Below, piece after piece: positions 1 to 47,230 of a stretch of 47,230 bases of DNA. Each line of letters starts with the position of its first letter. Position 1 is the stretch's first letter. Source of the stretch: Coriobacteriia bacterium (GTDB lineage Bacteria; Actinomycetota; Coriobacteriia; Coriobacteriales; Eggerthellaceae). A program made the translations under genes and the position numbers. The stretch lies in assembly GCA_030540225.1 (NCBI GenBank), contig JAUNWQ010000006.1, positions 1 through 47,230 of the forward strand. The letters run 5' to 3'. The notes under the pieces were generated by a model. The model was given only the letters and a program-made list of their open reading frames with translations, made no database searches and was not told where the DNA came from.

Positions 1-2
1 CG

Positions 3-146
3 CAACTGTCACACTTGGTTGGCTCAACTGGCGAAAACTATATTGGCATTAACAAGGGGGGCCGCGCGCGCTACGAGACCCTGGCCGAGCACAGGAGGAG
101 GCTCGGGTACCCGGTCCCGCCGTTCGCCGCGCAGCAGGCGCAGTAG
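3..146 (+). CDS. C-terminal end of an unidentified protein (cut by window edge)
   Basis: A reading frame open from the first bases of the window ends at TAG 144-146 and gives 47 residues with a coding look (…GSTGENYIGINKGG… then YETLAEHRRRLGYPV). The start lies outside the window. I do not recognise the family; the Gly-rich GENYIGINKGG stretch and the basic helix after it are the only visible landmarks. It could also be a remnant, since the neighbouring DNA (147-303) holds no other convincing gene. Frame choice rests on composition only. Confidence 0.35.
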   Translation, partial: QLSHLVGSTGENYIGINKGGRARYETLAEHRRRLGYPVPPFAAQQAQ

Positions 147-303
147 AATGGGCTCGGGCAGGTACAAGATTCCTGCCGCAGTCCCCAACCCCTATTTTTT
201 CACCAAAGCCGCCTTGTTTTCCGCCACGGGACTTGGCACGGAGCTCAAGCTGCAATCGGACGCCGGGTAATCGGGATGCCGACGCCTCGTTCAACGAAAA
301 CGA

Positions 304-729
304 TCAGCTTACCGCGAGCAGTGCGAGAGCCTGTCGAGCGTCAACGCGCTTGCAGCAAGAAGCGCGAAAGGCCTTTTCATCACGGGAAACGATGTAGTCG
401 CATCGAGCGTTTTCCGCAGCAGCCCTCACCAGCGCGTCCTCGTAATCGGGTTCGTTGGAGCAAAGGGCGCCATCAACCACGCAAAGAGTCAGCTCGACGA
501 CCTCGAACGAAGCTCTCATTTGGGAAATCACCTTCCGAGCAGTCGGCTCGTCCCCATAATGTCTATTGAATATGTAGTAGACATCTTTCAGAGACGACGC
601 CAGAAGCAGCGCCCGCCCGTCGCCTCGAGCGATAATCTCACGGAAGAGCTCGGCGGCGAAGCCATGCTGAGGGCGAGCGGGAATAACGAGATCGAGCAGG
701 ACATTTGTATCGAAGAAAAACTTAGACAT
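304..729 (-). CDS. PIN-domain ribonuclease toxin (VapC-like)
   Basis: A 141-residue protein with the layout of a PIN-domain nuclease: the N-terminal strand carries FFFDTNVLLD with the first acidic residue at D7, the middle has the EPDYEDAL motif (D95, E97), and the third acidic position is in IVSRDEKAF (D117). These residues normally bind the metal in an RNA-cutting active site. The ATG overlaps the last codons of the upstream antitoxin gene by 8 bases, which indicates translational coupling. The expected role is a toxin that cleaves RNA (often tRNA or rRNA) when its partner is lost; the actual target cannot be read from sequence. All three acidic positions are present, so it is probably active. 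Confidence 0.85.
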   Translation of the reverse strand: MSKFFFDTNVLLDLVIPARPQHGFAAELFREIIARGDGRALLLASSLKDVYYIFNRHYGDEPTARKVISQMRASFEVVELTLCVVDGALCSNEPDYEDALVRAAAENARCDYIVSRDEKAFRASCCKRVDARQALALLAVS

Positions 730-1000
730 AGCGCTGACTCACCAGTTCGCGATCATCGTCAGGAGAGTCACCGCATAACCAAGGAATATCAGGAAGCGAA
801 TCTATTGTGCTCAGCAAATCCTCGGCTGCCGCAATCGCGTCGTCGTCCTTTCTTTGAACGGAAAACGAGATCTCGCCATCAGAGGGCATAGAAATACTCA
901 GCGTGTCGCCAATCTGCACGCCAAAGCGCTTTCGCCATTCGGACGGCAAAACAACCGCGGCACTATTCCCGTTTCGAATAACCGAGCATGTAGCATTCAT
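722..1000 (-). CDS. MazE/AbrB-type antitoxin
   Basis: A 92-residue protein starting MNATCSVIRNGNSAAVVLP, the swapped-hairpin AbrB/SpoVT DNA-binding fold typical of MazE and VapB antitoxins, followed by an acidic C-terminal tail (KDDDAIAAAEDLL…DSPDDDRE) that would wrap the toxin. Two in-frame ATGs lie upstream of or next to the AGGAGG; the one chosen sits 6 bases after AGGAGG, while the ATG at 1006 abuts it and is unlikely. It is the first gene of a two-gene operon with the PIN toxin and should repress its own promoter through the dyad at 1028-1044. Confidence 0.85.
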   Translation of the reverse strand: MNATCSVIRNGNSAAVVLPSEWRKRFGVQIGDTLSISMPSDGEISFSVQRKDDDAIAAAEDLLSTIDSLPDIPWLCGDSPDDDRELVSQRYV

Positions 1001-1027
1001 GGCCATCCTCCTAAGCTCGTCAGTACC

Positions 1028-1044
1028 GTATAGACACACTATAC
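1028..1044 (-). promoter_or_regulatory. Toxin-antitoxin promoter with operator dyad
   Basis: On the minus strand there is an extended -10 element, TGGTATAGT, 30-40 bases before the antitoxin start. It is overlapped by a perfect inverted repeat GTATAG-N5-CTATAC. Such a dyad on the -10 box is what is expected for autorepression by an AbrB-type antitoxin. Confidence 0.5.
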
Positions 1045-1164
1045 CACATCGAAATGATCCCCCTTCGCTCTGATGGTGATGATTTTGGAAGTGATCAGGT
1101 GCAAAGCCTCATTGCCGACCTTAAGAATGAACTGTCGGGTAGGAATAAGTGACGCTCAAACGCA

Positions 1165-1203
1165 AGAGGGACCCAGTTCAGCGTGAATGAACTGGGTCCC
1201 TCT
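1165..1203. terminator. Strong hairpin, probable bidirectional terminator
   Basis: A perfect 16-bp inverted repeat (AGAGGGACCCAGTTCA and its complement) around a 7-base loop. It lies 148 bases beyond the helicase stop and about 165 bases before the antitoxin start. Minus-strand RNA would run into TTGCGTTTG after it. Bases 1045-1164 and 1204-1350 show no gene. Confidence 0.6.
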
Positions 1204-1350
1204 CTATTTGCCCCAGATGGAACGATCTACGCACGACCATTCCACCTGACGCTCTACCGTTGCCGCCAGAGTCTGCTTAGTGGCGCCTCCGCTTGCTCGC
1301 AATGCTCCTGCTCGCCCGCACGCCCCTGCTTGTCAGCGGCGCCTCACTTG

Positions 1351-2877
1351 CTAGTGGCGCTTCTGCTTCTTCTCGAAGTTGCGGCGCTCGCCGAAAGAGC
1401 GCACGTCGTTCATGTTGGAAGGGCGCTTCTTGTTGCGTTTGGAAGCGGTCGCCGCGGCGCCCTTGTTGCCCGACGGCTTGCTCGTGCGATGCGACTCACC
1501 GCGCTTGCCCTTCGAGTCGCCGCGCCTGCCGCCCTCGTTGCGCTTGTCGCCGCGCGAGCCGCCGCGTCCGCCGCGACCCTCGAACTCATCGCGCCCGCCG
1601 CGACCGCGCTTGTTGTCGCCGAACTTCGCCGCACGACGCTCAGCGCGGTTGGCGAACTCGCCAGCCCCGCGTCCATCGCGCTTGCGACCAGCGCTGTTGC
1701 GGCTCGAGCCACCGCGGCCCTTGTTCTTGCGGTTCAGCAGGTCGGGATCGAGGTCGTACGTCTCGAGCCCCATGAAAGGAATGTCGCGATCGATGAGCTT
1801 CTCGATGTCGACCAGAAGGCGGCGCTGATTGGGGCTCACGAACGAGATAGCGTAGCCATGCTCGCCCGCGCGGCCCGTACGGCCGATGCGGTGCACGTAG
1901 TCTTCGGGGCAATCGGGAAGGTCGAGGTTGATGACGTAGTCGACGCTCGGCACATCGATGCCGCGAGCGAGCACATCGGTCGCCACGAGGATGTTCGCCT
2001 TGCCGCGGCGGAACTTGTCGAGCGCACGACGGCGCGCACCCACCGACTTGTCGGAATGGATGGATTCCGCCTGGTAGCCGTCATCGTTCAGCGCCTTCGC
2101 GAAATCCTCGGCACGGTTGCGCGTGCGGGCGAACACGATCACGCGCTCGTGGCCCTTCTCCTCGAGCACCGCGCGAAGGAGCTCGGGCTTCTTGTCCTGC
2201 TTGATCGGCATCATGTACTGGTCGACGGTCTTGGCCGTCTCGCCCTTGTGCGCGATTTCCACCACGGCGGGGTTCTTGAGCAGGTTGCCGAGGTTCTTCT
2301 GGATGGACTCGTCGATCGTCGCCGAGAAGAGAAGCGTCTGACGCTCGTCGGGCGTGGCCTCGACGATGGTGGTCACATCGGGAAGAAAGCCCATGTCAAG
2401 CATACGGTCCGCCTCGTCGAGCACGAGCGTCTGCACGCCGGAGAGATCAACGACCTCGCGCTTCATAAGGTCGTTCAGACGGCCGGGCGTGGCGATGAGC
2501 ACATCAGTGCCGCGGCGAATCTCCTTGATTTGCGGGCCGTAGGGCGCACCACCGAAGACAGTCGTCACGAACTGCCCGGTGCAGCGCGCGATCTTCATGG
2601 CCGTGAAAGCGATCTGCTGCGCGAGCTCGCGCGTGGGCGAAACCACGAGCAGGCGCGGCGGACGGTTGTGGCTGCGGTCACGCGGCATGCGGGAAAGGAC
2701 GGGAAGCAGGAAGGCTGCCGTCTTGCCGGTGCCCGTGCTCGCAGCGGCGATGAGGTCGCGGCCGGTCAAAACGATGGGGATAGCCTGCTCCTGAACGGGC
2801 GTGGGCTCATCGTAGCCCAGGCGTGCAACCGCATCGAGGGCGTTATCGGACAGGCCAAGGCTGGCAAAGTTTTCCAT
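1351..2877 (-). CDS. DEAD-box ATP-dependent RNA helicase
   Basis: A 508-residue helicase of the DEAD-box group (RhlE/CsdA-like). The Q motif (GYDEPTPVQEQAIP, about 21-34), Walker A ASTGTGKT (46-53), PTREL (81-85), DEAD (154-157) and SAT (184-186) are in order, and the second RecA domain shows the ARGIDVPSVD and HRIGRTGRAG motifs. From about residue 380 the tail is low-complexity and rich in Arg, Gly and Lys, typical of RNA-chaperone tails. It would unwind structured mRNA or rRNA in the cytosol. The 260-base gap upstream may be a long 5' leader, which is common for cold-regulated helicases; the ribosome site is only AAGAAAAGAG. The symbol is withheld because several paralogous subfamilies exist. 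Confidence 0.95.
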   Translation of the reverse strand: MENFASLGLSDNALDAVARLGYDEPTPVQEQAIPIVLTGRDLIAAASTGTGKTAAFLLPVLSRMPRDRSHNRPPRLLVVSPTRELAQQIAFTAMKIARCTGQFVTTVFGGAPYGPQIKEIRRGTDVLIATPGRLNDLMKREVVDLSGVQTLVLDEADRMLDMGFLPDVTTIVEATPDERQTLLFSATIDESIQKNLGNLLKNPAVVEIAHKGETAKTVDQYMMPIKQDKKPELLRAVLEEKGHERVIVFARTRNRAEDFAKALNDDGYQAESIHSDKSVGARRRALDKFRRGKANILVATDVLARGIDVPSVDYVINLDLPDCPEDYVHRIGRTGRAGEHGYAISFVSPNQRRLLVDIEKLIDRDIPFMGLETYDLDPDLLNRKNKGRGGSSRNSAGRKRDGRGAGEFANRAERRAAKFGDNKRGRGGRDEFEGRGGRGGSRGDKRNEGGRRGDSKGKRGESHRTSKPSGNKGAAATASKRNKKRPSNMNDVRSFGERRNFEKKQKRH

Positions 2878-3137
2878 GTAAGACTCTTTTCTTCAGTTGC
2901 CACGTTCCATCGCCCCTTGCGATGCGAATCCGTGGGCGCACCCGCTCCCAGCGGCGTGCATTTGCGCTTGAGGCGAGCCGCTTTCCAATTCATAGGCGGT
3001 AAAAACGCGCAGCTCGAAGCCGCCGCGGATATGCGCAAATAAGAAAAGAGAAAGATTTTCGCTTGAAGCGACTGTCCATTATGCCGCTTCATTCCAACGT
3101 GCGCGCGCATCGGCACGGGAAATCCACACCGCGGGGG

Positions 3138-4793
3138 TTATTTCCTGCGCCAGATGCTGATGATGAGCCAAATCGACAGAACGAGCGAGCCGAAGTATCC
3201 GAAGAACGACAGCAGCGGCACCCCGAGAAAGCGCGGCTCCATCGTGGTCCCCGCCATCAGGCTCGAACCCACGAACAGACCCGCGATCACCATCGCAATC
3301 GCCACGCGGTTGATCATGCGCGAAAGATGCGCAAGCGGCGCCTCAGAGCCGAGCACTTCCATGTTCATCTTCAGCTGGCCGCGCGTGAGCATCTTGAGCG
3401 CCTCGCCGGAATACGACGCCGCGTCGAGCGTGCCGCGACCTGACGAGTACATCGCGCGCGCAAGGTCCTCAAGCGCGTCGCGAATCTCTTCGCGCGTGCC
3501 TTTCTTGCCCTTGATGTGGGCGTTTATGATTGCGACGATATTCTGGTTGGGAATATAGGGCGCCACCGTGCCCTCGATGGTCACGATGCCGCGCGACACG
3601 CTCGTGACCGACGCGGGCAGCATCACGTTGCACGATCGCGTGAGCTGCATGATGTCGCTCAAGAACTGGCCCACGTCGATCTCGGCCACATCGCACGAGC
3701 CGTAGTCCTCGAGCAGCAGGTCGAGGTCGGCGAGAAAACGCGCATGATCGATGGCCGCATTGTCCTTTTTCGCCGCGAACCGCATGAGCGCATCCTTGAG
3801 CGCGCGCGGGTCCTTAAGCCCCACGGCCTCAATGATGTCGCCGAACCCCGCGCGGTCGCGTGCCGACAGGCGGCCCATGTTCCCCAAATCGATGTAGACG
3901 ATCCGCCCATCGCGAATGATCACGTTGCCCGGATGCGGGTCGGCGTGGAAGAACCCGTGGTCGAGAATCTGCGTCGCGTAGTTGTCGAGCATCTTCGACC
4001 CGATTTCCTCCAGGTCGTACCCGTTAGCCACCAGCCGGTCCGCATCGCCGATGGGAATACCGTCGACATATTCCATGACCAGGACGAACTCGCTGCACAG
4101 CTCGGTGTAGACCTTCGGGCATGCGACGAAGACGCAGTCGCGGTTGAGCTCGGCGAACTCGGCGAGGTTCGCCGCCTCGCGCCGAAAGTCAGTTTCCTCC
4201 AGAAATGTTGCCCACATTTCCTCGACCACGGCGCGCACGTCAAGCATCTGCTCGCCCTTCATGTACCTCGAGGCGCGACGGGCGAGCATTCGCATGATGT
4301 CGATGTCGAGCGCCATCGTGGCCTTCACGCCAGGGCGCTGAATCTTGATGGCGACCGACTCTCCCGAGGTCAGGACCGCGCGGTGAACCTGGGCAAGCGA
4401 TGCGCTGCCGAGCGGCTTCGAGTCGATCTCGGCGAAGATTTCCTTGCGACGGCCGCCGAACTCCTCGTCGAGCGCCGCGAGCATCTCATCGAACGGCAGC
4501 GGATCGCATTCCGTTTGAAGCTTGGTAAGCTCCTCGCAAAATACCTTGGGAAGGATTTCCGAACGCGTCGAGAGCGTCTGACCGATCTTCACAAAGCTCG
4601 GGCCCAAGTCCTCGAGCATCGCGCGGAACTCTTCGGGCGTGAAGCCCTCGAGGGCACGATGCTTGCCGACGATGCCGATGATTTCGCGCATGCGGCGGCG
4701 ACGGGACTTGGAGTTGAGCCCGAAACGGCCCTCGGGGTCGGCGTCGGCCCCGGGGGCGAAAAAGTGCCTGAGCAGTGTATTGTCTTCGGCCAT
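3138..4793 (-). CDS. ABC1/AarF/UbiB-family atypical kinase
   Basis: A 551-residue member of the ABC1/AarF/UbiB family. It has the family-specific KxGQ motif (FVKIGQTLSTR, about 68-77), the Ala-rich loop (ASLAQVHRA), the nucleotide-binding Lys in VAIKIQRPG, EYVDG, the catalytic loop HADPHPGNV and the metal-binding DLG. Two C-terminal hydrophobic segments (about 495-548) anchor it in the membrane. Relatives support isoprenoid lipid or quinone synthesis with ATPase rather than protein kinase activity; menaquinone would be the likely lipid here, but that is inference. It follows the phasin-like gene by 23 bases on the same strand with no clear ribosome site of its own. Confidence 0.93.
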   Translation of the reverse strand: MAEDNTLLRHFFAPGADADPEGRFGLNSKSRRRRMREIIGIVGKHRALEGFTPEEFRAMLEDLGPSFVKIGQTLSTRSEILPKVFCEELTKLQTECDPLPFDEMLAALDEEFGGRRKEIFAEIDSKPLGSASLAQVHRAVLTSGESVAIKIQRPGVKATMALDIDIMRMLARRASRYMKGEQMLDVRAVVEEMWATFLEETDFRREAANLAEFAELNRDCVFVACPKVYTELCSEFVLVMEYVDGIPIGDADRLVANGYDLEEIGSKMLDNYATQILDHGFFHADPHPGNVIIRDGRIVYIDLGNMGRLSARDRAGFGDIIEAVGLKDPRALKDALMRFAAKKDNAAIDHARFLADLDLLLEDYGSCDVAEIDVGQFLSDIMQLTRSCNVMLPASVTSVSRGIVTIEGTVAPYIPNQNIVAIINAHIKGKKGTREEIRDALEDLARAMYSSGRGTLDAASYSGEALKMLTRGQLKMNMEVLGSEAPLAHLSRMINRVAIAMVIAGLFVGSSLMAGTTMEPRFLGVPLLSFFGYFGSLVLSIWLIISIWRRK

Positions 4794-4816
4794 GAGGAAA
4801 CCGTGGCGGCGCGGCG

Positions 4817-5416
4817 CTAGGCCGTGGGGACGCCTTCGCCCTCGGGGGCCTCGCCTGCGTCTGCAGCAGGTTCCGCAACAACCTCACCTGCGACGACTTC
4901 CGCAGCCGGCGCCTCGGCAGAAGCGGCATCCCGCTGAGCGTTCAGAGCCGCAGCCTCGTCGAGCACGGAGCGCGCGCTGTTGGCGACCGCCTCCACCGCA
5001 GTGCCCACCGCGGCTACTGCCGTCGCACACGCGGTCTTCGCTTCGGCGATGGGATTCGGCTCCGCAGCCGTGTCCGATGCCGATGCGGCGTTCGCGGCCT
5101 TCAGCTTCTCGGCCGCCGCCTCGGCGTCCTTCGCGTTGGCGGTATCCGCCATTTCGCGCACGATGTTGGCGAACTCGACGCGCTCGTCGGGCGACATCAT
5201 GGACATGCGCGCCTCGATGGTGTCGCGGCGAATGGATGATTCGAGATTCGATGCGCGGTGCTTGAGCTCGGTGTTGATCTGCTTGCCCTGCTCAACCGTC
5301 ATCTCTCCGCGAGCAACAAGCTGGTCGACCAGCTCTTTGCCCTTTTCGGCGCCAATAGCAACCGCACCGATGCCTGCCAGGAAAATACCTTTGAAACCGT
5401 CTCCGAGTGTAGCCAT
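4817..5416 (-). CDS. Phasin-like / PHA granule-regulator-type protein
   Basis: A 199-residue protein. The first 60 residues resemble the short phasin domain: a hydrophobic helix (GIFLAGIGAVAIGAEKG), then KELVDQLVARGEMTVEQGK, the pattern seen in the PhaF/PhaP group. The rest is a long Ala/Glu helix with many heptad-like positions, so coiled-coil or lipid-surface binding is likely. A clean AAGGAGG precedes the ATG. It is directly upstream of the AarF-type kinase, a pairing I associate with many actinobacteria; a joint role at the membrane is inferred. True storage-granule function is not shown by anything else in the window. Confidence 0.7.
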   Translation of the reverse strand: MATLGDGFKGIFLAGIGAVAIGAEKGKELVDQLVARGEMTVEQGKQINTELKHRASNLESSIRRDTIEARMSMMSPDERVEFANIVREMADTANAKDAEAAAEKLKAANAASASDTAAEPNPIAEAKTACATAVAAVGTAVEAVANSARSVLDEAAALNAQRDAASAEAPAAEVVAGEVVAEPAADAGEAPEGEGVPTA

Positions 5417-5578
5417 GATGGCCTCCTTATCCCTCAGATGGACGTGCCGCGCGGCGACACGCGCTACTTATTCATAATGCCGCATTTGGGGAGAAAGGGC
5501 AAACCCAGGAGGAAAAACGTTGCCATGGTGTAAAAAGCCCGAGCTACAACGACGGCAGAAAGAAGCACAGTGGGATTT

Positions 5579-5661
5579 CGTGTATCTTGAATACACGATT
5601 TTGCTGAAAAACGTGTACTTTGAATACACGATTTTCTATAATATCCTGTACTCCAAGTACA
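5579..5661. repeat. Palindrome array A: three inverted repeats at 33-bp period
   Basis: Three dyads begin at 5579, 5612 and 5645, exactly 33 bases apart. Their form is CGTGTAT-N5-ATACACG, CGTGTAC-N5-ATACACG and a weaker TGTAC-N5-GTACA. The A/T-rich spacer ATTTTGCTGAAAAA joins the first two. The array ends 20 bases before the DUF4143-type ATPase gene. A TATAAT box sits between dyads 2 and 3. A two-unit copy lies at 9978-10029. Confidence 0.85.
5637..5642 (+). promoter_or_regulatory. Probable -10 box of the DUF4143-type ATPase
   Basis: TATAAT lies 40 bases before the chosen ATG and between the second and third palindromes. The second palindrome (5612-5630) would cover the -35 position, so a protein bound there should block RNA polymerase. 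No good -35 hexamer is visible. Confidence 0.45.
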
Positions 5662-5681
5662 CATTTTTAATGCGAGGCAAT

Positions 5682-7052
5682 ATGAGAAGAGCCATCGAAA
5701 CAACCATCGAAACCTGGGCAGCGAAAGATTTCAGCCGCCCGCTGTTGATCCGCGGCGCTCGCCGCGTTGGCAAAACGCATGTCGCTGAAACCGTCGGCAG
5801 GCGAATTGCCGGCGACGCCTTCGTAAAACTCGACTTCCAAACCGATCTCAAGCTCATCGAGCCCCTGTTCGACGGCCCGACCGACGACGTCGACGGCATC
5901 ATGGCGCGCATCGCCGACTACAAACGCATGCCCATAGAAAAAGAATCCGCCTTCATCCTACTCGACGAGGTTCAATTGTGCGAGCGCGCTTTGAACTCCC
6001 TGCGATTCTTCTCTGGTTCGGGTTGGCGCATCTGTGCGACAGGAAGCCAGCTCGGCGTTGCAACACGCAAGCGCAGGCTCCCCTTCCCCAGCGGAGTCCG
6101 CCAAGAAACCATGCATCCCATGACGTTCGAAGAGTTTCTCTGGGCGCTTGGCGAAGAACACATGGCAGAGGCGATTAGAACCCACGCGCAAACGCTTGAA
6201 CCATATGCATCCCATCACCTTGCAACGCGTTATTTCCGCCTTTACCAAGCAATCGGAGGAATGCCGGCGGCAGTTTCCGCATATCTGCAGCAGCAATCGA
6301 TTGATGACGCGCGCATCGAGCAGCGCGAAATTGACCAAACGTACACTGCCGACATGACCGACCCCGACAATGGCATCAGCGGCATTGCAGCGCGCAAAGT
6401 GTGGAAGTCGATTCCGGCGCAGCTCATGCGTTCGTCCACGAAGAAGTTCAAGTATTCGGAAGTTGAACGGGGCGGGCGGCGCGCGAAATTGATGGAGCCC
6501 CTTGAATGGCTCGAAGGAGCAGGAGTTATCTCCTTAAACGAAATGACCGAATGCGTTGCCGCCCCTCTGATTCCGTTCGATGAAGAGGAGGGCAGCTTTT
6601 TCAAAGTCTATCTAGCGGACACGGGGCTTATGTTCTACAAGCTTGGGATAAACCCACGGCTTTGGCTCGAAGCGGAAGAGCTCGGTGCTGTGATTGCCTC
6701 TTCCGATTTCAAGGGCGCATTGGCGGAGAATTCCACGGCGCAAGCCTTCTCGTCCAACAATCTCCAAACGTACTATTGGACGCCGCCGAGTTCTTGGAAG
6801 GCAACGGGCGAGCTGGACTTTCTCCTTCAAACCGACCGCATGGAAGTAATCCCCGTGGAAGTCAAGTCCGCGCGAAACGTACGGGCGAAAACGCTGGCCT
6901 CGTTCATGGAGAAAGCGCATTCCCCCTACGCATACATTCTTTCGGGGAATGACTTTTCGCGCAGCGAAACCGAGTTCGGGAACGAGCTGCGGCATATGCC
7001 CCTCTACGCCGCCTACTGCCTCGACGAGGGATTTTTGCGCAACGAGCTTTAA
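5682..7052 (+). CDS. AAA_14/DUF4143-type ATPase with PD-(D/E)XK-like C-terminus
   Basis: A 456-residue protein with an N-terminal AAA ATPase domain (Walker A GARRVGKT at 25-32; Walker B FILLDEVQ at 91-98) and a C-terminal DUF4143 region. That region carries a restriction-nuclease-like constellation: E350, D379 in GELDFLLQ and E393/K395 in PVEVKSARN. The family is abundant in gut bacteria but its function is not established; DNA binding or mobile-element defence are proposals only. The start at 5682 is preceded by GAGG at a 4-base gap. The frame is open upstream to 5520, but that part merely translates the palindromes, so I exclude it. Lower GC upstream and the flanking gene debris suggest an acquired gene. 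Confidence 0.85.
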   Translation: MRRAIETTIETWAAKDFSRPLLIRGARRVGKTHVAETVGRRIAGDAFVKLDFQTDLKLIEPLFDGPTDDVDGIMARIADYKRMPIEKESAFILLDEVQLCERALNSLRFFSGSGWRICATGSQLGVATRKRRLPFPSGVRQETMHPMTFEEFLWALGEEHMAEAIRTHAQTLEPYASHHLATRYFRLYQAIGGMPAAVSAYLQQQSIDDARIEQREIDQTYTADMTDPDNGISGIAARKVWKSIPAQLMRSSTKKFKYSEVERGGRRAKLMEPLEWLEGAGVISLNEMTECVAAPLIPFDEEEGSFFKVYLADTGLMFYKLGINPRLWLEAEELGAVIASSDFKGALAENSTAQAFSSNNLQTYYWTPPSSWKATGELDFLLQTDRMEVIPVEVKSARNVRAKTLASFMEKAHSPYAYILSGNDFSRSETEFGNELRHMPLYAAYCLDEGFLRNEL

Positions 7053-7075
7053 CGCGGCCGAGCGGAGCCAGCACG

Positions 7076-7240
7076 CTATGCGCGATTTCGAAGGGCATTG
7101 CAAAACGGGGTCGCGGGGAGCGCTGCGTCCTCAACCGTCACTGGGATGTCGCGCACCGCATCGTAGTTCGCCGTATCCGTTGGGGTGGAAACAACATAGA
7201 AGACGCGATTTCCTGGCGTGCCGGAGAACATGTCGCTCAT
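7076..7240 (-). CDS. Possible small gene or gene remnant (54 aa)
   Basis: A short frame with good codon composition begins MSDMFSGTPGNRVFYVV and ends CNALRNRA. It lies downstream of the AlbA_2 gene on the same strand. I see no ribosome site, and the protein looks like an internal piece of something larger, so a remnant is more likely than a real small gene. Family not recognised. Confidence 0.3.
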   Translation of the reverse strand: MSDMFSGTPGNRVFYVVSTPTDTANYDAVRDIPVTVEDAALPATPFCNALRNRA

Positions 7241-7311
7241 GTCGGTTTCCGCGGCGCACGTTGGTTTTTAAATGCTTCAAGGTTTTGCCCGATTCCCGCC
7301 GACAAGGGTTT

Positions 7312-8619
7312 TCAAGATATCTCGGCGCGGCGATACCGCGTGCTCCTCCCTGCCCCCTCGCGTTGGATAAGGCCCTTGTCGTCCAGGTGGGAGAGGATTC
7401 TGATTGCCATGGTCTGGGAAACGCCAAGCGACTGTTCGATGTCGCTGCGCTTCACGACGGGATTGCTTTCGAACAGCCGGTACGCCCTCTTCTCGGAGTC
7501 CGTCAACCCGTTAAGCTCGGGGCGGTCGACGCCGTCGTAGTTCAGATTGGGCAAGGTGACCTTGAAGGCGTTGGGCGTCGTTTGGATGACCGGCTGCCTC
7601 CCGGTGCCGTCGTAGCATTCGTTAATCTTTGGGATGCCCGTCCCGTACGCCTCGATGAGCTTCAGGCGGTAGAAAACCTCCGCCAACCGCTTGTTCCGCG
7701 GGATGGAGATGCCGAGGGCGATATCGTCCGCCGAAACGCCTTTCACCAACCCCCCGAGCGTGACGAACTCGATTCTGTCGTCGAAGATGTTGATGAGGGC
7801 GGGCCCGCTCAGCGCGTAGTCCCTGTGGACGATGGTGTTCAGCAGCGCCTCGCGGATGGCTTCCTCGGGATAGTCCGGCATGTCGATCCGCTTCAGCCCC
7901 TTGAACTCCGAGCGAAGCCGGTTGAACCGGTTGATGTACTCGTACGCGCCGTCCAGCTGCCTCAGCACAGACCCGCTCAGCTCACACCTATCGCGGAACA
8001 CCGACTTCTTCCTCCCCTGGAACACAGCGAGCTTCACGGTATGCGGGCATTGGTCGGACAAGAGGAGCGCCAAGTTGGTGTGCACGCCATCCTCGGTGAC
8101 AAGGCCGAGCGTACGCCGCTTTCCCTCCCCAAACGTCAGCCCCGCCTCCCCGAACGCCGTCTCCGCTTCGCTGAAAGAGAGGCTCTGCTCGAGCGATCGG
8201 GCACTCTCGTAGCTCCCCCCATCCGCTTCCCTGATCATCTGCAGTATGGCCGCCTCAGAAGCGGGCACGGAGGACGGACCCTGGCGAACGTAGACGCCTG
8301 CCGGACGGATGCCCTTGTCTGCAAGATAGTACGGGCGGGAAGTTCCTTTTTGAACCTCAATGGCGATGATGGTTTTGTTCTCGACTTCCCGCGCGCTGCA
8401 CGACACGTGCATCGTCACGTCGGGTTTGATGGCGTCGCGAAGCGCGTTTTGCGCGCGAAGGATGGTCTTGTCGACATCGTCGACGCCTACGACCCTTCCC
8501 GAATCGTCGACGCCGACGAAGACGGTGCCCCCGTCCGTGTTCGCGAAGGCGACGACGGTCTTTTTGATGTCGTCGACGTACGCTTCCTTGAACTCGGTCG
8601 ACTGATCTTCTCTTCTCAT
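7312..8619 (-). CDS. AlbA_2 (Schlafen-like) domain putative transcriptional regulator
   Basis: A 435-residue protein of the divergent-AAA/AlbA_2 group. The N-terminus reads QSTEFKEAY…VVAFANTDGGTVFVGVDD, the standard opening of this domain; the centre has the ATP-grasp-like YPEEAIREALLNTIVHRDY block and GTGIPKI. The C-terminal 60 residues form a winged helix (VKRSDIEQSLGVSQTMAIRIL). Members are usually annotated as ATP-binding transcriptional regulators and are common in accessory regions; some Schlafen-fold relatives act in defence. The ATG has GGGAG 8 bases upstream. The phased half-sites at 8640-8685 in its promoter region suggest autoregulation. Confidence 0.85.
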   Translation of the reverse strand: MRREDQSTEFKEAYVDDIKKTVVAFANTDGGTVFVGVDDSGRVVGVDDVDKTILRAQNALRDAIKPDVTMHVSCSAREVENKTIIAIEVQKGTSRPYYLADKGIRPAGVYVRQGPSSVPASEAAILQMIREADGGSYESARSLEQSLSFSEAETAFGEAGLTFGEGKRRTLGLVTEDGVHTNLALLLSDQCPHTVKLAVFQGRKKSVFRDRCELSGSVLRQLDGAYEYINRFNRLRSEFKGLKRIDMPDYPEEAIREALLNTIVHRDYALSGPALINIFDDRIEFVTLGGLVKGVSADDIALGISIPRNKRLAEVFYRLKLIEAYGTGIPKINECYDGTGRQPVIQTTPNAFKVTLPNLNYDGVDRPELNGLTDSEKRAYRLFESNPVVKRSDIEQSLGVSQTMAIRILSHLDDKGLIQREGAGRSTRYRRAEIS

Positions 8620-8639
8620 CTTCTCATCTCCCTTCTCTA

Positions 8640-8685
8640 TCTAACACTATTCTATTACATTCTAACCAATCTAACACTATTCTAA
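8640..8685. promoter_or_regulatory. Phased TCTAA half-sites upstream of the AlbA_2 gene
   Basis: Five TCTAA or TCTAT motifs start at 8640, 8651, 8661, 8670 and 8681, so they recur every 9-11 bases, close to one helical turn. Within this there is a perfect 16-bp direct repeat (ATCTAACACTATTCTA at 8639-8654 and 8669-8684). The block starts 20 bases before the AlbA_2 start codon and is the likely operator of that gene. Confidence 0.55.
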
Positions 8686-8694
8686 TCATTATTG

Positions 8695-8834
8695 CATCGA
8701 TTTGTTTTTGACGGCAGCACCTACGAGCAACTGATGACCATAGTGTTCGACCGCACCAACAAGGCGGGCCTCGCATCCGCCCCGTCGACGAGCGCAAGGC
8801 ATTCGACTATTATGAAGCCTGGAAGCTTTCGTGA
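8695..8834 (+). pseudogene. Frameshifted C-terminal remnant of an unknown gene
   Basis: One frame gives …FVFDGSTYEQLMTIVFDRTNKAG, then after about 8760 the coding look moves to another frame that gives PRIRPVDERKAFDYYEAWKLS and ends at TGA 8832-8834. This pattern is a frameshift in the end of an older gene. There is no start codon with a ribosome site. I do not recognise the family. Confidence 0.45.
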
Positions 8835-8863
8835 GCCGCCTATCAGTTCGGAAGGAGCAGGCA

Positions 8864-9817
8864 ATGAAGCTAGTTGACTTCAAATGCCCCAATTGCGGAT
8901 CTGGAATTAAAGCAGACACCGACAGCAGAACAGCGACCTGCGAGTACTGCGGGTCAGCATTCGCAATCGACGATGAGTCGCTCACCGTTAACGTCAATCT
9001 CTCAGGCCAAGAAGAAGCAGGCTATCAGTTCGAAAAGGGTCGCCAACGTGCGCAAGCGGAAGCAAAATCCATTACCTCCACCATCAAGCAAACACCGCCC
9101 CAAAAGAAACGTAAGACTTGGCTATGGGCGCTGGGCTGGATTTTTATTTTTCCGATTCCCCTCACCATCCTGATGCTCAACAGCCCAAAGACAAAGAGCA
9201 TCGACTCCAGAGCACGTATCGGTATCGTCGTGGTTGGATGGCTTATATATCTCGCAATCGGATTGAGCGGTGTTGGCGGCGGCTCTACCACTACCACGAA
9301 TGAGCCAATCGACACAAACGTGAGCGACATGACGACCGTAGCGCACGTTCAATCCGATGACCGCGGCGGCTACGCCAACATCGACGCATTCATAGAAAGG
9401 TTTAACGCAACCTCCGATACGCCCATCACAGAAGCGAAGGAGGTTGACAACATCGCCGATAAGGACAGCGACTACTATCGCACCGAGTATCGTTTGAGCG
9501 CTTTTAAAGATGCCGTGGGTGTTGTCGGTCAAATTGAAGGCTATGGTCAGATTGATATCGTGAGCTATGGAAGTACGGGATATACAGATATCAGAGTTTA
9601 TGCCGACGTCCAGAACAAGGAGCAAGCTGCAGTGATGTTCGAGGACCTGGCAAACGTTCTCGTATCTGGAAAGGACAGGGATAATATCGCCAAGGACGTG
9701 GAGAACATCAAAACGTCATCTACGAGCAACTCAAATTTGTATCTCGGCAGCAAGTATTCTGCTTCGTATCTCTATGATGAAGTCTATATCGAGGCGAGGA
9801 ATGTCAAGTTCGAGTAG
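8864..9817 (+). CDS. Zinc-ribbon membrane protein of unknown function
   Basis: A 317-residue protein. The N-terminus is a treble-clef zinc ribbon with C8, C11, C26 and C29 (FKCPNCGSG … CEYCGS). A linker follows, then two membrane segments (about 85-105 and 119-137). The C-terminal 180 residues, probably outside the cell, are polar and rich in Asp, Ser and Tyr. GGAAGGAG stands 7 bases before the ATG. Zinc-ribbon plus membrane plus extracellular domain is a frequent plan in Gram-positive bacteria for envelope or stress proteins, but I cannot name a function. Codon use is less GC-rich than in the housekeeping genes, in keeping with an acquired segment. Confidence 0.7.
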   Translation: MKLVDFKCPNCGSGIKADTDSRTATCEYCGSAFAIDDESLTVNVNLSGQEEAGYQFEKGRQRAQAEAKSITSTIKQTPPQKKRKTWLWALGWIFIFPIPLTILMLNSPKTKSIDSRARIGIVVVGWLIYLAIGLSGVGGGSTTTTNEPIDTNVSDMTTVAHVQSDDRGGYANIDAFIERFNATSDTPITEAKEVDNIADKDSDYYRTEYRLSAFKDAVGVVGQIEGYGQIDIVSYGSTGYTDIRVYADVQNKEQAAVMFEDLANVLVSGKDRDNIAKDVENIKTSSTSNSNLYLGSKYSASYLYDEVYIEARNVKFE

Positions 9818-9842
9818 GGTTATCTTGATGGGTATTTAAGGA

Positions 9843-9858
9843 TTCTAACAGTTTAGAA
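9843..9858. repeat. Small dyad TTCTAA-N4-TTAGAA
   Basis: A perfect 6-bp inverted repeat 25 bases beyond the zinc-ribbon gene. Its arms match the TCTAA half-sites at 8640-8685, so it could be another binding site for the AlbA_2 regulator, or a chance match. Confidence 0.3.
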
Positions 9859-9977
9859 GTGTGGTAGTCCTATAGGCTTGCCTACGCGCGATCAGTCGCA
9901 TCAATCATCATTAAATGGCGGACCACCTTTGCAGTTTTGGGTCACTTTAACCGACGGGGAAGGCCATGATGATATTT

Positions 9978-10029
9978 CATGTATCTGGAATACACAATTT
10001 TGTAGAAAAACATGTACTTTGAATACACG
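9978..10029. repeat. Palindrome array B: two-unit copy of array A
   Basis: Two dyads at 9978 and 10011, again exactly 33 bases apart, with the same spacer type (AATTTTGTAGAAAAA) as array A. The second unit is almost identical to unit 2 of array A. The third unit, the TATAAT box and the ATPase gene are all absent. This looks like a promoter region left behind after loss of a second ATPase gene. The rest of 9859-9977 shows no gene. Confidence 0.8.
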
Positions 10030-10037
10030 TTTTCTCG

Positions 10038-10430
10038 CTATTGGGCGTTCGAATCGGAGGCGAGCTGCGACACGAGCCTCCCCATGCCGGCGCCTGAGGA
10101 CGCTTCGAGATTCCCGTCACGTCCCTCAACAAGCGTCGCGCCGACGACTGCCACCAAGATGATGCCCGCGCCAACCCATCCGCCAATCGAGAGGAACTCG
10201 CCCAGAAGCGCCATGGAGAACAGCGCCGTGAACACCGGCTCGCCGGTAAGAAGGAGCGAAACCGTCGAAGAAGGAAGGCCCGTGAGCGCGACGTTTTGAA
10301 GCGCGAAGGTGACGCACGTGCTCAGAATCGCAAGGAAGGCGATAACGCCCCAGGCCACAGGCTCGATTGTCGCAACATCAACGACGGGCTTGACCGCGAG
10401 CGCCGCAGCGAGCGAGACGGCGTCGGGCGC
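10038..10430 (-). pseudogene. EamA/DMT-family transporter, C-terminal part only
   Basis: The frame encodes about four membrane helices with the typical second EamA repeat (ALQNVALTGLPSSTVSLL, LTGEPVFTALFSMALLGEF, GAGIILVAVVGATLVEG). Full-length EamA carriers have ten helices and about 300 residues, so the N-terminal two-thirds is missing. On the other side of the break (about 10430-10440) the coding look changes to the plus strand. It probably reflects a deletion or inversion junction, and the product is unlikely to function. Confidence 0.7.
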
Positions 10431-10437
10431 TGCGCGG

Positions 10438-10509
10438 GCCTTCATCGAGTGCACGAAAAACTGGATCCGCGAAGCCTACGAAAGCGAACCCGAGGCGCTG
10501 TTGCTTTAG
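10438..10509 (+). pseudogene. Short 3' fragment of an unidentified gene
   Basis: A plus-strand frame ending in TKNWIREAYESEPEALLL and TAG 10507-10509 has a coding look only for these last residues. It abuts the broken EamA gene, as expected for two fragments joined at a rearrangement point. 10510-10626 shows no gene. Confidence 0.25.
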
Positions 10510-10626
10510 TGCGTCCAGTTCCACGACTTGCAGCAGCTTCTCATGGGCAGCCCCCGCGCATGGGGCCCAGCCCCGAACCCGAAGAGTCCCCCAGCCCTTC
10601 AAAAGCGCCAGCCGCAAACCCAGTCG

Positions 10627-11289
10627 CTACTTCCCCACCGCTATCGGAACCAGTTCGGAAAGCGTGGTGATCGCGTAGTCGGGGTGCTCTGCCAGGAGTT
10701 CCTCGCGGGCGAACATGCCCCAGAGTGCGGCGACCGTCACGCAGCCGGCGCCCCGTCCCGCCTGCAAATCGTAGGGGCTGTCGCCAATGTAGATGCATTC
10801 ATCAGGCGAAACGCCGAAAAGCTCGCAGCCGTGCAGCACCGGCGCCGGGTCGGGCTTGTGCGCGGGGAACGTATCGGGCGCGACGAGAAAATCGAAATAC
10901 CCCTCGATCCCCGTGCTCTCCATGGCACGGCGGGCGTTCCCGCTGCGCTTCGATGTGACGATGCCGAGCGGAAGCCCCGCCGCCGCAAGCTTTCCAAGCA
11001 CCGCCGTCGTGCCGGGAAACGACCTGATGAGCTGCGAGTGCACGCGGTCGTTGTGCTCGAGGTAGGTGTCGAAAAGCTTATCGTGCACCTCCTGGCTGCC
11101 ATCGGCCCAATCCCACATCTGCACCGTGAGCGGCTGACCGATCTTCGCGCGCAGTTCCTCGTCGGGAATGTCACGCCCTAACACCGTCTTCGTCGCGTAG
11201 CGAAACGACGCCAGGATGAGCGCCTCGGTATCGACCAGCGTGCCGTCCAGATCGAACAGCACGCCCTTGATGCTGGAAATCTTGCCCAT
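10627..11289 (-). CDS. HAD-superfamily phosphatase (PpaX/Gph-like)
   Basis: A 220-residue haloacid-dehalogenase phosphatase with all four motifs: nucleophile block LFDLDGTLVD (D13, D15), IVTSKRSG, HKPDPAP with the Lys, and IGDSPYDL. The cap domain between motifs I and II is of the small helical type found in phosphoglycolate phosphatase and the pyrophosphatase PpaX. The substrate cannot be fixed from sequence. It starts 5 bases after the proS stop on the same strand, so it is the third gene of an ispG-proS-HAD operon, and it may clear a phosphorylated by-product. Confidence 0.88.
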   Translation of the reverse strand: MGKISSIKGVLFDLDGTLVDTEALILASFRYATKTVLGRDIPDEELRAKIGQPLTVQMWDWADGSQEVHDKLFDTYLEHNDRVHSQLIRSFPGTTAVLGKLAAAGLPLGIVTSKRSGNARRAMESTGIEGYFDFLVAPDTFPAHKPDPAPVLHGCELFGVSPDECIYIGDSPYDLQAGRGAGCVTVAALWGMFAREELLAEHPDYAITTLSELVPIAVGK

Positions 11290-11294
11290 CCCAA

Positions 11295-13042
11295 TTACTC
11301 GAAGATGCCCGCGAAAGCCCCCAGGCCAGAGGGGTGCTTGCGAGCATTGCGCTTCGCGAAGCGCAGCAGCTCGGCAATGGTGGAAAGCGAGACGTCCTTC
11401 TTCTGGCCCGTGCGGCGCAGCTTCACTTCCACATTGCCCTCAGCCAGACCGCGCTTGCCGATGACCACCTGCAGCGGCCAGCCGATAAGGTCGGCGTCCG
11501 CGAACTTCACGCCGGCGCGCTCCTTGCGGTCGTCGATGACCACGTCAAAGCCGAAATCGGCGATCTCGCTCGCGAGCTTCTCAGCCGCGGGCTGCACCTC
11601 GTCGTCGCCGACCGTAAGCGGGATAATGCACACGTGAGCAGGCGCGACATTGAACGGCCACTGGATGCCGTTCTCATCGTTGTGCTGTTCGACGATGGCG
11701 GCCACCGTGCGGGAGACGCCCACGCCGTAGCAGCCCATGATGAACGGGTGCTCCACGCCGTCCTCGTCGTGGAAGGTGGCGCCCATGGTCTCGGAGTAGC
11801 GGGTGCCCAGCTGGAACACCTGGGAGACCTCGATGCCGCGGGAACCCGAAAGCGGCAGACCGCAGTCGGGGCAGCAGTCACCGGGCTTCACGACGCACAG
11901 GTCGGCCCATTCGTCCACCGTGAAATCGCGGCCCTCTTCGGCGCCCACGTAGTGATAGTCGTCCTCGTTCGCGCCGACAACCCAATGGCCGATGCCCTTC
12001 AGGCTGCGGGCGGCGATGACGCGCGCGCCCTCGGGCAGGCCGACCGGGCCCATCGAACCCTTGCGCAAGCCGAAGGATTCCATTTCCTCGTCGGTGAGCA
12101 GCGCAAACCCGGGAACAGCGCGCTCGGCCTTGATCTCGTTGAGCTCGTGGTCGCCGGGAACGAACATCACGACGAGCTTGCCCTCGGCGTCCTTGCCAGA
12201 GAGCGCCTTCACCGTGGAGCTTTCGGGAATGCCGAGGAACTCCGCGAGCTCCTCGATCGTGCGGACGCCCGGGGTGTGGATCTTCTTAAGCTCGGCAGCC
12301 TCGTACTCCGTCGGGCGGGCCAGGCACTCGCCAGCCTCGGTGTTCGCAGCATAACCGCAGGTGCAGTGCACAAGCTCGGCCTCGCCCGCCGGGGCAAGCG
12401 CCATGAACTCGGTCGTCACCTTGCCACCGATCTGGCCGCCATCGGCCTCGACGGGACGGTAATCCAGGCCGCAGCGGTCGCAGATCGTTCCGTAGGCGCG
12501 GCTCATGTCGTCGTAGGTTTCCTGCAGCGATTCCTGCGTCGCGTGGAAGGAATACGCGTCCTTCATGATGAACTCGCGGCTGCGGAACAGGCCCAGGCGC
12601 GGACGGATCTCGTCGCGGAACTTCACCTGAATCTGGTAGAGCGTGCAGGGAAGCTCCTTGTAGGAACGCAGCTCGTTGCGGATGAGCGACGTGATGAGCT
12701 CCTCATGGGTGGGCCCGAGGCAGAAGCCGTGGTCGTGACGGTCGACGAGGCGCATGAGCTCGGGGCCGTAGTCGTCCCAGCGGCCGGACTCGTGCCACAG
12801 CTCCGCCGGCTGCAGCGCCGGCATCATGATTTCCTGCGCGCCGATCTTGTCCATTTCCTCGCGCACGATGTTCTCGACCTTCGAGAGCACCTTGTAGCCA
12901 AGCGGCAGGAAGGTGTACACGCCCGAAGCGGTCTTGCGGATCATGCCCGAGCGAAGCATCAGCTTGTGGCTCGCGATTTCCGCATCCGCGGGGTCTTCCT
13001 TCAGCGTCGGAGCATAGAGCTTGCTCATTCGCATAACTTCAC

Positions 13043-13046
<4 letters not shown>
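11295..13046 (-). CDS. proS: Prolyl-tRNA synthetase (bacterial type)
   Basis: A 583-residue class II aminoacyl-tRNA synthetase that loads proline onto tRNA-Pro. It has the bacterial-type arrangement: N-terminal catalytic core with the RSGMIRKTASGVYTFLPLG and GPTHEELIT blocks, the inserted editing domain (about 220-400, with a short CTCGYAANTEAGECL cysteine pair), motif 3 (FIMGCYGVGVSRTVAA) and the C-terminal anticodon-binding domain. The chosen ATG overlaps the ispG stop as ATGA, which points to coupled translation; a second ATG 18 bases later (13028) is possible. The length fits the family (about 570). Confidence 0.96.
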
Positions 13047-14128
<1,082 letters not shown>

Positions 14129-14214
14129 GGATAGCATTCTAGCAGCACCCGCGCGCCTTTGGGAAACCGCCGCGAGAAAGGCACAGGCGACTCGCGAAGG
14201 GGCGAAGGGCCTCG

Positions 14215-15324
14215 CTACTCGAACAGCCAGCGGGGATTTTCCAGGTAGCGCTCGGCGACCACCTTGGTGCCGGGCACCTGCTCGTCGAGCAGTCCGTCGG
14301 GCAGGGCATCGCGATAATGGTTGCGCGACCAGCCGATCATCTGCAGCCGCCGCAACATCGACAGCGCGCACGCCAAATCGAGCGACGAGTCGTTCAGCTT
14401 CCCGACGCTGCGATAGCCCTCGACCCACCGCTGCGCCATCGCCGGCGCGTAGGGCTTGTGCTCCACGAACGTCAGCGCCGCAGCGAAATCGTACATATAC
14501 CATGAGTAGCCGCAGTCGTCGAAGTCGATGAGCGTCAACTCGCCGTCGGGGCCCTTGATGATGTTCGAGGGCCGCAGGTCAGCGTGGATGAGCCCCCAGT
14601 TCGACGACGCCCGCCCCGCGCGCGCAACCACTTCGCAAGCCGCCCATTCCGCCCGCTCGAACAGGAACGCGTCGCTGCTCGAAAGCGGTGCGTCGCGCCA
14701 GCTTCCCCAGCGCGGAGCATCCCCCACCATCGAGTCGACGTCCCAGGTAAAGCGCGTGAAACCTTGCGGCGGCTTCCATTGGCGGGCCTGCTCGTGCAGA
14801 CGCGCCGTCCACGCGCCGATGGTGCGGTAGCTGCGGGAGGGGTCGGCCGCGCGCTCCAAGGTGGCGCCCGACACGTAGCGCATACACACGCACAGCCAGG
14901 CGTAGCCGGTCTCGTCGCGCACCTCGGCCACGAAAAAGCCCGATGCCAGGGGAACGGGCTCGACGACGTTGATGTCCACCACGTTTTGCAGCGCGCGAAC
15001 CCATGCCAGCTCGGATGCGACGGCGAGCGAGCCCCCGACATAGCCGGGCTGGCACACGCGCAGCATCGCGTAGGGCTCATCGTTGACAACCACGGAGAAT
15101 GTCGCGTTTTCCGAAACAGTGACCAGGCGCAGCTCGGTGCGGAACAAATCGAGGCCCCACGCGTCGCACACGCCCCGGCGCAGCCACCACGGAGCCATCG
15201 AACCTGGCCGGTACATGGCGAACGCAGCCAGCTTGCCCGCACCCCCCTGCCCCGCAAGGGGTTCAAGCTCCCTCACTTCCAGCGAACGGGGCGCAGGGTG
15301 AGCGGCTCGTTTGCGTGCCCTCAT
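14215..15324 (-). CDS. Phosphotransferase-fold kinase (APH/homoserine-kinase-II-like)
   Basis: A 369-residue small-molecule kinase of the aminoglycoside phosphotransferase fold. The catalytic loop reads WGLIHADLRPSNI and the metal-binding motif is LIDFDDCGYSWYMYDFA, both intact. The N-lobe shows FSVVVNDEPYAMLRV, where the usual Lys is replaced or shifted, so activity is probable but not certain. AGGAGG lies 5 bases before the ATG; the longer upstream frame is rejected. It is divergent from the amidase-kinase-symporter cluster and may share its regulatory region (15325-15607). Relatives phosphorylate amino alcohols, homoserine or hydroxylysine; substrate unknown. Confidence 0.82.
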   Translation of the reverse strand: MRARKRAAHPAPRSLEVRELEPLAGQGGAGKLAAFAMYRPGSMAPWWLRRGVCDAWGLDLFRTELRLVTVSENATFSVVVNDEPYAMLRVCQPGYVGGSLAVASELAWVRALQNVVDINVVEPVPLASGFFVAEVRDETGYAWLCVCMRYVSGATLERAADPSRSYRTIGAWTARLHEQARQWKPPQGFTRFTWDVDSMVGDAPRWGSWRDAPLSSSDAFLFERAEWAACEVVARAGRASSNWGLIHADLRPSNIIKGPDGELTLIDFDDCGYSWYMYDFAAALTFVEHKPYAPAMAQRWVEGYRSVGKLNDSSLDLACALSMLRRLQMIGWSRNHYRDALPDGLLDEQVPGTKVVAERYLENPRWLFE

Positions 15325-15473
15325 GCAATCCTCCTTATATATGCTGTCAGATCGCTCGTGCGGTAGCGCGTAAGACCAGGTGGAACGGACAATCAATCGC
15401 CCACCCAAAAGGCGCGCCCCGCCTCTTTCCGCCCCTTACGCTACAAATCCCGTATTGCGAGATGGTTTCATCT

Positions 15474-15506
15474 CGTTTTCGAAACATTTCGTTTCGCGTT
15501 TGGAAA
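15474..15506. promoter_or_regulatory. Paired dyads in the divergent kinase/amidase intergenic region
   Basis: GTTTTCGAAAC (15474-15484) is nearly palindromic, and GTTTC-N7-GAAAC follows at 15490-15506. They lie in the 283-base gap between divergent genes, roughly 100 bases before the amidase start, and are a plausible operator. A similar TTTGGAAA element stands at about 24090 upstream of the class III PLP gene. The remainder of the gap shows no gene. Confidence 0.35.
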
Positions 15507-15607
15507 CATGACTGAGCCTTTTTCGTTACAGAGCCTCTACAAACGGGCCCCGAGGGGGAAACAAAGCGAACCGAAAATAGTCCATGAGCTGAAGAGATAG
15601 GAGAGAC

Positions 15608-16996
15608 ATGTTATTCGGCGTATCACAATTCCGCGCAGCATACCGCGCAGGCAAGCTTTCGCCGGTCGAGGCAATCGAATCGCAGCTCGCCTATGCAAAC
15701 GTCGTGGCGAACGAGGTCAACGCCATAAGCCAGGTTAGCCCCACCGCACTTGACGAGGCACGCGAGAGCGAATCGCGCTGGGCCGCCGGTTGCCCGAAAG
15801 GCCCGCTCGACGGCATCCCCGTCGTCGTGAAGGACAGCTACCACATCGCGGGCATGAAACGCTGGCACGGAAGCGCAATCCACGACGGCGACGCCCCCTC
15901 CGCGAAGACGTCCGAGCCCATCGAGCGGCTGCGCGAAGCCGGCGCAATCGTGGTGGCGAAGACGACCATGCCCGACATGGGAATGCTCGGCGCGGGGATA
16001 TCGAGCCAGTTCGGCATCGTGCGCAATCCGTGGAACAAAGACATCAACCCCGGCGGCTCGAGCGCGGGAGCAGGCGCATCGCTCGCCTGCGGGCTTGCCG
16101 CGTTCGGTCTGGGAACCGACATCGCGGGAAGCGTCCGCCTACCCGCCGCGCACTGCGGGCTTGCCGCCATCAAGCCGACGCAGGGCCGCATCGCCTACTC
16201 ACCCGCGTCGAACATGCGCTCTTCGGGCGTCATGGGGCGCAGCATGAGCGACGTCATCGAGGGCCTCATGTGCGTTGGAAAGGAAGCGCCCACCGACCCG
16301 CAATGCCTGCCAGGCGCGTTCCGGCCGATCGCCTTCGAAGAGGTGCTGCAGCGCTTGCCGAAGGTGGGCCTTTTGCTCGATGTGGGCTATGGCACGCCAA
16401 CCGACCCCGTTGTCGCCGAGGCGGCGCGCGCGGCGGCAGCGCGCCTTGAAGCTGCCGGGTTCGCCGTCGAGCCCGTGTCCTTGGGTCTCGGCGAGGCCGA
16501 CTTCGCCAACGCCGACCTGGTGTTCAAGGCGCATGCCGCCGCCGAGGTTCGCGCCTCCCGCCATCCCGAAGCAGTGCTCGACCTGGTCGCCCAGTGGCTT
16601 GAAGGCGCAGATGCCCGTCCCATGGCCGACTACAAGGATGCCATGTGCGGGCTGCTCGCCACCGTGGCGAAGGTCGAAGCGGCCGCCGGCGCCTACGACT
16701 TCCTCGTAAGCCCCGTGATTCCCACGCTCCCGTTCGCCGCGGACACCCCCGGCCCGGGAGACGAGGAGATGCTGCTGCACCACACGCACTACACGGCCTG
16801 GTTCAACCAGAGCGGCCAGCCCGCCGCCGTCTATCGCGAGAAGAACGACGCCAAGACGGGGCTTCCCATCGGTGTGCAGGTCGTCGGTCGGCGCTTCGAC
16901 GACGCAGGCGCGCTCACCGTTGCCGCCTATCTGGAGTCGACCCGCGCAGAGGTCGCCCCGTTCCCCACGTTCGAGGAGGTGCCCTCATATGACTAG
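15608..16996 (+). CDS. Amidase-signature family amidohydrolase
   Basis: A 462-residue amidase-signature enzyme. The Ser-cisSer-Lys triad can be placed: K75 in PVVVKDSYHI, S151 in the NPGGSSAGAG loop and S175 in GTDIAGSVRLPA; spacing agrees with fatty acid amide hydrolase. It should hydrolyse a carboxamide bond in the cytosol. No signal peptide is seen. AGGAGAG precedes the ATG. Its stop overlaps the start of the next gene by 8 bases, so it is co-transcribed with the two kinase-fold genes. The substrate could be an N-acyl amino alcohol, an amino acid amide or allophanate-like; sequence alone does not decide. Confidence 0.92.
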   Translation: MLFGVSQFRAAYRAGKLSPVEAIESQLAYANVVANEVNAISQVSPTALDEARESESRWAAGCPKGPLDGIPVVVKDSYHIAGMKRWHGSAIHDGDAPSAKTSEPIERLREAGAIVVAKTTMPDMGMLGAGISSQFGIVRNPWNKDINPGGSSAGAGASLACGLAAFGLGTDIAGSVRLPAAHCGLAAIKPTQGRIAYSPASNMRSSGVMGRSMSDVIEGLMCVGKEAPTDPQCLPGAFRPIAFEEVLQRLPKVGLLLDVGYGTPTDPVVAEAARAAAARLEAAGFAVEPVSLGLGEADFANADLVFKAHAAAEVRASRHPEAVLDLVAQWLEGADARPMADYKDAMCGLLATVAKVEAAAGAYDFLVSPVIPTLPFAADTPGPGDEEMLLHHTHYTAWFNQSGQPAAVYREKNDAKTGLPIGVQVVGRRFDDAGALTVAAYLESTRAEVAPFPTFEEVPSYD

Positions 16997-18008
16997 CGCA
17001 ACCGCAACCCAATCGACCGTCGTCGACAACACCGTCACCGGCGGCGGGCTCCTGCGCGAGGCCGTGCGCATCGTATCGCGCCCCATCACGAGCACGTGGC
17101 AGTGGACCGTGCCACGGACCTGCGACATCACGCCGAGCTGGATCGGCGGCGACGGCGAGTTCACCGAAGGTGTCGGAGCGAACGGCCAGCGCGCGCTGCG
17201 CCGCCGCTTCACCGGCGAGGTGACCATGTACGCCTCCCCCGTCGAGAGCATCACGGCGGTTATGCAGGCAGCCGGCGAGGCGGGAATCGCCCCGCGCGTC
17301 ATCGAGTCCGCAGGCGACGAGGTGATAAGCGAGCTTCTCCCCGAAGCCTGGAGGCCCGCGAAGCTCGACGAGCTGCGCGACACGCGCCTTCTCCTGCACG
17401 CGCTCGACGCGCGCCGCTCCGTCCACGAGCTCTACCTGGGGTCCCGCGCCCTCACCTGCGCCCGCTCGGTTGTACAGCGAAGCCTCGTGCGCGACGTGTT
17501 CATCATGCGCGCGCGTTGCCTGGAGGAAGGCATCTTCCTGCCCCGCAATGTCGACGGCATTCTCGGCAAGCTTAAGCCGTTCCTCGATGCCGCTGGCGCA
17601 CTCGCGCACGATCCCGTGCTCTGTCACGGCGACGGAGCCGCATCGAACCTGCTCATCGACAGCACCGACCCCGACACCCCGCCGCTGCTCACCGGCTGGA
17701 CGGTGTGCGGCCTGCGCGATCCGTACGAGGAAGCGGGATCCGTGCTCTCCGAGCTGCACCCGTTCTGCGCCGCCGACGACGCGCAGGTGCTCCGCCGGCT
17801 GGGGCTCGACTCGAAGAACCTGTTCATCGCGCAGGGATTTGCCGTACTCGACGGCGTGCTGTGGGCGCTCATCGGACTGTGGCGCAGCGAGATCAACTCC
17901 GACAAATCGATCGACTGCACGAAATACGGTATGTGGAGGCTCGTGAAGGCCCGCTATCAGCTGGACACCTTCCCCGAGCTCAACGAATGGCTGGAGGCGC
18001 AACGATGA
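16989..18008 (+). CDS. Kinase-fold protein lacking catalytic residues (probable pseudokinase)
   Basis: A 339-residue protein related to the choline/ethanolamine kinase-like protein encoded next door; both end in a shared KYGMWRLVKA / KYGIWKLMRA block. The catalytic loop is partly kept (CHGDGAASNLL), but the position of the metal-binding DFE reads LTGWTVCG, with Gly in place of Asp, and the N-lobe Lys position reads ALRRRFTG. Both losses argue against normal ATP chemistry. GAGGAGG stands 8 bases before the ATG. The stop overlaps the next ATG as ATGA, so the two are made together, perhaps as a heterodimer with a regulatory, dead subunit. Confidence 0.75.
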   Translation: MTSATATQSTVVDNTVTGGGLLREAVRIVSRPITSTWQWTVPRTCDITPSWIGGDGEFTEGVGANGQRALRRRFTGEVTMYASPVESITAVMQAAGEAGIAPRVIESAGDEVISELLPEAWRPAKLDELRDTRLLLHALDARRSVHELYLGSRALTCARSVVQRSLVRDVFIMRARCLEEGIFLPRNVDGILGKLKPFLDAAGALAHDPVLCHGDGAASNLLIDSTDPDTPPLLTGWTVCGLRDPYEEAGSVLSELHPFCAADDAQVLRRLGLDSKNLFIAQGFAVLDGVLWALIGLWRSEINSDKSIDCTKYGMWRLVKARYQLDTFPELNEWLEAQR

Positions 18009-18985
18009 GCAGCATCTTTTCCGAAGCAGCGACCGAGCTTACGCCAACGCCCACCCCGCGTACCATCTCCTGCCCCGCCGCGTTCAACCTTCCCCCCGTC
18101 GTGCGCGGCGCCATGGAAGGCGTCGAGATGTGGCATGGGAAGAACCTCATGGTCAAGCCCATGGACGGCGGCCTGAACAACGAGAACTGGTACGTGCGCG
18201 ACGACATGAGCCGCGAGTACTTCATCAAGGTCCCGGGCGCGGGCACGGGGTTCATCGACCGTAGCGTCGGGCACGCCGGCGCACTTAAAGCCTCCGAGCT
18301 GGGCATCGGCGCGAAAGTCTACGAGTTCAACCCCGAGACGGGCGTGGAGGTCACCGAGTTTCTGCGCGGGTACGACACCTGCACCACCACGACGCTGCGC
18401 ACCCAGGAGCAAGGCCTGCAGATCATGGAGACCTACCGCGCGCTTCACGCAAGCGAGAAGTTCGGGAAAACGAACATGATGTTCGACCAGATCGACCAGC
18501 ATATCGGCCAGATGGAGGAGCTCGGGCTTTCCCTTCCCGCGTGGGCAGCCGATCTGCTCGGCGAATACGACGAGGTCAAGCAGCGCTTCAACGCCTCGGG
18601 CATCGACCTTTCCCCCTGTCATAACGACCCCATGCCCGGCAACTTCATGGTGAACCCCGACGGCATGAAGCTCATCGACTTCGAGTTCTGCGGAGACAAC
18701 GAGCCGACCTACGAGCTCGGGCTTTTCTTCTGCGAGATGTTCTACGACGACGAGGAGATGCTGCCGTTAATCGAGTCGTACTACGGCAGCATCGACCCCC
18801 ACGCGCTCGCCCGGATTCGCGTGTCGCGCGTGATGGGCGACTTGAAATGGGGCATGTGGGGAATCATCAACTCCGTCGTGCGCGACGTTGGGTTCGACTA
18901 TTGGAAATACGGCATATGGAAGCTCATGCGAGCGAAGGCGTACCAGCATTCCATCGATTGGGACGCCTCCAAGCTCGCCATTTAG
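18005..18985 (+). CDS. Choline/ethanolamine kinase-like phosphotransferase
   Basis: A 326-residue kinase of the choline/ethanolamine kinase (LicA-like) group: YFIKVPG for the nucleotide Lys, catalytic loop LSPCHNDPMPGNFMV and metal-binding LIDFEFCGDNEPTYELG are all present. It would phosphorylate the hydroxyl of a small amino alcohol in the cytosol. It overlaps the pseudokinase gene by 4 bases. Together with the class III PLP enzyme at 22630-23970, whose family removes phosphate and ammonia from amino-alcohol phosphates, it outlines a kinase then phospho-lyase route. The exact substrate is open: ethanolamine, choline-like compounds or hydroxylysine are the family precedents. Confidence 0.85.
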   Translation: MSSIFSEAATELTPTPTPRTISCPAAFNLPPVVRGAMEGVEMWHGKNLMVKPMDGGLNNENWYVRDDMSREYFIKVPGAGTGFIDRSVGHAGALKASELGIGAKVYEFNPETGVEVTEFLRGYDTCTTTTLRTQEQGLQIMETYRALHASEKFGKTNMMFDQIDQHIGQMEELGLSLPAWAADLLGEYDEVKQRFNASGIDLSPCHNDPMPGNFMVNPDGMKLIDFEFCGDNEPTYELGLFFCEMFYDDEEMLPLIESYYGSIDPHALARIRVSRVMGDLKWGMWGIINSVVRDVGFDYWKYGIWKLMRAKAYQHSIDWDASKLAI

Positions 18986-19039
18986 CTCCTGGCCTGTTCA
19001 TATTCGCAAGCAAACCCCTGACGTAAAGGAGAATTCAAA

Positions 19040-19312
19040 ATGAAGCAGTTCATCAAGAGCATGTCGGCACGGACAAAAAACATCGTATTCGGCGGAATAT
19101 ACGCCCTGCTCGTCCTGGCGGCGATCTTCCCGCCGCTGTACTTCTCAGCCAGCGGGAACGGCGCGCTCGTCTTGGGGGCACCGATCGCCATGTGGTACTG
19201 GATCGCCGACTTCGCCCTGCTCATCGCGATGATGTTCACCCTGTACTGGGTTGAATCCATCCGCAACGAAGTCGACTGCGAGCCCGCTGCGGTGACGGCA
19301 GGAGGTGAGTAG
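19040..19312 (+). CDS. Small two-helix membrane protein, likely symporter partner
   Basis: A 90-residue protein with two hydrophobic segments (about 15-35 and 48-68: FGGIYALLVLAAIFPPLYF and WYWIADFALLIAMMFTLYW) and charged ends. Small proteins of this kind (DUF485/DUF997-like) commonly precede sodium:solute symporter genes and help assembly. AAAGGAG precedes the ATG. The symporter ribosome site AGGAGG lies inside its last codons, so the two are tightly coupled. Confidence 0.75.
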   Translation: MKQFIKSMSARTKNIVFGGIYALLVLAAIFPPLYFSASGNGALVLGAPIAMWYWIADFALLIAMMFTLYWVESIRNEVDCEPAAVTAGGE

Positions 19313-19313
19313 T

Positions 19314-21047
19314 ATGGCAGTTATGCTGGGAATGCTCGGGGTTTTCTTCCTCGGGATCATCGTCGTTCTCTACCTCACGCTGAAGAAGTCGAAGTCGTTC
19401 GACGAGTACGCCGTCGGCGGCCGTTCGTTCGGTCCGTGGTTCGTCGCCATGAGCTACGTGAACTCATGGTGGCCGGGCACCGTGTTCATCTCGTTCGCCG
19501 GGCTTTCCGTGGCGTCGGGCGTCTTCGGCTTCTACGGCCTGGCCTATTCGACGCTAGGACTCGCAGCCATGTACTTCATCGCCTCGCGCGCTTGGCGCTG
19601 GGGCAAGCACTACAATCTGGTCACTCAGCCTGACCTGCTTCGCCTGCGCTACGGCTCGAAGGCGGTCGGCGTGGTGACGTCCGTCATCGGCGTCATCGCC
19701 ATCCTGCCGTGGGTCATCCTCGGCATGCAGGCCCTCGCCACCGTGTTCAGCATCGCCTCCGGCGGCACCTGGGCGCTTCCGGTGTGCCTGCTCGTCGGCC
19801 TGGCAACCGTGCTCATCCGCCAGATCTGGACGGTCCGCATGGGCATGCGCGGCCTGGTGTACACCGACATGTACCAAGGCCTCGTGGCCTACGTGATCGC
19901 CGCCATCGTCTGCGTGCTGCTCCTCGTGGCTCCGAATTCGCCCGCGAACTGGTCATATCTGTCCGAAATCCCCAACCAGCTGCTCTTTTTGCCCGGCGAC
20001 GGCGACTCCTACGGCCCGCTGTACATGTTCAGCAGCGTGTTCACCGGCGTCGTCGGCGCACTCTGCTGGCCGATGAGCTTCGTCCGCATCTACACCGCCA
20101 ACAACGTGAAGTCCGTTAAGAAGTCGACGAACTACGCCATGCTCATCGCCGGCGGATTCTACGCACTGCTCACCGTCGTGATGCTGTCCGCCGCGCACAT
20201 CACCGGCGTTGCCGCCAACCCGCAGGCAGGCTGGACGACGCTGCTCGAGAACTACGGCGGCGTCTGGCTGCTCGGCTTGGGGCTGACCATGATCTTCGCC
20301 GGCTCGATCGGCCACATCGACGGCAGCGTCCAGGCCGCCGGCACACAGATCGCCAACGACATCGTCGGCAGCAAGATCGAGCTGAGCGACGTGCAGAAGA
20401 CCATCGTCTCGAAGGGCAGCATGGTCCTGTTCATCGCGCTGGCCGCCGTGCTCGCCTACTTCACCAACGGCATGGATCGCCTGCAGCTGCTCGCGCAGAT
20501 CTCCTATCAGGCCGTCGTTCAGATTTCCGTTCCGCTGTTCCTCGGCATCTTCTTCAAGTTCGGTAACAAGAACGGCGCGCTGGCGGGTATGATCGTCGGC
20601 TTCGTCGTCGCAGCCGCGCTGACCGTTGCCTTCCCCGATGACATCCCGGCACTCGGCAGTATCACCGGCGGCGTGGTCGCCCTGTTTGTGAACCTGATTG
20701 TCTACGTGGCCGTGTCGCTTCTGACCACGACTCCCGACGCCGAGCGCACCCGCGTTGACGAGCTGTTCGATGTCGCGAGGGGCGGCAAGCGCAGCACCGT
20801 CACCGTTGGTGCCGCGGTTCCGGGCATGGCAACGGTGGCAGAGGGCGAAAGCGCCGCATGCGAAGCCGCCACGAGTGTCACGACCTGCGAGGACGCCGCT
20901 GCAGCCGCGATGGCCGAAAGCGAGTCCGAGAGCTTGGCCGCAAGCAAGGCGGCAGGCATCGCGACCGCTGCCTCCTCGTTGAGGGAAGCCGCCGTCGCAA
21001 GTTACGCAAGGGCCGGTGGCACACCTGCAGAGGCAAGCGCCTTCTAG
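19314..21047 (+). CDS. Sodium:solute symporter (SSS family) with Ala-rich tail
   Basis: A 577-residue carrier with about 13 membrane helices and the SSS opening DEYAVGGRSFGPWFVAMSYV. The ion-site region with GSIGHIDGSVQAAGTQIANDI resembles the conserved SSS helix-9 signature. Solutes of the family include proline, pantothenate and sialic acid; none can be assigned. AGGAGG stands 8 bases before ATG 19314; an in-frame GTG at 19305 is less likely. From about residue 490 there is an unusual 85-residue cytoplasmic tail of mostly Ala, Ser and Glu. It should import the substrate of the surrounding amidase/kinase/M20 cluster. Confidence 0.9.
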   Translation: MAVMLGMLGVFFLGIIVVLYLTLKKSKSFDEYAVGGRSFGPWFVAMSYVNSWWPGTVFISFAGLSVASGVFGFYGLAYSTLGLAAMYFIASRAWRWGKHYNLVTQPDLLRLRYGSKAVGVVTSVIGVIAILPWVILGMQALATVFSIASGGTWALPVCLLVGLATVLIRQIWTVRMGMRGLVYTDMYQGLVAYVIAAIVCVLLLVAPNSPANWSYLSEIPNQLLFLPGDGDSYGPLYMFSSVFTGVVGALCWPMSFVRIYTANNVKSVKKSTNYAMLIAGGFYALLTVVMLSAAHITGVAANPQAGWTTLLENYGGVWLLGLGLTMIFAGSIGHIDGSVQAAGTQIANDIVGSKIELSDVQKTIVSKGSMVLFIALAAVLAYFTNGMDRLQLLAQISYQAVVQISVPLFLGIFFKFGNKNGALAGMIVGFVVAAALTVAFPDDIPALGSITGGVVALFVNLIVYVAVSLLTTTPDAERTRVDELFDVARGGKRSTVTVGAAVPGMATVAEGESAACEAATSVTTCEDAAAAAMAESESESLAASKAAGIATAASSLREAAVASYARAGGTPAEASAF

Positions 21048-21080
21048 GCACCTTGCGAACGCCCAATTCACCCTATCGCA

Positions 21081-21112
21081 GAAGGCTGCAGGGCAAACGC
21101 CCCGCAGCCTTC
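21081..21112 (+). terminator. Terminator after the symporter gene
   Basis: Perfect 9-bp stem GAAGGCTGC / GCAGCCTTC with an inner GGGC/GCCC stem, 34 bases past the symporter stop. The downstream tract GCTTTGCC is only weakly T-rich. Confidence 0.5.
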
Positions 21113-21229
21113 GCTTTGCCTGGCCGATAACCACCGAGGGGCCGCCGAGGGGCCGCTGCCGCCAACCAGGCCACGGAGATGCGCAGCCAGCCGACAACCG
21201 CCAAGTCCAACATCAACAAGGAGATTCTT

Positions 21230-22486
21230 ATGAACCAATCGCTTTCCGCCACGCAGCGCTTTTCCGAGCTGTTCACCGAATCGATGGCCATCGGCCGCAA
21301 GCCGAACGGCGGGACCGACCGCATGGCTCTCACCCCCGACGATTGCGCACACCGCACATGGTTTGTCGAGCAGCTGCGCGAAGCGGGCTCCGAGGTGCGC
21401 ATCGATGCTACGGGTAATATCTTCGGGCTGTTTACCTGGGACGACAGCGCACCTTACATACTGTGCGGATCGCATCTGGACAGCCAGGAGAACGGCGGCG
21501 TGTACGACGGTGCGTACGGCGTGGTCGCAGCCCTGTGCGCAGCGCGGGCAATCGACGAGGCCGTGCGTGCAGAAGCGCTTGCGCCGACGGCGAACCTCGC
21601 CGTGGTCGATTGGACGAACGAGGAAGGCGCGCGGTTCGAGCCGAGCCTCATGGGCAGTCGCGTGTTCACGGGCGCGCTCAAGCTTGGCGCCATCGAGCAG
21701 GCGCAGGATTTGGATGGCGTGCGTTTCGGCGACGCGCTGCGCGAGGGCGGCTGGCAAGGGAACGACGAGCCACCGCAAGCCGCCGCCTACTTCGAGCTGC
21801 ACGTCGAGCAAGGACCCTCGCTTGAAGCTGCCGGCGTGAACATCGGCGCGGTCACCGGCAACTGGAGCGCCGTGAAGATGGATGTGTGCATCCTCGGCGA
21901 GCAGTCGCACACGGGATCGACCCCCATGCACCTGCGCAAAGACGCGCTCTACGGCATGGCGCTGCTCACCGTGGCCACGCGCGAGCTTGCCGACGATTTC
22001 ACGCGGCGCGGCATCGAGCTGCGCACATCGGTCACCAAGGTGCGCCTGTTCCCCCACTCCCCGAACATCGTGACGTCGAAATGCCAGCTCCACCTGGAGG
22101 TTCGCGCGGAATCCGAAGAGGTTGCCCGAGCTGCGGCGGACCAACTTGCCGCAACCTTCGCCGGCATCGAGGAGCAATCGGGCACTACGATCGAGATTGC
22201 GCGCACCGAAGTTCGCCAGGCGATGGCGTTTCCCGAAAGCGGCGTTTCCCTCATCGAGCGCACCGCCGAAACGTGCGGCTTAACCTGCATGCGCACGAAA
22301 ACGGTATGCGGGCACGATGCCATTGCCCTTGCCGCCGCCGTGCCCAGTGCGCTGATGTTCGTGCCGAGCGTCGGCAGCAGCGCTCACGCCCCCGGCGAGC
22401 TCACCAAGCCGGAAGACCTCGCCAACGGCGTGCGGGTGCTCGTCGAGATATTGCGAACCGCGCTTTCCCAAGGCGGCCTGGCGTAA
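21230..22486 (+). CDS. M20-family hydantoinase/carbamoylase-type amidohydrolase
   Basis: A 418-residue dinuclear-metal hydrolase of the N-carbamoyl-L-amino acid hydrolase / allantoate amidohydrolase group. Metal ligands are visible: H82 in CGSHLDSQ, D93 in GGVYDGAYGV, E131/E132 in NEEGARF, H191 in FELHVEQGP and the late His in GSSAHAPGE. It should cleave an N-carbamoyl or ureido bond, releasing CO2 and ammonia, or a related amide. The chosen ATG follows AAGGAG; the longer frame is rejected. A separate terminator precedes it, so it may have its own promoter, but its placement implies work on the same substrate class as the amidase. Confidence 0.9.
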   Translation: MNQSLSATQRFSELFTESMAIGRKPNGGTDRMALTPDDCAHRTWFVEQLREAGSEVRIDATGNIFGLFTWDDSAPYILCGSHLDSQENGGVYDGAYGVVAALCAARAIDEAVRAEALAPTANLAVVDWTNEEGARFEPSLMGSRVFTGALKLGAIEQAQDLDGVRFGDALREGGWQGNDEPPQAAAYFELHVEQGPSLEAAGVNIGAVTGNWSAVKMDVCILGEQSHTGSTPMHLRKDALYGMALLTVATRELADDFTRRGIELRTSVTKVRLFPHSPNIVTSKCQLHLEVRAESEEVARAAADQLAATFAGIEEQSGTTIEIARTEVRQAMAFPESGVSLIERTAETCGLTCMRTKTVCGHDAIALAAAVPSALMFVPSVGSSAHAPGELTKPEDLANGVRVLVEILRTALSQGGLA

Positions 22487-22488
22487 AA

Positions 22489-22523
22489 ATGCGGGCGGAC
22501 GCCACAAGGGCGCCCGCCCGCAT
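22489..22523. terminator. Hairpin terminator between M20 gene and convergent PLP gene
   Basis: A 10-bp stem ATGCGGGCGG / CCGCCCGCAT with an inner GCC/GGC stem begins just 3 bases after the M20 stop. It lies between convergent genes and could serve both, although no T tract follows on either strand. Confidence 0.5.
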
Positions 22524-22629
22524 CGCTCCACCTCGCCAGTGGCCCCGCGAGCCTCCTTCACCAGAATCCCGCCCGACAGCCCAGAAGCCGCCAGGCGCAG
22601 AGCAAGCCACCACGGGCGCGGCGCCCTTC

Positions 22630-23970
22630 CTATTTCTCCAGTTGATCGAGCGATGTCTCCAACGCACTGGCGAAAAAGTCCAGGTCGGCATCGTCGAAGA
22701 CCAGCGGCGGGCGAACCTTCAGCACGTTGCCGTACGGGCCGCACAAAGAGATGAGCACGTGGTTTTCGCGAAGCTGCTCGATGAGCGACACGGCGAAGGG
22801 GCGATCGGCCTCCTGGGTGCCGGGTTTGACCACCTCGACGCCGCAGAACAGGCCGGCACCGCGCACGTCCGCGAGGCGAGGGTGACGGGAAGCCACATCG
22901 CGCACGGCGGCGCGCAGCTTCTCGCCCATTTCCTGCGCGTGCGCCAGAATGTCGTTCTCGCGGATGAAATCGAGCACCGCCTGCGCGGCAGCCATCGACA
23001 CGGGATTGCCCGCGAACGTGTTGAAGTACGGGTTGTCGTCGGCGAACGCATCAAGCACGTCGGCGCGGATCGCCATGGCGGAGCACGGGATGCCGTTTGC
23101 CATGGGCTTTCCCATCGTCACGATATCGGGCACGATGCCATGGCGCGCGAAGCCCCAAAACGCGTCGCCCGTGCGGCAAAAGCCGGGCTGCACCTCGTCG
23201 GCAATATAGACGCCGCCCTCGCGATGCACCAGGTCAACAACTGGTTTCAGGAAGCCTCGAACACCGGGGATAACGCCGTCGGACGAGAAGATGTCGTCGA
23301 AGAGCACACCGGCGAACTCGATGCCGTGGCGACGCATATCGGCAATCTGGAGGGATATCTGCTCGCACATCCACGGGCCGAGGTCCTCGGTTCCCAGGCG
23401 ATAGGTGTCCGGCGAGGGAATCATGCGCATGGTACGGCTCATGGCGACACTCTTGCCGATCGACGGCGACAGCCCAGAGATCAGCGCCGTGTTCCCGTGG
23501 TAGGCCTCCCCCGTCACGATGATGCCCTCGCCGCCGGTGAAGAGCTGTGCGCAGCGGACGGCCAGGTCATTCGCCTCCGACCCCGAACACATGAACATGA
23601 TGCGGTTGATCTGGTCTGGCATCGTCGACAGGAGGTCCTCCGCGTAGTTCAGGATGTTCTCGTGCACATAGCGCGTGTGCGTATTGAGCAGCTGCAACTG
23701 CTTGGTAACCGCCTCGGTGACCGCAGGGTTGCTGTGCCCCATCGACGGAATGTTGTTGTACATGTCGAGGTATTCCTCGCCGTCGGCGTCGAACAGGCGC
23801 GTTCCCCGTCCGCGCACCAAATGAAGCGGCTTTTGATAGAACAGACGGTAGCACGGTCCCAGCACGCGACGCCGTTCGACCAAATCGTGCAGCTCTCCCC
23901 CGAGCGTGTCCAAGTTGTTCATATTGAAGCTGTTCGACTCGAGAATGCCGCAATCTTCCGAAGTGCCCAT
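22630..23970 (-). CDS. Class III PLP enzyme, amino-alcohol-phosphate phospho-lyase-like
   Basis: A 446-residue class III (ornithine-aminotransferase-fold) PLP enzyme. SGSEAND, AYHGNTALI, IADEVQPGF (D258, Q261) and the PLP Lys K288 in TMGKPMANG are present. The strings YLDMYNNIPSMGHSNP and LNTHTRYVHENI resemble the AGXT2L1/AGXT2L2 branch, which are phospho-lyases acting on phosphoethanolamine or phosphohydroxylysine rather than transaminases. With the kinases at 16989-18985 this suggests phosphorylation then elimination of phosphate and ammonia to give an aldehyde. AGGAAAGG stands 7 bases before ATG 23970. Ordinary omega-aminotransferase activity remains possible. Confidence 0.85.
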   Translation of the reverse strand: MGTSEDCGILESNSFNMNNLDTLGGELHDLVERRRVLGPCYRLFYQKPLHLVRGRGTRLFDADGEEYLDMYNNIPSMGHSNPAVTEAVTKQLQLLNTHTRYVHENILNYAEDLLSTMPDQINRIMFMCSGSEANDLAVRCAQLFTGGEGIIVTGEAYHGNTALISGLSPSIGKSVAMSRTMRMIPSPDTYRLGTEDLGPWMCEQISLQIADMRRHGIEFAGVLFDDIFSSDGVIPGVRGFLKPVVDLVHREGGVYIADEVQPGFCRTGDAFWGFARHGIVPDIVTMGKPMANGIPCSAMAIRADVLDAFADDNPYFNTFAGNPVSMAAAQAVLDFIRENDILAHAQEMGEKLRAAVRDVASRHPRLADVRGAGLFCGVEVVKPGTQEADRPFAVSLIEQLRENHVLISLCGPYGNVLKVRPPLVFDDADLDFFASALETSLDQLEK

Positions 23971-24240
23971 TTCTTCGCCTTTCCTTCTTCGCCACACGCG
24001 TATGCTCATTTCAAACCATCTGTACGCCTTGCATGGTAGGGCGCAAAGCATGCAGCCATATGAACGTAGATGGCGTTAGCGAAACTTCAAACATTTGGAA
24101 ATCAAGGCGAAATAGAACAGAAGCACACGCGTTACACGGGCGCGGAAACGCCGAACACCTGGCCTGCCGGACAGCGCGCGCTCGAGCTGGCGGCCAAGGC
24201 ACGCTCAGCTTGCCAGGCGGTTCGCGCCGGCAAAACAGAA

Positions 24241-24278
24241 GGGCCTGGCCTCGGATCATCTTCCGAAAAGCCAGGCCC
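24241..24278 (-). terminator. Terminator of the lysA-hom operon
   Basis: A perfect 9-bp stem GGGCCTGGC / GCCAGGCCC with an inner CGGA/TCCG pairing, about 110 bases after the hom stop. Minus-strand RNA then reads TTCTGTTTTGC. The remaining parts of 23971-24388 hold only the PLP gene's upstream region. Confidence 0.65.
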
Positions 24279-24388
24279 TCGAAGCCTTATCGCAAGGTGG
24301 GCATGTCCAAAATTCGGGACGCAACAAGCGCACTCCGGACGAGCCCTCGCCTCCCCAGCGGCAGGTCGCGGAAAGCAAGCGCGGCGCG

Positions 24389-25672
<1,284 letters not shown>

Positions 25673-25681
25673 AAGGTCCTC

Positions 25682-27037
25682 CTAGATGTCGCGGGCGTAG
25701 AGGTCGGCGTAGGTCTCGCGGCGCGTGACGACGCGGGCGACACCGTCTTTCACGAACACTACCGCCGGCTTGGGCTGGCCATTGTAGTTGCTAGACATGG
25801 TAGAGCAGTACGCGCCCGTTGTGAACACGCACGCGATATCGCCGACTTCCGGATGCTGAATGGGCATGTCGATGACGACCGCGTCGCCGCTTTCGCAGTG
25901 CTTGCCGCACAGCGTGACGATTTCCGTGCGCGGCTCGCCCGCCTTGTTGGCGATCACGGGTTCGTAGTCGGCATGGTAGAGCGCCGTGCGGATGTTGTCG
26001 GACATGCCGCCGTCGATGGCGACGTACTTGCGGATGCCGGGCAGGGTCTTTAAGATACCCACGGTGTAGAGCGTGACGCCGGCGTTGGCGACAAGGCTGC
26101 GACCAGGCTCGACGAGAATGCGCGGCTCGGGCACGCCGTATTCAGCGCAGAAATCCTTGACGGCACGCGTCGTGCATTCCGCGAAGTCCTCGATCGAGGA
26201 GGGCTTGTCGGTCGCGAGGTAGGCCACGCCCAGACCGCCGCCCAGGTCGAGCTCGGGGATCTCGATGCCGTATTCCTTCTGGACGCGCGCGATGAACTCG
26301 ATCATGACCTGCGCGGCCTCGCGGAACGAATGCAGCGCGAAGATCTGCGAGCCGATATGGCAGTGGAAGCCGACGAGCTTCACGTTGGGCGCCTCGATGG
26401 CGTCCTTCACGCACTTGAAAGCGAAGTCGTCGAGCATGGTGAAGCCGAACTTGGAGTCCTCGCAGCCCGTGCGGATGTACTCATGCGTGTCGGCCTCGAC
26501 GCCGGGCGTGATGCGCATGTAGATGGCCTGCTCGACGCCGAGCTCGCCGGCAATCTCGGACACGCGCGCAAGCTCGATGCGGCTGTCAACCACGATGCGG
26601 CCCACACCTGCGGAGATGGCTTCGCGCAGCTCAGCGGGCGTCTTGTTGTTGCCGTGCACGAAGACGCGCTCCATCGGGAAGCCCGCCATCTGTGCGCAGG
26701 CGAGCTCGCCGCCGCCCGACACGTCGAGGCAAAGCCCCTCCTCGTTCACGATGCGCACGACTTCCTTGTTGAGGAACGCCTTCGAAGCGTAGATGACGTC
26801 GGAGTTCTCGTAGCGCGAGCGGAACGCCTCGCGGTAGGTTTCCATGCGCCAACGAAGGTCGGCCTCGTCGAACACGTAGAGCGCGGTGCCTTCCTCGCGC
26901 GCGAGCTTCACCATATCGACGCCGCCGATGAACAGGTGGTTATCGCAAACCTCGGCCGTGCGGGGAAGAACCTCGCCCAAGTCCATGGTAGTGAGGTTGT
27001 CGGGCTGCTTGCTGGTATCGGATGCTGGGAGAGACAT
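25682..27037 (-). CDS. lysA: Diaminopimelate decarboxylase
   Basis: A 451-residue fold-III PLP enzyme that makes L-lysine from meso-diaminopimelate. It has the PLP-Lys strand VIYASKAFLNKEV, the HCHIGSQIF block, the Gly-rich phosphate-binding LDLGGGLGVAY, EPGRSLVANAG and the late CGKHCESGD motif. The chosen ATG is preceded by AAAGGA at a 6-base gap; the frame runs 64 codons further upstream without family similarity. First gene of the lysA-hom operon, divergent from the moaE-like gene. Confidence 0.95.
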   Translation of the reverse strand: MSLPASDTSKQPDNLTTMDLGEVLPRTAEVCDNHLFIGGVDMVKLAREEGTALYVFDEADLRWRMETYREAFRSRYENSDVIYASKAFLNKEVVRIVNEEGLCLDVSGGGELACAQMAGFPMERVFVHGNNKTPAELREAISAGVGRIVVDSRIELARVSEIAGELGVEQAIYMRITPGVEADTHEYIRTGCEDSKFGFTMLDDFAFKCVKDAIEAPNVKLVGFHCHIGSQIFALHSFREAAQVMIEFIARVQKEYGIEIPELDLGGGLGVAYLATDKPSSIEDFAECTTRAVKDFCAEYGVPEPRILVEPGRSLVANAGVTLYTVGILKTLPGIRKYVAIDGGMSDNIRTALYHADYEPVIANKAGEPRTEIVTLCGKHCESGDAVVIDMPIQHPEVGDIACVFTTGAYCSTMSSNYNGQPKPAVVFVKDGVARVVTRRETYADLYARDI

Positions 27038-27283
27038 AGCTGTCCTTTCTGATGCTGTGGAATTTTCCCAGTCTATCATTTGGGCGATGAGCAAGTATTT
27101 CCCATTCGTAAAATGCACGCGTTTTATAGGGAAGGGGAAGGTGAGCGGGACGAATAGCAAACCTGCCGATTCGCGGGAGCTGGGGTGCGCACGCCCCGCG
27201 GGAAGGCTCGCTTCGAGTACAATGGGCATCTAGATAGCGCCTGGGAAAGGGCGCCTGAACACTCAACGTTTTGGAGGCAACTT

Positions 27284-27679
27284 ATGTCCAAACCCGAACC
27301 GTCGATCGACCAGTGGCTCAAGGAAGCCAAGGCCGACCCGAAAGCCGCGCAGTGCGGCATGTTCCTCACCCACAACGGCATCGTGCGCATCACGCCCAAA
27401 AAGCAGGTGCGCGAAGGCGTCCAAGGCCTTGGGGAAGTCGCGAAGGTGCAATTCTCCTACGACGCCGAGGGCGTTGCCGCAGCCGAGAAGGAGGCGCTCA
27501 CCTGGCCGGGCGTGTACTACGTGCGCACGTGGATGAACGAGGGCGAGCTTGGCGTGGGCGATTCCATCATGTACGTGCTCATCGGCGCCGACATCCGCCC
27601 GAACTGCGTCGATGCGCTGCAAAAGCTCGTCGGCAAGATCAAAAACGAGCTCGTCGTGGAAAAGGAAATCTACGCGTAG
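27284..27679 (+). CDS. MoaE-like molybdopterin synthase subunit homologue
   Basis: A 131-residue protein whose layout follows MoaE, the large subunit of molybdopterin synthase. Compared by eye with E. coli MoaE, the sulfur-transfer lysines K119 and K126 match K120 and K127 (GKIKNELVVEKE), and MNEGELGVGDSIMYVLIGA matches HRIGELWPGDEIVFVGVTS. The His of the SAHRSSAF motif is replaced (ADIRPN keeps the Arg), so it is a divergent member. GGAGG stands 7 bases before the ATG. No MoaD gene adjoins it. It could support the Mo enzyme encoded at 30477-32957. Confidence 0.72.
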   Translation: MSKPEPSIDQWLKEAKADPKAAQCGMFLTHNGIVRITPKKQVREGVQGLGEVAKVQFSYDAEGVAAAEKEALTWPGVYYVRTWMNEGELGVGDSIMYVLIGADIRPNCVDALQKLVGKIKNELVVEKEIYA

Positions 27680-27697
27680 AGCTTTCGCGTGAACGCA

Positions 27698-27736
27698 GCG
27701 GCACCCCGGGGAGAAAAGCCAACCCCGGGGCGCCGC
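27698..27736. terminator. Hairpin after the moaE-like gene
   Basis: Stem GCGGC-CCCCGGGG paired with CCCCGGGG-GCCGC, with one unpaired base on each side, 18 bases beyond the stop codon. No T tract follows, so Rho-independent action is uncertain. Confidence 0.45.
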
Positions 27737-27739
27737 ACT

Positions 27740-27777
27740 AATGCAACGAAGCGAGCGGGGGCGCACCTTGTTGCATT
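27740..27777. promoter_or_regulatory. Wide dyad before the TetR-family gene
   Basis: A perfect inverted repeat AATGCAAC-N22-GTTGCATT ends 22 bases before the TTG start of the regulator. It may be the TetR autorepression site, or a leader hairpin. Confidence 0.4.
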
Positions 27778-27799
27778 CTCAGAGGGGAGATGCGAGGTT

Positions 27800-28423
27800 T
27801 TGAACAACTCGCTTATCAGCAATTACCAGACGAAGCTGCTTATCTTGGACGCAGCTGACAAGCTTGTCGAGGAAACGCCGTTCGACAAGCTTTCGGTCAC
27901 GCAGATATGCGAGGAAGCGGGAATTTCCCGCGCGACGTTCTACCGCTGCTTCAAAGACAAGTTCGCCATCGCCCAATGGCACGTGGAACTCGCCTGGGCG
28001 CAAGGGGCAAACGAAATCGGCCGCACGCTTTCGTGGAAAGAGGGGTACTACATCACGGAGGCGAACATCGCAAGCCGCAACCTCTTCTATGCCGGCGTAG
28101 CGAAATCGAACGACTATAACGCCATCGACAACTTCGCGCCGCGCCTGCGCCGCAAGACGATCACCGAGACGCTCACGCAAATGCGCAAGGTTCCCATGAC
28201 TGAGCGCTTAAAGTTTCAGATCGACGCCACCGTCGAGCTCGAAGTTCACCTGCTCCCGAAATGGCATTACGGCTTCTACGATGTGCCCCTCGACGAGATG
28301 TGCGAATGGGTTGCCGACTCGGTTCCGCGCGAGCTGTTCGACCTTCTGAACACGCCGCTCCATCCGCGCTCATCGCGCCCGCCCCGGCCCCTTGCGGAGC
28401 CCAGGCCGCATCGCATCATTTAG
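27800..28423 (+). CDS. TetR-family transcriptional regulator
   Basis: A 207-residue repressor-type protein: N-terminal helix-turn-helix (ILDAADKLVEETPFDKLSVTQICEEAGISRATFYRCFKD in pieces, about 10-50), with a Trp-rich C-terminal ligand domain. There is no ATG in the right place; TTG 27800 is used, with GAGGGGAG about 10 bases upstream and GAGG nearer. It is convergent with the zinc-ribbon and MFS genes and lies between the moaE-like gene and the dehydroxylase-like operon, so control of either is possible. The ligand is unknown. Confidence 0.85.
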   Translation: MNNSLISNYQTKLLILDAADKLVEETPFDKLSVTQICEEAGISRATFYRCFKDKFAIAQWHVELAWAQGANEIGRTLSWKEGYYITEANIASRNLFYAGVAKSNDYNAIDNFAPRLRRKTITETLTQMRKVPMTERLKFQIDATVELEVHLLPKWHYGFYDVPLDEMCEWVADSVPRELFDLLNTPLHPRSSRPPRPLAEPRPHRII

Positions 28424-28617
28424 CGCTCCCCACAGCCCGCATTCCGCTGGAACGATCCTGGGGTTTTCGGCAGCGGCTTGCCGCAGTTCGCGCACACTTT
28501 CGCATCGGCCTCATTCTGCGTGCGGCAGAAGATACACCATCCTTCGGGCTTCACCTTCGCGTCGGATGAAGGCGGCCCGCACTTTCCGCAGTGTATGCAG
28601 GCGAAACAGCGCGGCAC
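28420..28617 (-). CDS. Small double zinc-ribbon protein (65 aa)
   Basis: A short gene with GTG start, 4 bases after the stop of the MFS gene on the same strand. The protein has two Cys clusters: RCFACIHCGKCG near the start and CIFCRTQNEADAKVCANCG after it. AGGA lies about 11 bases before the GTG, within the last codons of the MFS gene. The C-terminal CxxC…CxxC is a standard zinc ribbon. Its last codon overlaps the end of the convergent TetR gene by 4 bases. No function is known to me. Confidence 0.6.
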   Translation of the reverse strand: MPRCFACIHCGKCGPPSSDAKVKPEGWCIFCRTQNEADAKVCANCGKPLPKTPGSFQRNAGCGER

Positions 28618-28621
28618 GAGA

Positions 28622-29890
28622 CTAGCGTTCCTGGTCCGCGTCAGCCGCAGCAGAAGGCGCGCTCTCATCAAAGGCGCCATCCGCAGGCTTCGCCACGAGC
28701 GCACGCATGGGGTGCACAAGTCCGATGACCGCGCACACGGCGCACATCGCGATCAACACGGGGAACACGGCGTCGTTGCCAGCGGCCGGATTGACTGCAA
28801 CCGTTGCCGCGAACAGGTACGGCGCAATGAAGGGGCCCAGGTTCATCATGGAAGTCATGATGCCGGAAACGAACGGGACGCGGCTTTTCGGAGCGATATT
28901 GCCCGTCGCATTCTGCGCCGCCGTGAAGAACATCGAGCCGCCGAATCCCAGAATGAACACGCCAATCGCATAGACAATCGTGTTGTCGGCAAACATGCAG
29001 GGAACAACGCCGATCGCTGCAAGCGCCGCGCCGATGCCGAACAGGCGGGCCTTGAACACGCGGACGAGCGTTGGGAACGCAAGGCCGCACAAGATAGTGC
29101 CGATGCCGCAGCAGTTGATGACGAGCGCCGCCTGACCGGAGCTTGCAAGCCCGCGCACGTCGAGGATGGTCGACGTGATGATCTGCACGGTCACCACACA
29201 GGTCCACGTCACCAGCGCAAAGAGAGCGTACCCCCAGATGGCACGAGGGATTTTCTCCTTTACCGCCTCCGCGTGCTCCGCGCGCTCGCGCTCGCGGCCT
29301 GCGGCCACAACGCCCTTCGCCTCGGGCATCCACGCAAGCGCGATGACCATGGGAACAAGGCCGATAAGATACGCAAGGAAGGAATAATTCCAGCCGATTT
29401 CGGTAAGATAGCCCGCAACCGTCGTGTAAATCAGGTTGAACAGGAACTGAATCGTGATGCCGAGTCCCAAAAGGCGCGAACGCTTCTCGCCTTCAAACAG
29501 CGCGATGATAGTCGCATTTCCCACAGGGAACATCACGCCCAAACCGATGCCCACGATAACGCGTGAAACGATGACGAGCGTGTAGTCGGTGATGTCCGGC
29601 ATGAGGAACGGGAAGGCGCCGCCGAGCGACATCACCAAGATGCCAAGGATGGCCATCGGCTTGAAGCCGACCTTGTGAAGAATAGCTCCCGAAAGCACGC
29701 TCACCGGCACCGACACGATACCCGTGATGCTGTTCGCGAACATGATAGTCGTGATGTCGGTCCCCACGAAATGGTGCGAGAACGCGGCTATCGAAGGCGT
29801 CAGAATCGCAAATTCGCTCATCGTGCAGAAGAGCGCCAAAATGCCGATTACGTTAAGGGTCGAAAGACCCTGCCCCTCTTTGGTTTTCAT
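28622..29890 (-). CDS. MFS transporter
   Basis: A 422-residue major facilitator with 12 predicted helices. The loop after helix 2 reads GAILHKVGFKPMAILG, a variant of the MFS signature, and a charged central loop (AGRERERAEHAEAVKEK) separates the halves. The chosen ATG has GAGGGG 8 bases upstream. Its position after the Fe-S protein gene suggests a link to the Mo enzyme, as an importer of the aromatic substrate or exporter of the product. Hairpins lie between it and the Fe-S gene, so it may be transcribed apart. Substrate unknown. Confidence 0.88.
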   Translation of the reverse strand: MKTKEGQGLSTLNVIGILALFCTMSEFAILTPSIAAFSHHFVGTDITTIMFANSITGIVSVPVSVLSGAILHKVGFKPMAILGILVMSLGGAFPFLMPDITDYTLVIVSRVIVGIGLGVMFPVGNATIIALFEGEKRSRLLGLGITIQFLFNLIYTTVAGYLTEIGWNYSFLAYLIGLVPMVIALAWMPEAKGVVAAGRERERAEHAEAVKEKIPRAIWGYALFALVTWTCVVTVQIITSTILDVRGLASSGQAALVINCCGIGTILCGLAFPTLVRVFKARLFGIGAALAAIGVVPCMFADNTIVYAIGVFILGFGGSMFFTAAQNATGNIAPKSRVPFVSGIMTSMMNLGPFIAPYLFAATVAVNPAAGNDAVFPVLIAMCAVCAVIGLVHPMRALVAKPADGAFDESAPSAAADADQER

Positions 29891-29941
29891 GCCCACTACC
29901 CCTCTTCTTAGGCTTCCTATTATGCGTGAAATCCCCCGATA

Positions 29942-29988
29942 ACGCATCGGGTGGGGCAATCGAGCGTCCGTTGCCCCACCCGATGCGT
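29942..29988. terminator. Large hairpin upstream of the MFS gene
   Basis: A perfect 18-bp inverted repeat (ACGCATCGGGTGGGGCAA and its complement) around an 11-base loop. It stands 52 bases before the MFS start on the minus strand, so it would either end transcription from the Fe-S gene or form a leader structure. An overlapping second stem, GCGTACCGC (29985-29993) with GCGGTACGC (30014-30022), is mutually exclusive at the shared bases. Confidence 0.5.
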
Positions 29989-30035
29989 ACCGCGCAAGCA
30001 CACATGCGCTCAGGCGGTACGCGGGGAGGGAAATG

Positions 30036-30075
30036 CCCCGAGCCGAACACGGGGGGAGGTTGGATCGGCTCGGGG
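30036..30075 (-). terminator. Terminator after the Fe-S protein gene
   Basis: A perfect 11-bp inverted repeat CCCCGAGCCGA / TCGGCTCGGGG located 43 bases beyond the stop of the Fe-S gene, followed on the minus strand by CATTTCCC. Confidence 0.5.
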
Positions 30076-30117
30076 TTTGCTCATGCGAGGTGGAGAATCC
30101 CGCAGAGCGTCGGATAG

Positions 30118-30471
30118 CTATTCAGTCGGCGCCCAGAGAACCTGCTTAGGCTTCTTGGTGAGCTCGGCGGCCATCTCCTCGATGGTGCCGAACTTCATGC
30201 AAGCAGCGAGGCAGTTGTGCACGCACACCGGCTCACGGTTGTCGGCCAGGCGCTCGGCGCACAGGTCGCACAGATCCGTCGGAACGGGAATCTTGTTCCA
30301 GTTGAAGTTCGCACCCTGGTCGGAGGAGTCGTCCTTCTGCCAAGGGCCCTCGTCGAGCACGCGGATGCCCCACTTGCCCACCGGGAAATGGTGCTCTTCC
30401 TTGCAAGCGACCTCGCAGGACTGGCAGCCCGTGCAGTATTCGTAGTCGATAAGCAGACCGTATTGAGTCAT
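30118..30471 (-). CDS. 4Fe-4S ferredoxin-type electron-transfer subunit
   Basis: A 117-residue iron-sulfur protein with two sets of cysteines: C13, C16, C19 and C23 (CTGCQSCEVAC) and C68, C71, C83 and C87, plus C91. It is a shortened form of the beta subunit of DMSO-reductase-family enzymes (usually near 200 residues with four clusters). It should pass electrons to the Mo enzyme encoded directly upstream. The ATG lies 5 bases after that gene's stop and has no strong ribosome site, so coupled translation is likely. A small ferredoxin partner is typical of cytosolic catechol dehydroxylases. Confidence 0.88.
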   Translation of the reverse strand: MTQYGLLIDYEYCTGCQSCEVACKEEHHFPVGKWGIRVLDEGPWQKDDSSDQGANFNWNKIPVPTDLCDLCAERLADNREPVCVHNCLAACMKFGTIEEMAAELTKKPKQVLWAPTE

Positions 30472-30476
30472 CTTCG

Positions 30477-32957
30477 TTACACCAGCTTTCCAAACTTCTC
30501 GCCGAACGCCTTCATGTCGACGTCGTAGCTTTCCTTCAGGGGCGTGACGTTGCAGCACGCGCTCTTGTACGGAGCACCCAAGCCAAGCGCGTTGTTGTGG
30601 TGCTCGGGGATCAGGTCGTTGCAGTTGGACTGCCACACGCCGAACAACGAGGGCTCCGATCCGTCCTGCTCAGGGAACCACCAGCCGTGATCGGCCTCCA
30701 CGTGGCCTTCCTTGATGGTCGGCAGGATGCGGGCCTTGTACTTCGCCTTGCCGAACATGTTGGAGATTTCGCACCACTGCCCGTCGGCGAGGCCGATCTT
30801 CTCGGCGTCCTTCGGGTTGATCTCGAGCATCGGGTTCGGGTCGATCTCGCGCAGGACGGCGATCTGACGATGCTCGGAGTGGAAGGAGCTGTAGCGACGA
30901 TGGCCCGTGGAGAGGATGAACGGGTACTTCTTCATGATCTCCTCGTGCGAAAGGTCGCGCTCATGCCACTTGGCGTCGAGCTCCTCGGGCACATAGGGGT
31001 TCGCCAGCAGGTTCAGGTCCTCGGGCTTCTTGTCCGGGATGCGCGGCGAAAGGTCGGGCTCGTAGTAGTACGGCAGCGGATCCATACCGTTGTCGTTGAA
31101 CTGCGATGACCACAGCTCCACGCGGCCGGTCGGGGTAAGGAAGCCGGGCTGTCCGTCGGGGCGGAGCTTGCCGGTCTCGTACTTCTTGTAGTACACCTTG
31201 CGTTTGAACTTCACAAGGCCCTTGACCTCGTCGAAGGTGTGGCGTCCCTCGAGGCGGTTCTTGTTCAGGTAGTCGTGATACTCGGCGTACTTCTCGTGCG
31301 CGAAGCAAGCCTTCGGGTCGTCCGGGAACATCTTGGCCATGCGCTCGGCGATCAGGCAGTAGATCTCGAGGTCGGACTTCGCCTCGCCCACCGTGATCGC
31401 CTTGTTGCCGCAGCCGGTGGTGATGGAAGCCGCGCCATAGTGGGTGCGGTTCACGCCGTCATGCTCGACCACGGTCGACAGCGGCAGGAACACGTCGCAC
31501 ACCGCCTGGATGGTCGGGGTGATGAAGCAGTCGGTGCCGAAGGCGAACTCGATGGAGCGCTGGAATGCCTTGTGCCAACGGGTCGGCTCGGCGGAGTTCG
31601 TCGGCGCGAGCAGGTTGGTGTTGGCGATCCAAGCCATCTTCACCGGGTAGGGCTCGTCGGTTTCCAAGGTGTCGAGGATGCAGTCCGCCTGGCAACCGGT
31701 AATCTGGTTGCAGTAGAGCGGGTACTTGTCCATGCCGATGCACTCGGCGCGCTCCTCGTCGGTCATCTGGTACCAACCCTCGGTAATGAACGAGCGAGTG
31801 TCGGTGTTGTGGGCCGACTGGCCGGCAGCAGCATCGCCGGTAAGGTCCTCGGGCATCGACAGGTCGGCAACGATGTTGCCACCGGGAACGTCAAGGTTGC
31901 CGGTCATGCAGATCATGGCAAGCACGCACTGGCCGGCCTGCATGCCGTTGGTGTTCTGGTCGAACGCGAGGCCCCAAGCGATGGACGCGGGCTTCGCGGC
32001 AGCGTACATGCGGGTCACACGGTAGATGTCGTCGACGGGCACCTCGCAGATCTCAGCAGCCTTCTCCGGCGTCATATAGGCGACACGCTCGGCGAACTCG
32101 TCGAAGCCGTAGCACCAGCGCTCGATGAAGTCGTGGTCGTAGAGGTCTTCCTTGATGAGGATGTTGCACATCGCCATCGCGAGCGCCGCGTCAGTACCGT
32201 TGCGCACGCGCAGCTGCACGACGGAGCGGGTAGCGAGCCAGTTCACACGCGGGTCGATGGTCACAAGCTTCGCGCCGCGCTTCATAAGGTCGATCACCGC
32301 GTGGCCGAAGAAGCCGTCGGGGTTGGACGCCAGCGGCATCTTACCCCAGAGGATCATGAGCTCAGGCACCTGGTACTCGGGGTCGTCGTAGCCGCCTTCG
32401 AGGCCACCGGCGTAGTCGAGCTCAGGGTAGAGCGCGCCGAGAACCATCTGGGAGGACATCATACGCGGCTGGTAGCACGCGTAGCCGGACTGCGTGTAAG
32501 CCAGATTAGGCGTACGGAAGATGGAGAGCTGGAAGTCCTGGGAGAGCATGCCGTCGCGGCCGGTTCCCACGAAGATCGCCATGGTCTTGCGACCGTACTT
32601 CTCGGTGAGCTCCTTCCAGTTGTCCATGATGAGGTCGAGAGCCTCGTCCCAGCTGCAGCGCTCCCACGCGTCGGCGTTGCCGCGCTCGGACTTGTCGCGC
32701 TTCATCGGGTAGATCACGCGGCTCGGGTTGTACACGTAGTCCTTGAGCGCCAGGCATCTCGGGCAGAGGCGACCGTGGGTGATGGGGTCGTTCTCGTCAC
32801 CCTCGATGTGGTCCATGCGGCCGTCCTTGTCGACGTAAATCTTGATGCCGCATCCAACGGGATGGCATCCCGGGGGGCTCCACACCGATGAACGGTAAAC
32901 CGTGAAGTCGCCATCCTGGAACTTCCAGGGCTTACCCAGGTCGTTCTTGAATTCCAT
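30477..32957 (-). CDS. Molybdopterin oxidoreductase, catechol-dehydroxylase-like
   Basis: An 826-residue bis-MGD enzyme of the DMSO-reductase superfamily. The N-terminus has cluster ligands C31, C36, C65 and C68 (GCHPVGCGIK … RLCPRC), domains II/III contain MILWGKMPLASNPDG and TIDPRVNW, and the C-terminal MGD-binding domain has FILSTGHRRYSSFHSEHR. There is no Tat signal, so it is cytosolic. The Trp-x-Pro-Pro-Gly-Cys-His opening, size, small ferredoxin partner and two flanking MFS genes match the catechol dehydroxylases of Eggerthella and Gordonibacter, which remove an aromatic hydroxyl. Relatives such as acetylene hydratase and pyrogallol transhydroxylase are alternatives. Substrate unknown. 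Confidence 0.9.
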   Translation of the reverse strand: MEFKNDLGKPWKFQDGDFTVYRSSVWSPPGCHPVGCGIKIYVDKDGRMDHIEGDENDPITHGRLCPRCLALKDYVYNPSRVIYPMKRDKSERGNADAWERCSWDEALDLIMDNWKELTEKYGRKTMAIFVGTGRDGMLSQDFQLSIFRTPNLAYTQSGYACYQPRMMSSQMVLGALYPELDYAGGLEGGYDDPEYQVPELMILWGKMPLASNPDGFFGHAVIDLMKRGAKLVTIDPRVNWLATRSVVQLRVRNGTDAALAMAMCNILIKEDLYDHDFIERWCYGFDEFAERVAYMTPEKAAEICEVPVDDIYRVTRMYAAAKPASIAWGLAFDQNTNGMQAGQCVLAMICMTGNLDVPGGNIVADLSMPEDLTGDAAAGQSAHNTDTRSFITEGWYQMTDEERAECIGMDKYPLYCNQITGCQADCILDTLETDEPYPVKMAWIANTNLLAPTNSAEPTRWHKAFQRSIEFAFGTDCFITPTIQAVCDVFLPLSTVVEHDGVNRTHYGAASITTGCGNKAITVGEAKSDLEIYCLIAERMAKMFPDDPKACFAHEKYAEYHDYLNKNRLEGRHTFDEVKGLVKFKRKVYYKKYETGKLRPDGQPGFLTPTGRVELWSSQFNDNGMDPLPYYYEPDLSPRIPDKKPEDLNLLANPYVPEELDAKWHERDLSHEEIMKKYPFILSTGHRRYSSFHSEHRQIAVLREIDPNPMLEINPKDAEKIGLADGQWCEISNMFGKAKYKARILPTIKEGHVEADHGWWFPEQDGSEPSLFGVWQSNCNDLIPEHHNNALGLGAPYKSACCNVTPLKESYDVDMKAFGEKFGKLV

Positions 32958-33011
32958 GATCTAACTCCTCTCGTCTTTTGCGTTAAATCACTCGAATGGT
33001 TTTCGTTATCT

Positions 33012-34256
33012 TTATGCCTGCTTCTTGTCGCGCGCCTTAAGCACGAGCAGAAGGGCCAAAGAACCAAGGAAGAGAACGATGCCGACAGCCGCGAGCAGGC
33101 CCGTGCATGCGCCCCAGCCAGCCGTCGCAACCACCGCGCCAACTGCGGCGAACAGGATGCCGCCAACGCACTGACCGCAGCTCATGAGGGTGGAAGACAC
33201 GCTCGCAAGCTCGGGGCGCGGAGCGATTTCCGCGACCATCGTGAAGAAGATGGCCGGCACGACGCCGTTCGACAGGCCGAACACGATAAGCCACGGGGTG
33301 AGCATCGCGCCGTTGACCGTGTAGGCCAGCGCGAAGCAGATACCGAGCACCGCCGAGCTCACGACCAAGATAGCCAGGCGACCGGAATTGCTCTTCACCG
33401 CGTTCATGACGAAGCCGATTGCGATACCGCCGATAACGACGGCGATGTTCGCGACGTTGAGCATGCCGTTCGCGGCGGCCTGATCCATGCCCATGGTCTG
33501 CACCATGTAGAGCGTCTCGAAGTTCATGACGCACGCCGTGCCCAAAGCAAACGCAGCGAACGCGATCATGGCAACCCAGCAGGACAGGCTCTTGAAGCCC
33601 TCGGAGACCTTCGGTTTCGGGGCGCTGGGGTCAGCCTCGTCTTCCAGATAGGAATGCTGAGGGTTGCGGACGGCAACGACCCAGATGACGGTGATAATCG
33701 CCATGAGCACGACGACGAACCAGAACACGTTGTGGTAGCTCGACGGATCGGCCGTGTTGAAGAAGAAGCCGGACGTGCCCATGATGAACATGGAGCCAAG
33801 CGGAACCCACACGGAGAAGATGCCCATCGGCACACCGCGCTTCGACGGAGGGAACCATTCGGACACGAGCACGGGGACCACGGTGCCGATGCAGGCGTAG
33901 CCCACGCCCTCGATAAGGCGGCCGACGACCAGAAGCTCATAGGACTGCGCAAAAGCGCTGATGATCGCACCGACGAGCGCGCATCCCAAAACCATGAGCG
34001 TCGATTTCTTCGAACCGAACTTCATGATGATGGTTGCAGCCACGAAGGCCAGGACGAACCCGACGTAGCCGTTCAACGACATCAATGTGCTGAGCGCACC
34101 GGTGTCGATGCCCAGCGCCGGCAACACGAGCGACGCCGTCGCAGGAAGCTTGTTGTTGTTGACTGAGATCAGAATGGACGCGACAATCGCGATGATCGCG
34201 ACGACCCAGGCGCGGCCTGTTTGATTGATCTCGGATTTGCGAGCCTCTTCGCTCAT
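33012..34256 (-). CDS. MFS transporter, first gene of the Mo-enzyme operon
   Basis: A 414-residue major facilitator with 12 helices; the loop between helices 2 and 3 reads IIMKFGSKKSTLMVLG. AGAGGGG stands 7 bases before the ATG. It is 55 bases upstream of the Mo enzyme gene on the same strand, so it is probably co-transcribed and carries the substrate in or the product out. It is not a recent copy of the MFS at 28622-29890, as the sequences are clearly different. Confidence 0.9.
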   Translation of the reverse strand: MSEEARKSEINQTGRAWVVAIIAIVASILISVNNNKLPATASLVLPALGIDTGALSTLMSLNGYVGFVLAFVAATIIMKFGSKKSTLMVLGCALVGAIISAFAQSYELLVVGRLIEGVGYACIGTVVPVLVSEWFPPSKRGVPMGIFSVWVPLGSMFIMGTSGFFFNTADPSSYHNVFWFVVVLMAIITVIWVVAVRNPQHSYLEDEADPSAPKPKVSEGFKSLSCWVAMIAFAAFALGTACVMNFETLYMVQTMGMDQAAANGMLNVANIAVVIGGIAIGFVMNAVKSNSGRLAILVVSSAVLGICFALAYTVNGAMLTPWLIVFGLSNGVVPAIFFTMVAEIAPRPELASVSSTLMSCGQCVGGILFAAVGAVVATAGWGACTGLLAAVGIVLFLGSLALLLVLKARDKKQA

Positions 34257-34388
34257 TTTTCAACCCCTCTTTTCCTCTCGTGAGCGGTCTTTCGTCTTGC
34301 CCGCTCCGCTTACCCCTCTTGCTCGCAAGCCTTGGCGAACGCCTGTTGATTGGCTTGCGATGGTGCATGTCGGTCAGCCCTTGCCGAC

Positions 34389-34417
34389 CGAACGACACGT
34401 ACTTTAGCGACCGTTCG
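34389..34417. promoter_or_regulatory. Candidate operator of the Mo-enzyme operon
   Basis: An inverted repeat CGAACG-N17-CGTTCG, extended by GCCG/CGGC outside, lies 130-165 bases upstream of the MFS start. The rest of 34257-34518 shows no gene. Confidence 0.3.
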
Positions 34418-34518
34418 CCGGCAAAAAAAGGCCGTTTGAGACAAGTCGGACGCCGTGTTTTCCCCGTGAGACAGAAACGGGAATATGTCGCATCTTTCGG
34501 GAGTAGACTGAGGAGAAA

Positions 34519-34563
34519 ATGAGAAGCCGTGCGACCCCGTATCACGGTCGCACGGCTTCTCAT
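34519..34563 (-). terminator. Strong terminator of the TPR-protein gene
   Basis: A perfect 18-bp stem (ATGAGAAGCCGTGCGACC and complement) around 9 bases, followed on the minus strand by TTTTCTCC. It lies about 90 bases past the stop of the 34651-37662 gene. Confidence 0.75.
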
Positions 34564-34650
34564 CTATAGGGATTTTGGTTGAAAAAGAGCTACGGAGGAG
34601 ATGTTTTCCCTGGTCAGCTCATCACGACTGCCAAATTGAGCGCTTGCGGG

Positions 34651-37600
34651 CTAGTCGAGCGCCTGCGGCGGCATGGGCGCGTTGAGGCTCTTGTGCACGT
34701 TCACGAGCGCGTCGTCGGGACGATAGAACAGCCGCAGCGCCAAGAGCGGTTGGCCGACCTGGAAGATGTTGTCGTCTATCGCCGTGCGCATGGCGTCGTC
34801 GAGCGCATCGAGCAGCGAGTCGAGCGGCGCGATGGGCACGCCCTCTCCCGCAAGGATCGCGTCGACTTCTTCGCGATCGATAGGACCCTGCCCGGTCTCC
34901 GCCATCAGCCGATGCATCTCGATGGTGCATTGGGCCAGGTAAATCGGGGCAATCATCATCGACTTCATATAGCACGCCACACCGAGCGCCGTTTTCCCCG
35001 CCTTCCATTCCACGTATGCGAGCTGATAGTACGCAAGCGCGATCTCGTCGGGCTGCGTCGCGATTTCCAGGCAGCGCCTGAGCGTGCGCGAGGATGTGGA
35101 CACGTCGCCCATGAGCATGTATGCGCGTGCCGTCTGGCGATACGCGGGCGTATAGGTGGGCGCGACCTGAATGCAGCGCAGGCCGAACTGTACGGCCTCT
35201 TCCGCGTGGCTGAACGACTCCTCGAGAAGGCGAACCGACTCCAAGTAGCACATAGCCAGAGACGATGGCAGAAGCTCGACGCGCTTCCCCTCGTCAGGAT
35301 GGGGGAAGGCAAGTCCGCTGCGCCAGGGTGCGCTCCCCTGCCGCTCGCGGTTGTAGATGATGCGCGACGCATACGTGTCGAACATGCGATGGACGGCCTC
35401 AGAGTTGTCCGCAAAGCGCTTGGACTCCTCGGCCTGGCGAATCGTGTCACGCAGGATCGACGCCGCCTTATGCGGATCGGTTTGCGCGACGGCGCGCGCC
35501 TGCCTGAGCGCATTCAGGTAAGGATCCTCTCCCATAAAGCAGCTGACCAGCGCGTTCTGGTCGTGCGCATCAACGTTGCCTTCCAGAAGGTCGGTCATAA
35601 GGCGCGTGCTCGCTGCGAAAATACGCGGGTCGTCGGCTGCGTTCTGCTCCGTCTGCGCCAAGCGGATGGCCTCGGTGGTGCTCGTCGAGCGCGCGATCGC
35701 ATCGGCGAGCCGCTCGCCCGCATGGCGCAGCTGAGCATCGGAGTGAATCCTTAGGTCACGAAGCGATTCTGCGCCGAATGCCTTCGCCTCGCGCGGACCG
35801 AAGGCGAGCGAGCCCACCTCGGGCAGCTCGCCGCGAATGCGTTTCGCTTCGGCATCGACGGCATCATCGAGCGAGAAATCGACCGCGTCGGCGCCGAAGC
35901 GCGCGCCGCATTCCGCGAACAACTGCGCGGGATCGCCTTTAAGCGCCTCTCGGAAACGGGCGCCCTCGCAGATGCTTCTCGTGAATTTCACCTGGTAGAG
36001 AGGGTGTGCATCGCGGCCGTCGGCATTGGCGCTTCCGCTGCCATTGTCGCCGGGTTCGACGATAACGCTGCCGTCTTCGAGCTCGACGATGACGCTGCCG
36101 CCATCGAACTCATCGCCTTCAGCGTCAGACCCGCCGTCAAACTCGCCATCTTCGCCGCCGAAACCGGTACCAAACCCGGTGTCGACGCCGGCGCCGTCGC
36201 CATGGCTTTCACCTGCAGGCTCGCTACCTTCGGGTCCGACCTCGCCGGCTGATTCCAGCCCCCGCGCACAGACGGCCACCTCATCGATCGCGCACCCCGC
36301 ATGGAATGCGGCCGCGGCGAGCATCATGCCCACATGCTCGGCGTAGCGCAGCGCCATTTGCCCTCGCTCGGCGTCGGATTGGTCGACCCAGGAACCCGCC
36401 TGAGAGGAGTAGACCCGCTGTGGCATAAGCTGCGCAGGCGGTACGACCACCTCGAACGCGACTTTTCCGCAGCGCACGTCGACGCGGTACTCGACCATGA
36501 AGCGAACGGGCAGCTGGAAGCGCTCGATCGATTCCCCGATTGAGCGGCGGACGTCCCATTCCCCCGCCCTGTTCGGCGCCGCGGCGTTCTCGTCTGCGGG
36601 ATGCGCGGCGCAGGGAGCCTGCACAGCGACCGCCTCGAACAGCTGCGTATCGATGGCACCGCACGCATCTATTTCGGAAACATCCTGGTCGGGCGCATCG
36701 CAGCACCCCGCGTCCGAATTCTTCTCGAGCTTTCGTGCAATGAGCACGAAGCGGTTGATCGCCGACTCGATAGCCCAAATCGTCGCCTCGGGAATGCCGT
36801 CGCCGCCTTCCCCGCGACCGAGGAAATACGTGTCCGAATAGCGCCGCGTCCGAACGAATCGCAGCGACGGGGCGTTCAACCCGTCGCTTTGGGCACCCGC
36901 CAGCACGCCCATCGCGTTCGCGTCGTAAAGCCAGCTCGCAAGCAGAAGAGCGAGCGACGGAGGCTGCATCGCGGGATCGAGGGCCGCAGAGCGGATGTCG
37001 TGCAGGGCGCCGAGCAGGTCCTCGAAGGGCGTTTCGGAGTCGAGGCTCTCCATGATCTCGCCGAGACCGCGCGCCGGGACCCGCGCACCGCCGAGCAGCG
37101 GGCGGAAGGTGAACGCGAAAAAGCAGCGGGCGAGCGCCTCGTGATACGTGAGGTTGTCCGAGTGGGAGCCGAAATCGCACCAGGAATCGAAAAGCGAGTA
37201 GCGGCCGTTTTTCAGGGAGAAGCAGGCGACTTGACGAACCCCGCGCTTGTCGCGCAGCTGAACGGTGCCGCGAATCTCCTCGTCACGCTTGAATTTCGAG
37301 CGAGGCGTGACAAGCGTGCCGAAATCAGTTGGGGATTTCCCGTCCCAGGGTCGCGAAAACAGGATATCGGGATCGCGTGCCGGGGGTGCGAAAAGCGGGC
37401 GATCAGTCACGAACGCGCGGCCGTAGCAATCGACGTATCCCCAGATGCGGAACTTGTTTTCCGAAATGAACTCAACCAGGTAGATGTCACCCGAGGAGGG
37501 AGTGATGCTCGAGTCGCGAATCCAACCGAACGACGATGTCGGTGCAGGTCCGCCGGGCAGGGGCATCACCGCATCGGGCAGCACCTGAGGTCGCGCCCCG

Positions 37601-37662
37601 AAAAGACCGACCCCGCCGTCGATGCGATACACGCCGTCCTTATCCGTCTCGCAATGCGCCAT
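34651..37662 (-). CDS. Large TPR-like protein of unknown function (1003 aa)
   Basis: The N-terminal 500 residues are globular and not recognised. Residues about 510-590 form an acidic Gly/Asp/Glu/Ser linker with a small internal duplication (GSVIVELEDGSVIVEPGD). The C-terminal 400 residues are helical with TPR-like pairs (YTPAYRQTARAYMLMGDVSTSS, ALAYYQLAYVEWKAGKTALG in part), which suggests a protein-binding scaffold. No signal peptide or membrane helix is seen. AGGAAAGGAAG precedes ATG 37662; the frame continues 45 codons upstream but without such a site. It is a single-gene unit with its own terminator. The TPR part is the only domain I can support. Confidence 0.75.
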   Translation of the reverse strand: MAHCETDKDGVYRIDGGVGLFGARPQVLPDAVMPLPGGPAPTSSFGWIRDSSITPSSGDIYLVEFISENKFRIWGYVDCYGRAFVTDRPLFAPPARDPDILFSRPWDGKSPTDFGTLVTPRSKFKRDEEIRGTVQLRDKRGVRQVACFSLKNGRYSLFDSWCDFGSHSDNLTYHEALARCFFAFTFRPLLGGARVPARGLGEIMESLDSETPFEDLLGALHDIRSAALDPAMQPPSLALLLASWLYDANAMGVLAGAQSDGLNAPSLRFVRTRRYSDTYFLGRGEGGDGIPEATIWAIESAINRFVLIARKLEKNSDAGCCDAPDQDVSEIDACGAIDTQLFEAVAVQAPCAAHPADENAAAPNRAGEWDVRRSIGESIERFQLPVRFMVEYRVDVRCGKVAFEVVVPPAQLMPQRVYSSQAGSWVDQSDAERGQMALRYAEHVGMMLAAAAFHAGCAIDEVAVCARGLESAGEVGPEGSEPAGESHGDGAGVDTGFGTGFGGEDGEFDGGSDAEGDEFDGGSVIVELEDGSVIVEPGDNGSGSANADGRDAHPLYQVKFTRSICEGARFREALKGDPAQLFAECGARFGADAVDFSLDDAVDAEAKRIRGELPEVGSLAFGPREAKAFGAESLRDLRIHSDAQLRHAGERLADAIARSTSTTEAIRLAQTEQNAADDPRIFAASTRLMTDLLEGNVDAHDQNALVSCFMGEDPYLNALRQARAVAQTDPHKAASILRDTIRQAEESKRFADNSEAVHRMFDTYASRIIYNRERQGSAPWRSGLAFPHPDEGKRVELLPSSLAMCYLESVRLLEESFSHAEEAVQFGLRCIQVAPTYTPAYRQTARAYMLMGDVSTSSRTLRRCLEIATQPDEIALAYYQLAYVEWKAGKTALGVACYMKSMMIAPIYLAQCTIEMHRLMAETGQGPIDREEVDAILAGEGVPIAPLDSLLDALDDAMRTAIDDNIFQVGQPLLALRLFYRPDDALVNVHKSLNAPMPPQALD

Positions 37663-37767
37663 CAAACTTCCTTTCCTCTTGGGGAAAGGATAGCACTGCA
37701 CAGCGCAGATGCCCCGTTTAACGAAGCGCAATGTCGATACGGGCGACACGGTGCACGGCAAAAGCCC

Positions 37768-37940
37768 AATTCCGGCACAAAAACCGAGTTGTCCCACGGA
37801 TGGAGTCGCATTCGGGAGGTATTTTCGCCCTCAGGTACGACCCTTGTCGACGCATGACGGCAAAAGGCCAGGTCAATCTATTCGCTTCCTGATTTTTAGA
37901 ATACTAGTCAGTGGGACATCTCGGAATTTGTGCCAGAATC
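37768..37940. mobile_element. MITE-like element bounded by 30-bp inverted repeats
   Basis: Two 30-base arms, 37768-37797 and 37911-37940, are inverted copies with 25 of 30 matches; shared cores are GGCACAAA and TGTCCCAC. The 113 bases between hold no gene. Arms of this length on a 173-bp unit are typical of a miniature element from an insertion sequence that lost its transposase. I see no clear target duplication. It sits about 100 bases upstream of the TPR-protein gene. Confidence 0.5.
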
Positions 37941-38040
37941 TCCGCTAAAGCCTGCACTAAAGGTCGCATCCCCTTTTCGCGGTGCATCAAGAACCATCGT
38001 CAGGCGTAACGCATCCTGAAGAAGCACCGCGACAAGCAAA

Positions 38041-38100
38041 ATCGGGCGAGCCGAGCGCGGTAGTCGGGGAATCGGGCGAGCCGAGCGCGGTGGTCGCAAG
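38041..38100. repeat. Tandem 30-bp repeat
   Basis: Two adjacent 30-base units beginning ATCGGGCGAGCCGAGCGCGG share the first 20 bases and most of the rest. They lie in a GC-rich, low-complexity stretch (37990-38230) downstream of the NifX-type gene, where I see no convincing gene. Confidence 0.6.
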
Positions 38101-38239
38101 CGCACCAGCAGCGAGCAAGGTCGCAAGCGCACTGGTCGCGACGGTCGGGGAATCGGACGCGGCGGTCGGGATGTCGGGCGCGATGGACGAACTGCCGATC
38201 GCAATGGTCGGAATCGAATCGCCCAGCGGACACAAAAAA

Positions 38240-38265
38240 CGCGGCAGCTCGATCGGGCTGCCGCG
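38240..38265 (-). terminator. Terminator of the NifX-type gene
   Basis: A 9-bp stem CGCGGCAGC / GCTGCCGCG followed on the minus strand by TTTTTTGTG, 20 bases past the gene's stop: a textbook Rho-independent form. Confidence 0.85.
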
Positions 38266-38284
38266 CAGAGTGAACCTGGGTGCC

Positions 38285-38668
38285 TTAGTGGTGATGGTTG
38301 CAGGCCTGGTCAGCAGACATGATCGGCGCCTCGCCAGCCGCAACTGCTCGAACCGCATCGCCCACGATCGGATGCTCGGCGTCGTAGTACACCGTGATGC
38401 CCGCCTGATTGAAGCCCATGAGCGGGCGCATTCCCATACCGGCAGCAACGATTGCGTTGCAACCGGCGTCGGCGAGCAAGCCCACCGGACGCAGGCAACC
38501 GCCCTCTTCGTGCGGCGGGTTCGCGATCATCGTCGCCTCTTCGGAGACCACGCCGTCGACGATTTCGGCCACGGTGAAGCAGTCGCAGTGGCCGAAATGC
38601 CCAGAGCGCTCAGCGTTGAGGCCAGCCACGCCCATCGTCGGCACAGCGAGTTTGATCGAGGTAGTCAT
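38285..38668 (-). CDS. NifX/NifB-type dinitrogenase iron-molybdenum cofactor-binding family protein
   Basis: A 127-residue protein of the Nitro_FeMo-Co fold. It begins IKLAVPTMGVAGLNAERSGHFG, with the family's HFGHCDCF block, then GCLRPVGLLADAGCNAIVAAGMG. Cys26-Asp-Cys28 and a His-rich end (ACNHHH) could bind metal. Family members carry or bind FeMo-type cofactors, but stand-alone copies in organisms without nitrogenase are uncharacterised. There are no nif genes nearby. GAAAGG precedes the ATG. An AT-rich dyad lies about 105-130 bases upstream. Confidence 0.85.
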   Translation of the reverse strand: MTTSIKLAVPTMGVAGLNAERSGHFGHCDCFTVAEIVDGVVSEEATMIANPPHEEGGCLRPVGLLADAGCNAIVAAGMGMRPLMGFNQAGITVYYDAEHPIVGDAVRAVAAGEAPIMSADQACNHHH

Positions 38669-38770
38669 CTTGCCTTCTTTCTTCGGGACCTCCGTCCCGC
38701 TTCCCCGCATGCCGCGCAATCGGCGCAACCCCCCGTCGCGGCCATGCATCCAACTCATCTCGTTGAGTTC

Positions 38771-38796
38771 AAAATACTCCAGATATCGAGTATTTT
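38771..38796. promoter_or_regulatory. AT-rich dyad upstream of the NifX-type gene
   Basis: A perfect inverted repeat AAAATACTC-N8-GAGTATTTT about 105-130 bases before the gene's start. It stands out from the GC-rich surroundings and is a likely operator. From 38797 to 39244 I see no gene, only the hairpin at 39061-39099. Confidence 0.45.
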
Positions 38797-39060
38797 GCCG
38801 CGACGACCGCGTTCTAGGACGAATGGCGCGAATTTGTCTCTAAATGACACTTAATTACTATCATATCGATCGAGATATAGAAGTCGGGAAGAGACCGCGC
38901 AAGCTGGTCAAGTCGGCGCACTCGGGAGCTGGCCGCGCACGTTGGTCGAGTCGGAACGCTCGAGAAGGAAGCCCGGTTAGTCCAAAAACGAGAACTGCAA
39001 AACGCAGGGGAAGATTCCGCTCCTCGCAAAGAGAGGCTTACACCGTCCTCAAAACAGGCG

Positions 39061-39099
39061 AGCCCCTCCGTGCAGTTCAGGCTGCGATTCGAAGGGGCT
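39061..39099. other. Nested stem-loop in a gene-free stretch
   Basis: AGCCCCT pairs with AGGGGCT, and inside it GCAG pairs with CTGC. It lies 146 bases past the HIT gene in a 450-base stretch without a convincing gene; it could be part of a terminator or an unknown small RNA. Confidence 0.3.
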
Positions 39100-39244
39100 T
39101 GAAAAGAGCATGCCGCCGGCGGGTTGCCAGCTTGTTCGTTGGCGAAGAGTCATGCGCGCCCCGCGAGCTGCCTCGCCGAAAGCAACCCGGCAAAGGCCGA
39201 GCAACCAAGCGCAGCGTCACGCCGAGCACGCTAGACGTCGGGGC

Positions 39245-39616
39245 TTAATCTTCGCCCTGCGCGCGCTGGGAGTTCTCGAACGTGAAGCGTCCCATTTTCA
39301 CCCCACCCAGAATGTGGATGTGAAAATGCTTCACCGTGGTCGCGGAATCGGGGCCGGTGTTCACCACCGTGCGGAAGCCGGACTCGCGCACGCCCTTGAT
39401 CTCGGCGACCTTCGGAACGACCGACATCATGTGGCCGAAGACTTCCTCGGGCACACCGTCGCACATGTCGTCGTAGTGTTTCTTCGGCACGAGCAGCGTA
39501 TGCACGGGCGCCTCGGGCTCGATGTCGTCGAACGCGAAGCAAATGTCATCCTCGTAGACCTTGTTCGTGGGGATTTCCCCGGAGATGAGTTTGCAGAACA
39601 AGCAATCGTCAGCCAT
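39245..39616 (-). CDS. HIT-family nucleotide hydrolase/transferase
   Basis: A 123-residue histidine-triad protein. CLFCKLISGEIP at the start includes a zinc-type CxxC, and the active-site motif is HFHIHILGG near the end. Relatives (HinT) hydrolyse nucleoside phosphoramidates such as AMP-lysine. AAAGGAG lies 5 bases before the ATG. It follows leuB by 36 bases on the same strand and is probably transcribed with it; the link is likely only positional. Confidence 0.93.
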   Translation of the reverse strand: MADDCLFCKLISGEIPTNKVYEDDICFAFDDIEPEAPVHTLLVPKKHYDDMCDGVPEEVFGHMMSVVPKVAEIKGVRESGFRTVVNTGPDSATTVKHFHIHILGGVKMGRFTFENSQRAQGED

Positions 39617-39652
39617 GTCGGCTCCTTTCGATAGCATCACGTCAGGACTAGT

Positions 39653-40762
39653 TTACAGGTACTTCACGACCAAATCGCCCATGCCGGCGCAGTTGACCAC
39701 CTTGTCGGCAGGAGTGGTGGCATCCTTCAAGTCGCCCGTGCGCCACCCGTCGTTGAGCAGGCTAGTCACCGCGCGGCGGATGTCGTCGGCGGCATCGTTC
39801 ATGTCGAAGCTGTAGCGCAGCATCATCTCGACGGAGAGAATCTGCGCAAGCGGGTTCGCGATGCCCTTGCCCGCGATGTCGGGCGCGCTTCCGTGGGAAG
39901 GCTCGTAGAGCGCGGTTCCGTCACCCAAGCTGGCGGAAGCGAGCATGCCGAGCGAGCCCGTGATCTGGGCGGCCTCGTCGGAGAGGATGTCGCCGAACAT
40001 GTTCTCGGTCACCACGACGTCGAAGTCGGCAGGACGGTTGATCAGCTGCATCGCCGTGTTGTCCACGAGCAGGTCCTCGATTTCGACATCGGGATATTCG
40101 GCCTCGCCGATGCGATGGACGATCTCGCGCCACATGCGGGAAGTCTCGAGCACGTTGGCCTTGTCGACGCTCGTCACCTTCTTGCGACGCTTGCGCGCAG
40201 CCTCGAACGCCTGACGGGCGATGCGCTCGATCTCATACTCGCGGTACTCGAGCGTGTCGTAGGCGCGCTGCCCCTTGGCGCCGTTAGTGCCAGCGCCCTC
40301 CTCGTCGTAGAAGCGCTCGCGCTTGCCGAAGTACAAACCGCCCGTCAACTCGCGCACGATCATAAGGTCGACGCCCGCGATGACCTCGGGCTTCAACGTG
40401 GAAGCGCCGGCGAGCGCGTCGAAGATCTGCACGGGGCGCAGGTTGGTGTAGAGGCCCAAGCCCTTGCGGATACCGAGAAGACCCTGCTCAGGGCGCGGAG
40501 CGTTCGGGTCGGTCGTGTCCCACTTCGGCCCGCCCACAGCGGCAAGCAGCACGGCGTCGGCGGCCTTCGCTGCATCGAGCGTCGCCTGGGGAAGCGGCTC
40601 GCCTGTCGCATCGATGGCGGCGCCGCCGATGAGCGATTCCTCGCACGCGAACTCCGTGTTGTACTTCGCGCCGACGGCGTTTAGGACCTTCACCCCTTCC
40701 GCGATGATCTCGGGGCCGATGCCGTCGCCCGGCAAAAGGCAGATGTTGTACTTCGTAGTCAT
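39653..40762 (-). CDS. leuB: 3-isopropylmalate dehydrogenase
   Basis: A 369-residue beta-decarboxylating dehydrogenase of leucine synthesis. [11 protein letters not shown] opens the chain; the substrate arginines are in [12 protein letters not shown] and [25 protein letters not shown] and the metal-binding [17 protein letters not shown] follow; the C-terminal [15 protein letters not shown] sets NAD use. The start at 40762 follows AAAGAGG at a 9-base gap, and the open frame to 41164 is not homologous. leuA, leuC and leuD are not in the window. Confidence 0.96.
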
Positions 40763-40969
40763 AGTTGCATGCCTCTTTCGATAAGCGGTTTCTCGCACCC
40801 GCCTATAGTAGCGCAGCGCGATAACAAGGAAGGGGCTCGCTCGGATTTCCCGCGCAAACTCGCAAAACGAAAGCTGCAGCAGCGGCGCGAAATGGGCCAT
40901 AGGGGTATTCCCAAGCCCGCGCTCGCTCCCGCATACTTTCAAACACAACCCAAATGCTAAGGAGGCTTC

Positions 40970-42316
40970 ATGGAAGATTTCTTCGCCATCAAGTGTCGGA
41001 ATTGCGGCGGCCCCATGTATTCCCACCAGGCAACCCGCAGCTTCGAATGCGCGTATTGCGGGACGAGCGAGCCCTGGGGAGAAGGCGCGGCGGGGCAAGA
41101 TTCCATCGTGAAGTTCCGCCACCAGCCCCTTCAAATGGTAAACGGCCTGATCAAGCTGCCCCAAGTGTCGCGCCTCGAGCCCCCGAAGGAATCCGACTGG
41201 TACTTCTTCAAGCCCTACTGGCGCAACATGTCCCTCGCCGAGTGGATTATAAACGAGGACCCCGCCACCGCAGGCGAGTTCGAGCGCGCGACGACCGTGA
41301 GCATCCCCTGCCCGTTTTGCGGCGCGGCATTCGAGGGGGAATCGACCCAGAGCGTGTTCGAATGCCCGTCATGCGGGAACAAAATCGGCGCCACCGATCT
41401 GCTGCAACCTGGCACCTTCAGCAAGTACCTGTCCATCGGGACAGGCTCGGAATACATCCCCGACCAGGCAATTCCCTGCCGCATATCCGAGCAGCAGGCG
41501 CGCGCAAACGCCCGCGAGCTCGTGCGGCAGCACCCCGACCTTTTCGCGGGACACAGCGTCGAAGATGCCATCGACAACCAAATGATCCTCGCATATGCCG
41601 CGGTATCGCTCGCTGACCTGCGCATAATCGCGTCTTACCCCGGCAAGAAGCTCCAGAAGGAAACGCTCGTGCTCTTCGAGGTGCTCGATTGGGTCTACCC
41701 CAAGACGCGCATATTCGATTTGTCCCTCATGAACCTTTTGGAGCCGTGGGATTTCTCGGCGGTGGCCCCCTTCGACCCCGCCATGCAGGAGGGGAATTTC
41801 CGCGTGGCGGCCGTCGAGGCTTTCGCGAAGGACAGCGTCATCATCGACAACCTGGCGCTCAAGATTGCGAAAAACGATGCCGAAGAGGCACTTGGGCTGA
41901 GCAAAAAGAGCCTGCGCACCTGGACATATAACGTAAGGAAGCATACTTCCGGGCTCATGCTCGTGCCCATCTACTACGTCGACAGGCCCGCTTCGGACGG
42001 ACGCGAGGGCGAGCAGGTGCGCATCGCCGTGAACGGCCAGACGGGACGCGCCGCCGCCGTAGTGTTCAGCGAGACGCGCGAGACCCATGTCGTTGCTCCG
42101 CTTAGCTCGACCCTGCACCTCTCGGGCGAGAGCACCGTGCACGCGACGCCCATCGAGATTCGCTACGTGAAGTCGCCTTTCCTGCACGAGATTGTCCGTA
42201 TCGGCGGCGACGGAGGCAGCGGCGGCGCCCCGCAGGCCGAGGCGAAGTGCGAAGGGTCCTTGCGCGAGGAGAAGGTTAAAAAGCAAGGGTTCTTCTCAAA
42301 GATATTCGGGAAGTAA
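40970..42316 (+). CDS. Double zinc-ribbon protein of unknown function
   Basis: A 448-residue protein with two zinc ribbons: C9/C12/C27/C30 (CRNCGG … CAYCGT) and C114/C117/C132/C135 (CPFCGA … CPSCGN). No membrane segment follows; the middle (about 170-400) is a mixed fold with [22 protein letters not shown], and the end is Gly-rich then basic ([13 protein letters not shown]), a possible membrane- or nucleic-acid-contacting tail. AAGGAGG lies 4-5 bases before the ATG. Single-gene unit, divergent from leuB, with its own terminator. I do not recognise the family beyond the ribbons. Confidence 0.75.
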
Positions 42317-42344
42317 GTCGCTAGGCGGCAAACACTTGCAAGGA

Positions 42345-42381
42345 GGGGGCGACCAGGGCAAGCGATGGCCTGGTCGCCCCC
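42345..42381 (+). terminator. Terminator of the double zinc-ribbon gene
   Basis: A perfect 13-bp stem GGGGGCGACCAGG / CCTGGTCGCCCCC followed by TTTGCG, 28 bases past the stop. Confidence 0.75.
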
Positions 42382-42493
42382 TTTGCGTAGCCACGAGGAC
42401 TAAGGCAGGAGAGCTGATCCTAAAGCAGGAAACCTCGATTCCAAGGCCGGCGACTCCTCCTTTAAACCTCGTGGCATTTTTCCCTACAGAAGT

Positions 42494-42656
42494 GGTGACT
42501 TTTCGGGGGTTCTGAACGATTACCACAGAGACTTCAGCAGCGAGCAGACTCCTTACCCGAGGACGCGACAACGTTTTCCCAGTTCGTGAACTTCTTGCGC
42601 AAGAGCGAGCCCGCGACTCGCGAAGCGGAATCGTTCACAACCCCCGAAAAGTCACC
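42494..42656. mobile_element. MITE-like element bounded by 28-bp inverted repeats
   Basis: The arms 42494-42521 and 42629-42656 are inverted copies with 27 of 28 matches; the outer 18 bases are GGTGACTTTTCGGGGGTT. The 107 bases between hold no confident gene. Size and near-perfect arms suggest a recently active miniature element or a very large RNA hairpin. Flanks show no obvious target duplication. Bases 42382-42493 and 42657-42779 hold no gene that I can support. Confidence 0.5.
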
Positions 42657-42779
42657 AAAGGGCACTCGATTCTCGCCACGCGACTTTGCATAGAGGGCAT
42701 TTCGCTCAGCACTCAGCCCGACTCTCATCGAGAAAGCGTCGGCATAGGCCTTTCGCTTGCGCCCCGCGCCCCCAGGCAA

Positions 42780-43961
42780 CTACCTCCCTAGAGCCGCGAC
42801 GGCGCGCTCGAGACGACCGCAGGCGTCCTCGATCATGGCCTTCGGGCTTGCAAGGTTCACTCGGACAAAGCCGGCGCCCTCGGGGCCGAACATCGTTCCC
42901 ATATCGAGCCAGAGCTTCGCGTCATGCTCCACCAGACGCTTGAGCTCGACGTCGTTAAGCCCCAGGCCGCGACAGTCGAGCCACGGCAGGTACGTACTTT
43001 CGAGCGGCACGAGCTTCACGCCTGGCATGCGCGAAACCGCCGCTTCGAGCACGGCGTAATTCTCATCGAGCACGCCCTTAAGCTCGTCGAGCCATTCCCC
43101 GCCCTGCTCATAGCACGCCTGCGTGGCCGTCACGCCGAACACGCTCGGCTCGTCGTAGCCTGTGCGGTCGAGCGTGCGCCTGAACGCGGCGCGAAGATCG
43201 GGGTTCGGGATGAAGATGTTTGACAGCTGCAGCCCTGCCAGGTTGAACGTCTTGCTCGGCGCCGTGCAGACGACGGCGCTTTTGGCGTAGCGCTCGCCGA
43301 GCGAGGCGTACGGCACATGCGCATGGCCCGCGCGCGCGAAGTCGGCGTGGATCTCGTCGGCGACCACCACGACGTTGTGACGCAGGCAGATGTCGCCGAT
43401 GCGCCGCAACTCGTCTTCGGTCCATGCGCGCCCCACGGGATTGTGCGGGTTGCACAGGATGAACAGCTTCGCGCCCGTTTTCTCCAGCTCGCGATCGAAG
43501 CCCTCGTAGTCCATGGTGTAGCGCCCGCCGTCGTAGAGCAGCGGACTCGTGACCATCTTGCGGCCGTTGTCCTCGATCATCATGCGAAACGGGTAGTACA
43601 CGGGCGGCTGGATAATCACGGCATCGCCCGGCTGCGTGAATGAGGTCACGGCCATGGCCAGGGCAAACACCACGCCGGGAGTCATGACGAACCACTCGCG
43701 CGCGGGGCGCCAGCCGTGACGGCGCTCGAACCACCCTTGCACCGCCTCATAGTATCCGTCGGGTGCCATCGAGTAGCCGAACACGCCGTGCGCCACGCGA
43801 TCCGTCAGCGCCTCAATCGCGGCGGGCGCGGTCTTGAAGTCCATGTCGGCGACCCAAAGCGGCAGTTCATCGACGGCGTGACCGCGGCGGCTCCATGCGT
43901 CCCACTTCAAGCTGCCCGTGCCGCGGCGATCGATAATCGTCTCGAAATCGTACTTCGTCAT
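42780..43961 (-). CDS. MalY/PatB-type cystathionine beta-lyase (PLP, class I/II fold)
   Basis: A 393-residue fold-I PLP enzyme of the MalY/PatB group, which splits cystathionine or cysteine (C-S lyase). The start FETIIDRRGTGSLKWD and LPLWVADMDFKT are hallmarks; CNPHNPVGRAW, VVVADEIHADF and the PLP Lys in APSKTFNLAGLQ follow. GGAG stands 7 bases before the ATG; the longer upstream frame is not homologous. It lies 98 bases after the other sulfur PLP gene on the same strand. With it, it could convert cystathionine to homocysteine; some members also act as regulators or make sulfide. Confidence 0.92.
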   Translation of the reverse strand: MTKYDFETIIDRRGTGSLKWDAWSRRGHAVDELPLWVADMDFKTAPAAIEALTDRVAHGVFGYSMAPDGYYEAVQGWFERRHGWRPAREWFVMTPGVVFALAMAVTSFTQPGDAVIIQPPVYYPFRMMIEDNGRKMVTSPLLYDGGRYTMDYEGFDRELEKTGAKLFILCNPHNPVGRAWTEDELRRIGDICLRHNVVVVADEIHADFARAGHAHVPYASLGERYAKSAVVCTAPSKTFNLAGLQLSNIFIPNPDLRAAFRRTLDRTGYDEPSVFGVTATQACYEQGGEWLDELKGVLDENYAVLEAAVSRMPGVKLVPLESTYLPWLDCRGLGLNDVELKRLVEHDAKLWLDMGTMFGPEGAGFVRVNLASPKAMIEDACGRLERAVAALGR

Positions 43962-44059
43962 GCGAATGCTCCATTCACTGTCGCACACAAGGTCGCACCC
44001 AGGCGCACCCGTCCTGGGCAAAACGCGCAACCTTGGTGATTTTTCCTCCCTCGATAAGG

Positions 44060-45271
44060 TTACCCTATCGCCTGTTCCAAGTCGGCGATAAGGTCCTCCG
44101 CGTTTTCGAGACCGACCGAAAGGCGCAACAGGCGCTCGTCGATTCCCAGCTTGTCGAGCATCGGCCCCGGAATCGAACCGTGCGTCTGCACGAGCGGATA
44201 CGTCACGAGACTCTCCGTGCCGCCAAGGCTCTCCGCGAAAAGAACGAGCCGCACGCGCTCGAGCACCGCCAGCGCGCGCTCGTGCGTGTCGACCTTGAAC
44301 GACACCATCGCGCCGAAGCCCGTTGTTTGGCTGCGGGACAGGTCGTAGTCCGGGTGATCGGGGTCGCCGACGTAGAACACGTCTGTGATGTGGGGATTCT
44401 CCTTCAGAGCCTCCACGATGCGCTGCGCGTTGTCCTCCTGCTGGCGAAGGCGAACGCCGAGCGTCTTCAGGCTTCGCAGCATAAGCCAGCTGTCGAACGG
44501 ATCGAGCTGGTTGCCCTCGCTCATCGTGGCGTTGAACAGCGTCTCGAGCAGCGTGCCGTCGCGCAGGACGAGAAAGCCCGACAGGACGTCATTATGGCCG
44601 CACAAGTACTTCGTGCCGCTGTAAACCACCACGTCAGCGCCCAGTTCGAGCGGTTTCTGGAAATACATGGTGAGGAAGGTGTTGTCCACCGCGAGCACCG
44701 CCCCGTGCGAGTGCGCGGCTTCGGCGACGCTGGCGATATCGGCCACCTTCATAGTGGGGTTTGTGGGCGTTTCCAGGAACACGAGCTTCGTGTTCGGTTT
44801 GAACGACACCGCAAGCACGTCGGCATCGGTAAGGTCAACGTAGTCGAATTCCAGCCCGTACTGCGTGTAGATATTGCTGAACAGGCGATATGTGCCGCCG
44901 TAAAGGTCGTCGCTCACCAGCACGTGATCGCCCGAGCGCAGAAGCTTGAGCAGCGTGGTGATAGCCGCCATGCCGCTTGAAAACGCCATACATTTCTTCC
45001 CGCCTTCCAAAAGAGCGATGGTGTTCTCAAGCTCCAAGCGCGTCGGGTTACCGCAGCGGGAATAGCAATAGCCAGTCGATTTGCCCCATGCAGGATGGGC
45101 GAACGTCGCAGACTGATAGAGGGGGTAGCTGATGGCGCCCGTGCGCGCATCTGCGCCCTCATAGCCGTGGACCGCGATGGATTCCGCGTGCCAGTCAGCG
45201 TGTTTCTCCTGGTCTATACCGAGAAGCCCCTCGATTTCCTCGGCCATCGCCTCAAAGCTTGAGTCGTTCAT
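44060..45271 (-). CDS. Cystathionine gamma-synthase/lyase-type PLP enzyme
   Basis: A 403-residue member of the Cys/Met metabolism PLP family. YSRCGNPTRLELE binds PLP phosphate, MAFSSGMAAI precedes the fold core, and the PLP Lys is in VVYSGTKYLCGHND. The family includes cystathionine gamma-synthase, gamma-lyase, O-acetylhomoserine sulfhydrylase and methionine gamma-lyase; sequence alone does not separate these. GGGAG lies 10 bases before the ATG. It is first in a probable two-gene unit with the MalY-type gene, suggesting trans-sulfuration. Confidence 0.92.
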   Translation of the reverse strand: MNDSSFEAMAEEIEGLLGIDQEKHADWHAESIAVHGYEGADARTGAISYPLYQSATFAHPAWGKSTGYCYSRCGNPTRLELENTIALLEGGKKCMAFSSGMAAITTLLKLLRSGDHVLVSDDLYGGTYRLFSNIYTQYGLEFDYVDLTDADVLAVSFKPNTKLVFLETPTNPTMKVADIASVAEAAHSHGAVLAVDNTFLTMYFQKPLELGADVVVYSGTKYLCGHNDVLSGFLVLRDGTLLETLFNATMSEGNQLDPFDSWLMLRSLKTLGVRLRQQEDNAQRIVEALKENPHITDVFYVGDPDHPDYDLSRSQTTGFGAMVSFKVDTHERALAVLERVRLVLFAESLGGTESLVTYPLVQTHGSIPGPMLDKLGIDERLLRLSVGLENAEDLIADLEQAIG

Positions 45272-45574
45272 GCGAGCAATGCTCCCTTCCCCCTGATGTC
45301 GTCTTCCGCAAAGGACAAACACTCGGAAAACGCTAGCTACCCCGGCGGCCTCGCCCATACGAGGCGCGCAAAGACCGAGAGGCGCAACAGCTCGCAGAAA
45401 ACTTGAGGCTCTCGCCCATGCGGCACGGCACGTGCGCCCGACCTGCGCCAACCCGCCGCGAGAGCTACACACGCAGAGGCAGGACGGCGCAGTCAGCATT
45501 TCCCTAGTAAGTTTGCATGGTTCGAATACGAGTGATTAGTGTATCGGAGAATTGCACTACCTGCATGGAAATCA

Positions 45575-45612
45575 GATAACTCTGATATTCGTTATTCAGA
45601 ACACCAGTTATC
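45575..45612. promoter_or_regulatory. Nested dyads upstream of the second AAA ATPase
   Basis: Outer arms GATAAC (45575-45580) and GTTATC (45607-45612) enclose TCTGA (45581-45585) and TCAGA (45596-45600). The AT-rich block stands about 150-190 bases before the ATPase start. The rest of 45272-45690 shows no gene. Confidence 0.35.
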
Positions 45613-45690
45613 AGGTGGAAAAACACTAATGCAGCACGCGGAAAGGAAACGCCCGATCCACCCAAAGTATGTCAATTCAAATCGTAGCGT

Positions 45691-45726
45691 TTGGTAGAAG
45701 TTGGTATAATTTGATACAGTTTAGTA
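45691..45726 (+). repeat. Four hexamers at exact 10-bp period with TATAAT box
   Basis: TTGGTA, TTGGTA, TTGATA and TTAGTA begin at 45691, 45701, 45711 and 45721. A TATAAT at 45706-45711 lies within the series. The block ends about 40 bases before the TTG start of the ATPase and looks like a protein-binding array over its promoter. Confidence 0.6.
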
Positions 45727-45764
45727 ATCGTTCATCACGAAAAGAAAATCGAAGCGAGGCCCGC

Positions 45765-46916
45765 TTGACTCAAAATCCTTTCAAACCCACCGCAGGAAAA
45801 ATTCCCCCGCTGCTTATCGGCCGACAGCAAATTATCGACGATTTCGCGGAGGGGCTCGAAAACGGTGCTGGAGCACCTGGACGGCTCATGCTCATTACCG
45901 GCCAGCGCGGCTACGGGAAAACAGTCATGCTCAGCGAATTTGCCCGCCTTGCAACCGCTCAAGGCTGGACAGTCGTCTCCGAGACTGCGTCTTTCGGCCT
46001 TTGCGACCGCATCGTCGCCGCCCTGGCGCCTCAGGGACTCAAACTTAAAAGCGCGAACATAGGGCCCTCGTTTTCGATTCCAGGCATCGCAAGTGCGAGT
46101 TTAGGAGCAGCATCATTCGCCCCATCCGAACAATGCGCCCTCACCTTGCGCGAAGCGATAAATCAGCGCTTGAAAAAAGAAGCACCGGGGAAAGGCATCG
46201 TGTTCACCATCGACGAAGCGCAAGCCGCCTCACCAGATGATATGGTAGCGCTTGCAACCGCCCTGCAGCACGTTATCCGGGATCAGGATTTGGCGAACAC
46301 CCCTGATAGCGAAAAGAAGGGCATCGCATTCGCCTTCGCCGGCCTTCCTTCAATTGTCGACGACCTTACAGGAAACGATGTCCTCACGTTTTTAAGGCGA
46401 AGCCAGCGTCGCATTCTCAAGGAGATCCCCTTGCTTGAAGCGCGAGATGCGTATGCAAGTGTCGCCTCGAAGTCTGGGAAGGAAATCCCCGAAGAGATAG
46501 CGCTCGACGCTGCACGGAAGGCGGGCGGGCATCCATACATGATCCAACTCGTCGGGTATTACATGTGGCGTGCCGCCGAGCGGCGCGGATCGCGCATTAT
46601 CGAGAGCTGCGACGTTTCAACTGGGGAATCCGACGCCCTTCTCGCCTTTTACGAGGCGATATGCGCGCCATTGTATTTTGGTCTCCGCAGTCCGCAGCGT
46701 TTCTTCATAGAGGCGATGGCGAAAGACGGCGATGCCCCGTCGAAGGTTTCCGATATTGCCGAGCGCACCGGGAGAACCACAAGCTGGGCGGCAAAATATC
46801 GGGCCAGCCTCATTCGTGAGCACGTCATCGAGTCGGCAGGTTATGGGCTCGTGCGCTTCTCCACGCCGCACTTAGGAGACTATCTACGCAGCGAAATCCT
46901 CTGGCCAGAAGAGTAG
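45765..46916 (+). CDS. AAA ATPase with C-terminal winged-helix-like region
   Basis: A 383-residue ATPase of the type found as 'ATP-binding protein' in Coriobacteriia and other actinobacteria. The typical opening is (M)TQNPFKPTAGKIPPLLIGR, with Walker A GQRGYGKT at 46-53 and Walker B IVFTIDEAQ at about 140; the C-terminal 100 residues look helix-turn-helix-like (SDIAERTGRTTSWAAKYRASL). This is the plan of Orc1-like or ATPase-regulator proteins. The start is a TTG with a weak GCGAGG; the frame extends to ATG 45669, but this translates the repeat array. Function unknown. 46917-47230 shows no gene that I can support. Confidence 0.8.
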   Translation: MTQNPFKPTAGKIPPLLIGRQQIIDDFAEGLENGAGAPGRLMLITGQRGYGKTVMLSEFARLATAQGWTVVSETASFGLCDRIVAALAPQGLKLKSANIGPSFSIPGIASASLGAASFAPSEQCALTLREAINQRLKKEAPGKGIVFTIDEAQAASPDDMVALATALQHVIRDQDLANTPDSEKKGIAFAFAGLPSIVDDLTGNDVLTFLRRSQRRILKEIPLLEARDAYASVASKSGKEIPEEIALDAARKAGGHPYMIQLVGYYMWRAAERRGSRIIESCDVSTGESDALLAFYEAICAPLYFGLRSPQRFFIEAMAKDGDAPSKVSDIAERTGRTTSWAAKYRASLIREHVIESAGYGLVRFSTPHLGDYLRSEILWPEE

Positions 46917-47230
46917 CTCGGCGGCGATTGACCTCGGGTGCGGACGGGGGGTAGCATACACCCGGCAAGGATGGCCAGCAGTTCCGACGATGGCCCTTGA
47001 TACACCACAAACCGGGGCGCGATCGGCGCGATCCCCATCGGCTCATCCGTGGACAAAAAACGCCGATATGTGAGCCTGAATGCGGCCCTGAATGCTCTGG
47101 CTGACCCTTGGTGATTTGTGACCTGGGCTTTTACTGAGCACTCCGAGGAAGTCGGGGCGAAGTCAGAGGCGAATCCGGAACTGCGGCAAAAAGTTGGACC
47201 GGTCGAACCGGTCGGAGCGGAGGCTGCATT

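Follow-up and report, generated by a model that had tools for sequence, protein, structure and literature searches.

A TetR-associated gene islet in an Eggerthellaceae genome encodes a probable Gordonibacter-type catechol dehydroxylase

The window analysed here is a stretch of 47,230 nucleotides from a Coriobacteriia bacterium of the family Eggerthellaceae (assembly GCA_030540225.1, contig JAUNWQ010000006.1, positions 1 to 47,230). The features found at and around its molybdenum (Mo) enzyme operon are collected in Table 1. The gene order given by the initial annotation, with an MFS carrier, a Mo enzyme, a small Fe-S protein and a second MFS carrier on one strand, was confirmed by open reading frames, Pfam domains and cysteine motifs. 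For MFS-b a longer start, at 30001, is also listed and was judged less likely.

Table 1. Features of the cassette and of its flanks, in window positions.
Feature	Position	Strand	Description
MoaE-like gene	27284-27679	+	native flank, outside the cassette; present at the empty site of G001
Islet, whole cassette	27778-34650		tetR, Cys-rich microprotein, MFS-b, small Fe-S subunit, Mo enzyme, MFS-a; empty site in G001
TetR-family regulator	27800-28423	+	207 aa, TTG start; Pfam TetR_N; inside the islet; convergent to the operon
Cys-rich microprotein	28420-28617	-	65 aa; starts with GTG, 4 nt past the stop codon of MFS-b; found by tblastn and alignments, missed by the initial annotation
MFS transporter b (MFS-b)	28622-29890	-	422 aa; Pfam MFS_1 126.6 bits
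Inverted repeat, perfect, 18-bp	29942-29988	-	gap between Fe-S subunit and MFS-b
Small Fe-S subunit	30118-30471	-	117 aa; two predicted [4Fe-4S] motifs; 5-nt gap to the Mo gene
Mo enzyme, catalytic subunit	30477-32957	-	826 aa; bis-MGD; in the Gordonibacter-type catechol dehydroxylase clade
MFS transporter a (MFS-a)	33012-34256	-	414 aa; first gene of the operon; Pfam MFS_1 119.6 bits
Candidate TetR operator	34437-34473	-	two TGTCTCA half-sites upstream of MFS-a, at -218 and -188; the sole two in the window
TPR-repeat protein gene	34651-37662	-	native flank; 94% identical in G001, there adjoining moaE-like

The catalytic subunit contains the Pfam domains Molybdopterin, Molydop_binding and Molybdop_Fe4S4, and its size falls within the range of about 740-880 aa of Gordonibacter-type catalytic subunits. 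The N-terminus (MEFKNDLGKPWKFQDGDF...), read directly, has neither a twin arginine nor a hydrophobic stretch, in agreement with the lack of a Tat signal noted initially. Cys161 is invariant (123/123 homologs) and occupies the alignment position of the Cys/Sec that ligates the metal in enzymes of the formate dehydrogenase type; it is presumed to be the Mo ligand. Four further cysteines, C31-x4-C36-x28-C65-x2-C68, are all kept in 110 of 123 homologs and jointly lost in 6 (SYNN and EWSF), and the fact that they are kept or lost together supports a common cluster in the catalytic subunit. Gordonibacter catalytic subunits have been described as lacking an Fe-S motif (PMC11574389), and the altered cysteine spacing may have been overlooked in that description. 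The small subunit matches Fer4 below the Pfam threshold; its eight cysteines (C-x2-C-x2-C-x3-C and C-x2-C-x11-C-x3-C) are predicted to form two [4Fe-4S] sites, and 97 of 104 homologs of the subunit have all eight. The small 4Fe-4S protein and the MFS carriers adjoin the Mo gene, and no membrane anchor is encoded at the locus. The AlphaFold model of the Mo enzyme is of low confidence (12 rows, pLDDT 54).

A scan of 84,980 species genomes yielded 16 orthologous loci, at 74-90% identity. Two of these loci belong to Gordonibacter sp. Marseille-P2775, presumably the type strain of G. massiliensis. The other carriers are Enterorhabdus sp. P55, Adlercreutzia faecimuris JBNU-10, and MAGs of Eggerthellaceae or Coriobacteriia, of which some are labelled goat rectum or roe deer jejunum, and some have the prefix RUG, which we take to denote cattle rumen MAGs. 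According to surveys of the family and of the order, the latter sampled, the group spans at least 8 genera in two families, and was not found in any other family searched in the sampled order. The next group shows identities of 59% at most, except for one partial match of 70% (G082). The four-gene order is kept among orthologs at non-syntenic, unrelated genomic places and is, for this reason, not due to chance; across most orthologous cassettes MFS-a is 71-84% identical and MFS-b 67-79%.

The history of the locus is indicated by a sister genome of the same genus, G001, which has 4 bp where the window has 6,873 bp. The regions on either side, 24384-27777 and 34651-37786, are collinear with G001 (L222) and 92-97% identical. 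The islet begins just past the 3' region of the moaE-like gene and ends where the TPR gene has its 3' end; its GC content is 60.6%, that of the flanks 63-64%, and neither an integrase nor an IS was seen. No ortholog of the Mo enzyme is present in G001, where the best match is 47% identical, and the orthologous cassettes are embedded among unrelated genes. The patchy distribution over genera and families favours a recent horizontal gain of the cassette over its loss from G001. The initial annotation had also reported a MoaE-like gene and a TetR regulator just downstream. Both are present, but on the opposite strand and convergent to the operon. The link to the operon fails for the MoaE-like gene, an ordinary part of the native flank with no counterpart seen beside the orthologs, and stands for the tetR gene.

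In a comparison with the sequences of the PDB, the Mo enzyme matched acetylene hydratase best (223 bits), and pyrogallol hydroxytransferase at 41 bits; the same pattern, with acetylene hydratase as the nearest solved relative, has been reported for catechol dehydroxylases (PMC7028382). A quick tree with SH-aLRT support was built with the catechol dehydroxylases (CDHs) of E. lenta, acetylene hydratase, Eadh, Eldh and Gp Hcdh. In this tree the window enzyme is nested deep inside a single clade of Gordonibacter-type enzymes (98% SH-aLRT), and acetylene hydratase and the Eggerthella type (100%) fall outside that clade; a FastTree run of 79 rows agrees. Gp Hcdh lies on the same side as the window enzyme, and Eadh and Eldh across the deepest split of the clade. 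Since characterised enzymes sit on both sides of this split, the window enzyme is bracketed by catechol dehydroxylases.

Identity to the window enzyme is 45% for Gp Hcdh and 39-41% for Eldh and Eadh, all three being references identified from context and length rather than taken as accession sequences, and 25-28% for the E. lenta CDHs, supplied by a genome which we take to be E. lenta DSM 2243. The G. pamelaeae genome used, 82% complete, is presumably that of the type strain. In it, (+)-Eldh1/2 (GPA_25810/25800) fit two adjacent genes at about 2.586 Mb that are 74% identical to each other and have two MFS genes and a LysR gene at their sides. The Eadh genes were located through their Amidohydro_2 (Eah) neighbour. 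The candidate for Gp Hcdh has the published length, 770 aa, and adjoins a TM-LuxR gene; the E. lenta protein that matches this regulator best, at 51% over 415 aa, is encoded next to E. lenta hcdh. A pair of enzymes of the same clade, 74% identical, had first suggested that the window enzyme is sister to the lignan enzymes, which was rejected: GPA_25800/25810 fit another adjacent 74% pair, which is 40% identical to the window enzyme. Homologs number about 30 per Gordonibacter genome, and the genome of the window contains at least 8 further homologous genes or gene pieces, at 39-47% identity.

Within this clade, the Mo enzyme shares with the Gordonibacter-type CDHs (Gp Hcdh, (+)-Eldh1/2, (-)-Eddh/Cldh, Dodh, Gs Vadh, Eadh1-3) a cytosolic Mo subunit without Tat signal, a small Fe-S partner, MFS neighbours, the conserved C161 and, mostly, the four Fe-S cysteines, and it is 39-45% identical to the members located by context. 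In those described, the regulator is a TM-LuxR or a LysR protein; here it is a TetR, a difference in a usual feature that does not define the enzyme, and that therefore bears on the variant and not on class membership. A further contrast is given by the setting, a movable islet of six genes, conserved microprotein included. The initial annotation had described the enzymes of Eggerthella and Gordonibacter as built in the same way, which did not hold. The Eggerthella-type CDHs (Dadh, El Hcdh, Cadh, El Vadh, (+)-Eddh, (-)-Eldh1/2) share with the window enzyme the superfamily and the presumed reaction type, but measure about 940-1200 aa, are exported through Tat and form membrane-anchored enzymes of three subunits (PMC7028382); they are associated with TM-LuxR, only 25-28% identical and in a clade of their own. 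None of their features, namely Tat signal, three subunits with a membrane anchor and a size of about 940-1200 aa, was found at the window locus. Acetylene hydratase (2E7Z), the closest solved structure by sequence, has the Cys ligand to the metal in common, but is 29% identical, non-reductive, without small Fe-S subunit and outside the clade. Pyrogallol hydroxytransferase (4V4C) is also a bis-MGD enzyme acting on a phenol ring, but at 41 bits it is no near relative. As judged by tree, subunit make-up and carriers, the proposal of a catechol dehydroxylase is mostly right, and the enzyme belongs to the Gordonibacter and not to the Eggerthella type.

The resemblance to a catechol dehydroxylase operon could in principle be that of an ordinary respiratory reductase, acting on S- or N-oxides, nitrate, arsenate or similar compounds; the protein does belong to the DMSO-reductase superfamily and gives NCBIfam matches to DmsA, PhsA and Fdh. 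All of these are far below cut-off, and the place in the tree, the lack of Tat signal and membrane anchor and the two MFS carriers make this reading very improbable. Somewhat more weight, though still little, is due to a non-catechol reductive dehydroxylase, whose substrate might be an alpha-hydroxy ketone, like that of corticoid 21-dehydroxylation, or to a non-reductive hydroxyl transferase or hydratase. Corticoids are dehydroxylated by a Mo enzyme of Eggerthella and Gordonibacter (PMC11574389), so that the clade need not be catechol-specific throughout, and the nearest solved relative is acetylene hydratase. E. lenta, however, is active on corticoids and has no enzyme of the window's clade (best matches 27-31%), the bracketing by catechol enzymes is strong, and a dedicated Fe-S small subunit points to reduction and not to hydration; the pyrogallol enzyme is distant.

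If the enzyme is a catechol dehydroxylase, it may be the ortholog of one already assigned in Gordonibacter (Dodh, (-)-Eddh/Cldh, Gp Hcdh, Eldh, Eadh or Gs Vadh) and act on a known substrate. The architecture is the same, and Gs Vadh likewise has two subunits and two transporters (PMC11887054). The best matches are nevertheless 58-59% in the G. pamelaeae type genome and 55% in a second complete Gordonibacter genome, under the 72% cut-off that delimits isofunctional CDH clusters (PMC11585353). The window enzyme stays below this value against all of G. pamelaeae (59% at most) and the E. lenta CDHs (28% at most), Gs Vadh and Eadh3 being set apart by context only. Since nothing exceeds 59% in the G. 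pamelaeae type genome, none of the enzymes assigned in this species is a likely ortholog. The regulator of Gs Vadh is a LysR protein, and the published tree places the enzyme close to Gp Hcdh, while the window enzyme has a TetR and is 45% identical to Gp Hcdh; Gs Vadh is thus excluded only by this context, and Eadh3, from Ellagibacter, by kinship only. A known substrate is on these grounds quite unlikely. As no close characterised relative exists, a substrate of its own, as initially suggested, is likely for this locus, and on the sequence comparisons the enzyme most likely represents a new substrate group of a known class, with a substrate outside those assigned. A plant- or host-derived phenol may be supposed.

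The reading that we prefer, with a probability of about 0.78, is that of a horizontally gained cassette for the respiratory dehydroxylation of one particular catechol-type compound. Most likely, the cassette would import a plant-type catechol and remove one of its hydroxyls by means of the Mo enzyme, the reaction expected of the class being a reductive para-dehydroxylation. MFS-a and/or MFS-b would import the compound and export the product. In the cytosol, the Mo enzyme, with its bis-MGD cofactor held by Cys161, would bind the leaving hydroxyl; the neighbouring hydroxyl would tautomerise, the oxygen would pass to Mo, and the ring would re-aromatise to give a meta-phenol, according to the mechanism proposed in PMC7028382. 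The electrons, from a donor presumably encoded outside the cassette, would pass to Mo by way of three [4Fe-4S] clusters, two in the small and one in the catalytic subunit. The catechol would serve as electron acceptor, a use shown for Gp Hcdh (PMC11585353). The TetR protein would keep the operon off as long as it has not bound the substrate or one of the substrate's products, as its conserved proximity and the candidate operators suggest; the microprotein would be a dedicated small partner.

No function is assigned to 121 of 126 catechol dehydroxylase clusters (PMC11585353). What the locus adds to this known class is an unassigned cluster, with a regulatory (TetR) and mobile setting that is new and with a conserved microprotein. 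The occurrence of cultured carriers together with close non-carriers should make the substrate findable by simple comparison. The islet also indicates that a probable polyphenol-metabolising trait moves as one small unit between gut genera, those of herbivores included.

At least one TetR gene adjoins the cassette in all the orthologs with enough flank (11/11, window included). It lies either downstream and convergent, with 43-64% identity to that of the window, or upstream and divergent, with about 30%; an exchange of the regulator is possible, since similarity between the two groups is only about 30%. Published CDH regulators are TM-LuxR (PMC9734109) and LysR (PMC11887054) proteins, and neither paper mentions TetR as a regulator. 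Upstream of MFS-a, at 150-270 bp, TGTCTCA-N4/5-TGAGACA palindromes occur in four orthologs (L080, L081, L085, L086), and a variant in L090; in Gordonibacter sp. Marseille-P2775 a palindrome with 10-bp arms, TGAGACAGAT-N6-ATCTGTCTCA, precedes tetR. The raw count of half-sites in the window is at chance level, only their position being suggestive, and one genome holds unrelated repeats of the half-site. The TGTCTCA sites, a motif found post hoc, are offered as a weak candidate for the TetR operator and as a lead only.

The microprotein (VPRCFACIHCGKCG...CIFC...CANCGKPLP) has eight invariant cysteines, C-x2-C-x2-C-x2-C ... C-x2-C ... C-x2-CG, and was found in 15 of 15 orthologous copies with enough flank, at 41-75% identity. 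Its gene may follow MFS-b or the small subunit, or lie beyond tetR or upstream. Nucleotide changes concentrate at third codon positions (e.g. 8, 12 and 29 differences at positions 1, 2 and 3), so that it is very probably translated and under selection. Pfam shows a weak zinc-ribbon similarity, and the AlphaFold model is of low confidence (pLDDT 63).

Relatives with the same eight cysteines adjoin many other Gordonibacter-type CDHs. A profile search of complete genomes gave 16 strong matches in Gordonibacter sp. Marseille-P2775 and 9 in the second Gordonibacter genome; 15/16 and 8/9 of these lie less than 6 kb from a CDH gene, in zones that make up 9% of the genome. The profile seeds were drawn from CDH neighbourhoods, partly of the same genomes, and after omission of six such matches 17 of 19 are still close. 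No match was obtained in two Eggerthellaceae genomes without Gordonibacter-type CDHs, and in the CDH papers searched no mention of zinc or of a small protein was found. In our view the microprotein more probably modulates the transporters or the regulator, in dependence on metal or redox state, than takes part in maturation, since (+)-Eldh1/2 worked in E. lenta, which lacks the microprotein (provided that the constructs lacked it as well). A bolder reading, to which we give somewhat less than even odds, would make the family an obligate small partner of Gordonibacter-type CDH loci, either a metal or redox sensor that controls uptake or expression or the missing electron carrier to these soluble enzymes, and the cassette a self-contained, mobile, TetR-controlled module for catechol respiration. 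A microprotein beside many CDH genes is, in any case, a new handle on the workings of these loci.

The gap between the Fe-S subunit and MFS-b contains, besides the 18-bp inverted repeat, two further hairpins, reaching 30075. The repeat is a possible RNA processing or attenuation element, and the hairpins preceding MFS-b may uncouple this gene from the operon.

A catechol dehydroxylase (CDH) homolog, found in the window's own genome and at four Gordonibacter loci, retains none of the four catalytic-subunit Fe-S cysteines, which are replaced by S, Y, N and N; the eight cysteines of its small subunit are also nearly all gone, and the Mo ligand cysteine is retained. Because the protein is 770 aa long and its TM-LuxR is akin to the one adjoining E. 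lenta hcdh, the homolog is most likely the G. pamelaeae hydrocaffeate dehydroxylase (Gp Hcdh) itself. If so, an enzyme reported as respiratory would be without an Fe-S wire.

In Gordonibacter sp. Marseille-P2775, all four catalytic Fe-S cysteines of another CDH (L190) are replaced by E, W, S and F, and its small subunit is intact, unlike that of the S/Y/N/N type; here the four residues were lost a second time, independently of the first. At three further loci (L156, L196 and L074), an Asp stands in place of the first catalytic Fe-S cysteine.

The same strain carries a second copy of the window enzyme (86%), interrupted by an in-frame TAG and standing in tandem with another CDH; the duplicate is either decaying or misread.

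The window's genome contains an eam-like cluster with two CDHs, one of them at least 91% identical to a Gordonibacter ellagic-acid dehydroxylase (Eadh). These CDHs, together with the sister genome, suggest an Ellagibacter-like ellagic-acid metaboliser.

Within the window, a second islet of 10.2 kb is missing from the sister genome. The gap between the small subunit and MFS-b genes holds three strong inverted repeats, one of which has perfect arms of 18 bp; the repeats may give MFS-b separate transcript levels.

Features and their positions (L, compared loci; G000, window's genome; G060, Marseille-P2775)
Feature	Position	Remark
CDH homolog, S/Y/N/N	G000:C40 (L067 11607-14299); L165, L171, L184, L193	
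CDH, E/W/S/F	L190 7106-9331	
Second enzyme copy	L087 7001-9481 / G060:C1:2143613-2146090	
eam-like cluster	G000:C93 (L069 1-14500)	
Second islet	window 14146-24383	amidase-, symporter- and aminotransferase-like genes, named by eye from sequence
Inverted repeats	window 29942-30075	
MCFRP... microproteins	L165 6678, L169, L173, L177, L179, L190, L192, L193, L196, L201, L202, L206	71-105 aa
Repeated palindromes	L082 4452-15322	

A second microprotein family was also observed close to CDH genes, starting with MCFRP... and combining a zinc ribbon of the CPxCG/CxxCG form with a collagen-like (GAP)n tail. Scattered repeated palindromes, AAAATGAGACAAA...TTTGTCTCATTTT, were seen in one uncultured Coriobacteriia genome.
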